Assembly (NCBI RefSeq): GCF_018531445.1 | Contig: NZ_JAHDTH010000002.1 | Coordinates: 1 to 64,000, forward strand | DNA: 64,000 nt | Direction: 5' to 3' | Origin: Pseudonocardia lacus | GTDB taxonomy: Bacteria > Actinomycetota > Actinomycetes > Mycobacteriales > Pseudonocardiaceae | Part shown: one piece after another, positions 1 to 64,000 of the stretch | How the letters are laid out: each line of letters opens with the position of its first letter | Position numbering within the stretch: position 1 is the stretch's first letter | The notes under the pieces: generated by a model | Database searches by the model: none | What the model saw: only the letters and a program-made list of their open reading frames with translations | Told to the model about the DNA's origin: nothing | Translations under genes and position numbers: made by a program

Positions 1-420
1 GACGGCCCCGGCCGGTCGGGCCCCGACCGCCGGGAGGGGCCCGGCGCCGCAGCGCCGGGCGGACCGGACGACGCGGCCACCGTCGACCCGGAGCTGGTGG
101 CGGCGCTGCGACGGGCCGGCACCACCTGGGCCGCCGCGACCGTCGGGGCGCAGCGGAGCGCCTCGCTGGCCCTGGCCAGCGGCGCGTCGGTGATGGGCAT
201 CGGCGGCTTCACCGGGGCGGACCCGGCGCCCACGCTGGAGCAGTTCCAGGCCTGGGTGGCCGCGGGTGAGATCCGTTACTTCGTGCCCGGCCCGGAGGGC
301 GGCCGTGGGCCGGGCGGGAGCGGGTCGGCTACCGCGATCACCACCTGGGTGGAGCAGGGCTTCACCACCGTGCGCATCGGCGGCGCGACCGTCTACGACC
401 TGAACCTGCCGAATGGGTGA
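1..420 (+). CDS. GT39/ArnT-like glycosyltransferase, C-terminal fragment
   Basis: The reading frame is open from the first base, so only about 139 C-terminal residues are visible. The segment with SVMGIGGFTGADPAPTLEQF, then a 'GEIRYFVPG' strand, a Gly-rich stretch and 'AITTWVEQGF...VYDL' matches the extracytoplasmic tail I know from actinobacterial GT39 (ArnT/PMT-like) polyprenol-phosphate-sugar glycosyltransferases. The catalytic membrane part lies outside the window. The family call rests on recall of this tail and not on a catalytic motif. Confidence 0.6.
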   Translation, partial: DGPGRSGPDRREGPGAAAPGGPDDAATVDPELVAALRRAGTTWAAATVGAQRSASLALASGASVMGIGGFTGADPAPTLEQFQAWVAAGEIRYFVPGPEGGRGPGGSGSATAITTWVEQGFTTVRIGGATVYDLNLPNG

Positions 421-448
421 GGGTCAATGATCGACGCCCCCGAACGAG

Positions 449-467
449 TTAGGCAATGCTCAGCTAC
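449..467 (+). promoter_or_regulatory. Candidate IdeR/DtxR-type iron box
   Basis: TTAGGCAATGCTCAGCTAC agrees at 13 of 19 positions with the IdeR consensus TTAGGTTAGSCTAACCTAA. It lies 10 bases upstream of the GTG chosen for the ferredoxin-like gene, where a repressor would block a leaderless or short-leader promoter. Iron control of such genes is plausible, but this is inference from one imperfect site. Confidence 0.35.
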
Positions 468-477
468 CCTCTCGGGG

Positions 478-1341
478 GTGAGTGAAAGGTGCGCGGTGCT
501 CGCCCGCGCCGCCGACGAGCCACTGGCCGGCACGGCCCCGGTGGCGACCCGGTGGGCGTGCCTCGAGCACCGCGCGGCGTGGCCCACCACCGTCGAGTCC
601 CACCCGGACCCGGCGGTGGCCTCGTTCGTGCGCCGGGCCGCCGCCGGCGGCTGGCGCGTGCTGCTCATCCGCCGCCCGGGCCGGCGCACCGCCTCCGGCC
701 GCCCCCGGCTGATGCTCGCCGACACGACGACCGCTCGGGTCAGCCGGCTGCGGATCGACGGCCCGGGCGCCCTCGCCGACGTCCCCCTCCCCGACGCCGG
801 CGAGCCGCTGCCGGGCACACCCATGGCCGAGACCCCGCTGCTGGTCTGCACGCACGGCAGGCGCGACCGCTGCTGCGCGATCGACGGCCGGGTGCTCGCC
901 ACCGCGCTGGTGGAGTCCGGCGAGCCCGACGTGTGGGAGTGCACGCACCTGGGCGGGCACCGGTTCGCCCCGACCGCCCTCGTCCTGCCCACGGGCTACC
1001 TCTACGGCCGGCTCGACGCGGACACCGCGAGCGCGGCCCGCAAGGCCGCCGCGGCGGGCGAGGTGGAGACGGCGCTGTGCCGGGGCCGGTCGACGTGGTC
1101 GCCGGCCGGGCAGGTCGCCGAACTGGCCGTGCGCACGGCCACCGGCCTGCGCGACGCGGCGGCGCTGCGGGTCGTCGACACCGACCACGGCGCCGAGGTC
1201 GAGCACCTGGTCACCGGTCGCCGCTGGGCCGTCGACCTCACCGCCGACGGGGCCGGCGCCGGCCCGTGCGCCACGTCGTGCGGCGTCGCCGTGCTGCGCC
1301 GCGACGCCCTGCGCGTCACCGCGGTCCGCCCGCTTCCCTGA
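478..1341 (+). CDS. Sucrase/ferredoxin-like family protein
   Basis: 287 aa with GTG start. The C-terminal half carries the thioredoxin-fold ferredoxin signature: 'LLVCTHGRRDRCCAIDG' followed by 'VWECTHLGGHRFAPTALVLP', which gives the Cys pairs expected to hold a 2Fe-2S cluster and the conserved H-x-GGHRFAP motif of the Suc_Fer-like family. An in-frame ATG at 427 exists, but the start at 478 gives the family's usual N-terminus (ERCAVLARAADEPLAGTAP) and leaves room for the iron-box-like site at 449-467. Function is unknown; electron transfer or siderophore-linked iron reduction is possible. It follows the glycosyltransferase with 57 bases between them. Confidence 0.8.
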   Translation: MSERCAVLARAADEPLAGTAPVATRWACLEHRAAWPTTVESHPDPAVASFVRRAAAGGWRVLLIRRPGRRTASGRPRLMLADTTTARVSRLRIDGPGALADVPLPDAGEPLPGTPMAETPLLVCTHGRRDRCCAIDGRVLATALVESGEPDVWECTHLGGHRFAPTALVLPTGYLYGRLDADTASAARKAAAAGEVETALCRGRSTWSPAGQVAELAVRTATGLRDAAALRVVDTDHGAEVEHLVTGRRWAVDLTADGAGAGPCATSCGVAVLRRDALRVTAVRPLP

Positions 1342-1436
1342 CCCGGGCTCCCCACTCCCGGGCATCGGCCGCGGCCGTTGCCCAAGCGATGCCGCAGCCG
1401 GGAGCGCCGCCGCTCGTGCCGGGGCAGACTCGGGTC

Positions 1437-1979
1437 ATGGACCCCGGTGCCGCCGCTGCGCCCCTCACCCGTCCGGCGGACCCGGACCTGTCCCCGCCAC
1501 TGCGGCCCCCTGCCCACCAGGTGAGCCCCGTCGCGGTGCGCTGGTGGCAGCTGCGCTCGCTGCTGCTGCTCGCCGTCCTGCTCGTCCCCCAGGTCGCGGG
1601 AGCGCTGGTGTTCGGGTTCCCGGTCGCCGGCTGGCTGGTCGCGACGATCGCGGCGACGGCGGCCGTCGTCGGCGCGTGGGCGGTGCTCGTCCCGCCGCTG
1701 CTGTTCCGCATCCACCGCTGGGAGGTCACCGACGAGGCCGTCTACACGCTGTCGGGCTGGCTGGTGCGGGAGTGGCGGATCGCGCCGATCTCGCGGGTGC
1801 AGACCGTCGACACCGCGCACGGCCCGCTCCAGCAGGCGCTGGGGCTGGCCTCGGTCACGGTGACCACGGCGTCCGCCCGCGGTCCGGTGAAGATCGCCGG
1901 GCTGGCCGCGGCCGACGCCACCGAGCTGGCCCGGATGCTGACCGAGACCACGCAGGCGACGCCCGGCGACGCCACGTGA
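1437..1979 (+). CDS. PH domain (bPH2/YdbS-like) membrane protein
   Basis: 180 aa. Two hydrophobic segments (about residues 36-55 and 60-82) are followed by a bacterial PH domain of the YdbS type: 'FRIHRWEVTDEAVYTLSGWL' then 'EWRIAPISRVQTVDTAHGPL' and 'GLASVTVTTAS'. The stop overlaps the GTG of the next PH-domain gene in GTGA, so the two are translationally coupled, as in YdbS/YdbT pairs. An upstream in-frame ATG at 1389 is possible. The molecular role of these pairs is not established. Confidence 0.85.
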   Translation: MDPGAAAAPLTRPADPDLSPPLRPPAHQVSPVAVRWWQLRSLLLLAVLLVPQVAGALVFGFPVAGWLVATIAATAAVVGAWAVLVPPLLFRIHRWEVTDEAVYTLSGWLVREWRIAPISRVQTVDTAHGPLQQALGLASVTVTTASARGPVKIAGLAAADATELARMLTETTQATPGDAT

Positions 1980-3610
1980 GCGAGATCGCGGACGCCGCGT
2001 CCGGCGCGGCGCAGGAAGCGGGTAGCACCCCGCCGGCAGCCGACGAGACCCCGTGGCGTCGGCTCGACCGGCGGATGCTCGTGGTCGGCCCGTTCTCGCT
2101 GCTGGTGCGGGTCGTGCCGGTGGTCGTCGTGCTGCTGCTGTCCGGCCAGGGCGACCCGATCCGCGTCTGGATCGCGGCGGGCGCGGCCGTCGCGGCCGTC
2201 GTCGCCGGGGTGCTGCGCTGGCGCACCACCCGCTACCGGATCACCCCCGAACGGGTGGAGCTGCACAGCGGCTGGCTCAACCGCCAGCGCCGGTCGGTCC
2301 CGCGCGACCGCATCCGCACGGTCGACCTCACCGCCAAGCTGCTGCACCGGGTGTTCGGGCTCAGCGTCGTGCGGGTCAGCGCGGCCACCGCGGGCGTGCA
2401 GGCCGGCGGCGGGCTGAGCCTGGACGCGGTCAGCAAGGCCGAGGCCGAGCGGCTGCGCCGCGAACTGCTCGAACACTCCCCCGCCACCGCCGACCGCACC
2501 GATGACAGCGCCGCCGGGGCGCCACCCACCCAGGAGCTGGCCCGGCTGCGGTGGGCGTGGCTGCGCTACGCCCCGCTGACCTTCTCCTCGATCGCCGGCA
2601 TGGGCGCCATCGCGGCCACCGCCTTCAACCTGCTCGACGACCTGGGCCTCGACCCGCGCGACATCCGGGCCGTCGACGACACCGCAGCGCGGCTCGCGGC
2701 GGCGCCGGTCCTCATCGCGGTCGCCGTCGTCGCGCTGGCCCTGCTCGCGCTGCTGGTGGTCGGGGCGCTGCTGCTGTTCGCCGAGCGCTGGTACGCCTAC
2801 CGACTCACCCGGGAGCCCGACGGGACCCTGCGCGTGCGCCGCGGGCTGCTCACCCGCCGCTCGCTGTCGGTGGCCGAGCGCCGGCTGCGCGGCGCCGAGG
2901 TGGTGGAGCCGGTGCTGCTGCGGCTCGGGCGCGGCGCCCAGGCCAGGGCCGTGTCGACCGGGCTCGCCGGCGACCCGCAGGGCGGGGCGCTGCAGCCGCC
3001 GGCACCTCGGGCGGAGTCGCACCGGGTGGCCTCGGCCGCGCTGCGCGTCCCGCCCGAGCAGATCACTCAGGCGTCCCTGCGCAGGCACCCGCGCGCCGCG
3101 CTGACCCGCCGCGTGGTGCGGGCCGTCGGCCCGGCGCTGGTGCTGGCCGCCGCGGCCTTCGGCGTCGGCGACCTGCTCGACCTGGGCTGGCTCGGCCCGC
3201 TCGCGCTGGCGCTCGTGCCCGTCGCGGCACTGCTCGGCTGGGACCGCTACCGCAGCCTCGGCCACCAGCTGACCGGCGGGTTCCTGGTCGCCCGCTCCGG
3301 CTCCCTGGTGCGGCGCACGGTCGCCCTGCAGCGCGGCGGTGTGATCGGCTGGACGTTCCGCCAGACGCTCTTCCAGCGGCGTGCGGGGCTGGTGTCGCTG
3401 GAGGCCGTGACGGCCGCGGGGCGCGGCGGCTACACCGTCCTCGACCTGGGCGCCCGCGACGCCGTCGACCTCGCCGATGCCACGGTCCCCGACCTGCTCA
3501 CCGCGTTCCGCGCGCCGCTACCGGCGGCGGCGGGTGCCGAACATCCCCCGGGTGATCTCCCGGCCCAGCGCGCTGGCCGCCGAGCGCAGGAACGACTTCA
3601 CCACGGGTGA
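1976..3610 (+). CDS. PH domain (YdbT-like) membrane protein with multiple bPH2 repeats
   Basis: 544 aa, GTG start overlapping the preceding gene. Three hydrophobic pairs separate PH-like domains; the first is clear ('TRYRITPERVELHSGWLNRQ', 'RSVPRDRIRTVDLTAKLL'), the second begins at 'YAYRLTREPDGTLRVRRGLL', the third at 'GHQLTGGFLVARSGSLVRR'. This is the usual layout of YdbT partners of YdbS. The last 31 codons run antisense over the 3' end of the HerA-like gene (3518-3610). The family core ends near 'LLTAFRAPLP', so the remaining tail may be a read-on extension with no conserved role. Confidence 0.82.
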   Translation: MSEIADAASGAAQEAGSTPPAADETPWRRLDRRMLVVGPFSLLVRVVPVVVVLLLSGQGDPIRVWIAAGAAVAAVVAGVLRWRTTRYRITPERVELHSGWLNRQRRSVPRDRIRTVDLTAKLLHRVFGLSVVRVSAATAGVQAGGGLSLDAVSKAEAERLRRELLEHSPATADRTDDSAAGAPPTQELARLRWAWLRYAPLTFSSIAGMGAIAATAFNLLDDLGLDPRDIRAVDDTAARLAAAPVLIAVAVVALALLALLVVGALLLFAERWYAYRLTREPDGTLRVRRGLLTRRSLSVAERRLRGAEVVEPVLLRLGRGAQARAVSTGLAGDPQGGALQPPAPRAESHRVASAALRVPPEQITQASLRRHPRAALTRRVVRAVGPALVLAAAAFGVGDLLDLGWLGPLALALVPVAALLGWDRYRSLGHQLTGGFLVARSGSLVRRTVALQRGGVIGWTFRQTLFQRRAGLVSLEAVTAAGRGGYTVLDLGARDAVDLADATVPDLLTAFRAPLPAAAGAEHPPGDLPAQRAGRRAQERLHHG

Positions 3611-5071
3611 GCCCAGCGCCTTCTCCACGAACCCCGGCTCGGGCTTCTCCTCGCGCGCGGGCCGCGGGGGCGGCGCCGCCTCGGCGGGCGGGGCCGCCGG
3701 CGGCGGGGTCTCGGCGATGCGGGCGGTCAGCATCTCGTAGGCCGACTCCCGGTCGACCGTCACGCCGTACTTCGGGTACAGCACCGACGCCTTGGCCGCC
3801 GCCGCCACCTCGGCCTTGTCCATCGCGGCCATCAACGAGCGCGGCGCCCGCATCCGGGCCCACGCCACCGGCGTCGGCGCGCCCCGCTCGGACAGCACCG
3901 TGACGATCGCCTCACCGGTGCCCAGCGAGGTGAGCGCCTTCTCCATGTCGTAGAACTCGGTCTTCGGGTAGGTCCGCACGGTCTTGGTCAACGCGGTCTG
4001 GTCCTCCGGGGTGAACGCGCGCAGCGCGTGCTGCACCCGGGCGCCGAGCTGGGAGAGCACCGCGTTCGGCACGTCCGTCGGCAGCTGCGTGCAGAAGAAC
4101 ACCCCGACGCCCTTGGACCGGATGAGCTTCACGGTCTGCTCGATGCGCTCCAGGAACGCCTTGGACGCGTCGGAGAACAGCAGGTGGGCCTCGTCGAAGA
4201 AGAACACCAGCTTGGGCTTGTCCAGGTCGCCCGCCTCGGGCAGCTCCTCGAACAGCTCGGCGAGCAGCCACATCAGGAACGTGGAGAACAGCCGCGGGTT
4301 CGCGGCCTGGTCGGCCAGCTCCAGCAGCGTCACCACGCCCTTGCCGTCGACCGTGCGCATGAGGTCGGCCGGGTCGAACTCCGGCTCGCCGAAGAAGTCG
4401 TCGCCGCCCTGGGCCTCCAGGTTGACCAGCGCACGCAGGATGACCCCCGCGGTCGCCGAGGAGACCCCGCCGATGCCCTTCAGGTCGGCCTTGCCCTCGT
4501 CGCTGGTCAGGTGGGTGATGACGGCGCGCAGGTCCTTGGTGTCCAGCAGCGGCAGCCGGCGCTGGTCGGCCCAGTGGAAGATCAGCCCCAGGGTCGACTC
4601 CTGGGTGTCGTTGAGGTCGAGGACCTTGCTCAACAGGATGGGCCCGAACTGGGTGATCGTGGCCCGGATCGGCACCGCCGAGCTCCCGCCGCCCAGCGAC
4701 AGGAACTCCACCGGGTACGCCGTCGGCGCCCAGTCGTCGCCGGTGTCCTGCACCCGCGACTCGATCTTCGCGTTGCTCGCGCCCGGACGCGCCATCCCGG
4801 ACAGGTCGCCCTTCACGTCGGCGAGCAGCACCGGCACCCCGGCCGCCGACAGCTGCTCGGCCAGGCCCTGCAGGGTCTTGGTCTTGCCGGTGCCGGTCGC
4901 CCCGGCCACCAGGCCGTGCCGGTTGAGCGTGGCGAACGGGATGCGCACCCGCGCGGCCGGGTCGGCGACGCCGTCGATGCAGACGCTGCCCAGTTCGAGC
5001 GCCGCCCCTTCGGTGGCGTAGCCCGCGGCGATCGTCTGGGCGGGCGTGGACGCGGATGTGGAGTCGGACAC
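3518..5071 (-). CDS. HerA-like ATPase, DUF853 family (YjgR-like)
   Basis: 517 aa. Walker A 'GATGTGKTKTLQ' lies near the N-terminus after 'HGLVA', Walker B-like 'KLVFFFDEAHLLF' follows, then 'IRSKGVGVFFCTQLPTDVP', all typical of the DUF853 family of HerA/FtsK-related ATPases. The C-terminus has a Pro/Ala-rich linker and a basic tail. The GTG at 5071 (VSDSTSAS) is chosen because it leaves 70 bases to the divergent orn start; a GTG at 5122 would leave only 19. The cellular role is unknown; DNA translocation is inferred from fold only. Confidence 0.85.
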   Translation of the reverse strand: MSDSTSASTPAQTIAAGYATEGAALELGSVCIDGVADPAARVRIPFATLNRHGLVAGATGTGKTKTLQGLAEQLSAAGVPVLLADVKGDLSGMARPGASNAKIESRVQDTGDDWAPTAYPVEFLSLGGGSSAVPIRATITQFGPILLSKVLDLNDTQESTLGLIFHWADQRRLPLLDTKDLRAVITHLTSDEGKADLKGIGGVSSATAGVILRALVNLEAQGGDDFFGEPEFDPADLMRTVDGKGVVTLLELADQAANPRLFSTFLMWLLAELFEELPEAGDLDKPKLVFFFDEAHLLFSDASKAFLERIEQTVKLIRSKGVGVFFCTQLPTDVPNAVLSQLGARVQHALRAFTPEDQTALTKTVRTYPKTEFYDMEKALTSLGTGEAIVTVLSERGAPTPVAWARMRAPRSLMAAMDKAEVAAAAKASVLYPKYGVTVDRESAYEMLTARIAETPPPAAPPAEAAPPPRPAREEKPEPGFVEKALGSPVVKSFLRSAASALGREITRGMFGTRRRR

Positions 5072-5141
5072 GCCGGCATTGTGGACCCCGCTCCCCGTGT
5101 TGTCCTGCCCACCGCCCGCCACGAACGCTTAGTGTGACGGG

Positions 5142-5744
5142 GTGAACGACCGTCTGGTATGGATCGACTGCGAGATGACCGGCCTCGACCTGCGGCGCGA
5201 CGCTCTCATCGAGATCGCCGTCCTGGTCACCGACGGCGACCTGAAGGTCCTCGGCGACGGCGTCGACGTCGTCATCCACACGGGTGAGGACAAGCTCGCC
5301 GGCATGCCCGAGATCGTCCGTGAGATGCACGCCAAGTCCGGCCTCACCGACGCCGTGCGCGCCTCCGGCGTGACGATCGCGCAGGCCGAGCAGCTCGTCC
5401 TGGAGTACGTGCGCGAGCACGTGCCCGACGCCCGCACCGCCCCACTGGCCGGCAACTCCATCGCCACCGACCGCGGCTTCCTCAGCCGCGACATGCCAGA
5501 GCTCGACGCCCACCTGCACTACCGCATGGTCGACGTCAGCTCCATCAAGGAGCTGTGCCGGCGCTGGTACCCCCGCGTCTTCTACGCCAAGCCGGAGAAG
5601 GGCCTGGCCCACCGCGCCCTCGCCGACATCGAGGAGTCGATCCGCGAGCTCGACTACTACCGCCACACCCTGTTCGTCCCCCCGCCCGGCCCCACCACTG
5701 AGCAGGCACAAGCGGCCGCGGCCGCCCTGGCCCAGGGCACCTGA
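5142..5744 (+). CDS. orn: Oligoribonuclease
   Basis: 200 aa, the usual size. DEDDh exonuclease residues are all visible: Asp9 and Glu11 in '[10 protein letters not shown]', Asp110 in '[11 protein letters not shown]', His157 and Asp162 in '[11 protein letters not shown]'. Orn degrades 2-5 nt RNA fragments, including pGpG, in the cytosol. GTG start. It is followed by tRNA-His and tRNA-Lys, an arrangement familiar from many actinobacterial genomes. Confidence 0.97.
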
Positions 5745-5815
5745 CAACCCGGTGTCCCGCACCGCGGACGGACCGGTAGCATGGTCGAGTCGCCGGCTCC
5801 GGCCGGTGGACGCAT

Positions 5816-5892
5816 GGTGGGTGTAGCTCAGCTGGTAGAGCACCTGGTTGTGGTCCAGGAAGTCGCGGGTTCAAGTCCCGTCACTCACCCCA
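5816..5892 (+). tRNA. tRNA-His (GTG)
   Basis: Cloverleaf with acceptor arms GTGGGTG (5817-5823) and CACTCAC (5882-5888), which contain one G-U pair. The anticodon loop TTGTGGT gives anticodon GTG. The His identity features are present: an encoded G at position -1 (5816) opposite discriminator C73 (5889). CCA is encoded at 5890-5892. Confidence 0.95.
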
Positions 5893-5974
5893 TGCGGCGG
5901 CACCCCAGCCGCACCGGCTCCGGACGGGACGTGTACCGTTCCAGACGGCGCCGGGCAACGGGGCGCCGCAGCAG

Positions 5975-6050
<76 letters not shown>

Positions 6051-6052
6051 CC

Positions 6053-6080
6053 TCTGGCCAGGGCAGATGCCCTGGCCAGA
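6053..6080 (+). terminator. Hairpin terminator after tRNA-Lys
   Basis: TCTGGCCAGGGC and its exact complement GCCCTGGCCAGA form a 12-bp perfect stem with an AGAT loop, starting 3 bases after the tRNA CCA. The following CGTCTTTC is only weakly T-rich, as is common in high-GC actinobacteria. Confidence 0.8.
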
Positions 6081-6124
6081 CGTCTTTCAGCCGGCGCTTC
6101 GTCAACAGGCACGAGTTGGCTGCA

Positions 6125-6463
6125 GTGCCGATCGTGCGGTTCAGCGAGGTCAGCACCCGACGGGGTCGCACGATCGCAGTCCCTTCACACCTACCCCGCC
6201 TGCCCCCGGCACAGGCTCTGGCGACCGTTCAGCTCCCACTCCACCTCTGGTGGTCGACCACGCCACGCTCCTTCGACCTCCGAGACCGCACGCATCGTGC
6301 CCGTGTGTACGAGATCGTGCTCCGCGAGGGTGGACCGACGGACATCCTGACCTATGTGGACGGATTGCTGCTGACCGAACTCTGGCCCGACCTCGTCCTC
6401 CCCCAGGAGGTCCGCGCAGCGTGGGCAACCCCGATGAATCAGGCGATGACCGGGGCGGCGTGA
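6125..6463 (+). CDS. AbiE-type antitoxin-like protein (possibly decayed)
   Basis: 112 aa from GTG 6125 (a TTG at 6116 is also possible). The C-terminal half, 'LPLHLWWSTTPRSFDL', 'VYEIVLREGGPTDILTYVDG' and 'LWPDLVLPQEVRAAW', resembles the small protein that precedes AbiEii-type nucleotidyltransferase toxins in actinobacteria; this is recall of the neighbourhood, not a database hit. Its stop overlaps the GTG of the next frame (GTGA), the coupling expected for a toxin-antitoxin pair. The N-terminus is poorly conserved-looking. Confidence 0.5.
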   Translation: MPIVRFSEVSTRRGRTIAVPSHLPRLPPAQALATVQLPLHLWWSTTPRSFDLRDRTHRARVYEIVLREGGPTDILTYVDGLLLTELWPDLVLPQEVRAAWATPMNQAMTGAA

Positions 6464-6645
6464 GTTCCACAGCCCCGCTGACCACGTTCCAGGTCTCGGT
6501 CGCCTCACTGTTCTTCTCCCTGCCAGCCGGCGAAGGATTCCTCCTCGCCGGAGGCGCCGCGCTGGCAGCCCAACAGCAGTCGATATCGCTGGCGTCCAAT
6601 GCGCCGCACGCATACATCTGCTCAGCACCGCGTCGCGACCGGTGA
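6460..6645 (+). pseudogene. Truncated AbiEii/AbiGii-type nucleotidyltransferase toxin
   Basis: Only 61 residues. The opening 'FQVSVASLFFSLPAGEGFLL' and 'AGGAALAAQQ' is the characteristic N-terminus of AbiEii-like nucleotidyltransferases, in which the Gly-Gly motif is normally followed by RPT-x-DLD-hF catalytic residues and some 200 more residues. Here the frame runs on with unrelated sequence and stops at 6645, against the 3' end of the downstream MDMPI gene. The catalytic Asp residues are missing, so this is a remnant. Confidence 0.6.
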
Positions 6646-7509
6646 TCAGTCGAGGGCGAGCGCTGCCGCTCCGGCGAGGATGTGCGGCACGTGAACGACG
6701 CTGCCGCCCAGGTGGGTGGGCAGGTCAGCGGGGCGGAGGCGGTTGGCGACGAGTCGGCAGAAGTCGACCGCCTCGGCCACGATCGTCACCTCCGGCACGT
6801 CCCGGAGTGCGGGGGCGGGGGCGCCGCGGTCTCCCAGCGGGAGGTCCCAGGTCCCGCCACCGTCGCCGGTCAGGACGAGATGCAGGTCGACGGGCGCCTG
6901 CCCGTTTCCCAAGCGGGCCACGCCGAAGGGCAGGAGCCGGGTGGCGAGGGTGGTCATGAGCGTGAGCGTCGACGGGTCCGGGTCGCGGCGCGGCATCCCG
7001 ATGGCGGCTCGGATGTCGTTCTCGTGCGCCCAGAGCTCGAAGGCTCGCGCGACGAGCAAGGATCGCAGCGGCAGCCGGATGCGGTGCACCGCCACGACCT
7101 GGTCGAGGTCGTCGGTCGCCGCGAGATGGGTCAGCGTGGCGTCGACGGCGGTGCGCCAGGCGACCCGTGTCCCTTCGGGGGTCCGAGCCGGCTGCGATCG
7201 GGTCGCCGCGACGTGGTCGATGTCGGCGACGCCCGGATCTCCTTCGAGGGCCGCCCGGACGTCGTCCTCGACGCCGGTCAGGTGTGCGACGAGGCCGTAC
7301 GCATCGAGGCCGCGCAGCGCCACCGTCTCCCACTGGTCGTCGGCCAGAGCGCTCAACAGGCCGTTCAGCGCGTCGGCGGCCCGGCTGAACGCTTCGACGG
7401 CGGTGATCGGGGCCGGCTCGGGCACCGCGCGCCCGGCCGGTCGGACCGCCCGCGCCGCCACGACCACGCGCTCGCGCAGCCCGGACGGCGGAGGCGCGGA
7501 GCTGCTCAT
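6646..7509 (-). CDS. Mycothiol-dependent maleylpyruvate isomerase-family (MDMPI) protein
   Basis: 287 aa. An N-terminal DinB-like MDMPI domain is recognised by 'VALRGLDAYGLVAHLTGVED' and 'ARAFELWAHENDIRAAIGMP', whose His residues fit the metal site; the MDMPI C-terminal domain follows ('LGGSVVHVPHILAGAAALAL'). Its ATG overlaps the stop of the upstream sigma-factor gene in ATGA, so it is co-translated and may act as the sigma partner or anti-sigma-like regulator. Enzymatic isomerase activity is not implied by the context. Confidence 0.82.
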   Translation of the reverse strand: MSSSAPPPSGLRERVVVAARAVRPAGRAVPEPAPITAVEAFSRAADALNGLLSALADDQWETVALRGLDAYGLVAHLTGVEDDVRAALEGDPGVADIDHVAATRSQPARTPEGTRVAWRTAVDATLTHLAATDDLDQVVAVHRIRLPLRSLLVARAFELWAHENDIRAAIGMPRRDPDPSTLTLMTTLATRLLPFGVARLGNGQAPVDLHLVLTGDGGGTWDLPLGDRGAPAPALRDVPEVTIVAEAVDFCRLVANRLRPADLPTHLGGSVVHVPHILAGAAALALD

Positions 7510-8066
7510 GAAGACTCCAGCATCTGTCGGTCGAGGAGGATCTCCAGCTTGCCCAGGGCCAGCCGGATCCGCGACTTGGCGGTCCCCTCCGAGATGCCGA
7601 CGGTGCGCGCGACCTCGCGATAGCTCAAGCCCCCGAAGTAGGCCATCTCGACCACTTGGCGCTGCTCGGCGGGCAAGGTGCGCAGGGCTTCCCGGACTGT
7701 GGACGCCGTCAGCGCGTCGGCCACCTTCTCATCGGGTGAGTCCTGGTGATGTCCCGGTGTCAGCCGGTGGTGCCGTGCCTCCCGGCCCATCCGGCGCAGC
7801 TCACTGCGCAGTACGTCGTACGCGCGGTGCCGGGCGGACACGATCAGGTAGGTCCGGAGGCTGCCGAGTGCCGGGTCGTAGCGCTGCGGCCGCCGCCAGA
7901 GCTCGACGAACACGTCCTGCACCACGTCCTGGGCGGTCGCGGTCTGGCCGAGCACGCGCACGGCCGCCGTATGGACCGCCGACGCCAGTGCGTCGAACGC
8001 CTCGGTGAGGGCCCGCTCGTCACCCGCCGCCAGACGGGCGGCCAGGAGCTGATCGGGCGACCTCAT
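7506..8066 (-). CDS. ECF-type RNA polymerase sigma factor
   Basis: 186 aa from the ATG at 8066 (MRSPDQLL). Region 2 is seen in 'AQDVVQDVFVELWRRP' and 'TYLIVSARHRAYDVLRSE'; region 4 in 'LPAEQRQVVEMAYFGGLSYR' with the HTH 'ISEGTAKSRIRLALGKLEIL'. It is translationally coupled to the MDMPI gene downstream (ATGA). It is related to the second sigma factor at 8231-8827 and resembles the SigK-like group. Confidence 0.92.
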   Translation of the reverse strand: MRSPDQLLAARLAAGDERALTEAFDALASAVHTAAVRVLGQTATAQDVVQDVFVELWRRPQRYDPALGSLRTYLIVSARHRAYDVLRSELRRMGREARHHRLTPGHHQDSPDEKVADALTASTVREALRTLPAEQRQVVEMAYFGGLSYREVARTVGISEGTAKSRIRLALGKLEILLDRQMLESS

Positions 8067-8230
8067 GTCACTCAACGTACTGCCGCGAGCGGGACCGGAA
8101 CACCGGCCGCGGTCCGAACGGGCGCCCATCCCGCCGGCGGCGCGCGCGTCGAGCAGCATGTGCATCTCGCGTCACCGCCAGACTGCATCCATCGACAGAC
8201 CATCTGAGTTGATCCAGGCCCGCAGGTGAC

Positions 8231-8827
8231 TCATCCGCCGTGGACTCCGGTGGCGGCGAGGTCGGCGGCGAGTCGTCGGATCGCGGTTCGCATGCACGAC
8301 TTCACGGTGTCCTCCGGGATGCCGAGGGCACGAGCAACGTCGCGATAGGTCAAGCCCCCGTAGTAGGCGAGCAGAAGCACCCTCCTGTTCACTTCCGGCA
8401 GCTGGTCGACCGCGGTCCGGACGGCGACATGGGCCGCGTCGCTGCTGATCGCGGCGCCGCTGACCGCGTCCTCGGCGCTGTCGACGTCGCGCCAGCGTTC
8501 GCGCACCAGTCTCTCCACTCGTTCGTGCTGCCCGCCGCTGCGGCGCAGCCAGTCCACGGCACGTCGTCGTGCCATGGCGGCGAGCCAGGCACGCAGCCCG
8601 CCACGCGCCGGGTCGTAGAGGTCGGGCTGCTCCCAGAGACGGACGAAGCTGTCTTCGGTGATCTGCTCCGCGGCGCGACGGTTGCCGGTGATGTGGAGGG
8701 CAAGACCGTAGACGGTGGCCGAATAGTCGTCGTAGATCCGCGCCAAGGCCAGATCGTCGCCGGCGCTCACCCGATGCAGGAGGTGCTCGACCAGCTGACG
8801 GTCCTCAACGCCCCAGATCTGCGCCAT
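8231..8827 (-). CDS. ECF-type RNA polymerase sigma factor (SigK-like)
   Basis: 198 aa. Region 2: 'AEQITEDSFVRLWEQP', 'RAWLAAMARRRAVDWLRRSG'. Region 4: 'LPEVNRRVLLLAYYGGLTYR', 'IPEDTVKSCMRTAIRRL'. It begins two bases after the stop of the upstream zinc-finger/MDMPI gene, so the probable anti-sigma gene comes first here, the reverse of the neighbouring module. The linker between regions 2 and 4 is longer than in its paralogue. Confidence 0.92.
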   Translation of the reverse strand: MAQIWGVEDRQLVEHLLHRVSAGDDLALARIYDDYSATVYGLALHITGNRRAAEQITEDSFVRLWEQPDLYDPARGGLRAWLAAMARRRAVDWLRRSGGQHERVERLVRERWRDVDSAEDAVSGAAISSDAAHVAVRTAVDQLPEVNRRVLLLAYYGGLTYRDVARALGIPEDTVKSCMRTAIRRLAADLAATGVHGG

Positions 8828-8829
8828 CG

Positions 8830-9831
8830 TCAGTCACACCCCAACATGCTCGCGACATCCAGGAGATCGACGGCCAGCGCTTCCTCACCGGTCACCTGGA
8901 GCACCACGTCGTGACGAGCGCGGCGCCCGGCCACCAGCCGGCAGAACGCAGCCATGTCCGTGTGGATGGTGACCGCCGCGTCCGCGTCCGGATCACCGTC
9001 GCCGAGCAGCATCCGCCACTCGGTCTCCTCGCCCGCCTCGCTGAGCCGCAGCCGGGCCACCTTGCCCGGATGGCCGCGGCCTGCCGCGATCATGGCGCCG
9101 GGCAGCAGCGCCACCGCCAGGTCGACGATCGACCGCAGGTGCCGCGAGGGCGGGGGTGGCCCCACCGACCGCAGGCTCGTCCGGACGTCGTCGGTGTGGA
9201 TCCAGGTCTCGAAGGCCCGCTGCACCATGCCCTCCCGCATCGACCGGTACACCGGGCTACGCCCGGCCAGTCGAACGGGTCGTTCCAGCTCGCGCGGTGA
9301 CCTGGACCCCAGGTGCGTGACCAGGCTGGACGACTGCGAACGCCACTGCTCGTGCGCCGCCAGAGGGTCCGACCCGGGTTCGACCGTCGGCCCACCGACC
9401 GGAGTCGAGGTGAACGGCTGCAGATCGGCCAGCACCATCGCGTCGTTGCCCGCCAGATGCCTGACCAGGCCAGTGACGTCACCGTGCCGCGGGACGGGCG
9501 TACGCCACTGCGCAGGCGTCAGGTTTCCGAGCAACGCATCGAGCGTGCGCACCTGCAGCAGGTAGGGGTCGATCACCTCTGTCCTCAGCCGATGTGGGTC
9601 CCATCGACGCGCCCGGGCCTCGGTCAACGCCCGGGAGCGCAACGATGCTGGTGGCCTCATCGCTGTAGCCACCCCCAACCACCCGGCTGTCCGGTCGATG
9701 AGGTCCTGGTCGGCGACGCACCGGGGACAGCCGGTGACGTGCTCCCTCATGGCGGCAGCTTCTTCCACCGAGCAGGCACCGACCATCCAGGCAGCGAGGT
9801 CACCGCCACGTCCGCAGTCGCTTGCGCGCAT
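8830..9831 (-). CDS. Putative anti-sigma factor: zinc-finger plus MDMPI fusion
   Basis: 333 aa. The N-terminus has an anti-sigma zinc-binding signature, His31-x3-Cys35-x2-Cys38 in 'MREHVTGCPRC'. An MDMPI/DinB-like region follows ('VPRHGDVTGLVRHLAGNDAM', 'AFETWIHTDDVRTSLRSVG') and an MDMPI C-terminal domain that ends in Asp. It is the first gene of an operon with the sigma factor 2 bases downstream. Anti-sigma function is inferred from the zinc motif and the coupling. Confidence 0.78.
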   Translation of the reverse strand: MRASDCGRGGDLAAWMVGACSVEEAAAMREHVTGCPRCVADQDLIDRTAGWLGVATAMRPPASLRSRALTEARARRWDPHRLRTEVIDPYLLQVRTLDALLGNLTPAQWRTPVPRHGDVTGLVRHLAGNDAMVLADLQPFTSTPVGGPTVEPGSDPLAAHEQWRSQSSSLVTHLGSRSPRELERPVRLAGRSPVYRSMREGMVQRAFETWIHTDDVRTSLRSVGPPPPSRHLRSIVDLAVALLPGAMIAAGRGHPGKVARLRLSEAGEETEWRMLLGDGDPDADAAVTIHTDMAAFCRLVAGRRARHDVVLQVTGEEALAVDLLDVASMLGCD

Positions 9832-10063
9832 CCCGATCCGTCCCCCTGCCGCGTCCGCCCTGCACCCACGGCGCTGCCGTCCGTGGTCCTACGGTCCCGC
9901 CCTGACACGAGTACGGCGCCGAGCGCGGCGACGGATCACTCCGGACCGCAAACTCTTCGGGGGAGCACCGCTTCCCCGACCTGTCCCCGTCGTGGCCGTC
10001 AGGCAGAAACGTCTACTTCCCGCCGGCGCGGTGACGAGAACCCCGACCGGCAGCCCCGATGGC

Positions 10064-10747
10064 TCACACCGGTGGCGGCGGGGCAGCCCTGCGCAGCACC
10101 CGCGCCACCTCGTCGGTGACGCCCGCGTCCGCCGGGTGGCTGCTGGTGAGGAGCAGACCGAGCACGGTCTGTCCACCGCCGTACATGTGCGCGGTCGCGG
10201 TCGGATCGGCGCCGCGATCGAGCAGGAGCTGCGCCATGTCGGCGGCGTTGGCGGGTACCCGCTGGCGGTGGGTCTCCACGCCGTTGGCGGCCAGGTAGTG
10301 CAGCAACGTGGCACCGTGCCCCCAGTGCGACCGCGCCGTGACCAGCCCGGGGTGTTGATCCAGGAGGCCCGCCACAGCCTCCCGGTCGCCGGACAGGACG
10401 GCCTCGACACACCGCTCGAAGTCCGGTGCGGGCTCCACGGGCTGCGCGGCCAGCGCCGCCGCCCAGTCCGGATACCCGTGGCCGCGGGCCACCGTGTCCC
10501 GGTAGTCCCGGTCGGACAACTCGACCGCCCACACCGCGTCCGCCCGACCGGCCAGATCCGGGTGCCAGTTCGACAGCTCGACCCGGGCTCCGGGGTGGTG
10601 GCTGCGGTGACCGGCGGCCACGCGGTCGGCGAGCAGGCGCAGGTGTTCCAGGCCACCGCGGCGAGCCGCCTGCGCACCGAGCAACCCGTCGTACAGCGCG
10701 CACACGGCGGCGACACCGGGATGGACGTGGACGGCCACCGGGGTCAC
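10064..10747 (-). CDS. Ankyrin-repeat protein
   Basis: 227 aa from GTG 10747. The C-terminal half holds ankyrin units: 'SGDREAVAGLLDQHPGLV', 'GATLLHYLAANGVE', 'ADMAQLLLDRGADPTATAHM', 'TVLGLLLTSSHP'. The N-terminus ('ELSDRDYRDTVARGHGYPDW') is of unknown fold. It probably mediates protein-protein contact. The start is uncertain; a 16-codon frame with a good ribosome site ends in a GTGA overlap with this GTG. The 232 bases upstream of the sigma module (9832-10063) lie downstream of this gene and hold no gene that I can see. Confidence 0.7.
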   Translation of the reverse strand: MTPVAVHVHPGVAAVCALYDGLLGAQAARRGGLEHLRLLADRVAAGHRSHHPGARVELSNWHPDLAGRADAVWAVELSDRDYRDTVARGHGYPDWAAALAAQPVEPAPDFERCVEAVLSGDREAVAGLLDQHPGLVTARSHWGHGATLLHYLAANGVETHRQRVPANAADMAQLLLDRGADPTATAHMYGGGQTVLGLLLTSSHPADAGVTDEVARVLRRAAPPPPV

Positions 10748-10794
10748 GGGCGGTGCGCGACGGCGGGCCCGCGGGCGGGCTCCTGCTCGGACAT
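10744..10794 (-). CDS. Possible 16-aa upstream peptide coupled to the ankyrin gene
   Basis: ATG at 10794 is preceded by GAGGA at a spacing of about 8 bases and opens MSEQEPARGPAVAHRP. Its TGA overlaps the GTG of the ankyrin gene (GTGA). It could be a translated leader, or it may mean that the ankyrin start is set wrongly. Confidence 0.25.
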   Translation of the reverse strand: MSEQEPARGPAVAHRP

Positions 10795-10874
10795 GCGGCC
10801 ATCCTCGGAGGTCGGGACCGCGTTCGACAAGCTCGGGACGGCACCGATGCCCAGGCACATCAGGGATCACCAGC

Positions 10875-13348
10875 TCACGTCTCGGCGAGAGCGTCCACCG
10901 GCGTCGCCCGGGCCGCGCGCCGGCCGGGCAGGACCGAAGCGAGGACACCGGCGGCGACGGCCACGACGGCCACCCCGAGCGTCTGCGGCACCGACATGGC
11001 GAACTGCGGGTTCGCCATGTTCAGTTCGCCGCTGACCGCGTGGTTGCCGACCCAGCCGAAGAACGTCCCGATGGCGATGCCGACGGCGGTACCGGCCAGG
11101 CTGAGCAGGGCCGCCTCGATGGCGAGCATCCGGCGCAGCTGCCGGCGCTGCAGCCCGAGGGCGCGCAGCAGCGCGGACTCGCGGGTGCGCTCCAGCACCG
11201 ACAGACCGAGGGTGTTGCCGACGCCGACGAGCGCGATCAGGACCGCCACCGCGAGCAGCATGGTGGTCATCGCCAACAGCCGGTCCAGGGCCGTGTGGTA
11301 GATCAGCTTGCCCGTCAGCCCACCGCCGACCTCCGCGCCGGTGAGAGGTTCGGCGACGGTGCGCAGCTGCGACCGCAGCTCCGTGATGTCGGCTCCCGGT
11401 CGGGCCTTCGCCCACACCGTGCCGACCGCGGCACCGCCGTCGAGGATCGAGAGCACCTGGGGCGCGACGATCAGCGAGTCGGCGCCTGCGAGGTGGTCGG
11501 CCCGGATCGGCAAGGTGACCGACCCCGACCGGCCGGTGACGGTGACCGGAGCGCCGTCCCGGATGCCCTCGTCCGCGAGCAGGTACGGATCGGCGAGGAC
11601 GACATCGGCGGTGATCGGCGGGTGCGGTGCCGACGACACGGCCATCGCGTCGGCGTCGGGACTCAGCGCCCGGACGGGCTTCGGTCCCTCGCGGCCTTCG
11701 ACGGTGACGCCCATCGAGCGCACCCCCGCGGCGTCGGCGATCCCGACGACCGCGGCGATGTCGTCCACCGTGCGGGTCGGCAGCGGCCCGTCGAACATCG
11801 ACACGGTGACGTCGACCGGGAAGCGGGCGTCGAGGTTGGCGTCGGCCGTCGCCTTCATGCTCGCGGCGCCGACCTGGAGGGCGACGACCAGCCCGACGGC
11901 GAGGATCAGCGCGGCGCCGGTCGCGGCCGCCCGGCCGGGGTTGCGCACCGCGTTGTCGGCGGCCAGCCGCGCGGTCGGGCCCGTACGGCGCAGGGCCGAA
12001 CCCAGGCCGCGCAGCAGCGGGGGCAGGTACAGCCCGACGGCCGAGAGCAGCCCGACGGCGCACACGAACGACCCGGCCAGGGAGTACGGCAGCGCGAAGG
12101 CGGTGCCGGTGGAGCCGAGACCGATGCCGGTCAGCCCGAGGGCGACCAGGGCCAGCGGCGCGGCCCGCCGGACGAGCGACGTCCGGCGCCCGATCGCGTC
12201 GCCGGCGACGGTGCGCAGCGCCTCCAGCGGCGCGATCCCGGCCGCCCGCCGCGCCGGCACCAGCACCGACAGCACCGCGATCGCGAGCCCGGTGGCGGCG
12301 ACGGCGATCACCTGCCCGACCGGCACGGAGAGCGGCTGGCTCAGCACGACCGCGACGACGGCCGCGAGCGCCACGCCGAGCCCGACGCCGAGCAGCGAGC
12401 CGGTGATGCCGATCGCGGTCGCCTCGACGAGCAGTCCCCTCCGGATCTGGCGGCGTTCGGCGCCGACCGCCCGGAGCAGCCCGATCTGCCGGCGCCGCTG
12501 CGCGACCAGGATCAGGAACGTGTTCACGATCATGATGCCGCCGACCAGCAGGGCGACCGCGCCGAAGAGCAGGAACAGGAGCTCGAAGATGAACAGGCCC
12601 GTCCGCTGGGAGATGAGGCGCTGGACCATCGCCGAGGACGTCTCCACCCGGTCGCCGCCGGCCACCGCCGCGACCCGTTCGGCGAGCCGCTCCGGCGAGA
12701 CCGTGCCGTCGCCGATGACGAGGATCTCCGTCTGGCCGGAGGTGCGGATCGAGTCCGCAGCGGTGTAGAACGACGGCGCGACGAAGGAGGTCAGCGTCAG
12801 CCCCGACAGCAGCGAGTCGCCCTCGTGGGTGAGGCCGCTGACGGTCAGCGTCGCGGACGACACCCTGTCGTTGATCGTGACCCGGTCGCCGACGCCCAGG
12901 TTGAGCTGCCGCGCGGTGACGGCGCCGAGCGCGATCTCCGCGGGCCCTTCGGGCCAGCGCCCCTCGGCCAGGTCTGTCCAGCGCAGCTCCGGGTTGGCCG
13001 GGACCGACTGCTGCTGCACCCAGTCGGAGGTGCCGGTCACCCAGCCGCGGGAGAGGAAGCTGAGGTCGGCCGAGGCGACCCCGGCCACGTCGGCGACCCC
13101 GGCGACCAGGCCGGCCTGCGCGGCCGGGTCGCCGGTGCCCACGATGACCACGACGTCGGCCTCGGCGACCCGGGCGATGAGGCCGCGCTCGAACGATGCC
13201 TCCTCGCCGGCGAGGACGCTCACGGAGGCGGTGAGGTAGCCGACGCTGATCATGATGGCGACGACGACCGCCACCACCCGGCGCGGGTTGAGGCGCAGCT
13301 CGGCGAGCGCGTTGCGGGCCATCGGGAAGCGGGTCGCGGCACCGGTGG

Positions 13349-13352
<4 letters not shown>
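10875..13352 (-). CDS. FtsX/MacB-type ABC transporter permease
   Basis: 825 aa. The N-terminal transmembrane helix 'VVAVVVAIMISVGYLTASVS' precedes a long periplasmic-type domain; an FtsX block follows ('LLFGAVALLVGGIMIVNTFL', 'QRRRQIGLLRAVGAERRQIR'). The architecture repeats in the C-terminal half ('LIALVGVGNTLGLSVLERTR', 'ESALLRALGLQRRQLRRML'). This two-block form is typical of actinobacterial exporters of peptides, lipoproteins or antibiotics. The ATG overlaps the stop of the ATPase gene (ATGA). Substrate unknown. Confidence 0.93.
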
Positions 13353-14149
<797 letters not shown>

Positions 14150-14176
14150 CGCGTCGCAACGTATGCAGCCCCCGTC

Positions 14177-14230
14177 CGGACCGGATCGGTCCGCGGTCCC
14201 GTACTCGGAACTGCGGCTCCGACCGTGGTC
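14177..14230 (-). promoter_or_regulatory. Operator-like sites upstream of the ABC exporter
   Basis: CGGACCG-GAT-CGGTCCG (14177-14193) is a perfect 7-bp-arm dyad 28-44 bases upstream of the ATPase ATG. CTCCGACCGTGGTC (14217-14230) is a 14-mer repeated in inverse orientation at 16166-16179, upstream of the histidine kinase. These are candidate binding sites for the NarL-type regulator encoded between them. Confidence 0.45.
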
Positions 14231-14279
14231 GTAGGGCAGCGTCGGGGCGGCTCGATCGCGGGAGGACGTGACGGGGGGA

Positions 14280-14945
14280 CTACGGGCGGTCCGGGGTGGC
14301 CACGCCGGCCTCGAACGCGAAGAGCACCAGGGCGACCCGGTCGCGGCACTGCAGCTTCGACAGCAGGTTGCCGATGTGGGTCTTCACCGTGGCCTCGGCC
14401 ATGTGCAGCCGGGTCGCGATCTCGGCGTTGGTGGCGCCGGACGCGATCGCGCCGAGCACCTCGACCTCCCGGGCCGTGATCAGCCCGAGGCGTTCGTCGG
14501 GGACGGCCGGCCCGACCGGCAACCGATCGACGAAGTGGGCGATCAGCCGCCGGGTCGCGGACGGCGCGACGACCGAGCCGCCTGCGGCGACGCCGCGGAC
14601 CGCGGCCAGCAGCTCCTCCTGGCGGGCGTCCTTGAGCAGGAACCCGGCCGCGCCGACGCGCAGGGCCGCGAAGACGTACTCGTCCAGGTCGAACGTGGTC
14701 AGCACGAGCACCCGCGCCGGGTGCCCGAGCCGGGTCAACCGCCTGGTCGCCTCGACGCCGTCCATGACCGGCATCCGGATGTCCATCAGCACCACGTCGG
14801 CGTCGACGCCCTGCAGCTCGGCGACTGCTTCCCGGCCGTCACCGGCCTCGCCCACCACGGTCAGGTCGTCCTGCGACTCGATCATCATCCGCAGCCCGTC
14901 GCGGACCAGCCGCTGGTCGTCGACGAGGAAGGTGCGCAGCGTCAT
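14280..14945 (-). CDS. NarL/FixJ-family response regulator
   Basis: 221 aa. Receiver domain with acidic pair 'LVDDQ' and phospho-acceptor Asp55 in 'LMDIRMP'; C-terminal LuxR-type HTH 'LITAREVEVLGAIASGATNA' to 'ATVKTHIGNLLSKLQ'. The ATG overlaps the stop of the histidine kinase gene (14942-14945), so the pair is co-translated. Probable target: the ABC exporter 130 bases downstream and its own operon. Confidence 0.96.
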   Translation of the reverse strand: MTLRTFLVDDQRLVRDGLRMMIESQDDLTVVGEAGDGREAVAELQGVDADVVLMDIRMPVMDGVEATRRLTRLGHPARVLVLTTFDLDEYVFAALRVGAAGFLLKDARQEELLAAVRGVAAGGSVVAPSATRRLIAHFVDRLPVGPAVPDERLGLITAREVEVLGAIASGATNAEIATRLHMAEATVKTHIGNLLSKLQCRDRVALVLFAFEAGVATPDRP

Positions 14946-16126
14946 CCGCCCGCCGGTGCCGTCGCGTGGTGCACCGGCAGGATCGCGTGCACCTCGAAGC
15001 CGCCGCCCGCGCGGGGGCCGGCGGACAGGGTGCCGTCGTGCAGCTGGACCCGCTCCCGCATCGCCGCCAGGCCTGTGCCCCGGCCGTCGGTGGTCGACGC
15101 CGCGCCGTACCCGTCATCGCGGACGACGAGGTCGATGGCCCGCTCGCCGATGTCGAGCCGCACGTCGACCGCGGCCTCGGGTCCGGCGTGCCGCAGCACG
15201 TTGGTCAGGCTCTCCTGGACCAGGCGGTACACCGTCATCCCGGCCACCGGACCGACCCGTCGCCGGTTGCCCACGACCCGCAGCCGGACCCGGCCGTCGA
15301 GCCGGGACACCAGGTCGTCGACGTCGCCGATCCCGGGCGCCGGTCGGTAGCCCGTTCCCGGCTGGTCGGTCGCCGCCGGTCCGTCACCGCGCAGCATCGC
15401 GACCAGCTCCCGCAGGTCGTCCAGGGCGTCGCGGGCCGTCTCCGCGATGGTCTCCAGTATCTCCGGCGCACGGTGCGGGTACCGCGCCGTCAGCGCCCGG
15501 CCGCCCTCGGCGTGGACCGCGACGACCGACAGCGAGTGCGCGACGATGTCGTGGACCTCGCGGGCCACCGCGATGCGTTCCTCGGCCGCCGCCGCCTGCA
15601 CGGCGCGTTGGTGCTCGACGTGCTCCAGCCGTCGCCGCTCGGCCCGCTCGCGCTCCCGCTGCGCCTCCTGCTCCTGGCGGTCGCGGCCGCGCCGGCCGGC
15701 GATGAACGCGGCGACGACGATCCCGGCGTACCCCGCCACGGTCGTCACCCAGAGGGCTGCGGTCGCCTCCTCCGGTCGGCCGGTCAACCAGCGGGCCGGC
15801 CCCAGAACGGCGCCGACCAGCGCGAAGGCCAGCCCGATCCGTGCTTCGGCCGTCGTCGACCAGCGGGCGAGGCTGTGCACCAGGATCGGCACGGCCACCA
15901 CCGCGACCGTCGGGTCCTGCTGCGTGACGACGTGGACCAGCGCCGCGACCGTCAGCGTGGCGAGCGCGACCCGCGGGTGCGCCCGACTGACCACCAGCGG
16001 CGCACACATGCCGAGCACGACAGCCATGACCCCCGGCCGCGGGTACGCGAAGACGAGGCTCACCATCGCGACGCCCAGCGCGAGCCCGGCGTCCCGGAGC
16101 AGCGTGGAGCGGTCGGGAGTACGCAT
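14942..16126 (-). CDS. Sensor histidine kinase (HisKA_3, NarX/DesK-like)
   Basis: 394 aa. Four to five hydrophobic segments occupy residues about 10-145, then a coiled-coil linker rich in R/E/Q (about 148-180), then HisKA_3 with phospho-His192 in 'AREVHDIVAHSLSVV'. The HATPase domain shows 'VQESLTNVLRHAG', 'VRDDGYGA' and 'GTGLAAMRERV'. The short extracytoplasmic loops suggest sensing in the membrane, as in kinases that guard against cell-envelope antibiotics; that role is inference. Confidence 0.95.
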   Translation of the reverse strand: MRTPDRSTLLRDAGLALGVAMVSLVFAYPRPGVMAVVLGMCAPLVVSRAHPRVALATLTVAALVHVVTQQDPTVAVVAVPILVHSLARWSTTAEARIGLAFALVGAVLGPARWLTGRPEEATAALWVTTVAGYAGIVVAAFIAGRRGRDRQEQEAQRERERAERRRLEHVEHQRAVQAAAAEERIAVAREVHDIVAHSLSVVAVHAEGGRALTARYPHRAPEILETIAETARDALDDLRELVAMLRGDGPAATDQPGTGYRPAPGIGDVDDLVSRLDGRVRLRVVGNRRRVGPVAGMTVYRLVQESLTNVLRHAGPEAAVDVRLDIGERAIDLVVRDDGYGAASTTDGRGTGLAAMRERVQLHDGTLSAGPRAGGGFEVHAILPVHHATAPAGG

Positions 16127-16165
16127 GACGCCCCACGGTAGGCACTCCGGTGCGGCCCGCCATCA

Positions 16166-16210
16166 GACCACGGTCGGAGATCGCACAGCGCAACTCCGAC
16201 ACGCGTGGTC
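16166..16210. promoter_or_regulatory. Large inverted repeat upstream of the histidine kinase gene
   Basis: GACCACGGTCGGAG (16166-16179) and CTCCGACACGCGTGGTC (16194-16210) form arms GACCAC-g-GTCGGAG and CTCCGAC-acgc-GTGGTC around a 14-base centre, 40-84 bases upstream of the kinase ATG. The left arm is identical to the 14-mer upstream of the ABC exporter. Confidence 0.5.
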
Positions 16211-16235
16211 AGCGATGCCCGGACACCGCTCACGC

Positions 16236-16490
16236 TCAGTCCAGCCAGAGCACCACGAGGATGTCGACTCGTCGCTGGTCTTCCAGGACGAGGTAGACGA
16301 TGTCGCCTTCGCTGCGCGGACCGAACGTCAAGGCCCGCATCGGGCTGTCCGGACTGCCCCGGTGGTACGGCGCACCGTTCCACGGAGCGACCTCCAGCAT
16401 CGTGCGAGCCTCGGCGAACGCGGCCAGCGCGGCCGCGGGGAGCGCGTCGACCTGCGGCTGGGACTGCTCGTCCGTGGTGACCCGGTACAC
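16236..16490 (-). CDS. RelE/ParE-like toxin
   Basis: 84 aa, GTG start. The order of elements is that of a small RelE/ParE fold: 'LPAAALAAFAEARTMLEVAP', 'GPRSEGDIVYLVLEDQRRVD' and a short 'ILVVLWLD' tail. The central 'YHRGSPDSPMRALTFGP' fits actinobacterial relatives. It starts 3 bases after the stop of the DUF6247-like gene, an antitoxin-first operon. Toxicity is inferred from fold and context. Confidence 0.6.
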   Translation of the reverse strand: MYRVTTDEQSQPQVDALPAAALAAFAEARTMLEVAPWNGAPYHRGSPDSPMRALTFGPRSEGDIVYLVLEDQRRVDILVVLWLD

Positions 16491-16493
16491 GGG

Positions 16494-16838
16494 TCAGAGA
16501 CCGAGCCGCGCCTTCGTCCGGGACAGGGGTTCATCGGCCTCGCCGGGCTCGCCGGTGAGCTTGAGCGCGGCTCGCCGGTACATGGCGCGGTGCGCCTCGG
16601 CACCTGATGCCACCGTCAGCCGGGCCACGCGACGCCACGACGCCAGGGTCTCCAGAACCTCTGAGAGGTCCAGCGTCTCGATCGCCCTGGACATCACCGA
16701 GCGCCACTCGCGGTCGAACTCCGCAGCCTCCTCGGGGATGAGCGCGGCGCGCACCTCTGCCGGGGACGCATCCACGAACGTCCGCCCCCGACCGGTCCGG
16801 GACCCCGGATGCGGCGGTGGCGTCGGCTCAGCGGTCAC
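16494..16838 (-). CDS. DUF6247-like protein, probable antitoxin
   Basis: 114 aa, GTG start. 'ALIPEEAAEFDREWRSVMSR' and 'ETLASWRRVARLTVASG' match my recall of the DUF6247 family, which often precedes RelE-like genes in actinobacteria. The N-terminal 20 residues are Pro/Gly/Arg-rich and probably disordered. It likely binds the toxin encoded downstream and its own promoter. Confidence 0.6.
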   Translation of the reverse strand: MTAEPTPPPHPGSRTGRGRTFVDASPAEVRAALIPEEAAEFDREWRSVMSRAIETLDLSEVLETLASWRRVARLTVASGAEAHRAMYRRAALKLTGEPGEADEPLSRTKARLGL

Positions 16839-16995
16839 GCAGCCACCGTACCGCGCTCACAGAGCTGAGTTGATGCTTCGATCCGACGCCGACTCGACAG
16901 CGGAAATGAAGCTCCTCGCGCACAGCGGCCCGGTGCCGCAGCCGGGCGTGCCGAAACCTACTCTCGGAAGCTCCCAGCCGGTCGGGGGTGATGGG

Positions 16996-17988
16996 GTGCG
17001 TGTCGGGGCGACGCTGCGGGCGGCGTCGGCCGGGGCGGTGGCCGCGGCCGCGTTCGACGTCCTGGCGTGGCGGCGCCGGCGGCAGCGGGTCGAGCGGGCG
17101 TTCCGCCGCGCCCCCACGTCCCGTGGGCCGGTGCCCTACCTCGATCTCGGCCCGCGCGACGGACCGGTCGTGCTGTTCAGCCCCGGCGGCGGCTCCGGGG
17201 TCGACCTCGTCCACGCCTACCCGTGGCTGCCCGCGGCCGGCTACCGGGTGATCTCGGTGAGCCGGCCCGGCTACTACGGCGTGCCGCTGTCCGGTGCCGA
17301 CGACCCGGGAACGCAGGCCGACCTCTATGCGGAGGTCCTGTCCTCCACTGGGGTGCGGGGGCCGGTGCACGTGTTCGGTGTCTCGGCCGGTGGCCCGGCC
17401 GCGCTGCTGCACGCCGCCCGGCACCCGACCCGCTCGCTGGTGCTGTGGTGCGCGGTCACCGGGCCCTACGCCCCCGCCTCCGCGGCGGTGGAGTCGCCGC
17501 TGGGCCGGTTGGTGCTGTCGCCGCGCGGCCAGGTCCTGCTGTCCTGGCTGCTGGCCCGCACCACCCGCGCGGCGCCGGCGTTCGCGCTGACCTCGTTCCT
17601 GCGCACCGAGAGCAGCCTCGACGCCGCCGCCATCCGCGAGGTCGCGCGGTACGTCCACGGCGACGACGCCCAGCGCGAGTCGTTCGCCGCACTGATCGAC
17701 TCCACGACCCCGATGAGCCGGCTCTACCCGGGCATGATGGACGAGCTGCGGGCCTTCGCCGAGCCCTGGCGCGTCCCGTGGTCGCAGATCCGCGCGCCGG
17801 TGCTCGCCGTGCACTCCGAAGCCGACGGCGACGTCCCGGTCGCGCACGTCGAACGCCTGCGCGCGGAGTTGCCCGATGCGCGGGTGCTGACGCCGCGAGC
17901 CGGGGGGCACCTGGTGTGGTTGGGCCCGGAGGGCCCGTCGGTCGTGCGGGCCACGCTCGACCACCTCGCCGCCGCCGACGACGGGTGA
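16996..17988 (+). CDS. Alpha/beta hydrolase
   Basis: 330 aa from GTG 16996, preceded by GGGGGTGATG; in-frame ATGs at 16873 and 16906 would add up to 41 residues without visible conservation. A short N-terminal hydrophobic segment ('ASAGAVAAAAFDVLAW') may anchor it. Nucleophile elbow G-V-S-A-G in 'VHVFGVSAGGPAALLHAA'; oxyanion-type 'FSPGGGSG'; acid Asp in 'HSEADGDVP' and His in 'PRAGGHLVWLGPE'. Substrate unknown. Confidence 0.88.
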   Translation: MRVGATLRAASAGAVAAAAFDVLAWRRRRQRVERAFRRAPTSRGPVPYLDLGPRDGPVVLFSPGGGSGVDLVHAYPWLPAAGYRVISVSRPGYYGVPLSGADDPGTQADLYAEVLSSTGVRGPVHVFGVSAGGPAALLHAARHPTRSLVLWCAVTGPYAPASAAVESPLGRLVLSPRGQVLLSWLLARTTRAAPAFALTSFLRTESSLDAAAIREVARYVHGDDAQRESFAALIDSTTPMSRLYPGMMDELRAFAEPWRVPWSQIRAPVLAVHSEADGDVPVAHVERLRAELPDARVLTPRAGGHLVWLGPEGPSVVRATLDHLAAADDG

Positions 17989-18060
17989 ACGGCGCGCGCT
18001 CCACGACACCTCCGGCGGGTGATGATCGACGGCGGTCGCTGTCGCCCAGCTGCCCCAGGT

Positions 18061-18489
18061 TCACGGGGACCCTTCACGGGTGCGGGAGGGCCGGACCTCG
18101 GCCAGGTCGGCGAACGGGAGTGGGCAGTCCTCGCAGGTGCAGTTGGTGAGGCTGTCGCAGCGGGCCCGCACCACCTGCAGCAGCCCGTCGCGGATGCTGG
18201 CGAGGTCGGCCATGCGGGCCTCGACCTCGACGAGCTTGGCCCGGGCGCGCTGCTGAAGATCCGGGGCCGGGTGGCGGCGGCCGGCATCGAGCAGGTCGGC
18301 GACCTCGTCGAGGGTGAACCCGAGCCGCTGGGCGGCCTTGACCACCCGCAGCAGCGCGACGGCGCCGTCGTCGTACTCGCGGTACCCGCCCGGGGTGCGG
18401 CGGGGTTCGGGCAGCAGGCCGCGGCGTTCGTAGTAGCGCAGCGTCTGCACGTTCACCCCGGCCGCCGCGGCGAGCTGCCCGGACCTCAT
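18061..18489 (-). CDS. MerR-family metal-type regulator
   Basis: 142 aa from ATG 18489, which has CGGAG at 6-7 bases; a GTG at 18504 would overlap the preceding stop. HTH and wing 'TLRYYERRGLLPEPRRTPGG'; the C-terminal region carries clustered cysteines in 'CDSLTNCTCEDCPLPF', typical of metal-sensing MerR proteins. It is the second gene of an operon with the CC-motif protein, under a MerR-type promoter at 18985-19016. Mercury sensing is possible, but no mer genes are nearby. Confidence 0.9.
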   Translation of the reverse strand: MRSGQLAAAAGVNVQTLRYYERRGLLPEPRRTPGGYREYDDGAVALLRVVKAAQRLGFTLDEVADLLDAGRRHPAPDLQQRARAKLVEVEARMADLASIRDGLLQVVRARCDSLTNCTCEDCPLPFADLAEVRPSRTREGSP

Positions 18490-18500
18490 GATCGACTCCG

Positions 18501-18947
18501 TCACATCCGCGCCGCTCGGGAGGCCTCGGCCTGCGCGGCCAACCCCTCGAGCACCACGATCCGGTCGTCGGGCACCCGCACGTCCACCACCACCGCGCCG
18601 TCGCCGCGGTGCACGGCGAAGTCGAAGAACGAGCAGCACCCGGACTCGCGCGCCACCAGGTCCCGGGCCCGGTCCTCGACGTCGTCGCGGTCGTCGAGGC
18701 GCAGCCGCAGCCACCCCGGCTCCTCCCGACGCACGTCCAGCAGCGCGGCGAACAGGCCGTCGAACTCGGCCAGCCGCGTCGGCCGGTCGGCCGTCGGCAG
18801 CGTGCACGCATCGACCGGCACCCAGGCCGGCTCCGACCGCGGCGACGGGGCACGGCCCGCCACCTGCCCGTCCCGATCGAGCACCGGCGGCACCGGTGCC
18901 GGCGCGACCTCCAGGGCGAACGCCTCCTGGGCCGCCTCTACCGCCAT
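18501..18947 (-). CDS. Small 'E..CC.F' protein linked to MerR (copy 1)
   Basis: 148 aa from ATG 18947 with GGAGG 8 bases upstream. The core 'ARDLVARESGCCSFFDFAV' carries a vicinal Cys pair after Glu and is clearly paralogous to the protein at 19478-19927 ('ARDLAAREMACCAFLSITV'). Both also share 'RLAE' and a V-D-V/T strand. The CC pair could bind a soft metal; I know similar proteins next to MerR genes but no assigned function. Confidence 0.65.
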   Translation of the reverse strand: MAVEAAQEAFALEVAPAPVPPVLDRDGQVAGRAPSPRSEPAWVPVDACTLPTADRPTRLAEFDGLFAALLDVRREEPGWLRLRLDDRDDVEDRARDLVARESGCCSFFDFAVHRGDGAVVVDVRVPDDRIVVLEGLAAQAEASRAARM

Positions 18948-18984
18948 GTCCGCCTCCGTGGGCCGTTGTTGACCAGCACCTACG

Positions 18985-19016
18985 ACGCTAGGTCCGTACC
19001 GCGGTACAGCCTTCAA
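18985..19016 (-). promoter_or_regulatory. MerR-type promoter (20-bp spacer, central dyad)
   Basis: On the minus strand: -35 TTGAAG (19016-19011), a 20-bp spacer containing the perfect palindrome GTACCGCGGTAC (18996-19007), then -10 TAGCGT (18990-18985). The over-long spacer with a central dyad is the hallmark of MerR-activated promoters. It should drive the CC-protein and merR operon. Confidence 0.7.
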
Positions 19017-19027
19017 CGTGTCCGTGC

Positions 19028-19420
19028 TCACACACCGCCGAAGTCGCACCGGCCGGCGCGGCACCGGTCGAGGACCGACTCGACGTCGGCCTGCACGGCC
19101 GCGAGCTCGGCCATCCGCGCCCGGGTCCGGTCGAGGACCGCCTCCAACCGCCACCGCTGGGAGTCGCACGAGGCGTCGCCGCGGTCGTGCGACCGCAGTG
19201 CGTCGGCGACCTCGTCGAGGGTCATGCCCAGCGCCTGCAGGCGCCGGGCGAGCCTGATCGTGCCCACGGCGGCGTCCGGGTAGAGGCGGTAGCCCGACGG
19301 CAACCGCTCGGCGGGCCGGAGCACGCCGCGGCGCTCGTAGTAGCGCACGGTGTCCACGCTGACCCCGGCCAGGCGAGCGACCGCACCGATCTTCAGCGAT
19401 GACCCTTGACTCTGGACCAC
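19028..19420 (-). CDS. MerR-family regulator (second copy)
   Basis: 130 aa. 'LKIGAVARLAGVSVDTVRYY' with the wing 'RLPSGYRLYPDA' identify MerR; the tail 'VLDRCRAGRCDFGGV' and 'ASCDSQRW' supply possible metal-ligand cysteines. The only in-frame start near the HTH is the GTG at 19420, which lies inside the dyad of the divergent promoter. It is divergent from the CC protein at 19478 and probably controls it. Confidence 0.88.
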   Translation of the reverse strand: MVQSQGSSLKIGAVARLAGVSVDTVRYYERRGVLRPAERLPSGYRLYPDAAVGTIRLARRLQALGMTLDEVADALRSHDRGDASCDSQRWRLEAVLDRTRARMAELAAVQADVESVLDRCRAGRCDFGGV

Positions 19421-19437
19421 GGTCCAGACTTTACCGT
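19406..19437 (+). promoter_or_regulatory. MerR-type promoter for the second CC-protein gene
   Basis: -35 TTGACT (19406-19411), a 20-bp spacer with the perfect dyad CTGGACC-AC-GGTCCAG (19412-19427), and -10 TACCGT (19432-19437). The dyad overlaps the GTG of the divergent merR gene, so binding would also repress merR itself. Confidence 0.75.
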
Positions 19438-19477
19438 TCTCGGGCCAGCATCGGAACGACCACAGGAGCCCGAACCC

Positions 19478-19927
19478 ATGAACGACCACGCCACTCGCCC
19501 CGACGTCGCCGAGACGGCTCCGCCCGCTGTCGTGTGCGACATGACCGACGCGCCCGACACCGGCGAGCAGCGCCTGGCCGAGTACGCCCGCCTGTTCGCC
19601 GAGGCGTTCGTGGCGCGGGAACGCACCCCCGCGGGGTTCCGGTGGCGGCTGCGCGCCGACGCCGGCGTCGAGGCCTGGGCCCGCGACCTGGCGGCCCGGG
19701 AGATGGCCTGCTGCGCGTTCCTGTCCATCACCGTCACCCGCGTCGACGGGGAGGTCCGGTGGGACACCACCACCATCGACGACCCGGCGGCGACGGCCGT
19801 GCTGGAGCTGATGTACGAGCTGCCCGAGGCCGAGTGGGCCGGCGTCGACGAGCTGCACGAGCGGTTCGTCCGGACCACGGGCGTGCCCATCGTGGGCTTC
19901 GAGGCCGACCACCGCGCCGGTTCGTGA
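19478..19927 (+). CDS. Small 'E..CC.F' protein linked to MerR (copy 2)
   Basis: 149 aa; AGGAG lies about 10 bases before the ATG. Paralogue of the 18501-18947 product: 'RLAEYARLFAEAF', 'GFRWRLRADAGVEAWARDLA' and 'AREMACCAFLSITVT'. No membrane segment. The vicinal cysteines suggest metal or redox chemistry. An SRPBCC gene follows 17 bases downstream, probably in the same transcript. Confidence 0.65.
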   Translation: MNDHATRPDVAETAPPAVVCDMTDAPDTGEQRLAEYARLFAEAFVARERTPAGFRWRLRADAGVEAWARDLAAREMACCAFLSITVTRVDGEVRWDTTTIDDPAATAVLELMYELPEAEWAGVDELHERFVRTTGVPIVGFEADHRAGS

Positions 19928-19944
19928 TCCGCCAGGATGTTCCC

Positions 19945-20427
19945 ATGACGTCGGACAACCGGGTGGTCTCCTGCGAACGGATCGTCGACGCCGCGGCGGA
20001 GCGCATCTTCGCCCTGATCGCCGACCCCGCGGCCCAGCCGAGCTGGGACGGCAACGACAACCTGGGCGTCGCGGCCGGGGGCCAGCGCGTCCGCGGGGTC
20101 GGCGACGTCTTCGTCATGACGTTGACCCTGGGCGTCGACCGCGAGAACCACGTCGTCGAGTTCGAGGAGGGGCGCCGGATCGCGTGGCGTCCGGCCGAAC
20201 CGGGCGGCACCCCACCCGGCCACCTGTGGCGCTGGGAGCTGATGCCACGCGAGGACGGGACCACGCTCGTCCGCCACACCTACGACTGGACCGAGCTGAC
20301 CGACCCGACCCGCTTCGAGCGGGCCAGGGCGACCACCGCCGAGCGGCTCGCGGCCTCGGTTGACCGGCTGACCGCGCTCGTCACCGGGGACGACCGGACG
20401 CCGTCCGCCGCCGGACCCGACGCCTGA
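19945..20427 (+). CDS. SRPBCC-family protein
   Basis: 160 aa; AGGA lies 10 bases before the ATG. Opening 'VSCERIVDAAAERIFALIAD' with a following 'W-G', strand 'GDVFVMTLTL', 'HVVEFEEGRRIAWRP' and 'WRWELMPREDGTTLVRHTYD' are the START/Bet v1-like fold of polyketide-cyclase-like SRPBCC proteins. Ligand unknown. It is co-oriented with the MerR-controlled CC protein. Confidence 0.85.
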   Translation: MTSDNRVVSCERIVDAAAERIFALIADPAAQPSWDGNDNLGVAAGGQRVRGVGDVFVMTLTLGVDRENHVVEFEEGRRIAWRPAEPGGTPPGHLWRWELMPREDGTTLVRHTYDWTELTDPTRFERARATTAERLAASVDRLTALVTGDDRTPSAAGPDA

Positions 20428-20440
20428 CCGGCGGGACGCG

Positions 20441-21046
20441 CTACCCGCGGGCGGTGAGCCACTCGCCCACCGCCGCGGCCGTCTCCGCCACGGACCGGTC
20501 GGTGGTGTCGAGCAGGTCGACCGCCGGGTCGAGGGTCGCCGCATCGGACTCCAGCCAGGCGGCGTAGTCGAGCATCTCGGCGATGCGCGGCTCGTCCCAC
20601 TCGCGCCACGCCGGCCGGGCCCGCAGCCGCGCGGCGAGGACGTCGGCGCGGCAGGTCAGCGCGAGGTAGCGGACCTCGGTGAAGAGGGCGCGCTCGGGCA
20701 GCGGTTCCAGCTCGGGCGGCACCACGGTCCCGCAGAGCAGCACGGGCCGTCCGCTCTGCCCGACCATCGCCGCCATCCGCAGCCACGTCGAGCGGAACGC
20801 GCGGTGGTGCCCGGCCGGGTCGCGCAGCTCGGGGATCCACAGGACGTCCTGCTCCAGCACGACGAACCGGTCGCACAGCCGGGGCAGCAGCGCGCGCCCC
20901 ACCGTCGACTTGCCGGTCCCGCTGGGCCCCACGAGGCAGTGCAGGGGCTGGCGCACGAACTCCTGCTCGTGGCCGCAGTCCCCGCACACCAGCGGGGCCG
21001 CCGGGGTGACCCGCGCGCCGCAGCGCGTGCAGACCAGCGGGTTCAC
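20441..21046 (-). CDS. Zinc-ribbon plus P-loop kinase-like ATPase
   Basis: 201 aa, GTG start. The N-terminal zinc ribbon has Cys6, Cys9, Cys21 and Cys24. Walker A GPSGTGKS at residues 40-47; a nucleoside/shikimate-kinase-like fold follows ('FVVLEQDVLWIPEL', 'VLLCGTVVPPELEPLPERAL', 'EVRYLALTCRADVLAARLRA'). The zinc-ribbon fusion is unusual. It starts 3 bases after the TFIIB-like zinc protein gene. Substrate unknown. Confidence 0.75.
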   Translation of the reverse strand: MNPLVCTRCGARVTPAAPLVCGDCGHEQEFVRQPLHCLVGPSGTGKSTVGRALLPRLCDRFVVLEQDVLWIPELRDPAGHHRAFRSTWLRMAAMVGQSGRPVLLCGTVVPPELEPLPERALFTEVRYLALTCRADVLAARLRARPAWREWDEPRIAEMLDYAAWLESDAATLDPAVDLLDTTDRSVAETAAAVGEWLTARG

Positions 21047-21049
21047 CGC

Positions 21050-21379
21050 TCAGCCGAACAGGTCGCCCAGGAAGCTCTTGTGCTTGCGGTTGCCGTAGGG
21101 GCGCGGCGAGTCCGGGTAGTGGCCGCCGTGGCGCTCGCCCCGGTACGGACGGGGCGAGTCGGAGTAGCCGCCGCGGTACGGGCGCGGCGAGTCGGGCTTG
21201 CCGCGGTGGCCGCCCGGCGGGACGTAGGGCGCGGCGCCGTAGAAGCGGCTCTCGGCCGAGAGCATGTGCTCCAGCTCGCCGTGGTCGAGGAAGATGCCGC
21301 GGCAGTTCTCGCACTGCTCGATCTGCAGGCCCTGCCGGTCGACCGTGCGCATGCGTCCGTGGCATTTGGGACAAGTCAC
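21050..21379 (-). CDS. TFIIB-type zinc-ribbon protein with DSPRPY repeats
   Basis: 109 aa, GTG start. N-terminal zf-TFIIB domain: Cys3, Cys6, Cys23 and Cys26, with 'QIEQCENCRGIFLDHGELEH'. The C-terminal 60 residues are low-complexity with three DSPRPY(R/G) units and end 'NRKHKSFLGDLFG'. The family is widespread and of unknown function. The following kinase-like gene, also zinc-ribboned, is 3 bases downstream. Confidence 0.85.
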   Translation of the reverse strand: MTCPKCHGRMRTVDRQGLQIEQCENCRGIFLDHGELEHMLSAESRFYGAAPYVPPGGHRGKPDSPRPYRGGYSDSPRPYRGERHGGHYPDSPRPYGNRKHKSFLGDLFG

Positions 21380-21524
21380 ACAACGCAGCGTAGGGCCGTC
21401 GGACCGCGGGTCGGTAGCGCCCCGCGGTGGCGACGACGGCGCCCGACTCCTACCATCGGTGTAGTTCTCGGCGAGGGGAAGCGCCGAGCCTCTGTTCCGG
21501 CATGCCCTGACGGAGGCGTCTGCG

Positions 21525-21593
21525 ATGACCCGCACCACCCCCTGCCCGATCGACCGTGCGCGCGGCCGTGCCGCGCGTGGGGTCCCCGCCTGA
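21525..21593 (+). CDS. 22-aa small ORF coupled to the next gene
   Basis: ATG at 21525 has GGAGG at about 9 bases (ACGGAGGCGTCTGCGATG). It encodes 22 residues starting MTRTTPCPIDRARGRAARG, and its TGA overlaps the next ATG as TGATG. The ribosome site is better than any in front of 21593, so the following gene is probably translated by re-initiation. A CTCGGCG/CGCCGAG hairpin lies upstream at 21467-21488. Confidence 0.45.
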   Translation: MTRTTPCPIDRARGRAARGVPA

Positions 21594-21907
21594 TGGCGGC
21601 CGAACGAAGGCGCACCGGCCCCGGCCGCGACGAGCTGCACGAGGCGACCGCCCGCGCCCGCAAGGCGGCCCGGTTGAGCGCCGTGCTGACCCGGGCGATC
21701 GACGCCACGCCCGGCTTCCCGGTCACCGGCCCCAACATCCACCTGCTGTGCACGGACCCGGCCACCGCGCAGTTCCGCCGCGCCTTCGAACGGCTGGCCG
21801 GCGTCCGCCCCAGCTCCGAGCTGACGTGGGCGGTGGTGGAGGGCCTGCTCGACGCGCACTACTCCACCGCCCCGGACAACGTCGTCCACCTGTCCGACCG
21901 GCGCTGA
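21593..21907 (+). CDS. Conserved-looking hypothetical protein
   Basis: 104 aa. A charged N-terminal helix (about 10-40) precedes 'AIDATPGFPVTGPNIHLLCT', 'RRAFERLAGVRPSSELTWAV' and 'VEGLLDAHYSTAPDNVVHL'. No known domain or membrane segment is recognised. It overlaps the stop of the 22-aa ORF upstream and has no good ribosome site of its own. Confidence 0.55.
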   Translation: MAAERRRTGPGRDELHEATARARKAARLSAVLTRAIDATPGFPVTGPNIHLLCTDPATAQFRRAFERLAGVRPSSELTWAVVEGLLDAHYSTAPDNVVHLSDRR

Positions 21908-21958
21908 CCCGGCGCCCGACCCGAGGTCCGGCGTCGCGCGGCTCGTTACCGTGCGCGC

Positions 21959-22489
21959 ATGCCGCTCATCTACGTCACCGGCATGTCGGGCTCGGGCAAG
22001 TCGTCGGTGCGCAGGGAGCTGCTCCGCCGCGGCCACCTCGCCCACGACACCGACGAGGACGACCTCTCGTCCTGGCGCCGCGCCACGACCGGCGAGCCCG
22101 TGGCGCGCCCGGACGCGGCCACGGACCGCACCCGCGAGTGGTACGCCGAGCACGAGTGGAGCTTGCCGAGGCGCAAGGTCGAGGGGCTCGTCGCCGGGGC
22201 GGGCGAGCGGTCGGTGTTCCTCTGCGGCTCGCCGACCAACGGCGACGAGCTGGCGGACCTCTACGACGTCGTCGTCTGCCTGACCCTCGACGCGGACACG
22301 CTGCGGCACCGGCTCGCCGGGCGGACCGGCGAGGAGTTCGGCTCGGCTCCCGACGAGCTGCGCCTCGTCCTGGGCTGGCACGCGTCGTTCGAGGAGCGGT
22401 ACCGGCGGTGGGGAGCGCTGATGGTGGACGCCACGCGGCCGCTGGCCGAGGTGGTCGACGAGATCGTGGAGCGCACGGGGGCCGGGTGA
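21959..22489 (+). CDS. P-loop (AAA/adenylate-kinase-like) nucleotide kinase
   Basis: 176 aa. Walker A 'GMSGSGKSS' at the N-terminus, 'HDTDEDDLSSW', 'SVFLCGSPTNGDELADLYD' and 'DTLRHRLAGRTGEEFG'. The architecture is that of small uncharacterised kinases annotated as AAA-family ATPases. Substrate unknown. It stands alone, 51 bases after the preceding gene. Confidence 0.78.
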   Translation: MPLIYVTGMSGSGKSSVRRELLRRGHLAHDTDEDDLSSWRRATTGEPVARPDAATDRTREWYAEHEWSLPRRKVEGLVAGAGERSVFLCGSPTNGDELADLYDVVVCLTLDADTLRHRLAGRTGEEFGSAPDELRLVLGWHASFEERYRRWGALMVDATRPLAEVVDEIVERTGAG

Positions 22490-22542
22490 GGCGTGCGCCG
22501 CAACCGGGAAACCCGGTTGTCCCCCCGCGTTAGCGTCGCTCG

Positions 22543-23784
22543 GTGAGCCGCATCGTCGAGACCGTCGCCCCGTCCCGGCTCGGGAGCGGCTTCCGCTGGT
22601 TGCTGGCCTCCTCGTGGGTGTCCAACCTCGGCGACGGCGTGGCGCTGGCCGCCGGCCCGCTGCTGGTCGCCTCGCAGACCGACTCCGCCGCGCTCGTCGC
22701 GCTCGGGGCGACCCTGCAGTGGCTGCCGCCGCTGGTGTTCGGCCTGTTCGCCGGGGCGCTCACCGACCGGCTCGACCGCCGGCTGATCATCATCACCGCC
22801 AACGCGGTCCGCTGCCTGGTACTGGCGCTGCTGACGGCGTCGATCCTCACCGGCGTCGTCTCGGTGGCGGTGGTGCTGGTGGCGCTGCTGCTGCTGGCCA
22901 CGGCCGAGTCGTTCGCCGACAACACCTCGCAGAACCTGCTGCCGATCGTCGTGCACCGCGACGACCTGTCCGCCGGCAACGCACGGCTGCAGACCGGCTT
23001 CATCACGCTGAACCAGCTGGCCGGGCCGTTCGTCGGGGCGTCGCTGTTCGCCGCGGGCGCGGTCTGGCCGTTCCTCACCGAGGCGGTGCTGGTGGCCGCG
23101 GCGGCGGTCCTGGTCAGCCGCATGAGGCTGCCCGAGCGCGTCCCGACCGGCACCGGCCGGCGCCGGATGCACCGCGACATCGTCGAGGGGCTGCGCTGGA
23201 CCTGGCACCACGCCGCCGTCCGCACGCTGGTCCTGGCGATCTTCACGTTCAACATCACCTTCGGCGCCGCGTGGTCGGTCCTCGTGCTCTACGCGACCGA
23301 GCGCCTGGGGCTGGGGCCGATCGGCTTCGGTGCCATCACGGTGGTCCAGGCCGTCGGCGGGCTCGCCGGGACCGCGGCCTACGGGTGGATCACGCGTCGG
23401 GTGTCCCTCGGCGACCTGCTGCGGATCGGCCTGGTCATCGAGACGCTCACCCACGCCGCCCTGGCCGTGACGACCCTCCCCTGGGTCGCCATGGTGATCT
23501 TCTTCGTGTTCGGGGCGCACGCGTTCGTCTGGGCCACGACGTCGGTCACCGTGCGCCAGCGCGCGGTCCCCTCCGAGCTGCAGGGCCGGGTCGGCAGCGT
23601 CAACGTCGTCGGCGTGTACGGCGGGCTGGTGCTCGGCTCGGGGATCGGCGGGCTGCTCGCCCAGCACTACGGCGTGACCGCGCCGTTCTGGTTCGCGTTC
23701 GCCGGCTCCGCGGTGTTCGTCGTGCTGATCTGGCGGCAGCTGTCGCACGTCGCGCACGCCGACGAGCACCGGTCACCCACCTGA
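22543..23784 (+). CDS. MFS transporter
   Basis: 413 aa with about 12 hydrophobic segments, GTG start. MFS motif A is seen as 'FAGALTDRLDRRLIIITANA'; the N-terminus 'FRWLLASSWVSNLGDGVALA' and 'LVGLAQHYG..PFWFAFAGS'-type end are usual in the MFS_3/enterobactin-exporter-like group. It probably exports a small molecule; the substrate cannot be read from sequence. Confidence 0.92.
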   Translation: MSRIVETVAPSRLGSGFRWLLASSWVSNLGDGVALAAGPLLVASQTDSAALVALGATLQWLPPLVFGLFAGALTDRLDRRLIIITANAVRCLVLALLTASILTGVVSVAVVLVALLLLATAESFADNTSQNLLPIVVHRDDLSAGNARLQTGFITLNQLAGPFVGASLFAAGAVWPFLTEAVLVAAAAVLVSRMRLPERVPTGTGRRRMHRDIVEGLRWTWHHAAVRTLVLAIFTFNITFGAAWSVLVLYATERLGLGPIGFGAITVVQAVGGLAGTAAYGWITRRVSLGDLLRIGLVIETLTHAALAVTTLPWVAMVIFFVFGAHAFVWATTSVTVRQRAVPSELQGRVGSVNVVGVYGGLVLGSGIGGLLAQHYGVTAPFWFAFAGSAVFVVLIWRQLSHVAHADEHRSPT

Positions 23785-23854
23785 CGCTCCCGCGAGCACG
23801 GGGAACGGCGCGACGTCGTCCCGCTCGGGTGACGTCGCTGTACGCTGCGCGACC

Positions 23855-24769
23855 ATGCCGGCTCCGCACACGGTCCTCGCCGAGCCGATCCCGTTCACCC
23901 CCGACCCGGTCGCCTTCTGGATCGGCGGGTTCCCGGTGCAGTGGTACGGCGTCGGCTACCTGGTCGGCCTGGTCGGGCTCTACGTCGTGGTGGTCCGCGA
24001 GGCGCGGCGGCGCGGGCTGGACACCCGCATCGTCGACCGGGGGCTCGCGGTCGTGACGATCGCGGGGTTCGCCGGCGCGCGCATCTACCACGTGGTCGAC
24101 CAGTGGGACCGCTACGCCGCCGACCCGCTGGCGATCGTGCTGCCGCCCTACGCGGGGCTGGGCGTCTTCGGCGCGATCATCGGGGGCGGCCTGGCGATGG
24201 TCGTCGTCATGCGGCTGTGGGGGCAGAGCTTCTGGCGGTGGGCCGACGTCGTCGCCCCCGGCGCGTTCGTGCTGCAGGCGGCCGCCCGGTGGGGCAACTT
24301 CTTCAACCAGGAGCTGTACGGCCCGCCGACCGACCTGCCGTGGGGCATCGCCATCGGCTGCGAGCACCGCGTGCCGCAGTGGCCGTGCACCACCTACCCG
24401 GAGGCCACGACGGGCTTCCAACCGCTGTTCCTCTACGAGTCGATCAGCGGTGTGGTGGGTGCCGTCGTCCTGCTGTGGGTGGCGCGGCGGTGGGGCGCCC
24501 GGATGCGGCCGGGCGACCTGTTCCTGGCCTGGATCGTCTGGTACTCGGTGGTGCGGTTCGGCCTGGAGACCCTGCGCGTCAACAACTGGACCGTCGGTGG
24601 CGTCCCGACCGCGATGATCGTCTCCGCGGCTCTCGTCGTGGGCGCGCTCGCCGTGCTGGCCTGGCGGCACCGGCCGGGCGCCGGCGACGAGCGGTGGGGC
24701 GAGCCGCCCGGGGACCCGGTCCCGGCCGATCCGGTCGCGTCCGCGGGCCCCCGGTCCGACGAGCAGTAG
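23855..24769 (+). CDS. lgt: Prolipoprotein diacylglyceryl transferase
   Basis: 304 aa, seven hydrophobic segments. Lgt signatures: 'GLGVFGAIIGGGLAM' (the actinobacterial form of the HGGLIG motif) and 'AARWGNFFNQELYG' with catalytic-site Arg and Asn; 'FQPLFLYESI' and 'LAWIVWYSVVRFGLETLR' follow. It transfers diacylglycerol from phosphatidylglycerol to the lipobox Cys of prelipoproteins in the membrane. The neighbours are unrelated, so this may be an additional copy. Confidence 0.95.
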   Translation: MPAPHTVLAEPIPFTPDPVAFWIGGFPVQWYGVGYLVGLVGLYVVVVREARRRGLDTRIVDRGLAVVTIAGFAGARIYHVVDQWDRYAADPLAIVLPPYAGLGVFGAIIGGGLAMVVVMRLWGQSFWRWADVVAPGAFVLQAAARWGNFFNQELYGPPTDLPWGIAIGCEHRVPQWPCTTYPEATTGFQPLFLYESISGVVGAVVLLWVARRWGARMRPGDLFLAWIVWYSVVRFGLETLRVNNWTVGGVPTAMIVSAALVVGALAVLAWRHRPGAGDERWGEPPGDPVPADPVASAGPRSDEQ

Positions 24770-24921
24770 CGGCGCCCGCCCGGCCCGGTGCCGGCGAGGA
24801 CGGGCGAAACCACCCGTGCAGATCCGCCCGGCTCAGGCCACGGCACGTGGTCCCCGGGGGCTGACGCCGCCGCGGTCCGCGTGAGACCGTGCGCGCGGAA
24901 CCACGCAGGAGGCGAGCCCCC

Positions 24922-25158
24922 GTGACGGACGACGAACTGGTCGTCGAGTACGTGCTGACCTGGCGGGCCCACTCCGGTCTCGACCGCGAGGAGATCGCCC
25001 ACCTGGTCGTGCGCAAGCTCGGCCCCTCGACCGTGCTCGACCTGGCCTCGGCCAACCTCGCGGCGAAGGGGCAGCTGCGGGCCAGCGCCCACGAGGCCGC
25101 GGTGGAGTACGTGCTGCGGCTGGTGCTCACACTGCGCGAGGATCCCGACGCGAGCTGA
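24922..25158 (+). CDS. Small hypothetical protein
   Basis: 78 aa from a GTG with AGGAGG about 10 bases upstream. Acidic and largely helical: 'DDELVVEYVLTWRAHSGLDR', 'HLVVRKLGPSTVLDLASANL', 'AVEYVLRLVLTLREDPDAS'. No family recognised. It ends 19 bases before the LLM oxidoreductase and is probably co-transcribed with it. Confidence 0.6.
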   Translation: MTDDELVVEYVLTWRAHSGLDREEIAHLVVRKLGPSTVLDLASANLAAKGQLRASAHEAAVEYVLRLVLTLREDPDAS

Positions 25159-25177
25159 TCCGTGGCAGGCTCGCGGC

Positions 25178-26011
25178 GTGCAGCACGGCGTGGTGACCTT
25201 CCTGACCGACTACGGCATCGACCCCCTCAGCCTCGCCCGGGGTGTCGAGGAGCGCGGCTTCGATGCGCTGTTCCTCACCGAGCACACCCACATCCCGACC
25301 AGCCGGTTGTCGCCGTGGCCCGGCGGCGCCGAGCTGCCCGAGCGCTACAGCCACACCTACGACCCGTTCGTCGCGCTGGGCGCCATGGCCGCGGTCACCG
25401 CGCGGATCGCGCTCGGCACGGCGGTGTCGCTGGTGGCCCAGCACGACCCGATCGTGCTGGCCAAGGCCGTGGCCTCGGTCGACCGGATCAGCGCTGGGCG
25501 CTTCGAGCTGGGCGTCGGGCCGGGCTGGAACCGCGAGGAGATGGCCAACCACGGCGTCGACCCGCGCTCGCGCACCGCCCGGATGCGCGAGCACGTGCTG
25601 GCCATGAAGGAGATCTGGACCGCCGACGAGGCGCAGTTCCACGGCCGGTTCGTCGACTTCGACCCGATCTGGTCGTGGCCCAAGCCGGTGCGGGTCCCGC
25701 CGATCCTGATCGGTGGGGGCGGTCCGACGGTGCTCGACCGCGTCCTGGAGTACGGCGACGGCTGGGTCCCGCTGCGGGTGCCGCTGTCCGGGCTGGAGGA
25801 GTTCGGCGGGCGGATCGCCGAGCTGCGCGACCGCGCCGCCGGCGCGGGCCGCGGCCACCTCCCGGTCACGGTCTACGGGGCGGTGCCGAAGCCGGAGGCC
25901 CTGCAGTCCTACGCCGCGGTCGGGGTCGACCGGGTGCTCTTCGAGCTGCCCGACGACGACGGCGACGCCGTCCTGCGGGTCCTCGATGACCTGGCCGCCC
26001 TGCGCGGCTGA
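25178..26011 (+). CDS. LLM-class F420-dependent oxidoreductase
   Basis: 277 aa, GTG start. Luciferase-like TIM barrel: 'RGFDALFLTEHTHIP', 'ALGTAVSLVAQHDPIVLAKA', 'RFELGVGPGWNREEMANHGV', 'PPILIGGGGPTVLDRVLEYG'. The TIGR03619-like features 'EHTHIPTSR' and 'GPGWN' suggest coenzyme F420 and not FMN; this is family-level inference. Substrate unknown. A hairpin follows at 26039. Confidence 0.9.
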   Translation: MQHGVVTFLTDYGIDPLSLARGVEERGFDALFLTEHTHIPTSRLSPWPGGAELPERYSHTYDPFVALGAMAAVTARIALGTAVSLVAQHDPIVLAKAVASVDRISAGRFELGVGPGWNREEMANHGVDPRSRTARMREHVLAMKEIWTADEAQFHGRFVDFDPIWSWPKPVRVPPILIGGGGPTVLDRVLEYGDGWVPLRVPLSGLEEFGGRIAELRDRAAGAGRGHLPVTVYGAVPKPEALQSYAAVGVDRVLFELPDDDGDAVLRVLDDLAALRG

Positions 26012-26038
26012 CCCGGTCGTCCCGCCGGGCGGATACCA

Positions 26039-26060
26039 GGTCGGCGGGATTCCGCCGACC
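26039..26060 (+). terminator. Hairpin after the LLM oxidoreductase gene
   Basis: GGTCGGCGG-GATT-CCGCCGACC: a perfect 9-bp stem with a 4-base loop, 28 bases after the stop. No T-run follows. Confidence 0.6.
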
Positions 26061-26129
26061 CGTGAACCGATGATCGCAATACGGTCACCTCGCGCGCCGG
26101 TCACCCGCGGCCGGCGGAGGAGGCATGCG

Positions 26130-27278
26130 ATGACCGACGCGATCCCGGCGGAGGCCGACGGCCCGACCTCCGGACCGCCCGACGAGTCCACGACGGTCGC
26201 GCCCCGCGGGACGACGTCGCACCTCGCCTCGGTGGCCTGCGTGGAGCGCGGCGAGGCGGCGATCGCCGCGGGCGACAGCCGCACCGCGGCCGGCTACGTC
26301 GACACGGCCCTGACCATCCGGCGCACGCTCGCGGTCGCCGACCCGGACGACCCGGCCCGCCGCCACGACCTGGCCTGCGCCCACGTGCTGGCCGGCGACC
26401 TGGCCATGGCCGAGGGCGAGGCGTCCGACGCCGAGGAGCACTTCTGGACCGCGCTGCTGCTGGGCCGGGCGATGCTCGCCGCGGACGACGACGACCCGGT
26501 CGCCCGCCGCGACCTCGGCATCAGCCAGCAGCGGCTGGGCACCCTGTACCTCGACGGCGGCGACACGACCAGGGCGGGCGAGTTCCTGCGCAGCTCCCTG
26601 AGCGCGGCGCTGCAACTGGCCCGCGCCCAGGACGGCGGGCAGGCCAGCCGCGACCTGGCCGTGTGCCACGAGAAGCTCGGCGACCTCGAACTGGCCCTGG
26701 GCGACAGCGCCGCGGCCGGGCTGCACTACCGCGACCAGCTCGCCGCGCTGCTGCAGCTGCCCGAGGTCGAGGCGGCCGAGGTGGGTGTGCAGTGCGAGCT
26801 GGCCGTCTGCCACTTCCGGGTGGGCGAGCGGGCGCTGGTCACCGGCGACGCCGACGACGCCGACCGCTACTTCCGCGACGGGCTGGCGATCGCCCGGCGG
26901 GCCGTCGACACCCACCCCGAGGACGTGGCGGCGGCCAGGACGCTGTGGATCGGCTACAGCAAGGTCGGCGACATGGCCATGTCGGCCGGCGACCTGGCCG
27001 CGGCGAGCGCGCTCTACCGCACCGGCCTGGACCTCACCCGCGCCGCGGTGCTGCTCGACCCGCGCGACGCCCCGGCCCTGCGCGACCAGTCGATCTTCCA
27101 CGAGAAGCTGGCCGAGGCGGCCACCGCGGGTGGCGACGCGACGGCGGCCGTCGGCCAGTACCGCGAGGCGCTGGCCGCCGTGCAGCGGATCGTGGAGGTC
27201 GACCCGTCCAGCACGTCGGCCCGCGACGAGCTGGTCTACCTGACCGGTCGGGTCAGCGCCGCCGAGCGGGCGGCCTGA
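26130..27278 (+). CDS. Tetratricopeptide-repeat protein
   Basis: 382 aa; GGAGGAGG lies just upstream of the ATG. Helical repeats with recurring 'LA-hG-L-lA-GD---A---Y/H---L--' units, for example 'LACAHVLAGDLAMAEGEASD', 'DLAVCHEKLGDLELALGDSA', 'GYSKVGDMAMSAGDLAAASA', 'IFHEKLAEAATAGGDATAAV'. No signal peptide. It is probably a scaffold; partner unknown. Confidence 0.85.
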   Translation: MTDAIPAEADGPTSGPPDESTTVAPRGTTSHLASVACVERGEAAIAAGDSRTAAGYVDTALTIRRTLAVADPDDPARRHDLACAHVLAGDLAMAEGEASDAEEHFWTALLLGRAMLAADDDDPVARRDLGISQQRLGTLYLDGGDTTRAGEFLRSSLSAALQLARAQDGGQASRDLAVCHEKLGDLELALGDSAAAGLHYRDQLAALLQLPEVEAAEVGVQCELAVCHFRVGERALVTGDADDADRYFRDGLAIARRAVDTHPEDVAAARTLWIGYSKVGDMAMSAGDLAAASALYRTGLDLTRAAVLLDPRDAPALRDQSIFHEKLAEAATAGGDATAAVGQYREALAAVQRIVEVDPSSTSARDELVYLTGRVSAAERAA

Positions 27279-27788
27279 TCAGCTCCGGTCCGCCGGGGCC
27301 CGCTGTGCGGCCAGCACCCGCTCCAGCCCGCTGACGATCGCCGCGCGCTCCTGCGCGGTGAGGTGGTCGGCGAAGTGGCGGGCGATGCCGTCGAGGTAGC
27401 TGGGGGCGGCGCCGCGCAGGCGGGCCCGTCCGGCCTCGGTCAGCACGGCCCAGCTGCCGCGCCGGTCGGTGGGGTCGGGCTCGCGGACGACCAGCCCGGC
27501 CCGGGTGAGCTCGTCGACGATGCGGCTGACCCGCGTGCGCGACAGCACCGCCCGCTCCCCCAGCTCCTGCATCCGCAGCCGCCTGCCCTCGGCCGAGTTG
27601 AGCTCCAGGAGCACGTCGTACCAGGTCAGCGGTAGTCCCTGGGCGCGGTCCAGGTCGTGCTCCAGCCGGCGCACGACGGCGGCGTGCGTGCGCAGCAGGG
27701 CCGCCCAGGCCGCGACGCCCTCGTCAACAGGGCTCGCATCCGCGCCGCTCACCGCGTGCCCACCGGTGTCCGTCGTCACCCCATCCAT
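27279..27788 (-). CDS. MarR-family transcriptional regulator
   Basis: 169 aa. Winged helix: 'LPLTWYDVLLELNSAEGRRL', 'ERAVLSRTRVSRIVDELTRA', wing 'REPDPTDRRGSWAVLTEAGR'. It diverges from the azoreductase gene with two palindromic sites between them, so it very likely represses both. Such pairs respond to quinones or electrophiles through the azoreductase; the inducer is inferred. The stop is adjacent to the TPR gene stop. Confidence 0.93.
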   Translation of the reverse strand: MDGVTTDTGGHAVSGADASPVDEGVAAWAALLRTHAAVVRRLEHDLDRAQGLPLTWYDVLLELNSAEGRRLRMQELGERAVLSRTRVSRIVDELTRAGLVVREPDPTDRRGSWAVLTEAGRARLRGAAPSYLDGIARHFADHLTAQERAAIVSGLERVLAAQRAPADRS

Positions 27789-27796
27789 CCTACGAC

Positions 27797-27841
27797 TTGT
27801 GCGTGCGCACGCATCTCCATAATATGTGCGTGCGCACGCAC
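27797..27841 (+). promoter_or_regulatory. azoR promoter flanked by two MarR palindromes
   Basis: Site 1 TGCGTGCGCACGCA (27800-27813) and site 2 GTGCGTGCGCACGCAC (27826-27841) are perfect palindromes sharing a 14-bp core, centres 27 bp apart. A promoter TTGTGC-17 bp-TAATAT (27797-27802, 27820-27825) has its -35 under site 1 and its -10 next to site 2, so bound MarR would exclude polymerase. Confidence 0.85.
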
Positions 27842-27864
27842 TTCTACTCACCCCGGAGGCCACC

Positions 27865-28491
27865 ATGTCCCGCCTGCTGCACATCTCCGCCTCGCCCCGC
27901 GGCGACGCCTCGGAGTCCCGGGTGATCGCCCGCGAGTTCCTCGACGCCTTCGCCGACACCCACCCCGACGTCGAGATCGACGAGTTCGACCTCTGGGACG
28001 GCACGCTGCCCGCCTTCGGCCCACCCGCCGCGGCCGCCAAGATGGCCGTCTTCGCCGGTCAGCAGCCGACCGGCGAGGGCGCCGACGCCTGGCGGGCGGC
28101 GATCGCGACCTTCCGCCGCCTCGACGCCGCCGACCGCTACCTGTTCAGCGTCCCGATGTGGAACGCCGGGGTGCCCTACATCCTCAAGCAGTTCATCGAC
28201 GTCGTGAGCCAACCCGGGATGGTGTTCTCCTTCGACCCCGACGAGGGCTACAGCGGTCTGTTGACCGGCAAGAAGGCCGTCGCGATCTACACCAGCGCCG
28301 TCTACGGGCCCGGTCGCGGACCGCGCTTCGGCGCCGACTTCCAGGCCCCCTACCTGGACTCCTGGCTGCGCTGGGCCGGGGTGGCGGACATCGAGGAGAT
28401 CCACTTCCGGCCCGACCTGGCCACCGCGGACGCCGAGGCCGGCCGGGCGGCGGCGCACGCGCGGGCCCGCGACCTCGGCAAGGCGTTCTGA
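27865..28491 (+). CDS. FMN-dependent NADH:quinone oxidoreductase / azoreductase (AzoR-like)
   Basis: 208 aa; CGGAGG lies ahead of the ATG. Flavodoxin-like fold: 'LLHISASPRGDASESRVIAR' (phosphate loop), 'YLFSVPMWNAGVPYILKQFI' (the P-M-W/Y-N-x-x-P-x-x-L-K motif), 'VSQPGMVFSFDPDEGYSGLL'. AzoR enzymes reduce quinones and azo compounds with NADH in the cytosol. Divergent MarR control as described. Confidence 0.92.
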   Translation: MSRLLHISASPRGDASESRVIAREFLDAFADTHPDVEIDEFDLWDGTLPAFGPPAAAAKMAVFAGQQPTGEGADAWRAAIATFRRLDAADRYLFSVPMWNAGVPYILKQFIDVVSQPGMVFSFDPDEGYSGLLTGKKAVAIYTSAVYGPGRGPRFGADFQAPYLDSWLRWAGVADIEEIHFRPDLATADAEAGRAAAHARARDLGKAF

Positions 28492-28532
28492 GCGCGTCGC
28501 GACGCCCTCCCGGCCGAGTCGATCATGAGGTC

Positions 28533-28632
28533 GGGGCGTCTCGCAGATCCAGCGGTGGGCTCGCAGCCCGCCGGCGGGCTGCGACGACCCAGCCAGGGCT
28601 GCGACAGCCACCTGGCGCTGCGAGGACGCCCC
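28533..28632. repeat. 100-bp nested palindromic element between convergent genes
   Basis: Outer arms GGGGCGTCTCGCAG (28533-28546) and CTGCGAGGACGCCCC (28618-28632) pair with one bulge. Further in, CAGCGGTGGGCTCGCAGCCC pairs imperfectly with GGGCTGCGACAGCCACC. A perfect 24-bp palindrome (28561-28584, core GCAGCCCGCCGGCGGGCTGC) is nested inside. It fills most of the 145 bases between the azoR and monooxygenase stops, so it may end transcription from both sides or be a palindromic repeat element. Confidence 0.65.
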
Positions 28633-28636
28633 TCGC

Positions 28637-29794
28637 TCAGGCCGCGGCGTTCCCTCGGGCCAGCAGCGCCTGCGCCGCGCCACCGGTGGCCGACCACAGC
28701 CGCGCGACGGCGTTGCGCGCGGCGATCCCGCCGGCGGTGGCCGGGACGAGCAGCCGGGAACCGCGGGTCGCGGCCCGCTGCACCGGATCCGTCCGCCGCC
28801 GGTGGCGCACCTCGTAGCGGCGCAGCGCCGCGGCCGGGTCGCCCGGGTCCGCGGCCAGTTCCTCGGCGAGCGTCGCCGCACCCGCCATGGCCAGGCTGGA
28901 CCCGTCGCCGAGGAAGGACGCCGCCGCGGCGGAGTCGCCCACCAGCGCGATCCGTCCGACCGACCACGCGGGCAGCCGGACCTCGGCGACGGCGTCGAAG
29001 AACAGGTCCGGCGCGGAGCACGCCCGGTCGAGCAGTTCCGGGGTGCGCCAGCCGCCGCCGGCGAACGCCGCCACCAGCAGTCGACGGTGCTGGGCGGTGT
29101 CGCGGTGGTCGAAGCCGGGCACGACCGGGCTGCGGAACATGAACGCGACGGTGGGCCGGCCGAGCACGGGGTGCACGGCCAGCGCCCGACCCGGGCGGTT
29201 GTACATCTGCACGTCCCGGGAGACCGGGGTGGACTCCGCCAGGAAGACCGTCGCGACGTAGAGGCCCATGTGCCGCAGGAAGTCGTCCTCCGGGCCGAAG
29301 GCGAGCCGCCGGACCGCCGAGTGCAGCCCGTCGGCGCCGATGACGACGTCGAAGCGGCGGGGAGCGTCGCGCTCGAAGGCGACCTCGACGCCGTCGCCGT
29401 CCTGGGCGAGCGCGACCACCGACTCGTCGAACAGGAACTCGGCGTCGTCGCGCGCGGCCTCGTACAGCACGGAGGCGAGGACGCCGCGCGGGATCTCGAC
29501 CTGGCGCTCGGCCTCGCGACGGCTCGCGGTGGGGATGCGGGCCAACTGCCGGCCGGCGCCGTCGACGAGTTGCACCGCGCGGACGCGGGTGCCCGATCGG
29601 CGTAGCGCGTCCAGGACCCCCATCCGCTCGGCGACCTGCAGCGCGGCTCCGCGGACGTCCACCGGGTTCCCGCTGGAGCGCAGGTCCCGGGCCCGCTCGA
29701 CCACGGTGACCGCCCATCCGGCCCGGGCCAGCCCCCAGGCCAGGGTCGGGCCGGCGACCCCGGCTCCGGAGATCAGTGCTGCCGGTCGGTTCAT
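28637..29794 (-). CDS. FAD-dependent monooxygenase (PHBH-like)
   Basis: 385 aa; GGGGGA precedes the ATG at 29794. Rossmann GxGxxG in 'ALISGAGVAGPTLAWGLARA', DG motif region 'VVIGADGLHSAVRRLAF', and FAD GD motif 'GRIALVGDSAAAASFLGDGS'. It belongs to the aromatic-hydroxylase-like class A flavoprotein monooxygenases; substrate unknown. Divergent from a TetR regulator whose operator lies between them. Confidence 0.92.
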   Translation of the reverse strand: MNRPAALISGAGVAGPTLAWGLARAGWAVTVVERARDLRSSGNPVDVRGAALQVAERMGVLDALRRSGTRVRAVQLVDGAGRQLARIPTASRREAERQVEIPRGVLASVLYEAARDDAEFLFDESVVALAQDGDGVEVAFERDAPRRFDVVIGADGLHSAVRRLAFGPEDDFLRHMGLYVATVFLAESTPVSRDVQMYNRPGRALAVHPVLGRPTVAFMFRSPVVPGFDHRDTAQHRRLLVAAFAGGGWRTPELLDRACSAPDLFFDAVAEVRLPAWSVGRIALVGDSAAAASFLGDGSSLAMAGAATLAEELAADPGDPAAALRRYEVRHRRRTDPVQRAATRGSRLLVPATAGGIAARNAVARLWSATGGAAQALLARGNAAA

Positions 29795-29836
29795 CGCGGT
29801 CCCCCGTCGCTCGACGCCATGCCCGCGACCGTACTC

Positions 29837-29864
29837 GCACTCGATGCAAGTTTGCACTCAATGC
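29837..29864. promoter_or_regulatory. TetR operator candidate
   Basis: TGCAA-GT-TTGCA (29845-29856) is a perfect 5-bp-arm inverted repeat, framed by the near-identical direct repeats GCACTCGATGC (29837-29847) and GCACTCAATGC (29854-29864). It lies between the divergent monooxygenase and tetR starts, 32 bases ahead of the chosen tetR GTG. Confidence 0.65.
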
Positions 29865-29895
29865 TGAAATGCCCTCAGTGCCGTACTCTTCGCGG

Positions 29896-30525
29896 GTGCC
29901 GTCGCCGACCCCGCCCGAACCGCGCCCGGGCCTGCGCGAGCGCAAGCGCGCCCGCACCCGCCGGGCACTGGTCGAGGCGGCCACCGAGCTCTTCACCCGC
30001 AACGGCTACGACGCCACGACGGTCGCCGACATCGCGGCCGCCGCCGACATCGGCACCCGCACCTTCTTCAGCCACTTCGCCAGCAAGGAGGAGGTGCTGT
30101 TCCCGGAGGCCGACGAGCGCGTCTCCGTGGCCATCAGGAGCATCGACGAGCGCGCACCCGACGACCGCCCGGCCGACGTGCTGGTCAAGGCGCTCGCCCA
30201 CCCCGCGATCGTGGCCAGCGACGACCTGGTGGGCCCGCGCGCCGCGCTGCGCATGCAGCTGATCCGCACGGTGCCCGCGGTGCGCGGGCGCGCCCTGCAG
30301 ATGCAGCAGGACGCCCAGCGCGAGATCGCCCGGCACCTGCACGCCGCCTACCCCGACGAGCTCGACGCGGTCGACGCGGCCGCGCTGGTAGGCGCCTTCA
30401 CCGGCGCCGTCGGCGGGGCGCTGGACGCCCTGCTCGACGGGGAGGACACCCCCGACCCCGCGCAGGTGCGCGAGCGGCTGAGCCGGGCGGTCGGCGCCGC
30501 GCTCGCCGTGCTGCGGGATCGCTGA
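29896..30525 (+). CDS. TetR-family transcriptional regulator
   Basis: 209 aa from GTG 29896; an in-frame ATG at 29869 is possible but lies next to the operator repeats. N-terminal HTH: 'RTRRALVEAATELFTRNGYD', 'TVADIAAAADIGTRTFFSHF', 'ASKEEVLF'. The C-terminal ligand domain resembles the acyl-CoA-acyltransferase-associated TetR group. TACTCT, 6 bases before the GTG, could serve a leaderless transcript. Probable local repressor of the monooxygenase. Confidence 0.92.
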   Translation: MPSPTPPEPRPGLRERKRARTRRALVEAATELFTRNGYDATTVADIAAAADIGTRTFFSHFASKEEVLFPEADERVSVAIRSIDERAPDDRPADVLVKALAHPAIVASDDLVGPRAALRMQLIRTVPAVRGRALQMQQDAQREIARHLHAAYPDELDAVDAAALVGAFTGAVGGALDALLDGEDTPDPAQVRERLSRAVGAALAVLRDR

Positions 30526-30542
30526 CCTGAGCCCGGACGCGC

Positions 30543-30576
30543 CGAGGGCCCGGACCGATCCCGGTCCGGGCCCTCG
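30543..30576. terminator. Bidirectional hairpin terminator
   Basis: CGAGGGCCCGGACCG and its exact complement CGGTCCGGGCCCTCG form a 15-bp perfect stem with an ATCC loop, between the convergent tetR gene and the minus-strand membrane-protein gene. Confidence 0.88.
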
Positions 30577-30588
30577 TCGTGGCGCCGG

Positions 30589-30888
30589 TCAGCCGCCCAG
30601 GCTGGGGAAGTTGCCCGGGTCCAGCCCGCCCAGCGAATCCTGGTACTGCTCGAGCGCGTCACGGGCCGCCGACTCGGCCGCCAGGCCCCGGAAGAAGGAG
30701 ACCGAGGTCAGGATCAGGTTCAGCGCCGTGACCGCGAGGATGATCCAGATGACCACCGGCGGCACGGGCTTCGCGCCGCCGGCCGGCGGGCGGGGCGGAG
30801 CGCCCTGCGGACCGAACCCCGGCGCCTGCCCCGGGTATCCGCCCTGCGGCGGCGGAGCGAAGCCCCCCTGGTTGTAACCGCTGCTCAC
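30589..30888 (-). CDS. Small Pro/Gly-rich single-span membrane protein
   Basis: 99 aa from GTG 30888 with GGGGGA upstream. The first 40 residues are Gly/Pro/Gln-rich ('GGFAPPPQGGYPGQAPGFGP'), followed by one transmembrane helix 'VVIWIILAVTALNLILTSVS' and an acidic tail 'ALEQYQDSLGGLDPGNFPSL'. This architecture is common in actinobacteria. No function known. Confidence 0.7.
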   Translation of the reverse strand: MSSGYNQGGFAPPPQGGYPGQAPGFGPQGAPPRPPAGGAKPVPPVVIWIILAVTALNLILTSVSFFRGLAAESAARDALEQYQDSLGGLDPGNFPSLGG

Positions 30889-31137
30889 AGTCCGTCCCCC
30901 TCGTTTCGCATGATGGTGGAGCACCCGCCGATGCGATGGGCGGTCCCCGACTCCTGTTGTCGACACCCTCCGCACACCAGACGGCGCGGAGGAGCCTGCG
31001 GTTCAACGGGCCGGAGCGGCCATCTGACGGAAAGACGCCTACGTTCCGTGATCACCCCGGTCTGTTGCCGGGCGCTACGGTACCGGCGTGCCGCCACCCG
31101 ATCAGGGCGACCCCCGCCACCCGAACGGCGGCGATCC

Positions 31138-32358
31138 ATGACCACCAGCGACATGACAACCGGTGACCAGGTCCGACACCCCGCCGATTCCGCGTCGCCG
31201 ACGGCGGCGGCGTCCGGACGTCCGAGCGCCCTGCTGCACGCGATCGCTCCGGCGTTGGTCTTCCTGGCCGTTCGGGCGACGGGTGTGGCAGTACTGACAG
31301 TGATGTCCGCGCGGGCCGGCTCCGATGTCGTCCGCAAGCTGACCACCTGGGACGGCGCCTGGCTGCTCGCCCTGGCCGAGCACGGCTACGCGGGCCTGCC
31401 CGCCGACCACCTGGACGCGTTCGGCAACCGCACCGCCGAGACGGCGCTGGGCTTCTTCCCCGGCTACCCCGGTGTCGTCTGGGCCACCTCGTGGATCACG
31501 TCCGGCTCGTTCGAGGCGGCGGGGCTGCTGGTCTCGCTCGTCGCGGGGGTCGTCGCCGCCCACGCGCTGGCCAGGATCGGCGAGCTCGTCCCCGGCGGGT
31601 CGCGCCGGGCGGGCCTGCTGCTCGCCGGGCTGTTCGCGGCCACGCCGATGGCCGTGGTGCTGTCGATGAGCTACACCGAGGCCCTGTTCTGCGCGGCGGC
31701 CGCGTGGGCGCTGGTGGGCGTCCTGCGCGGGCAGTGGCTGCTGGCCAGTGCGTGGGCGGCGGCGGCGGGGCTCGTCCGCCCGACCGCCACCGCACTGGTG
31801 GCCGCGGTCGGGCTGGCCGCGCTGGTCGCCGCCGTCGCCGACGTCCGCGCCGGGCGAGCGGGGTGGCGCCCGTGGGCCGGCGGCCTGCTGGCCACGACGG
31901 GCGTGATCGGCTACCTCGGGTACGTGGCCGTGCGAACCGGCCGCCCCGACGGCTGGTTCGCGATCCAGCGCGAGGGCTGGGGCTGGTACTTCGACGGCGG
32001 CGGCGCCACCGCGGAGTACCTCGGTGCCGTGCTGCTCGGCGGCGAGCGGGTGTTCGACGTGCTCACCCTGGTCGCGTTCGCCGGGAGCCTGGTGCTGCTC
32101 GGACTGCTCGCGCGCCTGCGGGTGCCGTGGCCGTTGCTGGTCTACGGGGCGATCGCGCTGCTCACCGTCTGGGGCACCGAGGGTCTGATGAACGCCAAGC
32201 TGCGCCTGCTCGTTCCGGCGTTCGTACTGCTCGTCCCGGTGGCGCTCGGGCTCGCCCGCCGGCGCATCGGCACCGCGGTCGGCGTGCTGGTCGCGGTGGC
32301 GCTGGGCTCGGCGTGGTTCGGCGGCTACGCGCTCACCATCTGGCCCTACGGCATCTGA
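31138..32358 (+). CDS. PIG-V-like mannosyltransferase / multi-span membrane protein
   Basis: 406 aa with about ten hydrophobic segments. The first loop has 'TTWDGAWLLALAEHGYAGLP' (the W-D-x-x-W/Y...GY motif of PIG-V/GT-C enzymes), then 'TALGFFPGYP' and 'MSYTEALFCAAAAWALVGVL' (the F-P-x-Y and YTE motifs). These use polyprenyl-phosphate-mannose on the outer membrane face. Acceptor unknown. The ATG is not preceded by a strong ribosome site. Confidence 0.82.
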   Translation: MTTSDMTTGDQVRHPADSASPTAAASGRPSALLHAIAPALVFLAVRATGVAVLTVMSARAGSDVVRKLTTWDGAWLLALAEHGYAGLPADHLDAFGNRTAETALGFFPGYPGVVWATSWITSGSFEAAGLLVSLVAGVVAAHALARIGELVPGGSRRAGLLLAGLFAATPMAVVLSMSYTEALFCAAAAWALVGVLRGQWLLASAWAAAAGLVRPTATALVAAVGLAALVAAVADVRAGRAGWRPWAGGLLATTGVIGYLGYVAVRTGRPDGWFAIQREGWGWYFDGGGATAEYLGAVLLGGERVFDVLTLVAFAGSLVLLGLLARLRVPWPLLVYGAIALLTVWGTEGLMNAKLRLLVPAFVLLVPVALGLARRRIGTAVGVLVAVALGSAWFGGYALTIWPYGI

Positions 32359-32401
32359 CCTGTTGCGGGCCGAGCGTCCGCGGCCCACTACGGTGGCGGC
32401 G

Positions 32402-32743
32402 ATGACAGCGCAGCAAGGGCCCGCGACCGGGTCGAACACACGGGTCGGCCGCTACGTGCGGATGGTGGCCCAGCCGGGGCAGGGCCGCGCGCTCGCCGCC
32501 ACGCTGCTGCGGGTGGCGGAGGGCCTGCGCGCCGCGCCCGGCTGCGAGATGTACGTCATCAACCTCTCCCCGGACGAGCCCGACACCGTGTGGGTGACCG
32601 AGATCTGGAGCGACGCCGAGGCCTCCGACCAGGCACTGTCGGGTGGCATGGGCGAGGTCGGCATCGGCGAGGTGCTGGAACTGCTGGCCGGGCCGCCCGA
32701 GCTGGTCGATCTCACCCCGCTGGGCGGCCCCGGCCTCAACTGA
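32402..32743 (+). CDS. Antibiotic-biosynthesis-monooxygenase (ABM) domain protein
   Basis: 113 aa. 'VGRYVRMVAQPGQGRALAAT', 'GCEMYVINLSPDEPDTVWVT', 'EIWSDAEASDQAL' form the dimeric ferredoxin-like ABM fold of quinol monooxygenase/YgiN-type proteins. Its last 8 bases overlap the 3' end of the convergent terC gene. Confidence 0.85.
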   Translation: MTAQQGPATGSNTRVGRYVRMVAQPGQGRALAATLLRVAEGLRAAPGCEMYVINLSPDEPDTVWVTEIWSDAEASDQALSGGMGEVGIGEVLELLAGPPELVDLTPLGGPGLN

Positions 32744-33761
32744 CCGAACCGCCCCGCTCCGAGCGCTCCTCGGTGGGCTTGCGGCTGGCCTTGAGCGAGC
32801 CGGCGTGCGCCTTGGCGGTCGGGTCGTTGCGGGTCTTGATCAGGCTCGCCACCGTGACCACGACCAGCACCCCCACGATCACGCCAAGGCTGACCGGCGT
32901 GGAGATCTCCGGGACGGACTCGGAGATGTCGACGTGCAACCAGTGCAGGATCAGCTTGACGCCGATGAACCCCAGGATGATCGCCAACCCGGTCGACAGG
33001 TAGACCAGCCGGTCGAGCAGGCCCTTCACCAGGAAGAACAGCGCGCGCAGGCCCAGCAGGGCGAAGGCGTTGGCGGCGAAGACGATGAACGGCTCGGAGG
33101 TCACGCCGAACACGGCCGGGATCGAGTCGAGCGCGAACAGCAGGTCGATGCCGCCGATGGCGACCAGCACGACCAGCAGCGGGGTGACCATCCGCCGGCC
33201 GTCGACCCGAGTGATGATCTTGCCGCCGTCGTACTCCTCGGTGACCGGCAGGACGCGGCGCGCGGTCTTGACGACCACGTTGTCCTCGACGTCGGGGTCC
33301 TCGTCGCGGTGGCGGAACAGCTGCACCGCCGTGTAGATCAGCAGCAGCCCGAACAGCAGGAACATGAACGAGAACAGCGTCAGCAGCGTGGCGCCCACCG
33401 CGATGAAGATCGCGCGCATGATCAGCGCCAGCACGATGCCGAAGGTCAGCACCTTGTGCTGGTGCTCCTCGGGCACGGCGAACGTGGTCATGATGATCAC
33501 GAAGACGAACAGGTTGTCGACCGAGAGGCTCTTCTCGACGATGTAGCCGGCGAAGTACTGGGTGCCGGCGTCACCGCCGTAGGCCGCGGCGAACCAGACG
33601 CCGAACGCGATCGCCACCGCGATGTAGAAGACCGACCATGCGGTCGCCTCCCTGAACCCGACGCGATGGGGCCGCATCGCGGCCAGCACCAGGTCGAGGG
33701 CCAGCAGGCCCACGACCAGGGCGATGGTCACCCCCCAGGTGAGCCAACTGATCTCCTGCAC
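32736..33761 (-). CDS. TerC-family membrane protein
   Basis: 341 aa, seven to nine hydrophobic segments. Hallmarks: 'YIVEKSLSVDNLFVFVIIMT' and 'DLLFALDSIPAVFGVTSEPF' with the membrane Asp residues thought to bind metal; 'ANAFALLGLRALFFLVKGLL'. TerC proteins are linked to tellurite resistance and to manganese export with co-translational metallation. Two GTGs (33764 and 33761) follow GGAGG; 33761 has the better spacing. The C-terminal tail is basic. Confidence 0.95.
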   Translation of the reverse strand: MQEISWLTWGVTIALVVGLLALDLVLAAMRPHRVGFREATAWSVFYIAVAIAFGVWFAAAYGGDAGTQYFAGYIVEKSLSVDNLFVFVIIMTTFAVPEEHQHKVLTFGIVLALIMRAIFIAVGATLLTLFSFMFLLFGLLLIYTAVQLFRHRDEDPDVEDNVVVKTARRVLPVTEEYDGGKIITRVDGRRMVTPLLVVLVAIGGIDLLFALDSIPAVFGVTSEPFIVFAANAFALLGLRALFFLVKGLLDRLVYLSTGLAIILGFIGVKLILHWLHVDISESVPEISTPVSLGVIVGVLVVVTVASLIKTRNDPTAKAHAGSLKASRKPTEERSERGGSVS

Positions 33762-33787
33762 CACGCCTCCACCTCGCCGCCGGGTCC

Positions 33788-33818
33788 TTGGGAAGAGTAT
33801 TACCGACTCTTTACCCAA
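33788..33818. promoter_or_regulatory. Inverted repeat upstream of terC
   Basis: TTGGG-AAGAGT-(ATTACCG)-ACTCTT-ta-CCCAA, 27 bases upstream of the terC start, set in a locally A/T-richer patch. It could be an operator or a 5' UTR hairpin. It does not show the conserved yybP-ykoY manganese riboswitch core. Confidence 0.5.
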
Positions 33819-33910
33819 CGGCCGTGCCGGGCCACCGCGTTCCGGGCCGGACGCGGAAGTGGTAGCGAACACCCCGCGACGGCACTCGGCAACACGGGCC
33901 GCCGGCCCGA

Positions 33911-34768
33911 TCAGCGTCGCGCGGGGAAGACCTCGGACGGGAAGCAGCCCGCGGCCAGCAGCGCGCGCACCACGCCACCGCCCAGCTCGCCCAGCCGTGC
34001 GGCGCCCTCGGCGCCCAGGTGCGCCCACGGTCCGAAGCCGAGCCGGTCGGTGTCGACCTCCAGGCGCTTGCGCAGGTCGGCGCCCTGCTCGGTGAGCGCG
34101 CCGTCGCCGTCGAGCAGTCCCCGCTCGGTCAACCCGGCCGCCGCCGCGGCCCACTCGTCCTCCGACCAGCCCCGGCTGGCCTGCGCGAACGCCCGCAGGA
34201 ACCCCTTGCCGCTGGCGACGTGGCTGACGATGGCCTCGATCCCGGACAGCCCGGCGTCGATCAACAGCGCGATGTGACCGTCGCCGCGGTGCTCCCGCAG
34301 GATCGACAGCGCGTGCCAGAGCACCAGATGCGGCTCGTTGGGCCACTCGACCGACAGGTGCGCCGCACCCAGCGGGCGCCCCTCCGGCCGCGCCGCCTCG
34401 GCCGCCCGCCGGGCCAGGCCGGCGGCCTCGGCCACCTCCGGGGAGGCCAGGACCTCGTCGCCGAGCATGCGGCGCAGCGCCGCGTCGACCGAGGCGAACC
34501 GGGCCGCCACGACGTCGGCAGGGGAGGCCAGCGCCCACGCCGCCGGGATCGACCTGGCCACCAGGGCGGGGTTGAAGTTGTAGAACGCCGCCGCCACGAC
34601 CGCGGCCCCCACCGCGCCCATCGGCGCCGACCGCCCGGCGAAGTAGGACATCCGGCCGGGCTTGAGCCCGGCCTGCGTCAGGTACTGCTCGGTCTCCGGC
34701 GCGAAGTAGGTCATCGAGTGCAGCGGTTCGAGTCCGCGCGCGATCCGGCCGGCGTCCCTGGGCTCCAT
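33911..34768 (-). CDS. SCO6745-like family protein
   Basis: 285 aa. 'LEPLHSMTYFAPETEQYLTQ', 'GYFAGRSAPMG'-type motif (here 'SYFAGRSAPMGAVGAAVVAA'), 'AHLSVEWPNEPHLVLWHALS' and 'LREHRGDGHIALLIDAGLSG' are the conserved blocks of the actinobacterial SCO6745 family; the C-terminal part resembles a winged helix. Function unknown. A 65-bp palindromic repeat lies 37 bases upstream of its start. Confidence 0.85.
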   Translation of the reverse strand: MEPRDAGRIARGLEPLHSMTYFAPETEQYLTQAGLKPGRMSYFAGRSAPMGAVGAAVVAAAFYNFNPALVARSIPAAWALASPADVVAARFASVDAALRRMLGDEVLASPEVAEAAGLARRAAEAARPEGRPLGAAHLSVEWPNEPHLVLWHALSILREHRGDGHIALLIDAGLSGIEAIVSHVASGKGFLRAFAQASRGWSEDEWAAAAAGLTERGLLDGDGALTEQGADLRKRLEVDTDRLGFGPWAHLGAEGAARLGELGGGVVRALLAAGCFPSEVFPARR

Positions 34769-34805
34769 AGCGGTCACCGTAGACCGCTTCTCCCCCACGC
34801 CCCCA

Positions 34806-34870
34806 CCGTCGAGAACGAAGTTGTCGTGATCAATCCGCCCTGTTGATCACGACAACTTCGTTCTCGACGG
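34806..34870. repeat. 65-bp palindromic repeat, copy 1
   Basis: Left arm 34806-34833 (CCGTCGAGAACGAAGTTGTC, then GTGATCAA) and right arm 34843-34870 are exact complements over 28 bp; the loop is TCCGCCCTG. It lies 22 bases downstream of the App1-like stop and upstream of the SCO6745-like start, both on the minus strand. Judged by its loop it is inverted relative to the other two copies. Confidence 0.95.
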
Positions 34871-34892
34871 CGGGGTGGCGCGGAGTTCCCGG

Positions 34893-36056
34893 TCAGCCCT
34901 TGAGCAGCACCAGCCGCTCCCGCGCCGCCGCCCGCACGCCCTCGCGCACCTGGGGCAGCGCGGAGGCGTCGAGCAGGCCCAGCGCGACGGCGTGCGCGGC
35001 GATCTCCACGCTGTCGTTGGCGGCCAGCATCGGCACCCCGGCCGCGGTGATCTCGGCGGCCAGCTCGTCCACCTGAGCCGTACGGCTGGGGGCGTCGTGC
35101 GCGGTGCGCCGGATGTAGACCGCGGCGATCCGGTCGGGGTGCTCGCGGGCCAGCGCGGCGTAGATCTCCGGGTCCAGCTGGCCGCTGTCGCCGATGAGCA
35201 CCAGGCGCAGGTGCGGGTGCTCGGCCAGCATCCGGCGCACCAGGCCCGTCTTGTGGGCGGTGGCGCTGATCCGCAGCAGCCCCTCCCGCGACGGGCCCCA
35301 GTCGGTCAGCTGCAGCGGTCCCAGCGGGAACTTCCGCAGGGCGATGAACTCCAGCAGCATCTCGTGCAGGTTCCACGGGCTGGTGGACACGTAGAACACC
35401 GGGCGCAGCGGCTCGCCCGGCCGCTCGGTGAACGCGTTGTAGAGCGCGGCCGCCCCGGGCAGCGGACTGCGGTTCTGGACCTCGGTGAGCAGCGCCGCCC
35501 GGATGAACGCCATGCCGCGGCCGATGCCGGTCTCCAGGATGGTGTCGTCGACGTCGCTGACCAGCCCGATCCGCGCCTGCGGGTCGACGACCACGACCTT
35601 GGCGGTCACCGCGGTGCCGTCGGGCAGGGCCAGCTCGACGTCGTGCCAGCCGGGCGTCAGCGGCTCGGAGGGCTCGACGAGGACGTCGAGGTAGCCCTCG
35701 CGGTCGGCTCTGGCCCCGATGACGTGGTCGCCGAGCGTCACCCGCACGCGCGCGTCGGCGACCTCCACGGTCAGGAACCGGGCCAGGCTCGCCCGCAGGA
35801 TCGCTCGCCGCGACCGCACGGTCGGCGCCGGCGCGCCGGGCACCGCGGTCGCCGGGGCGTCGGCCTCGTGGCGCCCGAGCAGCACGCGGGCGTGCACGCG
35901 GACCCGGTGCGGGGTGCCGTTGCCGATGAACGGCACGATCGTCGGGTGGTGGCGCCCGCGCAGGCGCAGCAGCCCCAGCAGGACCAGTTGCAGCGCGTCC
36001 TCGACCACCATCGCCATCCGGACGACCGCCCGGCTCAGTCGTGTGTCGTGCACCAC
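34893..36056 (-). CDS. App1-like phosphatidate phosphatase (DUF2183)
   Basis: 387 aa, GTG start. The catalytic DxDxT motif lies in 'IGLVSDVDDTILETGIGRGM'; 'PVFYVSTSPWNLHEMLLEFI', 'TAHKTGLVRRMLAEHPHLRL' and 'VLIGDSGQLDPEIYAALARE' are the other APP1 blocks. In yeast App1 is a Mg-dependent phosphatidate phosphatase of actin patches; bacterial relatives are uncharacterised. An N-terminal beta-rich domain precedes the catalytic part. Confidence 0.92.
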   Translation of the reverse strand: MVHDTRLSRAVVRMAMVVEDALQLVLLGLLRLRGRHHPTIVPFIGNGTPHRVRVHARVLLGRHEADAPATAVPGAPAPTVRSRRAILRASLARFLTVEVADARVRVTLGDHVIGARADREGYLDVLVEPSEPLTPGWHDVELALPDGTAVTAKVVVVDPQARIGLVSDVDDTILETGIGRGMAFIRAALLTEVQNRSPLPGAAALYNAFTERPGEPLRPVFYVSTSPWNLHEMLLEFIALRKFPLGPLQLTDWGPSREGLLRISATAHKTGLVRRMLAEHPHLRLVLIGDSGQLDPEIYAALAREHPDRIAAVYIRRTAHDAPSRTAQVDELAAEITAAGVPMLAANDSVEIAAHAVALGLLDASALPQVREGVRAAARERLVLLKG

Positions 36057-36130
36057 GCAGACCTACCGCACGTGGCCGCCGCCCGCCAATGCGGGGGTGG
36101 CGGCGGCCCCGACGACGTAGGCTCGGATCA

Positions 36131-36838
36131 GTGAACGAAGGTCCGCCCACCGTCCTGCTCGACCTCGACGGCACCCTGACCGACTCCGCCGCGCTGATCA
36201 CCGAGCACCTGGCCGCCGCCATCCTGACAGCGGGCGGCCCGACGTTCGCGCCGGAGGAGCTGCGCCCCCTGGTCGGGCCTCCGTTCGAGTACGCGCTGCC
36301 CCAGCTCGGCCTGACCGACGAGCAGGTCGCCGCGACCGTCACCGCCTACCGCTCGTCCTACGGCGCCGTCGCCGCCACCCACACGCCCCTGTATCCAGGC
36401 ATCGCCGACCTGCTCGACCGCCTCGCCGGCTTCCGCCTCGCGCTGGCCACCGCCAAGCCCGAGCGCCTGGCCGCGGAGATCATCGACGGGCTCGACCTGA
36501 CCCGGCACTTCGCCCTGGTCGGCGGCTCCGACCCGGTCGGCGGGCGGGTCGGCAAGGGCCTGGTGGTCGCCTCCGTGCTCGACCGCCTGGACATCGACCC
36601 CACCCGCGACCCGGTCGTCATGGTCGGCGACCGCCACCACGACGTCGAGGGCGCCGCCGAGCACGGCGTGCCCGCCATCGGCGTCGCCTGGGGCTACGCC
36701 ACCACCCCTGAGGAGCTCGCCGACGCCGCCCTCGTCGTCCCCGACGTCGACGCCCTCGCCGACGCCCTGCTCACCTGGCGCACCACCGGCCGCCTCCCCG
36801 TCGAGAACGAAGTTGCCGTGATCAACAGGCCGGTTTGA
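36131..36838 (+). CDS. HAD-family hydrolase (phosphoglycolate phosphatase-like)
   Basis: 235 aa, GTG start. Nucleophile Asp11 and Asp13 in 'VLLDLDGTLTDS'; motif III Lys in 'VGKGLVVASVLDRL'; motif IV 'VVMVGDRHHDVEGAAEHGVP'. The last 13 residues (PVENEVAVINRPV) and the TGA are encoded by the 65-bp palindrome at 36798-36862, so the natural C-terminus was probably replaced when the repeat arrived. Confidence 0.93.
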   Translation: MNEGPPTVLLDLDGTLTDSAALITEHLAAAILTAGGPTFAPEELRPLVGPPFEYALPQLGLTDEQVAATVTAYRSSYGAVAATHTPLYPGIADLLDRLAGFRLALATAKPERLAAEIIDGLDLTRHFALVGGSDPVGGRVGKGLVVASVLDRLDIDPTRDPVVMVGDRHHDVEGAAEHGVPAIGVAWGYATTPEELADAALVVPDVDALADALLTWRTTGRLPVENEVAVINRPV

Positions 36839-36862
36839 TCACGACAACTTCGTTCTCGACGG
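36798..36862. repeat. 65-bp palindromic repeat, copy 2 (inside the HAD gene end)
   Basis: Arms 36798-36825 and 36835-36862 with loop CAGGCCGGT. One mismatch: the left arm reads GTTGCCGTG, where copies 1 and 3 read GTTGTCGTG. The left arm is translated as VENEVAVIN in the HAD gene and the loop/right arm junction supplies its stop codon. The convergent NTF2-like gene ends 25 bases beyond. Confidence 0.95.
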
Positions 36863-36887
36863 AGCGGAGCCGGGGGCACGGGCGGGC

Positions 36888-37328
36888 TCAGGCGGTCGGC
36901 GCACCCGGGTCGTCGACGAGGCCGAAGGCCAGCAGACCGCGATGGGTGTCGAGGTGCTCGCGCACCCGGTGGATGCGCCCGTCGCGGACATCGACGAGGA
37001 AGCAGTAGTCGTTGTCGTAGCGCCGGCCGTTCGGCAGCGTCGAGCGCAGCCGCGTCTGCAGGACGACGACGTCCCCCTCCCCGACCACCTCCCCCACCTC
37101 GCTGCTGATTCCGGTGCCGAACACCGCGGGGAACTCTTCGACCAGGAACCGGACGATGCGCTCCCGGCCCACCAGGTGGTGGCCACCGACCAGGCGCGCC
37201 GCGGCGTTCCCCGGCGGGGCGAGCCACTCGGCGTCCCCGGTGAAGACCGCGCCGACCCGCTCCGGGTCGCGGGAGCCGAACGTCCTCCACGCGTCGAGCA
37301 CGACGTCCTTGGCTGTTGTTGTTCGCAC
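36888..37328 (-). CDS. NTF2-like / SnoaL-type protein
   Basis: 146 aa, GTG start. 'VVLDAWRTFGSRDPERVGAV', 'FTGDAEWLAPPGNAAA', 'HHLVGRERIVRFLVEEFPAV' and 'YDNDYCFLVDVRDGRIHRVR' follow the cone-shaped SnoaL/NTF2 fold. These often bind small hydrophobic ligands or act as isomerases; the specific role is unknown. Divergent from the Ada/AlkA-like gene. Confidence 0.87.
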   Translation of the reverse strand: MRTTTAKDVVLDAWRTFGSRDPERVGAVFTGDAEWLAPPGNAAARLVGGHHLVGRERIVRFLVEEFPAVFGTGISSEVGEVVGEGDVVVLQTRLRSTLPNGRRYDNDYCFLVDVRDGRIHRVREHLDTHRGLLAFGLVDDPGAPTA

Positions 37329-37426
37329 GGCACGAGCGTGTCCGGGCGGCCCGCCTGGTTCCGGCCGCTTCCGGACATGTCCGGATGCGGCTGGTGCCGC
37401 GCACCCGCCGGTCCGATGCTGGTGCG

Positions 37427-38449
37427 GTGACCGGGGTCCGCGCCGTCGTCACGACGGGCATCTACTGCGTGCCGGGGTGCTCGGCGCGACCGCACCCGGA
37501 CAACGTCCGCCACCACCCGTCCGCCGCGGCGGCCGAGGTCGCCGGGTACCGCGCCTGCCACCGCTGCCGGCCCTACCGCGTCGACCTCGACGCCACCGGT
37601 CCGCCGCTGGTCACCCGGGCCGTCGAGCTGATCGCGGCCGGGCTGCTCGACGACACCGACGAGGCCGGGCTGGCCGGCCGGCTCGCCACGTCCGCGAGGC
37701 ACCTGCGCCGGTGCGTGGTCGAGCACCTCGGCGCCACCCCGGACCAGCTCGCCCGCTCCCGGCGCGCCCACCTCGCCCGCCGACTGCTCGACGACACCGA
37801 CCTCCCGGTCGCCGACGTCGCGTTCGCCGCGGGCTTCGGCAGCCTCCGGCAGTTCAACCGGCAGATGCGCGACACGTTCGGCGAGGCGCCCCGGGCGCTG
37901 CGGGCCCGCCGCCGACGGGCCGACCGGCTGGTCGCCGACGGCGGGCTGGCCCTGCGGTTCCCGGACCTCCCGAACGTCGACCTCGCATCCTGGCTGGACC
38001 GGCGCGCCGATGAGGCCGCGCCCGGGGTCGAGCACGTGTCGGGGTCCGGCTACCGCCGGGTGATCACGGTGCACGGCGACCCCGGTGTGCTCGAGATCCG
38101 CCCCGGGCCCGACGGCGCGCTCCTCGTCGTGCACGTCCCGCGCCTGCACGGGCTGACGGGCCTGATGCACCGGGCCCGGCTGCTGGTCACCGACCGCGCG
38201 CCGTGGGACCCGGTCGAACCCGCGGTGCGGGCGGCCGTCGGCGGCCGCGATGCCGTCGGGCGCATCGTCGGGCGCCTGGGCCGACCGGTGCCGGGCCTGG
38301 GCCCGCTGGGCCTGACCCACGCGTTCCCGACGCCGGCCGCGCTGCTCGGCGCCACCGACGACGACCTCGGCCCCGACGCCGAGGCGGTGCGGGCAGCGGC
38401 ACGGCGCATCGGCGGTCAGTCGGCGGAGGGGCTCTGCACCCAGCCGTAG
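37427..38449 (+). CDS. Ada-type regulator with truncated AlkA domain
   Basis: 340 aa, GTG start. The Ada metal-binding domain has Cys14, Cys18, Cys44 and Cys47 ('GIYCVPGCSARPHPDN', 'YRACHRCRPYRVDL'). An AraC-type HTH follows ('LPVADVAFAAGFGSLRQFNR'), then an AlkA N-terminal domain ('LPNVDLASWLDRRADEAAPG'). The HhH-GPD part stops after 'LTHAFPTPAALLGATDDDLG', so the glycosylase HhH motif and catalytic Asp are absent, about 120-150 residues short of full Ada-AlkA fusions. Its end overlaps the glpK 3' end by 34 bases. It may sense methylation damage without repairing bases. Confidence 0.85.
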   Translation: MTGVRAVVTTGIYCVPGCSARPHPDNVRHHPSAAAAEVAGYRACHRCRPYRVDLDATGPPLVTRAVELIAAGLLDDTDEAGLAGRLATSARHLRRCVVEHLGATPDQLARSRRAHLARRLLDDTDLPVADVAFAAGFGSLRQFNRQMRDTFGEAPRALRARRRRADRLVADGGLALRFPDLPNVDLASWLDRRADEAAPGVEHVSGSGYRRVITVHGDPGVLEIRPGPDGALLVVHVPRLHGLTGLMHRARLLVTDRAPWDPVEPAVRAAVGGRDAVGRIVGRLGRPVPGLGPLGLTHAFPTPAALLGATDDDLGPDAEAVRAAARRIGGQSAEGLCTQP

Positions 38450-39927
38450 CTGCGGTTCACCGCCCGCCCCCAGTTCTCCCGCTCCCGCTCGCGCAGCCCC
38501 GGGTCCATCGCCGGCTCCCATGCCGCCGCCCGGTGCCAGTTGGCCCGCAGCACCTCGATGTCCGGCCAGTACCCGACGGCCAGCCCGGCCGCGTAGGCCG
38601 CGCCCAGCGACACCGCCTCCGACCCGAGCGGCCGTTCCACCGGCACGTCCAGGACGTCGGCGACGAACTGCATCAACACGTGGTTGGCGGTCATGCCGCC
38701 GTCGACCTTGAGCCGGCTGACCGTCACCCCGGAGTCGACGTTCATCGCGTCGACCACCTCGCGGGTCTGCCAGCCGGTGGCCTCCAGCACCGCGCGCGCC
38801 AGGTGGCCGCGGTTGATGAACGAGGTCAGCCCGACCATGACCCCGCGGGCCTCCGGGTGCCAGCGCGGCGAGTACAGCCCGGAGAATGCCGGCACGATGT
38901 AGCAGCCGCCGTTGTCGGCGACGCTCGTGGCCAGCGTCTCGATCTGCGCCGCGGTGTCGATCATGCCGAGCGAGTCGCGGAACCACTGCACCAGCGAGCC
39001 GGTCATCGCGATCGCGCCCTCCAGCGCGTACACCGGGCGCTCGCCGAACAGGTAGCCCACCGTCGGGATCAGCCCGTGCGCCGACTCGGCCAGCCGCGAG
39101 CCGGTGTTCATCAGCAGGAACGCCCCGGTGCCGTAGGTGCACTTCACCTCGCCGGGCGCGAAGCAGACCTGCCCGACCAGCGCGGCCTGCTGGTCGCCGA
39201 GCGCGCCTGCGACGGGCACGCCGGGCAGCACCGTGGTGCACCGGCCGTAGACCTCGGAGTTGGAGCGGATCTCCGGCAGCATCCGCGACGGGATCCGCAG
39301 CAGCTCCAGCAGCTTCGGCGACCAGCTCAGCGTCGAGACGTCCATCAGCATCGTGCGGCTGGCGTTGGTGACGTCGGTGACGTGCCGGCCGCCGTCCGGG
39401 CCGCCGGTGAGCCACCAGATGAGCCAGGTCTCCATCGTCCCGAACAGCACGTCGCCCGTCTCGGCACCGGCCCGGGCACCGGGCACGTGGTCGAGCAGCC
39501 AGCGCAGCCGCGGGCCGGCGAAGTAGGTGGCCGGGGCCAACCCGCAGATCTCCTTGATCATCGGGCCGTGGCCGTCGTCGACCAGGCGCGCGACGATGCC
39601 GTCGGTGCGGGTGTCCTGCCAGGTGATCGCCCGGGCCAGTGGCGCGCCGGTGTGCCGGTTCCAGATGACGCTGGTCTCGCGCTGGTTGGCGATGCCGAGC
39701 CCGACGATGTTGCCCGGCTCCAGCCCGGCCCGGCGCAGCGCGGCCGGCACCACCCGCGTGACGTTGCGCCAGATCTCGGCGGCGTCGTGCTCGACGCGCC
39801 CGGGCTGCGGGTAGTGCTGGCGGTGCTCGCGCTGGGCCACCGCCACCATCCGGCCGGCCCGGTTGAACAGCAGGCACCGCGTCGACGTGGTGCCCTGGTC
39901 GATCGCCGCGACCACGCGCTCGCTCAC
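38416..39927 (-). CDS. Glycerol kinase (iclR-linked copy)
   Basis: 503 aa. FGGY kinase: '[20 protein letters not shown]', 'VGLGIANQRETSVIWNRHTG', '[20 protein letters not shown]', 'KCTYGTGAFLLMNTG', 'VDGGMTANHVLMQFVADVLD'. ATP-dependent phosphorylation of glycerol to sn-glycerol-3-phosphate. The GTG overlaps the iclR stop (GTGA). It shares many motifs with the glpK at 41691 but differs throughout, so it looks like an old paralogue, not a recent duplication. Confidence 0.93.
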   Translation of the reverse strand: MSERVVAAIDQGTTSTRCLLFNRAGRMVAVAQREHRQHYPQPGRVEHDAAEIWRNVTRVVPAALRRAGLEPGNIVGLGIANQRETSVIWNRHTGAPLARAITWQDTRTDGIVARLVDDGHGPMIKEICGLAPATYFAGPRLRWLLDHVPGARAGAETGDVLFGTMETWLIWWLTGGPDGGRHVTDVTNASRTMLMDVSTLSWSPKLLELLRIPSRMLPEIRSNSEVYGRCTTVLPGVPVAGALGDQQAALVGQVCFAPGEVKCTYGTGAFLLMNTGSRLAESAHGLIPTVGYLFGERPVYALEGAIAMTGSLVQWFRDSLGMIDTAAQIETLATSVADNGGCYIVPAFSGLYSPRWHPEARGVMVGLTSFINRGHLARAVLEATGWQTREVVDAMNVDSGVTVSRLKVDGGMTANHVLMQFVADVLDVPVERPLGSEAVSLGAAYAAGLAVGYWPDIEVLRANWHRAAAWEPAMDPGLRERERENWGRAVNRSYGWVQSPSAD

Positions 39928-40688
39928 ACCGCCACCGCCAGCGTCTGGGAGATCTCCCGGGCGGCCGCGAGGAGCTGCTCCGCGGTGCCCTTGCGCAGCT
40001 CGCCACCCACCCCGAACAGGCCCTCCACCGGCCCGACGACCGCGAGCGCGCCGACCACGATCCCCCCGCTCGCCCGCAGCGGCGCCGCCGCGCTGCCCTC
40101 CCCGCTGCGGTACTCCCCCACGTCGCTGGCCCAGCCCCGGCGGCGGGTCACCCCCAGGTGGGCCTCCAGCGCGGCGACCGTCGCGCACGTGCGCCCCGTC
40201 CAGGCGTGCAGGTCGAGGTCGCGCACCGGCGGGGTGGCCACCGGGGCGAACGCCAGCAGGCACTTGCCCAGCGCGGTGGCGTGCAGCGGCTGGTGCTCGC
40301 CGGTGCGGATGCGCTGCGGCGAGCCGTCGGGGCGGAAGACGTGGTGCACCAGCCGCACGCCGCCGTCGCCGGCCACGCCCAGCAGCACCGCGTGTCCGGT
40401 GCTGCCGGCCAGCGAGTCGGCCCAGTTCATGGCGTGCGCGCGCAGGTCGTGCGGGTCCCAGCCGCCTCGGTCGAGCTCGCGCAATCCACGGCCGAGCACG
40501 TAGCGGGGGCTTCCGACGTCCTGGTCGACGAACCCGACCTCGCGCAGCGTGCGCACGATGCCGTGGGCGGTCGGGCGGGGCAGGTCGAGGGCGGCCGCGA
40601 TCTCGCCCAGCCCGAGCGACCGCTCGGTGCTGCCGAGCAGGCGCAGCACGGCCGCGGCTCGCTCGATCGACTGGATGGACCCCGGCAC
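39924..40688 (-). CDS. IclR-family transcriptional regulator of the glycerol genes
   Basis: 254 aa, GTG start. N-terminal winged helix: 'SIERAAAVLRLLGSTERSLG', 'LGEIAAALDLPRPTAHGIVR'; C-terminal GAF-like effector domain: 'HATALGKCLLAF', 'GWASDVGEYRSGEGSAAAPL'. It heads an operon with glycerol kinase and diverges from glpF-glpK-glpD; a candidate operator lies between. Actinobacterial GylR-type IclR proteins respond to glycerol or G3P. Confidence 0.93.
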   Translation of the reverse strand: MPGSIQSIERAAAVLRLLGSTERSLGLGEIAAALDLPRPTAHGIVRTLREVGFVDQDVGSPRYVLGRGLRELDRGGWDPHDLRAHAMNWADSLAGSTGHAVLLGVAGDGGVRLVHHVFRPDGSPQRIRTGEHQPLHATALGKCLLAFAPVATPPVRDLDLHAWTGRTCATVAALEAHLGVTRRRGWASDVGEYRSGEGSAAAPLRASGGIVVGALAVVGPVEGLFGVGGELRKGTAEQLLAAAREISQTLAVAV

Positions 40689-40734
40689 GGATCGACAGTA
40701 GCGCTCCCCGGATGTGACGCTGCTCGTCCGCCCG

Positions 40735-40788
40735 GTTCGACAATGCCGAACGGACGGCGTTGACCGGCACCGTGCCCGTTCCTAGCGT
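40735..40788 (+). promoter_or_regulatory. glpF promoter and candidate IclR operator
   Basis: -35 TTGACC (40760-40765), 17-bp spacer, -10 TAGCGT (40783-40788). Just upstream, GTTCG-ACAATGC-CGAAC (40735-40751) is a dyad of IclR-operator size. It is placed so that one regulator could govern both the iclR-glpK and glpF-glpK-glpD transcripts. Confidence 0.65.
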
Positions 40789-40834
40789 CCGTCGCACCCC
40801 CGACATCGGAAGCGGGGAGACAAGGAGGACTTCG

Positions 40835-41668
40835 ATGGCGAAGAACTCGTACCTCGGCGAACTGATCGCCGAGTTCCTCGGAACGATGATCCTGATCCTG
40901 TTCGGCGTCGGCGTGGTGGCGCAGGTCGTCACGAACGCCGACGGCGGCATGGGCGACCACGACTCGATCGCCTGGGCCTGGGGCATCGGCGTGACCATGG
41001 GCGTCTACGTCGCCGCCCGGCTGTCCGGGGCCCACATCAACCCGGCGGTCACCGTTGCGCTGGCCGCGTTCAAGGGCTTCCCGTGGCGCAAGGTGCTGCC
41101 CTACTCGCTGGCCCAGACCGCCGGTGCGTTCGTCGCCGCGGCCATCGTCCGGGTCGTCTACGCCGACCTCATCTTCAAGGTCGACCCCGACCACACCATC
41201 AAGACCCAGGGCATCTTCTCCACGCTGCCCGGCAACGGCCTCGACGGCGTCAGCATCCCGACCGCCTTCTTCGACCAGATCGTCGGCACCGCGATCCTGG
41301 TGTTCGTCGTCTTCGCGCTGGTCACGGCGACCAACAACCCGCCGCTGAGCAACATGGCCCCGCTGATCATCGGGCTGCTGGTGGTCGGCATCGGCATGGC
41401 GTGGGGCGCGAACGCCGGGTACGCGATCAACCCGGCGCGCGACTTCGGCCCCCGGCTGCTCACCCTGATCACCGGCTACGAAACCGCGCTGTACGACCAG
41501 AACGGGGCGTTGTACTTCTGGTTGCCCATCGTGGCGCCGATCATCGGCGGCCTGGTGGGCGGCGCACTGTGGAAGTTCGCCGTCGAGGGCTTCCTGCCCG
41601 CCGAGGGGGAGCTCATCGCTCCCGAGGCCGGGAAGACGGCCAGCAGCGAGACCAGCCCGAACGCCTGA
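40835..41668 (+). CDS. glpF: Glycerol uptake facilitator (aquaglyceroporin)
   Basis: 277 aa, six membrane spans plus two half-helices. NPA motifs at Asn69-Pro70-Ala71 ('[13 protein letters not shown]') and Asn199-Pro200-Ala201, the latter in NPARD, whose Asp203 marks glycerol channels. AAGGAGGAC lies 5 bases before the ATG. First gene of glpF-glpK-glpD; the glpK ATG is 22 bases after its stop. Confidence 0.96.
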
Positions 41669-41690
41669 TCCGCACCGAAGGGGAGCCACC

Positions 41691-43208
41691 ATGGCCGATT
41701 TCGTCGGCGCCGTCGACCAGGGCACGACCAGCACCCGATTCATGATCTTCGACCACTCGGGCAACGAGGTGGGCCGCCACCAGCTCGAGCACGAGCAGAT
41801 CCTCCCCCAGGCCGGCTGGGTGGAGCACAACCCGGTGGAGATCTGGGAGCGCACCTCGGCGGTCCTGCAGTCCGCCCTGAACAAGTGCAACCTGCAGGCC
41901 TCCGACCTGGCCGCGCTGGGCATCACCAACCAGCGCGAGACCGCGGTCGTCTGGGACAAGCGCACCGGGCGCCCGCTCTACAACGCGATCGTCTGGCAGG
42001 ACACCCGCACCGACCGGATCGCCTCCGCGCTCGACCGCGACGAGCGCGGCCAGACGATCCGGCGGAAGGCCGGCCTGCCGCCGGCCACCTACTTCTCCGG
42101 CGGCAAGATCCAGTGGATCCTGGAGAACGTCGAGGGTGCCCGGGAGGCGGCCGAGAGCGGCAACGCGATCTTCGGCAACACCGACACCTGGCTGCTGTGG
42201 AACCTCACCGGCGGTCGCGACGGCGGCGTGCACGTCACCGACCCGACCAACGCCAGCCGCACGATGCTGATGAACCTCGAGACGCTCGACTGGGACGACG
42301 AGCTGCTCGGGTTCTTCAACATCCCCCGCAGCATGCTGCCCGAGATCAAGCCCAGCTCGTGCCCGGAGGGCTACGGGTCGACCCTGGCCACCGGCCCGCT
42401 CGGCGGCGAGGTGCTGATCACCGGCGACCTCGGCGACCAGCAGGCCGCCACGGTCGGGCAGGTGTGCTTCGCCCCCGGCGAGGCGAAGAACACCTACGGC
42501 ACCGGCAACTTCATGCTGCTCAACACCGGTACCGAGCTGGTCCGCTCGAACGCCGGGCTGTTGACCACGGTCTGCTACAAGTTCGGCGACGAGCCCGTGG
42601 TCTACGCCCTGGAGGGCTCGATCGCGGTCACCGGGTCGGCCGTGCAGTGGCTGCGCGACCAGCTCGGGATCATCTCCGGGGCGTCGCAGAGCGAGTCGTT
42701 GGCCCGTCAGGTCGAGGACAACGGCGGCGTGTACTTCGTGCCGGCGTTCTCCGGGCTGTTCGCGCCGTACTGGCGATCGGACGCGCGCGGCGCGATCGTC
42801 GGGCTCTCCCGGTACAACACCAACGCCCACCTGGCGCGGGCCACCCTGGAGGCGATCTGCTACCAGAGCCGTGACGTCGCGGAGGCGATGGAGAAGGACT
42901 CCGGGGTCCACCTGGACGTGCTCAAGGTCGACGGCGGGGTCACCGCCAACGAGCTGTGCATGCAGATCCAGGCCGACGTGCTGGGCGTGCCGGTGAGCCG
43001 GCCGGTGGTCGCCGAGACCACCGCGCTCGGTGCCGCGTACGCGGCCGGGCTGGCCGTCGGGTTCTGGAAGAACACCGACGAGCTGCGGCAGAACTGGAAC
43101 GAGTCGAAGAACTGGCAGCCGCAGTGGAGCCAGGAGCAGCGCGACGAGGGCTACGCGCGCTGGAAGAAGGCCGTCGAGCGCACCCTGGACTGGGTCGACG
43201 TCGACTGA
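41691..43208 (+). CDS. glpK: Glycerol kinase
   Basis: 505 aa, the usual GlpK length. '[20 protein letters not shown]', '[20 protein letters not shown]', '[20 protein letters not shown]', '[20 protein letters not shown]', '[20 protein letters not shown]'. ATP + glycerol to G3P in the cytosol, directly downstream of the channel. A 65-bp palindrome separates it from glpD. Confidence 0.97.
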
Positions 43209-43227
43209 CCTCTCCCCCCGGTCCACC

Positions 43228-43292
43228 CCGTCGAGAACGAAGTTGTCGTGATCGACAGGCCTTGTTGATCACGACAACTTCGTTCTCAACGG
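43228..43292. repeat. 65-bp palindromic repeat, copy 3 (between glpK and glpD)
   Basis: Arms 43228-43255 and 43265-43292, loop CAGGCCTTG. Compared with copy 1 it has GATCGA for GATCAA at the loop end of the left arm and TCTCAACGG for TCTCGACGG in the right arm. It starts 20 bases after the glpK stop and ends 27 bases before the glpD ATG, so it could attenuate or stabilise the glpFK part of the mRNA. Confidence 0.95.
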
Positions 43293-43318
43293 TGTACCAC
43301 CGAAGAAGGGAACAGATC

Positions 43319-45028
43319 ATGCGATCGGTCGCGCTCTCCCCGCAGGCCCGCGAGGCCGCGTTGGAGGCGATGGGCTCGACCGAACTCGACGTGCTGGTCG
43401 TCGGTGGCGGTGTCGTGGGCAGCGGAGCCGCCCTCGACGCCGCCACCCGCGGCCTGAGCGTCGGGCTCGTCGAGGCGAGGGACTTCGCCTCCGGGACGTC
43501 GAGCAGGTCGAGCAAGCTCATCCACGGCGGTCTGCGCTACCTGGAGATGCTGGACTTCCGGCTGGTCGCCGAGGCCCTGCAGGAACGCGGGCTGCTCATC
43601 CAGACCCTCGCGCCGCACCTCGTGCGGCCCGTGCCGTTCATCTACCCGCTCAAGCACCGCGGGTGGGAGCGGCTCTACGCCGGAGCGGGCGTCGCCCTCT
43701 ACGACACCCTCGGCCTGCTGTCCGGCCGTTCCCGCGGCGTGCCCCACCACAAGCACCTCACCCGCACCGGCGCCCGCCGGATCGTGCCGTCGCTGCGCAA
43801 GGACGCACTGGTCGGCGCCCTGCAGTACTACGACGCGCAGGTCGACGACGCCCGCCACACGATGTTCCTCGCCCGCACGGCCGCCGCCTACGGCGCGCAC
43901 GTGGCGTCGCGGGCGCGGGTCGTCGGGCTGCTGCGCGAGGGCGAGCGCGTCACCGGCGCCAAGGTCCACGACCTGGAGTCCGACCGCACCTTCGACGTGC
44001 GCGCCAAGCAGGTCATCAACGCCACCGGCGTGTGGACCGACGAGACCCAGGGCCTGGTCGGCGAACGCGGCCAGTTCAAGGTCCGCGCCAGCAAGGGCAT
44101 CCACCTGGTCGTCCCGCGCGACCGGATCCGCGGCGACTCCGGGCTGATCCTGCGCACCGAGAAGTCGGTGCTGTTCGTCATCCCGTGGGGCCGGCACTGG
44201 ATCATCGGCACCACCGACACCGACTGGGAGCTGGGCAAGGCCCACCCCGCGGCCAGCGCGGCCGACATCGACTACCTGCTCGACCACGTCAACGCGGTGC
44301 TGGAGGTCCCGCTCACCCACGAGGACGTGGAGGGCGTCTACGCGGGGCTGCGCCCGCTGCTGTCCGGCGAGTCGGAGTCGACCTCGAAGCTCTCCCGCGA
44401 GCACGCCGTGGCGCACACCGTGCCGGGGCTGGTCGTGGTGGCCGGCGGCAAGTACACGACCTACCGGGTCATGGCCAAGGACGCCGTCGACGCCGCGGTG
44501 CACGCCCTGGACGTCAAGGTGCCCCCGTCGGTGACCGACAAGGTGCCGCTGCTGGGCGCCGAGGGCTTCGACGCCATGAAGAACGCCCGCTACCAGCTGG
44601 CCCACCGCTACGGGCTGCACGTGGCCCGCATCGAGCACCTGCTCGGGCGCTACGGCTCGCTGGTCGACGAGGTCCTCGAACTCGTCAAGGACGACCCGAC
44701 GCTCGGCGAACCGCTCGCCGGCGCGGGCGACTACCTGCGCGCCGAGGTCGTCTACGCGGCCGCGTCCGAGGGCGCCCGGCACCTGGACGACGTCCTGGCC
44801 CGGCGCACCCGGATCTCGATCGAGACCTTCGACCGCGGCCTGGGCGCCGTGGAGGAGGCGGCCCGGCTGGTCGCCCCCGTGCTGGGGTGGAGCGAGGAGC
44901 AGGTCGAGCGGGAGGTCGAGCACTACCGCAAGCGGGTCGAGGCCGAGCGGGAGAGCCAGAAGATGCCCGACGACGAGACCGCCGACACCGCCCGGATGGG
45001 CGCGCCGGAGATCGTCCCGGTGCGCTGA
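43319..45028 (+). CDS. glpD: Aerobic glycerol-3-phosphate dehydrogenase
   Basis: 569 aa. FAD Rossmann motif 'VLVVGGGVVGSGAALDAATR', 'DFASGTSSRSSKLIHGGLRY', 'VINATGVWTDETQ', 'SKGIHLVVPRDRI', and 'YAGLRPLLSGESESTSKLSR' are GlpD blocks. It oxidises G3P to DHAP and passes electrons to quinone at the membrane. AAGGGA precedes the ATG. The last codons (MGAPEIVPVR) belong to a 34-bp segment repeated downstream at 46541-46574. Confidence 0.96.
   Translation: MRSVALSPQAREAALEAMGSTELDVLVVGGGVVGSGAALDAATRGLSVGLVEARDFASGTSSRSSKLIHGGLRYLEMLDFRLVAEALQERGLLIQTLAPHLVRPVPFIYPLKHRGWERLYAGAGVALYDTLGLLSGRSRGVPHHKHLTRTGARRIVPSLRKDALVGALQYYDAQVDDARHTMFLARTAAAYGAHVASRARVVGLLREGERVTGAKVHDLESDRTFDVRAKQVINATGVWTDETQGLVGERGQFKVRASKGIHLVVPRDRIRGDSGLILRTEKSVLFVIPWGRHWIIGTTDTDWELGKAHPAASAADIDYLLDHVNAVLEVPLTHEDVEGVYAGLRPLLSGESESTSKLSREHAVAHTVPGLVVVAGGKYTTYRVMAKDAVDAAVHALDVKVPPSVTDKVPLLGAEGFDAMKNARYQLAHRYGLHVARIEHLLGRYGSLVDEVLELVKDDPTLGEPLAGAGDYLRAEVVYAAASEGARHLDDVLARRTRISIETFDRGLGAVEEAARLVAPVLGWSEEQVEREVEHYRKRVEAERESQKMPDDETADTARMGAPEIVPVR
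44991..45024 (+). repeat. 34-bp direct repeat, left copy (glpD 3' end)
   Basis: CCCGGATGGGCGCGCCGGAG followed by ATCGTCCCGGTGCG; 32 of 34 bases match the copy at 46541-46574, exactly 1550 bases away. It ends one base before the last bases of the glpD stop region. Confidence 0.9.
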
Positions 45029-45042
45029 GCACGAGCCGCCGC

Positions 45043-45252
45043 TCAGGACGGGTGTCCTGGGCGGTGGCCCGGGGTCGCGGCCGCGAGCCGGGCGAACTCG
45101 GTGAGCGCGCACGGCCATCGCGGGGGCAGCGACACCTGGCTCGTGCAGCCGCGGCAGCGGCCGTCCGGCCCGGGGACGTGGGTGTCGAGCAGGCGGGTGA
45201 GCACGCGTGGCCAGCCGGCGACGATCCGGGCGGCTTCGGTCAGGTCGGTCAT
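45043..45252 (-). CDS. Small CxxC hypothetical protein divergent from the XRE gene
   Basis: 69 aa from ATG 45252. 'EAARIVAGWPRVLTRLLDTH', 'VPGPDGRCRGCTSQVSLPPR', 'WPCALTEFARLA'. One CxxC motif (CRGC) and a further Cys. I know similar short proteins near XRE/DUF397 genes of Pseudonocardiaceae, without function. Together with the XRE gene it flanks the 14-bp tandem repeats. Confidence 0.6.
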   Translation of the reverse strand: MTDLTEAARIVAGWPRVLTRLLDTHVPGPDGRCRGCTSQVSLPPRWPCALTEFARLAAATPGHRPGHPS

Positions 45253-45312
45253 GGCGCCAGACCCTTTGCGGTGCCGCTCCGCGCCGGATCGTGCTGCGCG
45301 GAAGTTCCGCGC

Positions 45313-45368
45313 CGCACGTTCCCCGTCGCACATTCCCCGTCGCACATTCCCCGTCGCACATTCCCTCT
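45313..45368 (+). repeat. Four 14-bp tandem repeats in a divergent promoter
   Basis: Units CGCACGTTCCCCGT (45313-45326), CGCACATTCCCCGT twice (45327-45354) and CGCACATTCCCTCT (45355-45368). They fill the space between the CxxC gene start and the XRE start. The 14-bp period, near 1.3 helical turns, with no spacers argues for an iterated binding site and not a CRISPR. Confidence 0.85.
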
Positions 45369-45421
45369 GCCATCATGCCGCCACTGAGAGTGACGGTGGT
45401 CGAGCGCGGCGGGGGGACGGC

Positions 45422-46270
45422 ATGGGCGGGCGCAACGGGTCGCAGGTGCGGCGGCGGGTGCTGGCCCGCGAGCTGCGCGGGCTGCGCGAGGAGGCCGGGC
45501 TGACCCTGGAGGACGCCGCGGCCCGGCTGGACCTCGCCCCGAGCACGCTGAGCCGCACCGAGAGCGGGCAGCAGCAGATCAGCGTGCACGTGGTCAAGAG
45601 CATGCTCGACGTCTACCGCGCCGACGACCGCTGGGACGAGCTGCTGCGGCTGGCCCGGGCCAGCCGGCAGCGGGGCTGGTGGCAGGCGTTCGGCCGTGGC
45701 GAGCGAACCCACTTGATCGGGCTGGAGACCGAGGCGAGCCGAGTTCGCGAGTTCACCGCCGCCTACCTGCCGGGGCTGCTGCAGACCGCTGATTACGCCC
45801 GCGCGCTCTTCGTGTCCGGGCTCGTGTGGAGCTCCGGTGAAGCCCTGGAGAACGCGGTGGCGATGCGGATGATCCGCCAGGAACGGCTCGTCGATCCGGA
45901 CGAGCCGCTGCACCTGGAGGCCATCATCGACGAGACCGCGCTACACCGGCCGATCGGTGGCGCCGCCGTGCACAGGGCCCAGTTGACCCATCTTCTGCAG
46001 GCGATCGAGCTGCCTACTGTCACAGTGCAGGTACTGCCGGCGACAGTCGGTGCGCACCCGGCACTCGGCTTGCCCTTCAGCCTGCTCAGCTTCGGCGACC
46101 TGGGAGAACCCGACATCGCCTACGTCGAGCACGCCCTCGGCGCGGTGATCATGGACAAGACACCGGACGTCGAGCGGGCTAGCCTCTACTTCGACCGGCT
46201 GCGGACCGAGGCCGCGGGCTTGGCCGACTCGGCCGCCCTCCTGCGCAAAGCACTCGAACGCATCGGCTGA
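45422..46270 (+). CDS. XRE-family regulator with DUF5753 domain
   Basis: 282 aa. HTH: 'RRVLARELRGLREEAGLTLE', 'DAAARLDLAPSTLSRTESGQ'. C-terminal DUF5753: 'FTAAYLPGLLQTADYARALF', 'LEAIIDETALHRPIGGAAVH', 'HLLQAIELPTVTVQVLPATV'. It pairs with the DUF397 protein 3 bases downstream, the standard bldB/abaA-like actinobacterial XRE/DUF397 unit thought to control development or to behave like a toxin-antitoxin pair. Confidence 0.93.
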   Translation: MGGRNGSQVRRRVLARELRGLREEAGLTLEDAAARLDLAPSTLSRTESGQQQISVHVVKSMLDVYRADDRWDELLRLARASRQRGWWQAFGRGERTHLIGLETEASRVREFTAAYLPGLLQTADYARALFVSGLVWSSGEALENAVAMRMIRQERLVDPDEPLHLEAIIDETALHRPIGGAAVHRAQLTHLLQAIELPTVTVQVLPATVGAHPALGLPFSLLSFGDLGEPDIAYVEHALGAVIMDKTPDVERASLYFDRLRTEAAGLADSAALLRKALERIG

Positions 46271-46273
46271 TCG

Positions 46274-46492
46274 ATGACGAAGGGACCACGGATGACCTCC
46301 GGCCTCGACTGGTTCAAGAGCAGCTTCAGCGATGGCAACGAGGGCAGCTGCGTCGAGGTGGCGTTCCTGCCCACCGATGGGGTGGCCCTGCGCGACACCA
46401 AGGACCGCACCCGCGCCGTCCAGCGCCACACCACCGCCGCCTGGGCCGCCTTCCTCACCGCCACCCGCGCCGGCGAGTTCGACCGCCGCTGA
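46274..46492 (+). CDS. DUF397-domain protein
   Basis: 72 aa. 'LDWFKSSFSDGNEGSCVEVA', 'GVALRDTKDR' and 'AWAAFLTATRAGEFDR' are the full DUF397 signature. Partner of the XRE regulator upstream; an ATG at 46292 (MTSGLDW) is an alternative start. Members of this family associate with XRE proteins and with BldB-like control. Confidence 0.95.
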   Translation: MTKGPRMTSGLDWFKSSFSDGNEGSCVEVAFLPTDGVALRDTKDRTRAVQRHTTAAWAAFLTATRAGEFDRR

Positions 46493-46540
46493 CGCTCTCC
46501 GGTCGGCCTCAGGGTCCCGCTGGAGGTTCGCCCCGCCCAC

Positions 46541-46574
46541 CCCGGATGGGCGCACCGGAGATCGTCCCCGTGCG
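46541..46574 (+). repeat. 34-bp direct repeat, right copy
   Basis: CCCGGATGGGCGCACCGGAG then ATCGTCCCCGTGCG; differs from the glpD-end copy only at 46554 (A for G) and 46569 (C for G). It lies 18 bases before the next ATG and outside any coding frame in use. Confidence 0.9.
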
Positions 46575-46592
46575 GTGGCTACCGTCCGGCCC

Positions 46593-47249
46593 ATGCGGTC
46601 CGCCGACTCGCCATGGGCATGGGTCCAGGAGTTCTACCCGCTCGGGTTCCGGTTCTCGTTCTTCGAGGGCCGGAGCCCGGGCGACGTGCTCACCACCTTC
46701 GACGTCGACGCGGCGACGGCCGAGCCGATGACCTTCCACGACGCCGGCGCCGCGTTCTTCGACCAGCCGAACGTCTACCGGGTCGGCGAGGCCGACGGGT
46801 GGGGGTTCGCGTTCGAGGAGTTCGGCGGCGACCACGACGCGCAGCTGCGCGCGCTCTCGACCGGCGGCCGAGCGGTGTCGGTGTTCCGGGTCGAGTCCGG
46901 GCTGACCGGCTTCCGCCACTTCCGCGACGGTGCGTCGACGTGCTCGTTCGATCCGCTGGAACCGTCGCGCCGCATCGGCCCGGATGCCGACCGCTTCCTG
47001 GCGGCCATGCGCCGTGTCGCGCTCGACCCGGACGTGCCGGTCGACCTCGACCACGTCTCCCCCGCCGTCGCCGCCCTCGACCTGGTGACGGAGCTGTCCG
47101 GGGTGCGGCTGGACGCCGCAGTCGCACGGGGACCGCTGCTCACCGGACAGGCCGAGCCCGAGCTGTCGTGGATGGGCGACGACGAGCCCGACTGGCCACC
47201 GGTCGTCGCCGGGGTGCCGTTCCCCGGACCGGGCAGCACCCCCGGCTGA
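46593..47249 (+). CDS. Hypothetical protein (DUF6461-like?)
   Basis: 218 aa. 'WAWVQEFYPLGFRFSFFEGR', 'PGDVLTTFDVD', 'VGEADGWGFAFEEFGGDHDA', 'LSTGGRAVSVFRVESGLTGF', 'FRHFRDGASTCSFDPLEPSR'. The order of elements recalls DUF6461 proteins, but I am not sure. The ATG lies 18 bases beyond the right copy of the 34-bp repeat. No membrane segments. Confidence 0.6.
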   Translation: MRSADSPWAWVQEFYPLGFRFSFFEGRSPGDVLTTFDVDAATAEPMTFHDAGAAFFDQPNVYRVGEADGWGFAFEEFGGDHDAQLRALSTGGRAVSVFRVESGLTGFRHFRDGASTCSFDPLEPSRRIGPDADRFLAAMRRVALDPDVPVDLDHVSPAVAALDLVTELSGVRLDAAVARGPLLTGQAEPELSWMGDDEPDWPPVVAGVPFPGPGSTPG

Positions 47250-47277
47250 CCGCCCTCGCAGGGGCTAGCGTCGAGAT

Positions 47278-48276
47278 GTGAGCACGCTGATCGGCATCGA
47301 CGACATCCGGGCGGCCGCGGAGAACACCGCGGCGCACGTCCTGCGCACCCCGACCCTGCCCAGCCCCGGCCTGACCGCGCACCTGGGCGTCCCCGTGACG
47401 CTGAAGCTGGAGCTGCTGCAGCGCACCGGGTCGTTCAAGCCGCGCGCGTCGGTGCACAAGCTGCTGTCGCTGACCGACGAGGAACGCGCCGCCGGGGTCG
47501 CCACGGTCAGCGGCGGCAACCACGGCACCGCGCTGGCCGACGTGGCCGGCTCGCTGGGGATCGCGGCCACCGTCGTGATGGCCGAGTCGGCGCCGGAGCG
47601 GTCGAAGGCGGCCGTGCGCGCGGCCGGCGCCGACCTGCGCCTCACCCCCGACATGGACGGCGCGTTCGCCCTGCTCGACGAGCTGGTGGCCGGCGGCAGG
47701 ACCCTCGTGCACCCCTTCGACGACCCGCTCGTGCTCGCCGGACACGGCACGGTGGGCCTGGAGTTCGCCACCGACGCCCCCGACGTCACCGACGTGCTGG
47801 TCAGCGTGGGTGGCGGCGCGTTCATCTCCGGTGTGGCGACGGCCTTCCGCGCGCTGCGGCCGGAGGTGCGGGTGTGGGGCGTGGAGACCGAGGGCGCCGA
47901 CGCGATGACCCAGGCCCTCGCTGCGAAGGCCCCGGTCCCGGTGCGGCTGTCCTCCATCGCCAGCACGCTGAGCGCCCCGCACGTCTCGCAGCTGACCCTC
48001 GACCACGTGACCGAGCTGGTCGAGGACGTCCTGGTGGTGCCGGACGCGGACGCCGTGCGCGGGGTGCTGACGCTGGCCGAGCAGGCCAAGGTGTGGACCG
48101 AGCCGGCCGCGGGCTGCCTGGTGCCGGCGGCGCTGCGGGTGCTGGAGCGGGTCGGCCCGGACGCGCGACTGGGCCTGGTCATCTGCGGCGGGAACGTCAC
48201 GTCCTCGGACGTCGCGGCGTGGGTGCGGCGCTTCGACGCCACCCCGTTCCCGCCCCGGGTGCCCGTGGAGGTGTAA
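47278..48276 (+). CDS. PLP-dependent threonine/serine dehydratase-like enzyme
   Basis: 332 aa, GTG start. PLP Lys54 in 'LQRTGSFKPRAS'; 'VATVSGGNHGTALADVAGSL' (S-GN-G loop); glycine loop 'LVSVGGGAFISGVATAFRAL'; C-terminal 'LVICGGNVT'. The family covers threonine dehydratase, serine racemase and threo-3-hydroxyaspartate dehydratase; without an ACT domain it is the catabolic or racemase-like type. Exact substrate not decided. Confidence 0.9.
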   Translation: MSTLIGIDDIRAAAENTAAHVLRTPTLPSPGLTAHLGVPVTLKLELLQRTGSFKPRASVHKLLSLTDEERAAGVATVSGGNHGTALADVAGSLGIAATVVMAESAPERSKAAVRAAGADLRLTPDMDGAFALLDELVAGGRTLVHPFDDPLVLAGHGTVGLEFATDAPDVTDVLVSVGGGAFISGVATAFRALRPEVRVWGVETEGADAMTQALAAKAPVPVRLSSIASTLSAPHVSQLTLDHVTELVEDVLVVPDADAVRGVLTLAEQAKVWTEPAAGCLVPAALRVLERVGPDARLGLVICGGNVTSSDVAAWVRRFDATPFPPRVPVEV

Positions 48277-48334
48277 CTCTCCGCCTGTGGATAACTTCGG
48301 ACGGTTGTCGGGGGATCCTGTCAGAGTCGGTGCC

Positions 48335-48913
48335 ATGACAGCGATGACATTCACCTCGGCGGCCCCGCTCACCGCAGCCGAGTTCCTCGCCCTTCCCGAG
48401 AACACCGACATCCGCCTGGAACTGCAGGACGGGGCGTTCGTGGTGAAGCCGCGCCCGACGCTCCGACATCAGAAGTGCATGGCCGAGCTGTTCGTCCAGC
48501 TGGACCGGCAGTCGGCCGGGCCGGCGGTCGTGTTCGGCGTGGACGTCGACCTGCAGCTCGTCCCTTCCGATCAACCCGGCACCGTGCGCACGCCGGACAT
48601 CGTCGTGCTGACCGCCGCCGGGTTCGAACGGGTCCGCGACGGGACCGAACCGATCCGGGCGTCGGACCTGGTGCTGGTGGGCGAGATCCGCGAGCCGGGT
48701 TCCCACCGCACGGACTCGGTGGTCAAACGCGCCGAGTACGCCGCCGCCGGCATCGGCCACTACTGGATCATCGATCCGCACGAGGGGCCCGACTTGACCG
48801 CTTACCACCTGGGCGATGGACCGGAGTACGAAGACGCCGAGTCGACGAGGGACGTCTACGACACCGACGACCCGTTCCCGGTCCGCATCGACCTGGCGCA
48901 GCTGGTGCCGTGA
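48335..48913 (+). CDS. Uma2-family (DUF820) putative endonuclease, copy 1
   Basis: 192 aa. 'LTAAEFLALPENTDIRLELQ', 'DGAFVVKPRPTLRHQ', 'QPGTVRTPDIVVLT', 'VVKRAEYAAAGIGHYWIIDP'. PD-(D/E)XK-like fold, with the usual 'E-I-x-S-P-x-S' stretch changed to 'EIREPGS', so the catalytic acid is kept but the loop is not canonical. Tandem paralogue of the next gene. Confidence 0.88.
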   Translation: MTAMTFTSAAPLTAAEFLALPENTDIRLELQDGAFVVKPRPTLRHQKCMAELFVQLDRQSAGPAVVFGVDVDLQLVPSDQPGTVRTPDIVVLTAAGFERVRDGTEPIRASDLVLVGEIREPGSHRTDSVVKRAEYAAAGIGHYWIIDPHEGPDLTAYHLGDGPEYEDAESTRDVYDTDDPFPVRIDLAQLVP

Positions 48914-48974
48914 TCCCCGATGCGCCGCAGTCAGCCCCGGCCGTCCGCCGCCGAGACCTGCCACACTCGTCGCC

Positions 48975-49568
48975 ATGACCGCCCTTCCGCAGCCGAAGGC
49001 GTCGTACCTCACGGTCGCCGACTACCTCGCTCTCCCGGAGGACTCCGAGTCCCGGATCGAACTCCAGGAAGGCAACCTCGTGATGGCGCCGCGGGCGATG
49101 CCTGAGCACCAGGCGTCGGGGTTCCAGCTCGGCTTCCAGCTCCAGCCGTCGCTGCCGACCGACCTCTGGATCGCGCCGGACGTCGACGTCAACCTGGAGC
49201 TCGTGCCGGACGACCAGCCGGCGACGGTACGGGCACCGGACGTGGCGATCGTCCAGCTGACCGCGATGCAGCGCGTGCGACGAGAGCGAGGGATGCTCCG
49301 GGCATCGGAGGTGGTCCTGGCCGTCGAGATCATCTCACCCAGCTCGCGGCGGACCGACTCGGTGTTCAAGCACTCCGAATACGCCGATGCCGGCATCGGC
49401 CACTACTGGGTCATCGATCTCGACGACGGTTTCAGCCTCACCGCCTATCACCTTGGGGGCGAGTTCGGCTATGTCGGCGCGGAACCGGTGAAGGGGGTGT
49501 TCGAGACCGACACCCCCTTCCCGGCCCGCGTCGACCTGACGCGACTCCTCCCGGACGGGGAGCGCTAG
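48975..49568 (+). CDS. Uma2-family (DUF820) putative endonuclease, copy 2
   Basis: 197 aa. 'LTVADYLALPEDSESRIELQ', 'EGNLVMAPRAMPEHQ', 'VRAPDVAIVQL', 'AVEIISPSSRRTDSVFKHSE', 'YADAGIGHYWVIDLDD' give the complete Uma2/DUF820 motif set, including VEIISPSS. Function in the cell unknown; these multiply in actinobacteria and cyanobacteria. Its end overlaps the convergent gnd stop by 4 bases. Confidence 0.92.
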   Translation: MTALPQPKASYLTVADYLALPEDSESRIELQEGNLVMAPRAMPEHQASGFQLGFQLQPSLPTDLWIAPDVDVNLELVPDDQPATVRAPDVAIVQLTAMQRVRRERGMLRASEVVLAVEIISPSSRRTDSVFKHSEYADAGIGHYWVIDLDDGFSLTAYHLGGEFGYVGAEPVKGVFETDTPFPARVDLTRLLPDGER

Positions 49569-51025
49569 GCGTCCGTGCGGACCTCGGTGCCGTCCTGGCT
49601 CCACCGGGTGTGGTAGCTGCCCTCGGCATCGGTGCGCCTGTAGGTGTGCGCGCCGAAGAAGTCGCGCAGGCCCTGGATCAGGTTGGCCGGCACCCGCTCG
49701 CGGCGGTAGGCGTCGTAGTAGCTCAGTGAGCTGGCGAACGCCGGCACCGGCACGCCCTGCTCGGTCGCCGTGATCACCACTCGCCGCCAGGCGTCCTGCG
49801 CGTTCGCCACGGCCTCGGTGAAGTAGGGCACCATCAGCAGGTTCTCGACGTCGCCGTGCTCGGCGTAGGCCTCGGTGATCCGGTTGAGGAACTGCGCGCG
49901 GATGATGCAGCCACCGCGCCAGATGGTGGCCATGGCGCCGAGGTCGAGGTCCCAGCCGTTGGCCTTGGAGGCGGCACGCATCTGCGCGAAGCCCTGGGCG
50001 TAGGCCACGACCTTGCTCGCGTAGAGGGCCTGGCGGATGTCGTCGACCAGGTCCTGGCGGTTCTCCGCGGCGCTCGGATTGGGGCCCGAGAGCACCTTGG
50101 AGGCGGCCTTGCGCTCGGCGCTCAGGGCCGAGAGGCCGCGGGCGAACACGGCCTCGGTGATGCCGGTGAGCGGCACGCCGAGGCCGAGCGCGTCGACCGC
50201 GGTCCAGGTGCCGGTGCCCTTCTGCTGGGCCTCGTCGACGATCACGTCGACGAGCGGGCCGCCGGTCTTCTCGTCGGTCTTGGCCAGCACCTTCGCGGTG
50301 ATCTCGATCAGGAAGGACTCCAGGTCGCCGGAGTTCCACTCCTCGAAGATCCGCGCGATGGCCGGCGCGTCCAGCCCGGCGACGTGGGTGAGCAGGTCGT
50401 AGGCCTCGGCGATGAGCTGGATGTCGGCGTACTCGATGCCGTTGTGCACCATCTTCACGTAGTGCCCGGCACCGTCGGGGCCGACGTGCACGCAGCACGG
50501 GGTGCCGTCGACGACGGCGGCGATGCTGGTGAGGATCTCCTCGACCTCGGCGTAGGCGGCCGGGTCGCCGCCGGGCATGATGCTCGGCCCGAGCAGCGCG
50601 CCCTCCTCGCCGCCGGACACGCCGACGCCCATGAACCGCAGGCCGCGCTCGGCGCACGCGGCGGTGCGCCGCTTGGTGTCGTCGAAGTGGGAGTTGCCGG
50701 CGTCGATGATGATGTCGCCCTCGTCGAGCAGCGGCGCGAGCTCCTCGATCACCGCGTCCACCGGGGCCCCGGCCTTGACCATCACGATGATCCGGCGGGG
50801 GCGCTCCAGCGCGGCCACGAAGTCCTCGAGGGACTCGGCGGGGGTGAACGCACCCTCGTCGCCGTAGGCCTCCATGAACTCCTTGGTGCGGGTGGAGGTG
50901 CGGTTGTGCACCGCCACCGGGGTGCCCCGGCGGGCGATGTTGCGGGCCAGGTTGGCCCCCATCACGGCCAGCCCGCTGACCCCGATCCGGCTGGTGGCAC
51001 CAGTGGACCCTGCAGACGCTGTCAT
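49565..51025 (-). CDS. gndA: 6-phosphogluconate dehydrogenase, decarboxylating
   Basis: 486 aa, long (E. coli-type) form. NADP fold 'GVSGLAVMGANLARNIARRG', 'IIDAGNSHFDDTKRR', substrate loop 'GVGVSGGEEGALLGPSIMPG', catalytic 'DGAGHYVKMVHNGIEYADIQ', C-terminal 'DFFGAHTYRRTDAEGSYHTR'. Converts 6-phosphogluconate to ribulose 5-phosphate with NADPH and CO2. Confidence 0.97.
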   Translation of the reverse strand: MTASAGSTGATSRIGVSGLAVMGANLARNIARRGTPVAVHNRTSTRTKEFMEAYGDEGAFTPAESLEDFVAALERPRRIIVMVKAGAPVDAVIEELAPLLDEGDIIIDAGNSHFDDTKRRTAACAERGLRFMGVGVSGGEEGALLGPSIMPGGDPAAYAEVEEILTSIAAVVDGTPCCVHVGPDGAGHYVKMVHNGIEYADIQLIAEAYDLLTHVAGLDAPAIARIFEEWNSGDLESFLIEITAKVLAKTDEKTGGPLVDVIVDEAQQKGTGTWTAVDALGLGVPLTGITEAVFARGLSALSAERKAASKVLSGPNPSAAENRQDLVDDIRQALYASKVVAYAQGFAQMRAASKANGWDLDLGAMATIWRGGCIIRAQFLNRITEAYAEHGDVENLLMVPYFTEAVANAQDAWRRVVITATEQGVPVPAFASSLSYYDAYRRERVPANLIQGLRDFFGAHTYRRTDAEGSYHTRWSQDGTEVRTDA

Positions 51026-51132
51026 CGTTCTCCCTCGCAGAAGGCTCGGTACGCGCGACGGTACCGACTACCCCGTCAACACGGGGCGGGATCTCCCCCG
51101 GTTCGGCCGCTCCGGGGGAGATCCGCCACCGG

Positions 51133-52005
51133 CTACATCTCCTCGGCCGCCGGGATGACGTCCTTGCCGATGCGCTCCAGCACGCCGGGCTCCCACACGC
51201 GGGGCACCCAGCCGTGTGCCTCCTGCACACCGAGGCCGGCCATGGCCTGCAGCGAGGACAGCAGCTCGTCGGTCTTCTCGCCGTTCCCGCCGAGGTCGAG
51301 GGGGACCATGACGGTCTTCTCGATCTCGTCGTAGTCGCGGCCGACGGCCTCGCAGTGCCCGCGCAGGATGTCGAGCTTGCGCTCCAGGTCGGGTCCGCCG
51401 AACAGGTTGCACGCCTGGGCGTACTGGGCCACCAGCCGCAGCGTCTTCTTCTCCCCGCCGCCGCCGATCAGGATCGGCGGGTGCGGGCGCTGCAGCGTCT
51501 GCGGGACGTTGAGCGTGCGGTCGAGCTTGTAGTGCTGCCCGACGTAGGGGCCGTCGTCCTCGCTCCACATCTGCAGGCAGATCTGCAGCGTCTCCTCCAG
51601 GCGCTCGAAGCGCTCCTTCGTCGACGGGAAGGGCAGGCCGAGGCCGCGGGCCTCGTCGCCGTTCCACGCCGCCCCGATGCCGAGCCACGCGCGCCCCTTG
51701 GACAGCACGTCCAGGGTGCTGACGAGCTTGGCGAGCATGCCGGGCTCGCGGTAGGTCACCGCGGTGACCCAGGCCAGCAGCTCGACCTTCGAGGTCCGCG
51801 CGGCGAGGTAGCCGAGCGCGGTGTAGGCCTCGAGCATGTCGTGCTCGGGCGGGCCGAGCACGCCGATCTGCCAGACGTGGTCCATCACGCTGATCCGCGC
51901 GAACCCGACCTCCTCGGCCGTGCTCGCGATGCGGGCCAGGTCGTCGGCCAGGCCCGCCGGCCCGGCCGGGTAGGTGAAGTCCGCGATGTGCAGGCCGATC
52001 TTCAC
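51133..52005 (-). CDS. LLM-class F420-dependent oxidoreductase
   Basis: 290 aa from GTG 52005 with GAGGAGA at 9-10 bases. 'GLHIADFTYPAGPAGLADDL', 'VGFARISVMDHVWQIG', 'TAVTYREPGMLAKLVSTLDV', 'GRAWLGIGAAWNGDEARGLG', 'PHPPILIGGGGEKKTLRLVA' identify an LLM protein of the TIGR03560-like F420-dependent group. Substrate unknown. Confidence 0.92.
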   Translation of the reverse strand: MKIGLHIADFTYPAGPAGLADDLARIASTAEEVGFARISVMDHVWQIGVLGPPEHDMLEAYTALGYLAARTSKVELLAWVTAVTYREPGMLAKLVSTLDVLSKGRAWLGIGAAWNGDEARGLGLPFPSTKERFERLEETLQICLQMWSEDDGPYVGQHYKLDRTLNVPQTLQRPHPPILIGGGGEKKTLRLVAQYAQACNLFGGPDLERKLDILRGHCEAVGRDYDEIEKTVMVPLDLGGNGEKTDELLSSLQAMAGLGVQEAHGWVPRVWEPGVLERIGKDVIPAAEEM

Positions 52006-52144
52006 TGTGCGTCTCCTCGCTGGGCGTCCGTGCCGGGGACGTCGCGACGGCGCCCCCGAGACCGACCCTACGCCTTCCGGAGGCGGCTCCGCATAGCCCT
52101 CACGCACTCTGGCAGCGCCGGCCGGAACGTGCTAGGCGAGGACG

Positions 52145-52513
52145 TCACAGCGGGTACGGGCCGAACCGCAGCACGGCCACGACGAGCGCCAGCACCCCGA
52201 GCACCAGCGGCGGCACCGGCGTCTCCTTGCGCCGGACGTGCACCACCGCGGCGGCGACCATCACCAGCGCCAGCCCGACCGCGGCCAGGGGCACCAGCAC
52301 CGGGGCGATGCCGGTCAGGGCCGGCAGGACCAGTCCGAGCGCCCCCACCACCTCCAGCGCCCCGATGCCCTTGACGGCGCCGTCGGAGAAGTCGTCGGCC
52401 CACGCCATCCCGGACGACACCAGCGCCGGGCGCGGCCGGAGCAGCTTCATCAGCCCGGCCCCCAGGAACGCCAGCGCGGCCAGGACCTGCAGCACCCACA
52501 CCACGATCTCCAC
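52145..52513 (-). CDS. DoxX-family membrane protein
   Basis: 122 aa, four hydrophobic segments. 'VVWVLQVLAALAFLGAGLMK', 'GAVKGIGALEVVGALGLVLP', 'VPPLVLGVLALVVAVLRFGP'. GTG 52513 follows GGAGGGTGG. DoxX-like proteins are often linked to thiol and redox stress; this one has no Cys, so a role cannot be read. Confidence 0.87.
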   Translation of the reverse strand: MEIVVWVLQVLAALAFLGAGLMKLLRPRPALVSSGMAWADDFSDGAVKGIGALEVVGALGLVLPALTGIAPVLVPLAAVGLALVMVAAAVVHVRRKETPVPPLVLGVLALVVAVLRFGPYPL

Positions 52514-52679
52514 GGCACCACCCTCCGCCAGAAAATGAAGCCTCAACAATCTAGCTCTCAGAACATCCACGGCGGGGGTTCGACACCTGACCGTGACGTG
52601 AGTCGATCTCGGCCACGGCGGCGGGCAGGATGGGACGACCGCCGACGGCCGGTGGCAACGGCGGCGCACCGGAGGCAGC

Positions 52680-53525
52680 GTGCTCGCGATCCTGCTCGCG
52701 CTGGGCACGGCGCTCGGGTACGGCGTCGCGAACTACCTCGCCCCCGTGCTGGGCCGGCGGATGCCGCTGGCCACCGTGCTGCTGGGCAGCCAGCTCGCCG
52801 GGCTCGTCGTCTCGGTGCTGGTCACCGTGGGCGCCGACGTCACGATGGATGCCTCCGGGCTGGCGTTCGCGCTGGCCGCGGGGGTCGCCAACGCCGGGGC
52901 GCTGGCGTGCTTCTACCGGGCGGGGCGCACGGGCAACCTGAGCGTCCTCTCGCCGATCACGTCCAGCGGCGCGATCGTGCCCGTGCTCGTCGGCCTGGCC
53001 ACCGGCGACCGCCCCGGCGTCGTCCAACTGCTGGGCATCCCGGTCGTGCTGACCGGCATCGCGCTCGCCGCCCGGCGCCCGGCCCCGGTGGCCGGACCGG
53101 GCACGACCGCCGCCCCGTCGCGCGGCCTGGGCTGGGCGCTGCTCGCGGCGCTGCTGTTCGGCGCCTTCCTGACCACCTACGCCGAGGCGGCGGCCGACTC
53201 CTCCCCCGGCGCACTGCTCTGGTCGCGGATCGCGCTGCTGACCAGCACGGCCGTGGGCGTGCTCGTGCTGCACGCCCCGGTCCGGGTGCGCCCGCGCGAC
53301 GGCGCGCTCACCGCGGTCCCCGGCCTGCTGCTGGCCCTGGGCACGTTCGCGTTCGGCGAGGCCACCCGGGTCGGGCTGCTCAGCGTCGTCTCGGTGATCG
53401 CCACCCTGAACCCGGTGGTCACCGTCGGGCTGGCCTTCCTGCTGCTGCACGAGCGCCCGAGCCGCGTGCAGCGCGTCGGCGCCGGCCTCGCGCTGGCCGG
53501 CATCGCCCTGCTGGCGGCCGGCTAG
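52680..53525 (+). CDS. EamA/DMT-family transporter
   Basis: 281 aa, ten hydrophobic segments in two EamA halves: 'LALGTALGYGVANYLAPVLG', 'VANAGALACFYRAGRTGNLS', then 'LGWALLAALLFGAFLTTYAE' and 'VVTVGLAFLLLHERPSRVQR'. GTG start. Probable efflux of small metabolites. The stop is 1 base from the convergent SCO1664-like stop. Confidence 0.9.
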   Translation: MLAILLALGTALGYGVANYLAPVLGRRMPLATVLLGSQLAGLVVSVLVTVGADVTMDASGLAFALAAGVANAGALACFYRAGRTGNLSVLSPITSSGAIVPVLVGLATGDRPGVVQLLGIPVVLTGIALAARRPAPVAGPGTTAAPSRGLGWALLAALLFGAFLTTYAEAAADSSPGALLWSRIALLTSTAVGVLVLHAPVRVRPRDGALTAVPGLLLALGTFAFGEATRVGLLSVVSVIATLNPVVTVGLAFLLLHERPSRVQRVGAGLALAGIALLAAG

Positions 53526-53526
53526 C

Positions 53527-54318
53527 TCAGAAGGCGGGCCACGGGATGGCCGGCCCGCCCCCGGACGGCCCCGGGTAGCAGGGGTCGGCCAGAAACCGGT
53601 CGAGCCGGGTGGTCAGCGTCCGCACCTCGCGGCGGGTGACGTGCTCGGCGAGCGCGTCGCGCAGGCCGCCGTCCAGGTCGGTGCGCAGGCGCTTGAGGGC
53701 GTCGACGACGTCCTCGGGCAGCGGCCGCCCGACCCAGCCCCACAGCACCGTGCGCAGCTTGTGCTCCGAGTGCAGGCAGAGCCCGTGGTCGACACCGTAG
53801 ACGTGGCCGTCGACCCCGGCGAGCACGTGGCCGCCCTTGCGGTCGGCGTTGTTGGCCACCACGTCGAACGCGGCCATCATCTGCAGCGCGGGCACGTCGG
53901 CGTGCGCCAGGATCGCGGGCTCGCCCCGGTCGCCGCGGGCGCGCAGCACGCCCAGCCAGCCGGAGGGCACCTCGCTGGGGGCGCAGACGTCGACCAGCTC
54001 GTCGTCGCCGGTGTCGACCCAGACCTGCACCATCCCCGGGCCGAAGGGCCCGTCGCGCAGGACCGTGTGCGGCACGACGTGGAAGCCGCCCGCCTCGGAG
54101 ATCAGGAACGCGGCGACCTCGCGGCCGGCGAGGGTGCCGTCCGGGAAGTCCCAGAGCGGGCGCTCACCGCGCACCGGCTTGTAGACGCACTGCAGCTCGA
54201 CGCCGTCGAGCGCGACGGTGCCGAACAGCGTGGCGTTCGAGGCGTCGACCAGCCGCCCGGTGATCTCCATGCGACCGTGCCGCAGGACGGCGGGAACGGC
54301 CGGGTCGCGAGGCTGCAC
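53527..54318 (-). CDS. SCO1664-like protein (PI3/4-kinase-like fold)
   Basis: 263 aa, GTG start. 'VYKPVRGERPLWDFPDGTLA', 'REVAAFLISEAGGFHVVPHT', kinase-like 'MAAFDVVANNADRKGGHVLA' and 'VYGVDHGLCLHSEHKLRTVL', with the N-x-D-R and DHG residues of the lipid-kinase-like fold. It belongs to a conserved actinobacterial set with DUF3090 and a histidine phosphatase, which in mycobacteria and streptomycetes lies near mshC. Function unknown. Confidence 0.9.
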   Translation of the reverse strand: MQPRDPAVPAVLRHGRMEITGRLVDASNATLFGTVALDGVELQCVYKPVRGERPLWDFPDGTLAGREVAAFLISEAGGFHVVPHTVLRDGPFGPGMVQVWVDTGDDELVDVCAPSEVPSGWLGVLRARGDRGEPAILAHADVPALQMMAAFDVVANNADRKGGHVLAGVDGHVYGVDHGLCLHSEHKLRTVLWGWVGRPLPEDVVDALKRLRTDLDGGLRDALAEHVTRREVRTLTTRLDRFLADPCYPGPSGGGPAIPWPAF

Positions 54319-54327
54319 GTGGTGGGA

Positions 54328-54894
54328 TCAGTCGGCGATGGGGGACCGCTGGTGGTACCCGTTGAGCCGGACGCAGACGTGGCCGCTCGCCTCGAGGGGC
54401 TCGGCGCACAGCGGGCAGGGCGGGCGGCCGGCGGAGACGACGCGCTCGGCGCGGTCGGCGAACTCGCGGGCCTGCACCGGGGACAGGAACACGCGCAGCG
54501 CGTCCGGGCCCTCCTCGGTGTCGTCGAGGACGACGGACTCGTCGACCTCCTCCTCGGTCACCGCGAGCAGTTCGACGACGATCGACTGCGAGTCGGCGTC
54601 CCAGCCCAGACCCATGGTGCCGACGCGGAACTCCTCCTCCAGCGGCACGGCCAGCGGGTCGAGGTCGGTACCCGGGGACTGCTCGGCCTCGTCGGGCCCG
54701 AACCGGCGCGCGACCTCCTCCAGCAGCGCGGCCATGCGCTCGGCGAGCACCGAGACCTGCTGCTTCTCCAGCAGGACGCTGATCGTGCGGGCCTGCTCGA
54801 CCGCCTGCAGGTAGAAGGAGCGGTCTCCGGGCTCGCCGACGGTGCCGGCGACGAAGCGCTCGGGGCGGCGGAAGACGTGAATGACGCGTGACAT
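54328..54894 (-). CDS. DUF3090 family protein
   Basis: 188 aa. 'VIHVFRRPERFVAGTVGEPG', 'FYLQAVEQARTISVLLEKQQ', 'RVGTMGLGWDADSQSIVVEL', 'LSPVQAREFADRAERVV' and a zinc-finger-like end 'RPPCPLCAEPLEASGHVCVR'. Always found beside the SCO1664-like and phosphomutase-like genes; 9 bases separate it from the former. Function unknown. Confidence 0.93.
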   Translation of the reverse strand: MSRVIHVFRRPERFVAGTVGEPGDRSFYLQAVEQARTISVLLEKQQVSVLAERMAALLEEVARRFGPDEAEQSPGTDLDPLAVPLEEEFRVGTMGLGWDADSQSIVVELLAVTEEEVDESVVLDDTEEGPDALRVFLSPVQAREFADRAERVVSAGRPPCPLCAEPLEASGHVCVRLNGYHQRSPIAD

Positions 54895-54950
54895 GACCCC
54901 ATCGAGAGTAGACCGCTCCGGCGCGGCTGGCACACCGGATGCGTGCTCAA

Positions 54951-55661
54951 CTACGTGGTGCCGCCCACGACGGCGTCCGACGACGGCGCCGCGTCGGTCA
55001 CCTCCTCGCCCTCCACCTTCTTCGGCGGCGGCGGGATCAGCCCGGCGACGTCGCCGCCGACGTCGTTGACCCTGGCCACGAACGGCCGGGTCTCGGTGTA
55101 GCTGACGACGCTGATCGAGCAGGTGTCGATCATGATCCGCTGGAAGTTGTCCAGGTGGGTGGCCAGGGCGTCGGCCACCAGCGCCTTGATCAGGTCGCCG
55201 TGGCTGCAGGCCAGCCAGACCGCGTGCGGCCCGTGCTCGGCGGCCACCTCGGCGTCGTGCCTGCGGACCGCCGCGACCGCGCGGGCCTGCATGGCGGCCA
55301 GTCCTTCACCGTCGGGGAACACCGCGGCCGACGGGTGGGCCTGCACGACCTTCCACAGCGGCTCCTTGACCAGGGTCTTCAGCTCGCCCCCGGTCCAGGA
55401 GCCGTAGTCGACCTCGGCGAGGCCGGGCTCGGTGACGGGGGTGATCTCGCGCGCCGCGGCCAGCGGCGCGACCGTCTGCTCGCACCGCGTCATCGGCGAG
55501 CAGACGATCCGGGCCAGCGGGACGCCCTCCAGCCGCCCGACCACCTTCTCGGCCTGCGCGCGGCCGGTGTCGTCGAGCTCGACGCCCGGGCTGCGCCCGG
55601 CGAGCACGCCGGCGACGTTGGCCGAGGACCGGCCGTGGCGGAGCAGGATGACAGTGGGCAC
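54951..55661 (-). CDS. Histidine-phosphatase-family protein (MSMEG_4193-like)
   Basis: 236 aa, GTG start. Catalytic RHG in 'VILLRHGRSSANVAGVLAGR'; second His in 'VWLACSHGDLIKALVADALA'; Glu in 'GLAEVDYGSWTGGELKTL'. This is the putative phosphomutase of the conserved DUF3090/SCO1664 set. The C-terminus is Pro/Lys/acidic-rich. Substrate unknown. Confidence 0.92.
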   Translation of the reverse strand: MPTVILLRHGRSSANVAGVLAGRSPGVELDDTGRAQAEKVVGRLEGVPLARIVCSPMTRCEQTVAPLAAAREITPVTEPGLAEVDYGSWTGGELKTLVKEPLWKVVQAHPSAAVFPDGEGLAAMQARAVAAVRRHDAEVAAEHGPHAVWLACSHGDLIKALVADALATHLDNFQRIMIDTCSISVVSYTETRPFVARVNDVGGDVAGLIPPPPKKVEGEEVTDAAPSSDAVVGGTT

Positions 55662-55688
55662 GGTGTCCGAGCCTACGTGCGCCGGGCG

Positions 55689-56516
55689 TCAGATCGCGGC
55701 GAGCCAGCCCTGGCTCAGCGCGAGGAACAGCACCGCGCCCAGGACCACCCGGTACCAGACGAACAGGTAGACGCTGTGCCGCTCGACGTAGCGCAGCAGC
55801 CAGGCGATGGAGGCGTAGCCCAGCACGAACGCGATGACCGTGGCCACGGTCATCTGCAGGCCGGTCGGGCCGGCGCTCTCGGCGGCGAATACGTCCGGGA
55901 TCTGGAAGATGCCCGAGGCCACGACCGCGGGGATGGCCAGCAGGAACGAGTAGCGCACGATTGCCGGGCGGGTCATGCCGAGGAAGAGCCCCGCGGTGAT
56001 GGTGCCCCCGGACCGCGACACCCCGGGGACCAGCGCCATCGCCTGGGCGAAGCCCAGCACCACGCCGTCGACGGGGCGGATCTGGTTGAGCTCGATGCGC
56101 TGGCGGCCGAGGTACTCCGCGAGCCCCAGCAGCAGGCCGAAGACGATGAGCGTGGTGGCGATCAGCCAGAGGTTGCGGGCGACGGTCTGGATCTGGTCCT
56201 CGAACAGCACCCCGAGCACGCCGATCGGGATCGTGCCGACGATCACCAGCCAGGCGACGCGGTAGTCGTCGGTGCGCCGGACGCTGGCGTCGGTGAAGCC
56301 GCGGAACCAGGTGGCCAGCAGCCGCCAGATGTCCTTGGCGAAGAACACCAGCACCGCGGCCTCGGTGCCCAGCTGGGTGACCGCGGTGAACGCGGCCCCC
56401 GGGTCGTTGCCGAAGAAGACGGCGGAGGTGATCCGCATGTGCGCCGATGAGGAGATGGGCAGGAACTCCGTCAGTCCCTGCACGATCCCGAGAACGATCA
56501 CTTCCAGCCAACCCAC
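55689..56516 (-). CDS. uppP: Undecaprenyl-diphosphatase
   Basis: 275 aa from GTG 56516. BacA/UppP hallmarks: '[20 protein letters not shown]' and '[20 protein letters not shown]' with Ser/Arg catalytic residues; eight hydrophobic segments. It recycles undecaprenyl pyrophosphate for cell-wall synthesis and gives bacitracin tolerance. The aldo/keto reductase diverges 49 bases away. Confidence 0.96.
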
Positions 56517-56565
56517 CGGGGGACCGTACCGGGGCCCCGCGGGCGGCTGCGCATAGGCTCCCGCC

Positions 56566-57525
56566 GTGCTTCGCCGACGGGTCGGGACCAGCGGACTGGC
56601 CGTGTCCCGCCTCGGCCTCGGCACGCTGACCTGGGGAAACTGCGCGGACATCGAGTCGGCGACGGCCCAGCTCGCGACCTTCGTCGACGCCGGCGGCTCG
56701 CTCGTGGAGACCTGCGACGGCTACACCGGCGGCGAATCGCAGCGGATGCTCGGCGACGCCATCGCGAAGCTCTCGGTCGGCGGGATGCGCCGCGAGCAGC
56801 TGGTACTAGCGGGGCGCACGGACGTGCCGCCGGGCGGCCTGTCCCGCGGCGCGCTGCTGGCCGCGCTGGACACCTCACTGGCCCGGCTCGGCACCGACCA
56901 CCTGGACCTGTGGCAGCTGCCCTTCCCCGGCAGCGCCGACCCGGGCGGGCTGGACGAGGCCCTCACCGCCGTGCAGGTGGCGGTGCTGTCCGGCCGGGTG
57001 CGCTACGCCGGGCTGGTCGGGCCGCGCGGCTGGCAGCTGGCCACGGCGGTGGAACGCGCCCGCGGCATGGGCCAGGCGGTCGTGCCGGTGTCGGCGCAGG
57101 TGGAGTACTCGCTGCTGGTGCGGGCGGTCGAGGGCGAACTGCTGGCGGCGGCCGGGCACCACGGCGTCGGGCTGCTGGCCTGGGCTCCGCTCGGGCGCGG
57201 GGTGCTGACCGGCAAGTACACCGACGGCACCCCCGTCGACTCGCGCGGCGCCTCCCGCGCCCTGGCCCGCTACGTCGAGGCCCGCCGCACCGGCCCCGCC
57301 GCCCGGATCGTGCCGGCGGTGCTGACCGCAGCCGACGGCCTGGGCACCTCGCCGCTGGCGGTGGCGCTGGCCTGGGCGCGCGACCGCCCCGGCGTGGCGG
57401 CCACGATCGTCGGCGCCCGCGACCGGGCCCAGCTGGCCGCGGCCCTGGCCTCCGACACGCTCACGCTGCCCGACGAGATCCGCGCCGCGCTCGACGACGT
57501 CAGCCGCCCGCACCCGCCAGCCTGA
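56566..57525 (+). CDS. Aldo/keto reductase
   Basis: 319 aa, GTG start. '[14 protein letters not shown]', '[20 protein letters not shown]', '[20 protein letters not shown]', '[20 protein letters not shown]', '[20 protein letters not shown]'. In the catalytic tetrad the usual D-T-A-x-x-Y is 'ETCDGY', and the His position reads 'LWQLP', so catalytic residues are partly replaced. Confidence 0.88.
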
Positions 57526-57681
57526 GCGCGTCGCCGGGCCCTCGTCGGCGGCGCGCGGCGAATCTGGTCGACGGCCCGAACCGGGCATATGGTGGTGCCT
57601 TCACCCGGGGTTTCATCGGGTCGCCGGTGACCGGGCGCACCGGCGCGACGGCTCCGGGACGAGCTGGTGGGAGGTGAGCCG

Positions 57682-57936
57682 GTGGCACGAGGCGGTCAGA
57701 CCGGCGACGTGGACGCGGGTGACGGCGAGGGGAATACGACCGACGGCTGGGAGTACCGGCCGGTCCAGCTGCCCGGGGACGTGTCCCGGATGACGGCGGC
57801 GGTCCGGCTGGCCATCCAGGCCGAGTTCGGCGGCTGGGAGCTCTCCCGGGTGCGGCTCTACCCGGGCGGCGTGCGCAAGGTGTGGCTGCGCCGCAGGCGC
57901 CGCCCGTCGTCGTTGATGGCCGAGCCGACCATCTGA
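57682..57936 (+). CDS. DUF5703-family protein
   Basis: 84 aa from GTG 57682 with GGGAGGTGA upstream. 'GWEYRPVQLPGDVSRMTAAV', 'RLAIQAEFGGWELSRVRLYP', 'GGVRKVWLRRRRRP' are the DUF5703 core; the N-terminus is a Gly/Asp-rich linker. Function unknown; regularly found near uppP/aldo-keto reductase genes in actinobacteria. Confidence 0.85.
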   Translation: MARGGQTGDVDAGDGEGNTTDGWEYRPVQLPGDVSRMTAAVRLAIQAEFGGWELSRVRLYPGGVRKVWLRRRRRPSSLMAEPTI

Positions 57937-57957
57937 GCCGCCGGCCACCCGGACCCG

Positions 57958-58728
57958 TCAGACGTCCTCGCCGGCCCCCGCCGGCGGGGCCTGGTGGTTG
58001 CCCGGCCCCGGCACGCCGCGGAACCCGTACGGACCGGGCTCGCGGCCGGGCTGGACGTACCAGCACTCCCCCGGCTGCCCCCGCTCCAGGATCGCGGCCA
58101 CCGCGTTCGCCACGTCCTCCGCGCTGAGCAGCGGGAACCCGGCGAACCGGTCCTTGGCCGCGGCGATCAGCGGGGTGTCGGCGAAGCCGGGGCACACGGC
58201 GTTCACCCGGATGCCCTCCGGGGCCAGCGGGCCCGCGGCGGCGCGCACGTAGCCGACGACCGCGTGCTTGGTCAGCGTGTAGAGCGTGTTCCCCGGGATC
58301 GGCACCAGCCCGGCCAGCGAGGCCGTGGCCACGATCGACCCGCCGCCGGCCCGGCGCAGCGCCGGCACCGCGGCGTTCACCCCGAACACCACGTGGTCGA
58401 CGTTGACGCCGACGATCTTGCGGTAGCCCTCGACGTCGAGATCCTCGATGCCCGATTGGCCGGCGGTGATCCCGGCGTTGAGGTGCACGACGTCGAGCCG
58501 GCCGAAGTGCTCCTCGACCTGCCCGACGATGGTGGCCATGGCGTCGACGGCGCTGACGTCGCCGCCGATGGCCAGTCCGCCGACCTCGTCGGCGACCGTC
58601 TTGGCGCCGGCCTCGTCGAGGTCGACGACCGCGACCCGGGCCCCCGCCCCGGCCAGCAGCCGGGACGTCGCCGCCCCGATCCCGGACGCTCCCCCGGTGA
58701 CCAGGGCGACCTTGTTCGACAGGTCCAT
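57958..58728 (-). CDS. Short-chain dehydrogenase/reductase
   Basis: 256 aa. Cofactor motif 'VALVTGGASGIGAATSRLLA' (TGxxxGxG), 'NAGI', catalytic Ser in 'IVATASLAG', Tyr and Lys in 'NTLYTLTKHAVVG'; Asp after strand 2 ('VAVVDLDE') favours NAD(H). GGAGGA precedes the ATG. The C-terminus is Pro/Gly-rich. Substrate unknown. Confidence 0.93.
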   Translation of the reverse strand: MDLSNKVALVTGGASGIGAATSRLLAGAGARVAVVDLDEAGAKTVADEVGGLAIGGDVSAVDAMATIVGQVEEHFGRLDVVHLNAGITAGQSGIEDLDVEGYRKIVGVNVDHVVFGVNAAVPALRRAGGGSIVATASLAGLVPIPGNTLYTLTKHAVVGYVRAAAGPLAPEGIRVNAVCPGFADTPLIAAAKDRFAGFPLLSAEDVANAVAAILERGQPGECWYVQPGREPGPYGFRGVPGPGNHQAPPAGAGEDV

Positions 58729-58744
58729 GCGGGTGTTCCTCCTC

Positions 58745-58776
58745 GACGAGGTACTGCGGTGACGAGGTACTGCGGT
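58745..58776. repeat. Exact 16-bp tandem duplication
   Basis: GACGAGGTACTGCGGT occurs twice without a gap (58745-58760, 58761-58776) between the M20 peptidase stop and the SDR start, both on the minus strand. A recent slippage product; the first base of the peptidase stop codon complement falls in the second unit. Confidence 0.9.
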
Positions 58777-60110
58777 CAGGACGAGCGCAGGAAGCGGTCG
58801 AGCACGCGGGCGCCGAACTTCAGCGCGTCCACCGGCACCCGCTCGTCGATGCCGTGGAACAGCGAGGCGAAGTCCAGGTCGGGCGGCAGCCGCAGCGGGG
58901 AGAACCCGAAGCAGCGCATGCCCAGGGTGGAGAAGGCCTTGGCGTCGGTGCCGCCGGAGAGCATGTAGGGCGCGGTGTGCGAGCCCGGGTCCTCGGCCTG
59001 CAGCGCGGCCACCATCGCGTCCACCAGCGGCCCCGAGAAGTCGGTCTCCACCGGCGGCAGGTCGGTCACCCACTCGCGGGTGACGTCCGGCCCGAGCAGC
59101 TCGTCGACCTCCCGCAGGAACGCCTCCTGGCGCCCGGGCAGCACCCGGCAGTCGACCACGGCCTCGGCCGAGGACGGGATCACGTTGGCCTTGTAGCCGG
59201 CGCTGAGCATCGTCGGGTTCGCCGTGTCGCGGATGGTGGCGCCGACGATCCGCGACAGCGGGCCCAGCTTGGCCAGCGAGCCCTCCAGGTCGTCCTCGGG
59301 GAACTCCAGCCCGGTCAGCTCGGTCATCCGCTCCAGGAAGGCGCGCACGGTGTCGTGCAGGGTGAGCGGGAAGGTGTGGTTGCCCAGCCGGGCGACCGCC
59401 TCGGCGACCTTGGTGACCGCGTTGTCGTCGTGCAGGAACGAGCCGTGGCCCGGGCGCCCGCGGGCGCGCAGCCGCATCCAGGCGATGCCCTTCTCGGCCG
59501 ACTCGATGAGGTAGACGCGCTTGTCCTCGGCGAGGGTCAGCGAGAACCCGCCGACCTCCCCGACCGCCTCCGTGCACCCGGTGAACAGGTCGGGCCGGTT
59601 CTCCACCAGCCACTGCGCCCCGTACTTGCCGCCGGCCTCCTCGTCGGCCAGGAACGCGAACACGAGGTCGCGGGGCGGGACGGTCCCGTCGCGCCGGTAC
59701 TGGCGGGCGATGGCGATCATCATCGCCACCATGTCCTTCATGTCGACCGCGCCGCGGCCCCACACGTAGCCGTCCTGCACGGCCCCGGAGAACGGGTGCA
59801 CCGACCACTCGCTCGGCTCGGCCGGGACGACGTCGAGGTGGCCGTGCACGAGGAGCGCGTCGCGCGAGGGGTCGGCGCCCGGGATGCGGATGAACACGTT
59901 CTCCCGCTTCGGCGCCCCCGACTCGACCCGCTCGACCTCGTAGCCCACCTCGGTCAGCTGCGCGGCGACCCACTCGGCCGCCTCGGCCTCCCCCACCCAC
60001 GTCTCGGGGTCGGCGGTGTTGGTCGTGTCGATCTGGATCAGCTCGGAGCACAGCCGGACGACCTCGTCCTCGGCCGCGGTGCCCTGTCCTCCCGAAGCGT
60101 CCCCAGTCAT
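58776..60110 (-). CDS. M20-family metallopeptidase
   Basis: 444 aa. Metal and catalytic residues: 'LLVHGHLDVVPAEPSEW', 'YVWGRGAVDMKDMVAMMIAI', 'LVFAFLADEEAGGKYGAQWL', 'YMLSGGTDAKAFSTLGMRCF'. Typical of the M20/M25/M40 dipeptidase/acylase group annotated in actinobacteria. Two zinc ions are expected; substrate likely an N-acyl amino acid or dipeptide. Confidence 0.94.
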   Translation of the reverse strand: MTGDASGGQGTAAEDEVVRLCSELIQIDTTNTADPETWVGEAEAAEWVAAQLTEVGYEVERVESGAPKRENVFIRIPGADPSRDALLVHGHLDVVPAEPSEWSVHPFSGAVQDGYVWGRGAVDMKDMVAMMIAIARQYRRDGTVPPRDLVFAFLADEEAGGKYGAQWLVENRPDLFTGCTEAVGEVGGFSLTLAEDKRVYLIESAEKGIAWMRLRARGRPGHGSFLHDDNAVTKVAEAVARLGNHTFPLTLHDTVRAFLERMTELTGLEFPEDDLEGSLAKLGPLSRIVGATIRDTANPTMLSAGYKANVIPSSAEAVVDCRVLPGRQEAFLREVDELLGPDVTREWVTDLPPVETDFSGPLVDAMVAALQAEDPGSHTAPYMLSGGTDAKAFSTLGMRCFGFSPLRLPPDLDFASLFHGIDERVPVDALKFGARVLDRFLRSS

Positions 60111-60184
60111 GCGGATCTTCCTACCACCGGCACGGCGGGCGCGGGGATCTCACGAGCCCGCGCCCGGGGTGACGTCGACCGCCC

Positions 60185-60937
60185 TCACCCCGCCCGAGTC
60201 GGCGTGAACTCCCAGCGCTGACCGGGGTCCAGCGGCACGACGTCCAGGCCCGGCGGGGCGATCCGGACGGCGTCGGCGGCCGATCCGTTCCGCCGGAACA
60301 GCAGCGACAGCGGGTCGGCGGCGTGCGCGTCGTGCACCGGCACGAGCACCCGCGCCCCCAGCGCTCGTGCCCCCGCCACCGCCTCGACCGGCCCCGTGAC
60401 CAGCGACGGCCCGACGAGCGGGCGAAGGCCGTTGGTCGGCAGCAGGGCCACGTCCACCGGCGCGTACCGGCCGAGCCCGCTGACGTCGGCGAGCTCCCCG
60501 CCGAAGAACACCCGCAGGTCCCCCGCCGAGAACAGGTAGGCGTTGTTCGGCGCGCCGAGCGTGCGCCCGGACGGCACCGCCTCCACCCACACCCCCGGCG
60601 CCACCTCCCGCGACCGCCCCCACCGAAGTTGCTCGACGTCCGGATAGCCCAGCGCCCGCGCCGACCGCGCCATCCCCGCCGTGCTGACCACCACCCGCGT
60701 CCCGACCTTCCCGCGGTAGGCCCGCAAGGCCCGCCGGTCCCAGTGGTTGGCGACGGGATTGGTCGCCACGATCGCCGCCAACGCCGGCAGCTCCTCCACC
60801 CGAAGCCCCAACGGCTCCCCGCGCCGCAGGAACCACCTCTCGGTGAACCAGGGATCGGTCAGCACGGCGTGACCGCCGAACTCCAGCAGCACGCACGCGT
60901 TGGCGACCCGGGTGACGACGAGCGAAGGCTTGGTCAT
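60185..60937 (-). CDS. MBL-fold metallo-hydrolase-like protein
   Basis: 250 aa. UlaG/RomA-like beta-lactamase fold: 'VVTRVANACVLLEFGGHAVL', 'TDPWFTERWF', 'VATNPVANHWDRRALRAYRG', 'DVALLPTNGLRPLVGPSL', 'ARALGARVLVPVHDAHAADP'. The classic HxHxDH motif reads 'NPVANHWD', so the first His is replaced and zinc binding may be altered. Divergent from a MerR gene with 28 bases between them. Confidence 0.82.
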   Translation of the reverse strand: MTKPSLVVTRVANACVLLEFGGHAVLTDPWFTERWFLRRGEPLGLRVEELPALAAIVATNPVANHWDRRALRAYRGKVGTRVVVSTAGMARSARALGYPDVEQLRWGRSREVAPGVWVEAVPSGRTLGAPNNAYLFSAGDLRVFFGGELADVSGLGRYAPVDVALLPTNGLRPLVGPSLVTGPVEAVAGARALGARVLVPVHDAHAADPLSLLFRRNGSAADAVRIAPPGLDVVPLDPGQRWEFTPTRAG

Positions 60938-60965
60938 GCGGGGCAGGCTGGTTCTTGATGTGAAC

Positions 60966-61406
60966 ATGAAGTCAACCGGCGAGGAGCTCACCATCGGCGA
61001 ACTGGCCGCCCGCTTCGGCCTCGCCACCCACGTCCTGCGCCACTGGGAGACCGTCGGCCTCCTCCACCCCCGCCGCGCCGCCGGCGACCGCCGCCGCTAC
61101 ACCCCCGCCGACCTCGTCCGCATCGCCGTGATCCTGATCAGCAAGGACGCCGGCTTCACCCTCCCCCAGATCCGCGAACTCCTCACCACCGACAACCCCA
61201 TGGACCACCCCCACCTCCGCCGCCGCCACGTCGCCGCCCTGGAGCAGCGCATCGAGCGGGCGCGCGCGGCGAAGGAACTGATCGAGCACGCCCTCTCCTG
61301 CCCCCTCCCCTTCGACGAGTGCCCCCACGCGCGGGAGCGGATCGAAGCGAGGATGCGGCCCAGCGGCGGGGGTCCCGTGGTGAACCCGCTGGAGCCCATC
61401 GGCTAA
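60966..61406 (+). CDS. MerR-family transcriptional regulator
   Basis: 146 aa. 'LTIGELAARFGLATHVLRHW' with wing 'RRAAGDRRRYTPADLVRIAV' and helix 'VAALEQRIERARAAKELIEH'; the tail 'SCPLPFDECPHARER' has two Cys. It diverges from the MBL-fold gene; on the minus strand TTGACT with a 19-bp gap to CAGCCT in the 28-base gap is a possible MerR-type promoter. Confidence 0.92.
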   Translation: MKSTGEELTIGELAARFGLATHVLRHWETVGLLHPRRAAGDRRRYTPADLVRIAVILISKDAGFTLPQIRELLTTDNPMDHPHLRRRHVAALEQRIERARAAKELIEHALSCPLPFDECPHARERIEARMRPSGGGPVVNPLEPIG

Positions 61407-61439
61407 GCTCCCACCTGCCGGTCGAGAGGCCGCGCAGCA

Positions 61440-61524
61440 GTCCGAGTGGCGGAATGGCAGACGCGCTAGCTTGAGGTGCTAGTGCCCTTCAACGGGCGTG
61501 GGGGTTCAAGTCCCCCCTCGGACA
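61440..61524 (+). tRNA. tRNA-Leu (GAG)
   Basis: Acceptor GTCCGAG / CTCGGAC, anticodon stem CTAGC/GCTAG with loop TTGAGGT (anticodon GAG), and a long class II variable arm (TGCCCTTCAACGGGCGTG). T loop TTCAAGT. Discriminator A at 61524; the following CAC means that CCA is not encoded. Confidence 0.95.
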
Positions 61525-61678
61525 CACGAGAATGTCTCTGACCAGCGATTACATATCTTGCCCGTCGTGGATGTTGACAAAGTACCTGGCCAGCACTGTG
61601 AGGGTTCATGATCCCCTCCGACTTGCGTTCATCCTCCACGTTGCAGGCGGGCTGCGCGGTCACGGACGAGTACCTTGA
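61525..61678. other. 154-bp gene-free, A/T-richer patch after tRNA-Leu
   Basis: Contains stretches such as GCGATTACATATCTTG and TTGACAAAG that are much lower in GC than the surroundings. No gene, integrase or repeated tRNA 3' end is visible. It may be the scar of a past tRNA-targeted insertion. Confidence 0.4.
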
Positions 61679-62686
61679 TCACTCCGGCTGCTCTGGCTGG
61701 ATTCTCGTGCTCCCAGATCCTGTCCACGAGCCACTCGGGATGGCGCGGGCGTAGCGGGCGGCGAGCAGAGCGATCCGCTCGACCAGCTCCGGCGGCTCGG
61801 TGACCTCGAAGTCCACGCCGAGCAGCCCCAGGTGGACGGCGAGGCCGTCGAGGGTGTCCGCGCCGGTGTGCAGGACGCACGAGCCGCCGTCGCGTGCCTC
61901 GACGTGCCCGGCTGCGGCCGGGATGCGAGGCGCGACCTGGTCCGCGGGGGCGTGCACGACCACTCGCGCCCGGTACCGCCATGCCGCGGCGGCGACGCGT
62001 CCGGAGAGGTAGGCAGCGACGTCGTCGGTCGGCAGCGAGCGCGGGGGGAAGCGCGGCCCGGTCGGGGTGCGCGGGGTGATGCGGTCGGCGCGGAACGTGC
62101 GCCAATCGCCGTGCTCCACGTCCCAGGCCAGCAGGTACCAGCGCCGGCCCCATGCGACCAGGCGGTACGGCTCGACATCGCGCCGCGTGGAGTGGCCGGC
62201 GTGCGAGCGGTAGTCGAAGCGCAGCCGCTCGGTGTCGCGGCAGACGGCGGCGAGCGTGGTGAGCACCTCGGCGTCGACCTGCGGTGCCGGCGCGTCGTCG
62301 GGCACCCGCAGCGCGAACTCTCCCAGCGCGGCGACCCGCCGGCGCAGCCGTCGCGGCAGCACCTGCTCCAGTTTGGCGAGAGCGCGCAGCGAGACCTCCT
62401 CGACCCCGGCCAGCCCGGTGGCGGCGCGCAGGCCGAGCACCGCGGCCACGGCCTCGTCGTCGTCAAACAGCAACGGCGGAAGCTGCGCGCCGGCCCCGAG
62501 CAGGTAGCCGCCCACCGCGCCTCGGTTGGCGGCCACCGGATAGCCGAGCGAGCGAAGGCGGTCGACGTCGTTGCGGACGGTCCGCTGACTCACCTCCAGC
62601 CGCTGCGCCAGTTCCGGCCCGGTCCACTCGCGACGCGACTGCAAGAGCGACAGCAGGCGCAGCAACCGCGCTGAGGTCTCCAACAC
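61679..62686 (-). CDS. WYL-domain transcriptional regulator (PafC/DeoR-like HTH)
   Basis: 335 aa, GTG start. N-terminal HTH_11: 'LLRLLSLLQSRREWTGPELA', 'VSQRTVRNDVDRLRSLGYPV'. WYL region: 'LRFDYRSHAGHSTRRDVEPY', 'RLVAWGRRWYLLAWDVEHGD'. A WCX domain follows. The last about 20 residues (SGSWTGSGSTRIQPEQPE) look unlike the family and abut the A/T-rich patch. Divergent from the epoxide hydrolase it probably regulates. Confidence 0.92.
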   Translation of the reverse strand: MLETSARLLRLLSLLQSRREWTGPELAQRLEVSQRTVRNDVDRLRSLGYPVAANRGAVGGYLLGAGAQLPPLLFDDDEAVAAVLGLRAATGLAGVEEVSLRALAKLEQVLPRRLRRRVAALGEFALRVPDDAPAPQVDAEVLTTLAAVCRDTERLRFDYRSHAGHSTRRDVEPYRLVAWGRRWYLLAWDVEHGDWRTFRADRITPRTPTGPRFPPRSLPTDDVAAYLSGRVAAAAWRYRARVVVHAPADQVAPRIPAAAGHVEARDGGSCVLHTGADTLDGLAVHLGLLGVDFEVTEPPELVERIALLAARYARAIPSGSWTGSGSTRIQPEQPE

Positions 62687-62709
62687 GGAGGAAAGTCTGC
62701 CCGACCATC

Positions 62710-62721
62710 AGGAACGTTCCT
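62710..62721. promoter_or_regulatory. Palindromic operator candidate for the WYL regulator
   Basis: AGGAACGTTCCT is a perfect 12-bp palindrome in the 63-base gap between the divergent WYL-regulator and epoxide hydrolase starts. Confidence 0.55.
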
Positions 62722-62749
62722 TGCCTGATTGGCTCCTAGCGTTGCGATC

Positions 62750-63868
62750 ATGGAGATCACGCCCTTCCGCATCGACGTCCCACAGGCCGACCTCGACGAC
62801 CTCGACGACCGGCTCGCCCGCACCCGCTACACCGAGGAGCTCACGACCGGCGGCGACTACGGCGTGCGCGTGGACCCCGTGCGCGAGCTGGTGCGCCGCT
62901 GGCGCGACGAGTTCGACTGGCGGGCCGTCGAGAAGCGGCTCAACGAAATCCCGCAGTTCACGACCACGATCGACGGACAGAACATCCACTTCCTGCACGT
63001 CCGCTCCCCCGAACCGGACGCGTTCCCACTGATCCTGACGCACGGCTGGCCGGGCTCGTTCGTCGAGTTCCTCGACGTCATCGGCCCACTCACCGACCCG
63101 CGGGTGCACGGCGGTGACCCGGCGCAGGCCTTCCACGTCGTGGTCCCGTCACTGCCCGGGTTCGCCTTCTCCGGACCCACCACCGAGCCGGGCTGGAACC
63201 GCTACCGCACGGCGCGCGCCTGGGCGCGACTCATGGCGGGGCTGGGCTACGAGCGCTACGGAGCACACGGCAACGACGCCGGGGCATTCGTCGCGCCCGA
63301 GCTCGGCCGCGTCGACGCCGAGCACGTCGCCGGCGTGCACGTCGACCAGATCTACTCCTTCCCGTCGGGGGACCCCGCCGAGTTCGCAGGCATGCCCGAG
63401 GCCGAGATGGCCGAGCTGACCCGACTGCAGGAGTTCGGCGCCGACAAGCTCGCGTACAACGAGCTGCAGTCGACCCAGCCGCAGAACCTCGCGCACGCGC
63501 TCGCCGACTCGCCGGCCGGCCAGTTGGCGTGGAGCTACCAGCTCTTGGGCGACGCCGTCGACCCGGATTTCGCGCTGACCAACGTCGCCATCTACTGGTT
63601 GACCCGCACCACGGCGTCCTCCATGCGGTTCTACTGGGAGGACCGGCACACCCCCGAGGAGGAGAAGCCGACCGGGCCGACGACGGTGCCGCTCGGGCTG
63701 GCCGCGTTCGCGGACGACTTCTCGGGCATCCGGCGCTTCGCCGAACGCGACCACGCGAACATCGTGTCGTGGAGCGAGTTCGACCGCGGCGGGCACTACC
63801 CGGCGCACGAGGTGCCGGACCTCCTGGTCGGGGACCTGCAGCAGTTCTTCGCCGGGCTGCGGGACTGA
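62750..63868 (+). CDS. Epoxide hydrolase (EPHX1-like)
   Basis: 372 aa. EHN domain at the N-terminus ('[20 protein letters not shown]', '[20 protein letters not shown]'), oxyanion '[12 protein letters not shown]', nucleophile Asp in '[17 protein letters not shown]', C-terminal His in '[20 protein letters not shown]'. This is the alpha/beta-hydrolase epoxide hydrolase family with a microsomal-EH-type N-terminus. GTG at 63873 begins the next gene 4 bases after its stop. Confidence 0.94.
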
Positions 63869-63872
63869 CGCC

Positions 63873-64000
63873 GTGAGCCAGGTGCTCGGCCCGCGCGCGC
63901 TGAACCGGGCCACCCTCGCCCGCCAGTTCCTGCTGGAGCGCACCACCCGACCGGTCCCCGACGTGGTCGAGCACCTGGTGGGCCTGCAGGCGCAGACCCC
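63873..64000 (+). CDS. Winged-helix DNA-binding protein (HTH_42/AlkZ-like), partial
   Basis: The first 42 residues are visible: 'VLGPRALNRATLARQFLLER', 'PVPDVVEHLVGLQAQTP'. This is the start of the winged-helix DNA-binding family (DUF1006, related to the crosslink glycosylase AlkZ). The rest lies beyond the window. GTG start 4 bases after the epoxide hydrolase stop. Confidence 0.8.
   Translation, partial: MSQVLGPRALNRATLARQFLLERTTRPVPDVVEHLVGLQAQT

Follow-up and report, generated by a model that had tools for sequence, protein, structure and literature searches.

What role do two small paralogous proteins with a shared E..CC motif play when each stands beside a MerR-type regulator in Pseudonocardia lacus, the whole arrangement fitting within 2 kb? 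The locus lies in the 64,000-nucleotide stretch of DNA analyzed here (the window), where a first-pass annotation had recognized two MerR regulators and two CC proteins and had taken the latter as stand-alone products that would handle metals or electrophiles. The reading preferred here, to which we give about even chances, is that each pair is a small response unit for soft metals or metalloids, in which a metal-induced cysteine domain would bind the metal and pass it on. The features are as follows.

18061..18504, minus strand: merR1, with a GTG start in a 4-nt overlap (GTGA) with the CC1 stop and an alternative ATG at 18489
18501..18947, minus strand: CC1, a 148-aa E..CC protein whose N-terminus aligns as what appear to be both ends of a thioredoxin domain with its middle deleted
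18985..19016, minus strand: promoter/operator of CC1-merR1, with a 20-bp spacer, the dyad GTACCGCGGTAC and a mercury-MerR-type GTAC-4-GTAC core
19028 to about 19429, minus strand: merR2, a MerR-family regulator whose exact start is uncertain
19406..19437, plus strand: promoter/operator of CC2, with a 20-bp spacer, the dyad CTGGACCACGGTCCAG and ZntR-type arms
19478..19927, plus strand: CC2, a 149-aa E..CC protein of a separate clade

Gene calls confirm the four genes at these positions and their division into one operon, CC1 followed by merR1 on the minus strand, and one divergent set, merR2 (minus) and CC2 (plus). The neighbors tested in the window are an alpha/beta hydrolase, an SRPBCC protein, AAA-type kinases and a Zn-ribbon protein; as first described, the four genes adjoin neither a reductase nor a P-type ATPase, nor any established metal transporter. 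A gene for an MFS_3-type transporter lies at 22543-23784, ~2.6 kb past CC2, and no thioredoxin or transporter known for metals is linked to the unit within the window. The twin unit sets two differently built sensors before the same kind of output.

That output is one domain in two copies. A CC1 query returns CC2 (E 2.7e-10, 39% identity) and the reciprocal query returns CC1 (E 7.2e-10, 41% identity), with E..CC in both, upholding the proposed paralogy. Across 154 homologues, E101, C104 and C105 are invariant (154/154), with C48 present in 149 and R58 in 151; C48, E101, C104 and C105 are all retained in CC1 and CC2. The scan that supplied 82 of the 154 used E..CC as one of its two patterns, and the motif is also present in 72/72 homologues from outside that scan. 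Libraries of known families offer little: Pfam gives only ABM for CC1, at 13 bits of the 23.1 needed (E 0.12), and nothing for CC2, and its best E over 59 CC members is 0.0076, for one member. Identity with ABM (antibiotic-biosynthesis monooxygenase) was rejected, the E values of 0.12 for CC1 and 0.021 for the best member falling far under cut-off. NCBIfam has no match for CC1, CC2 or three further CC-only stretches, and one weak match (13.2 bits of 44.6) among four membrane-CC proteins; PHROGs yields a single weak CC1 match (0.09) and the PDB sequences two matches, at E 0.31 and 1.5.

AlphaFold predicts an alpha-beta-beta-alpha-beta-beta-alpha fold for CC1, with most of the core above 90 pLDDT, and a similar one for CC2; in these models the Cys-Cys pair sits at the end of the second helix. 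Because C48 falls in a low-confidence region of the CC1 model, a site built from three cysteines stays putative. With either model as query, Foldseek returns nothing from the PDB at E <= 0.001. For CC1, the one model submitted to VIA-align, the best match is the ArgR C-terminal domain (Z 8.3, rmsd 2.9, 78 aligned), at a level that is common according to the tool; the likeness is read as a widely shared arrangement, and no PDB fold stands out. No description of a CC family was found in the literature searched, which is no proof of absence, and no two of the terms 'YnfA family', 'UPF0060' and 'MerR family' were found together there. The CC domain family is apparently undescribed: the libraries searched contain neither a curated family for it nor a solved structure, and give it no name.

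The two regulators are MerR proteins, as had been claimed: Pfam MerR_1 recognizes MerR1 at 1.1e-20 and MerR2 at 1.1e-18, both over cut-off, locating the helix-turn-helix in each. Members of this family bind a dyad in an over-long promoter spacer and activate the target gene upon inducer binding. Finer NCBIfam assignments all remain below cut-off. MerR1 ranks best against MerR, with an E value of 1.8e-30 that is yet below cut-off; MerR2 ranks equally against ZntR and MerR, and scores 78.9 of the 167.95 set as equivalog cut-off for ZntR and 73.6 of the 151.45 for CadR-PbrR. The closest solved relative of MerR1 is the mercuric MerR 5crl (1.1e-21). In the alignment, MerR1 lacks an equivalent of Cys82 of mercury MerR, leaving its set of three metal cysteines incomplete; it carries a C-terminal Cys cluster, a pattern seen in 59 of the 68 full-length MerRs examined. 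MerR2 retains the Cys82 equivalent, aligned with the cysteine of MerR 5crl and of CadR, and ends in a C-x4-C pair, and so has the cysteines of the ZntR/CadR type, at the 77-82 position and the C-terminus.

The promoters match these regulators in form. The CC1 promoter reads TTGAAG / 20 bp / TAGCGT and the CC2 promoter TTGACT / 20 bp / TACCGT, so that each dyad lies within the 19-20-bp spacer of MerR-family promoters. Both patterns are unique in the window, and 100 dinucleotide shuffles contain neither, which bears out the earlier description of dyad-holding 20-bp spacers at both genes; the CC1-type pattern has a single occurrence in the 8.06-Mb genome, even when one mismatch is tolerated. A wider scan, with spacers of 18-21 bp allowed, places a candidate MerR-type promoter 5' of CC in 70 of 82 regions, 69 with exactly 20 bp; against five shuffles per region, with a 95th percentile score of 14, two of the 70 score at or below that percentile. 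A frequent form in relatives is TTGCAT-CCGGTACCCGGGTACAGGCT-TACCGT. At several CC loci that have no adjoining merR, a candidate promoter of this type is retained.

The strict form of the CC1 promoter occurs at 20 sites in 200 genomes, every one of them preceding a CC gene in the same orientation, whereas a reversed-pattern control has 0 sites; the strict form therefore has one kind of target. For 18 of the 20 sites the matched CC stretch is no more than 50 bp away; those in G180 and G062 lie ~640-670 bp 5' of CC, with a membrane gene (DUF6789 in G180) between. Long fusions were considered in these two genomes and rejected, the membrane gene between promoter and CC being separate.

The operators fall into two classes. 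As quoted in the part of PMC1526738 consulted, the proteobacterial mercury MerR operator consensus is TCCGTAC-(4)-GTACGGA, the firmicute mercury operator is ACCGTGTAC-(4)-GTACAGGGT in a 20-bp spacer, and the ZntR consensus is ACTCTGGAGTCGACTCCAGAGT. By hand count against these excerpted sequences, the CC1 operator has the GTAC-4-GTAC core and 12 of the 14 arm positions of the proteobacterial consensus, and the arms of the CC2 operator agree with ZntR at 15 of 16 positions (PMC1526738). On this comparison with the excerpted consensus sequences (PMC1526738), the presence of two operator classes fits that of two regulators, and the NCBIfam rankings of MerR1 and MerR2 agree with these classes in part. 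The first-pass statement that the dyads differ therefore stands, as mercury-MerR-type versus ZntR-type (PMC1526738, in part); its corollary, two different inducers for MerR1 and MerR2, is one that we infer as plausible. The mercury-like and Zn/Cd/Pb-like operators suggest that the two regulators probably answer different metals.

The pairing extends well beyond the window. Within the order, 47 of 200 genomes carry the CC1 family; a scan with the closer alignment A2 gave 444 confirmed loci, and the actinobacterial locus counts refer to the best 80 of these, with neighbors identified by seed searches on stop-to-stop frames rather than by curated annotation. A merR gene lies directly 3' of CC on the same strand at 67 of the best 80 of 444 loci, two fusions included. 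The first-pass annotation had named non-conservation of the pairing as evidence against its reading; at these 80 loci the pairing is real and conserved, so that non-conservation fails to refute the MerR-CC link. The same 67/80 merR-adjoining loci (best of 444), together with the 20/20 promoter sites, support its proposal that the CC proteins are the regulated output. In viral contigs, the A2 scan gave 26 pattern matches, none confirmed by tblastn. On plasmids, tblastn with CC1 and CC2 found no match at 1e-5, and plasmid homologues were recovered with divergent relatives as queries.

CC2 has a history of its own. Among 297 genomes searched, four others carry a close orthologue, one of the same genus (G452) and three of the same family (G393, G319 and G274). 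CC1 and CC2 occur together in the window, G452 and G319, and in G393 a CC1 relative lies ~40 kb away from the CC2 orthologue; the orientation of the CC1-merR1 operon is inverted between the window and G452. In a tree of 80 rows, of which 40 CC1 rows are a random draw and one row labelled CC2, L063_p_1_390, is the CC1 of G452, the CC2 clade has five members, support 100/98 and a long stem. A recent CC1-to-CC2 duplication was rejected on this clade of five and its long stem. The CC2 operator, TTGACT-CTGGA......TCC.GACT with a 20-bp spacer, is common to the window, G452, G393 and G319; the left arm in G274 is CTAGA, and the operator is thus kept in three of the four orthologues.

For CC1 the comparison points to a loss. 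Its promoter and first codons are 69% identical to those of G452 over 149 bp, and judged from sequence the protein appears to be a thioredoxin-CC protein minus the middle of the thioredoxin domain, including the CxxC site, with both ends kept. Such a deletion, and a unit to which no metal transporter is linked, would suit a decaying remnant that has shed its thioredoxin and transporter and retains no useful function. This is improbable: the four genes have unbroken reading frames, neither promoter is damaged, both CC proteins keep C48, E101, C104 and C105, and the CC2 operator persists in the orthologues apart from G274.

Relatives place the domain in richer company. Thioredoxin-CC fusions occur at L110, L111 and L114, the thioredoxin of L110 (PF00085) matching at 7.3e-27; a heavy-metal P-type ATPase of the Cd-family type is fused in G130 (a 749-codon frame), and three genomes of a single genus join an ABC exporter to a CC domain that lacks C48. 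Plasmid proteins of Sinorhizobium, Rhizobium, Paracoccus and Janthinobacterium join CC to a small Cys-Cys membrane segment. These membrane segments were judged by eye, and likewise by eye only they resemble a separate actinobacterial membrane protein in the Cys-Cys motif; seed matches of ~1e-4 exist for the segments of L230 and L236 and none for L227, L228 and L229, and the CC of L236 is truncated, with no profile match. Around the best 80 of 444 loci, YnfA lies within 1.5 kb downstream at 30, a small MerC/MerT-like gene within 4 kb at 17 and a thioredoxin domain just upstream at five. Plasmid counts cover 23 places, with 4.5-6 kb on each side, rather than every hit; outside them fall, for example, H3, H30 and H34 as well as near-identical records from Rhodococcus and Paracoccus. 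Of the 23, 11 have an SBF transporter ('bile acid:sodium symporter' or 'arsenic resistance protein'), with thioredoxin/redoxin at 8, YnfA at 7, CcdA at 5 and a merA, merB or alkylmercury lyase gene at 5; none of these partner genes is found at four (L230, L234, L235 and L238). The earlier label 'stand-alone' is accordingly apt for the window and unsupported as a general statement, relatives being fused to, or in line with, thioredoxin, P-type ATPase, ABC, Cys-Cys membrane, YnfA and SBF partners. Taken together, what the first-pass annotation observed holds, and its interpretation finds support in part.

Some of these partners invite other explanations. CC and MerR are themselves fused, as CC-MerR at L168 and L180 and as MerR-CC at L184 and on seven plasmids, and the window output consists of CC and MerR1 only, as would be expected were CC to act on its own MerR as co-sensor or brake, buffering the inducer or binding MerR to turn the promoter off, in the manner of MerD in mer operons, within a mainly autoregulatory circuit. 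This role, to which the MerR fusions point, is the strongest structural rival, and still an unlikely one, as a regulatory role is hard to reconcile with the fusions of CC to a P-type ATPase, an ABC exporter, thioredoxin and a membrane segment.

The thioredoxin fusions, and the thioredoxin and CcdA genes that adjoin CC on Rhizobium and Sinorhizobium plasmids, would instead favor a module answering oxidative, electrophile or thiol stress, in which a disulfide or adduct on the vicinal cysteines is reset by thioredoxin/CcdA. We regard this as decidedly unlikely, given how frequent metal and metalloid genes are among CC neighbors and fusions and that the operators match the mercury and zinc classes as excerpted from PMC1526738. 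In Mesorhizobium, according to the portion of PMC3668242 consulted, CcdA and thioredoxin genes are induced by Zn/Cd.

More specific than a general metal response would be a mercury pathway without MerA, in which a MerC/MerT-like part imports Hg or organo-Hg and CC takes it over for export. The small Cys-Cys membrane partner or fusion that resembles MerC/MerT, the mercury-type CC1 operator, and the proximity of CC to mer genes in Nocardioides pNOCA01 and Janthinobacterium are all consistent with it. The MerC/MerT likeness, however, has limits, as none of the separate membrane proteins reaches the Pfam cut-off for MerC or MerT and four membrane-CC fusions tested have no match to either at E <= 1. 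MerR1 has no Cys82, and genes of arsenic type also lie near CC (ArsR at 12, ArsO-like at 8 and ArsC at 4 of the best 80 of 444 loci). Across 200 genomes, MerB is present in 30 and CC in 47, the two together in three versus seven expected (p 0.064), and a link to organomercury by co-occurrence is unsupported. In the host itself, a 99% complete draft genome, eight MerA matches include none over cut-off, MerB is absent, one MerC/MerT-like query gave 0 matches and the only YnfA sits on another contig. Overall, a dedicated mercury route appears rather unlikely.

In the general metal reading, the unit would begin with MerR at the dyad of the over-long 20-bp promoter, the inducer switching the CC gene on as family knowledge leads us to infer. 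C104, C105 and probably C48, together with E101, would then serve as cytosolic ligands of a thiophilic metal or metalloid. CC may hand this metal to a membrane exporter, or take it from the Cys-Cys membrane segment where one is present, and thioredoxin/CcdA, where present, may keep the CC cysteines reduced. Reduced to sensor and CC domain, the window unit would be an inducible buffer or carrier for unlinked partners. Counted for the metal reading are the pairing (67/80, best of 444), the 20/20 sites, the invariant E, C and C, the fusions and the neighbors; counted against it are a window unit unlinked to metal transporter or thioredoxin, MerR1 without Cys82, the lack of MerB co-occurrence, the position of C48 in a low-confidence region and the 4/23 plasmid loci without partner genes. 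A bolder form, which is possible and rather doubtful, would make E..CC an undescribed cytosolic metal-relay domain of actinobacteria and proteobacteria, linking small Cys-Cys membrane carriers, thioredoxin/CcdA and exporters (SBF, YnfA, P1B ATPase, ABC) in a soft-metal detoxification route without mercuric reductase, and moving as a single exchangeable part among carrier, pump, redox and sensor proteins.

The domain matters in either form, being widespread, with invariant cysteines, and targeted specifically by a sharp MerR promoter. On present sequence comparisons, it is a candidate reusable part of toxic-metal defense, and its fusions to pumps, thioredoxin and sensor lead to testable predictions on a missing step of toxic-metal handling.

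The twin unit bears some resemblance to mer operons, which comprise MerR, MerT/MerC/MerF, MerP and MerA. It shares with them a MerR-type regulator, a dyad in a 19-20-bp spacer and, at the MerR1 operator, the GTAC-4-GTAC core of mercury MerR; in some CC relatives there is also a small membrane protein with a weak likeness to MerC/MerT. It differs from them in a host that has no MerB and no MerA over cut-off, in a MerR1 without the Cys82 equivalent and in the CC domain as output. MerR2 and CC2 recall ZntR/CadR pairs, in that MerR2 is divergent from its target and its cysteine aligns with those of MerR and CadR, whereas the target is CC2 rather than a P-type ATPase and the NCBIfam ZntR score is under cut-off. 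Relatives of CC1 such as L110 have the full N-terminal thioredoxin domain, from which the CC domain proper is distinct. In the MerR-MerD system, too, MerR is associated with a second small protein; MerD is a MerR homologue that shuts the mer operon promoter off again, in contrast to the CC domain, which is no MerR homologue. Set beside these systems, the unit in the window is a pared-down form of a MerR-regulated module that occurs widely; the kind of system is known, whereas its output domain is new and apparently undescribed.

The gene for CC2, a 149-residue E..CC protein, is followed after 17 nt from its stop codon by the start of an SRPBCC gene on the same strand, which may share its transcript. 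In a congeneric genome carrying the CC2 orthologue, the first called genes past CC2 lie on the opposite strand. Further along the window, a zinc-ribbon gene is flanked on both sides by kinase-like genes.

19945-20427, + strand, SRPBCC (Polyketide_cyc2) gene
20444-21046, - strand, AAA_33/AAA_18 P-loop kinase-like gene
21053-21352, TFIIB-type zinc-ribbon protein gene
21959-22486, + strand, AAA_33/AAA_18 P-loop kinase-like gene

In three related genomes (L209, L210 and L211), the CC domain forms the end of an ABC exporter, having lost C48 and kept E..CC.

Three plasmid loci carry further features.

L224 (Nocardioides sp. JS614 pNOCA01), 338-10787, mer island with merB and merA
L228 (Sinorhizobium), 7626-7859, GDCCVxC-domain protein gene
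L232 (Sphingomonas pTSSC1), 5444-5812, 122-residue protein annotated 'mercuric reductase'

The Nocardioides island contains two tandem CC-MerR-membrane protein units, together with redoxin, CcdA, SBF transporter and YnfA genes. The Sinorhizobium gene follows CC, thioredoxin, CcdA and SBF genes, in that order, and a GDCCVxC-domain family member also lies near CC on pTSSC1. The 'mercuric reductase' of that plasmid, which matches the MerT model at 8.6e-06, below the cut-off, is probably misnamed.
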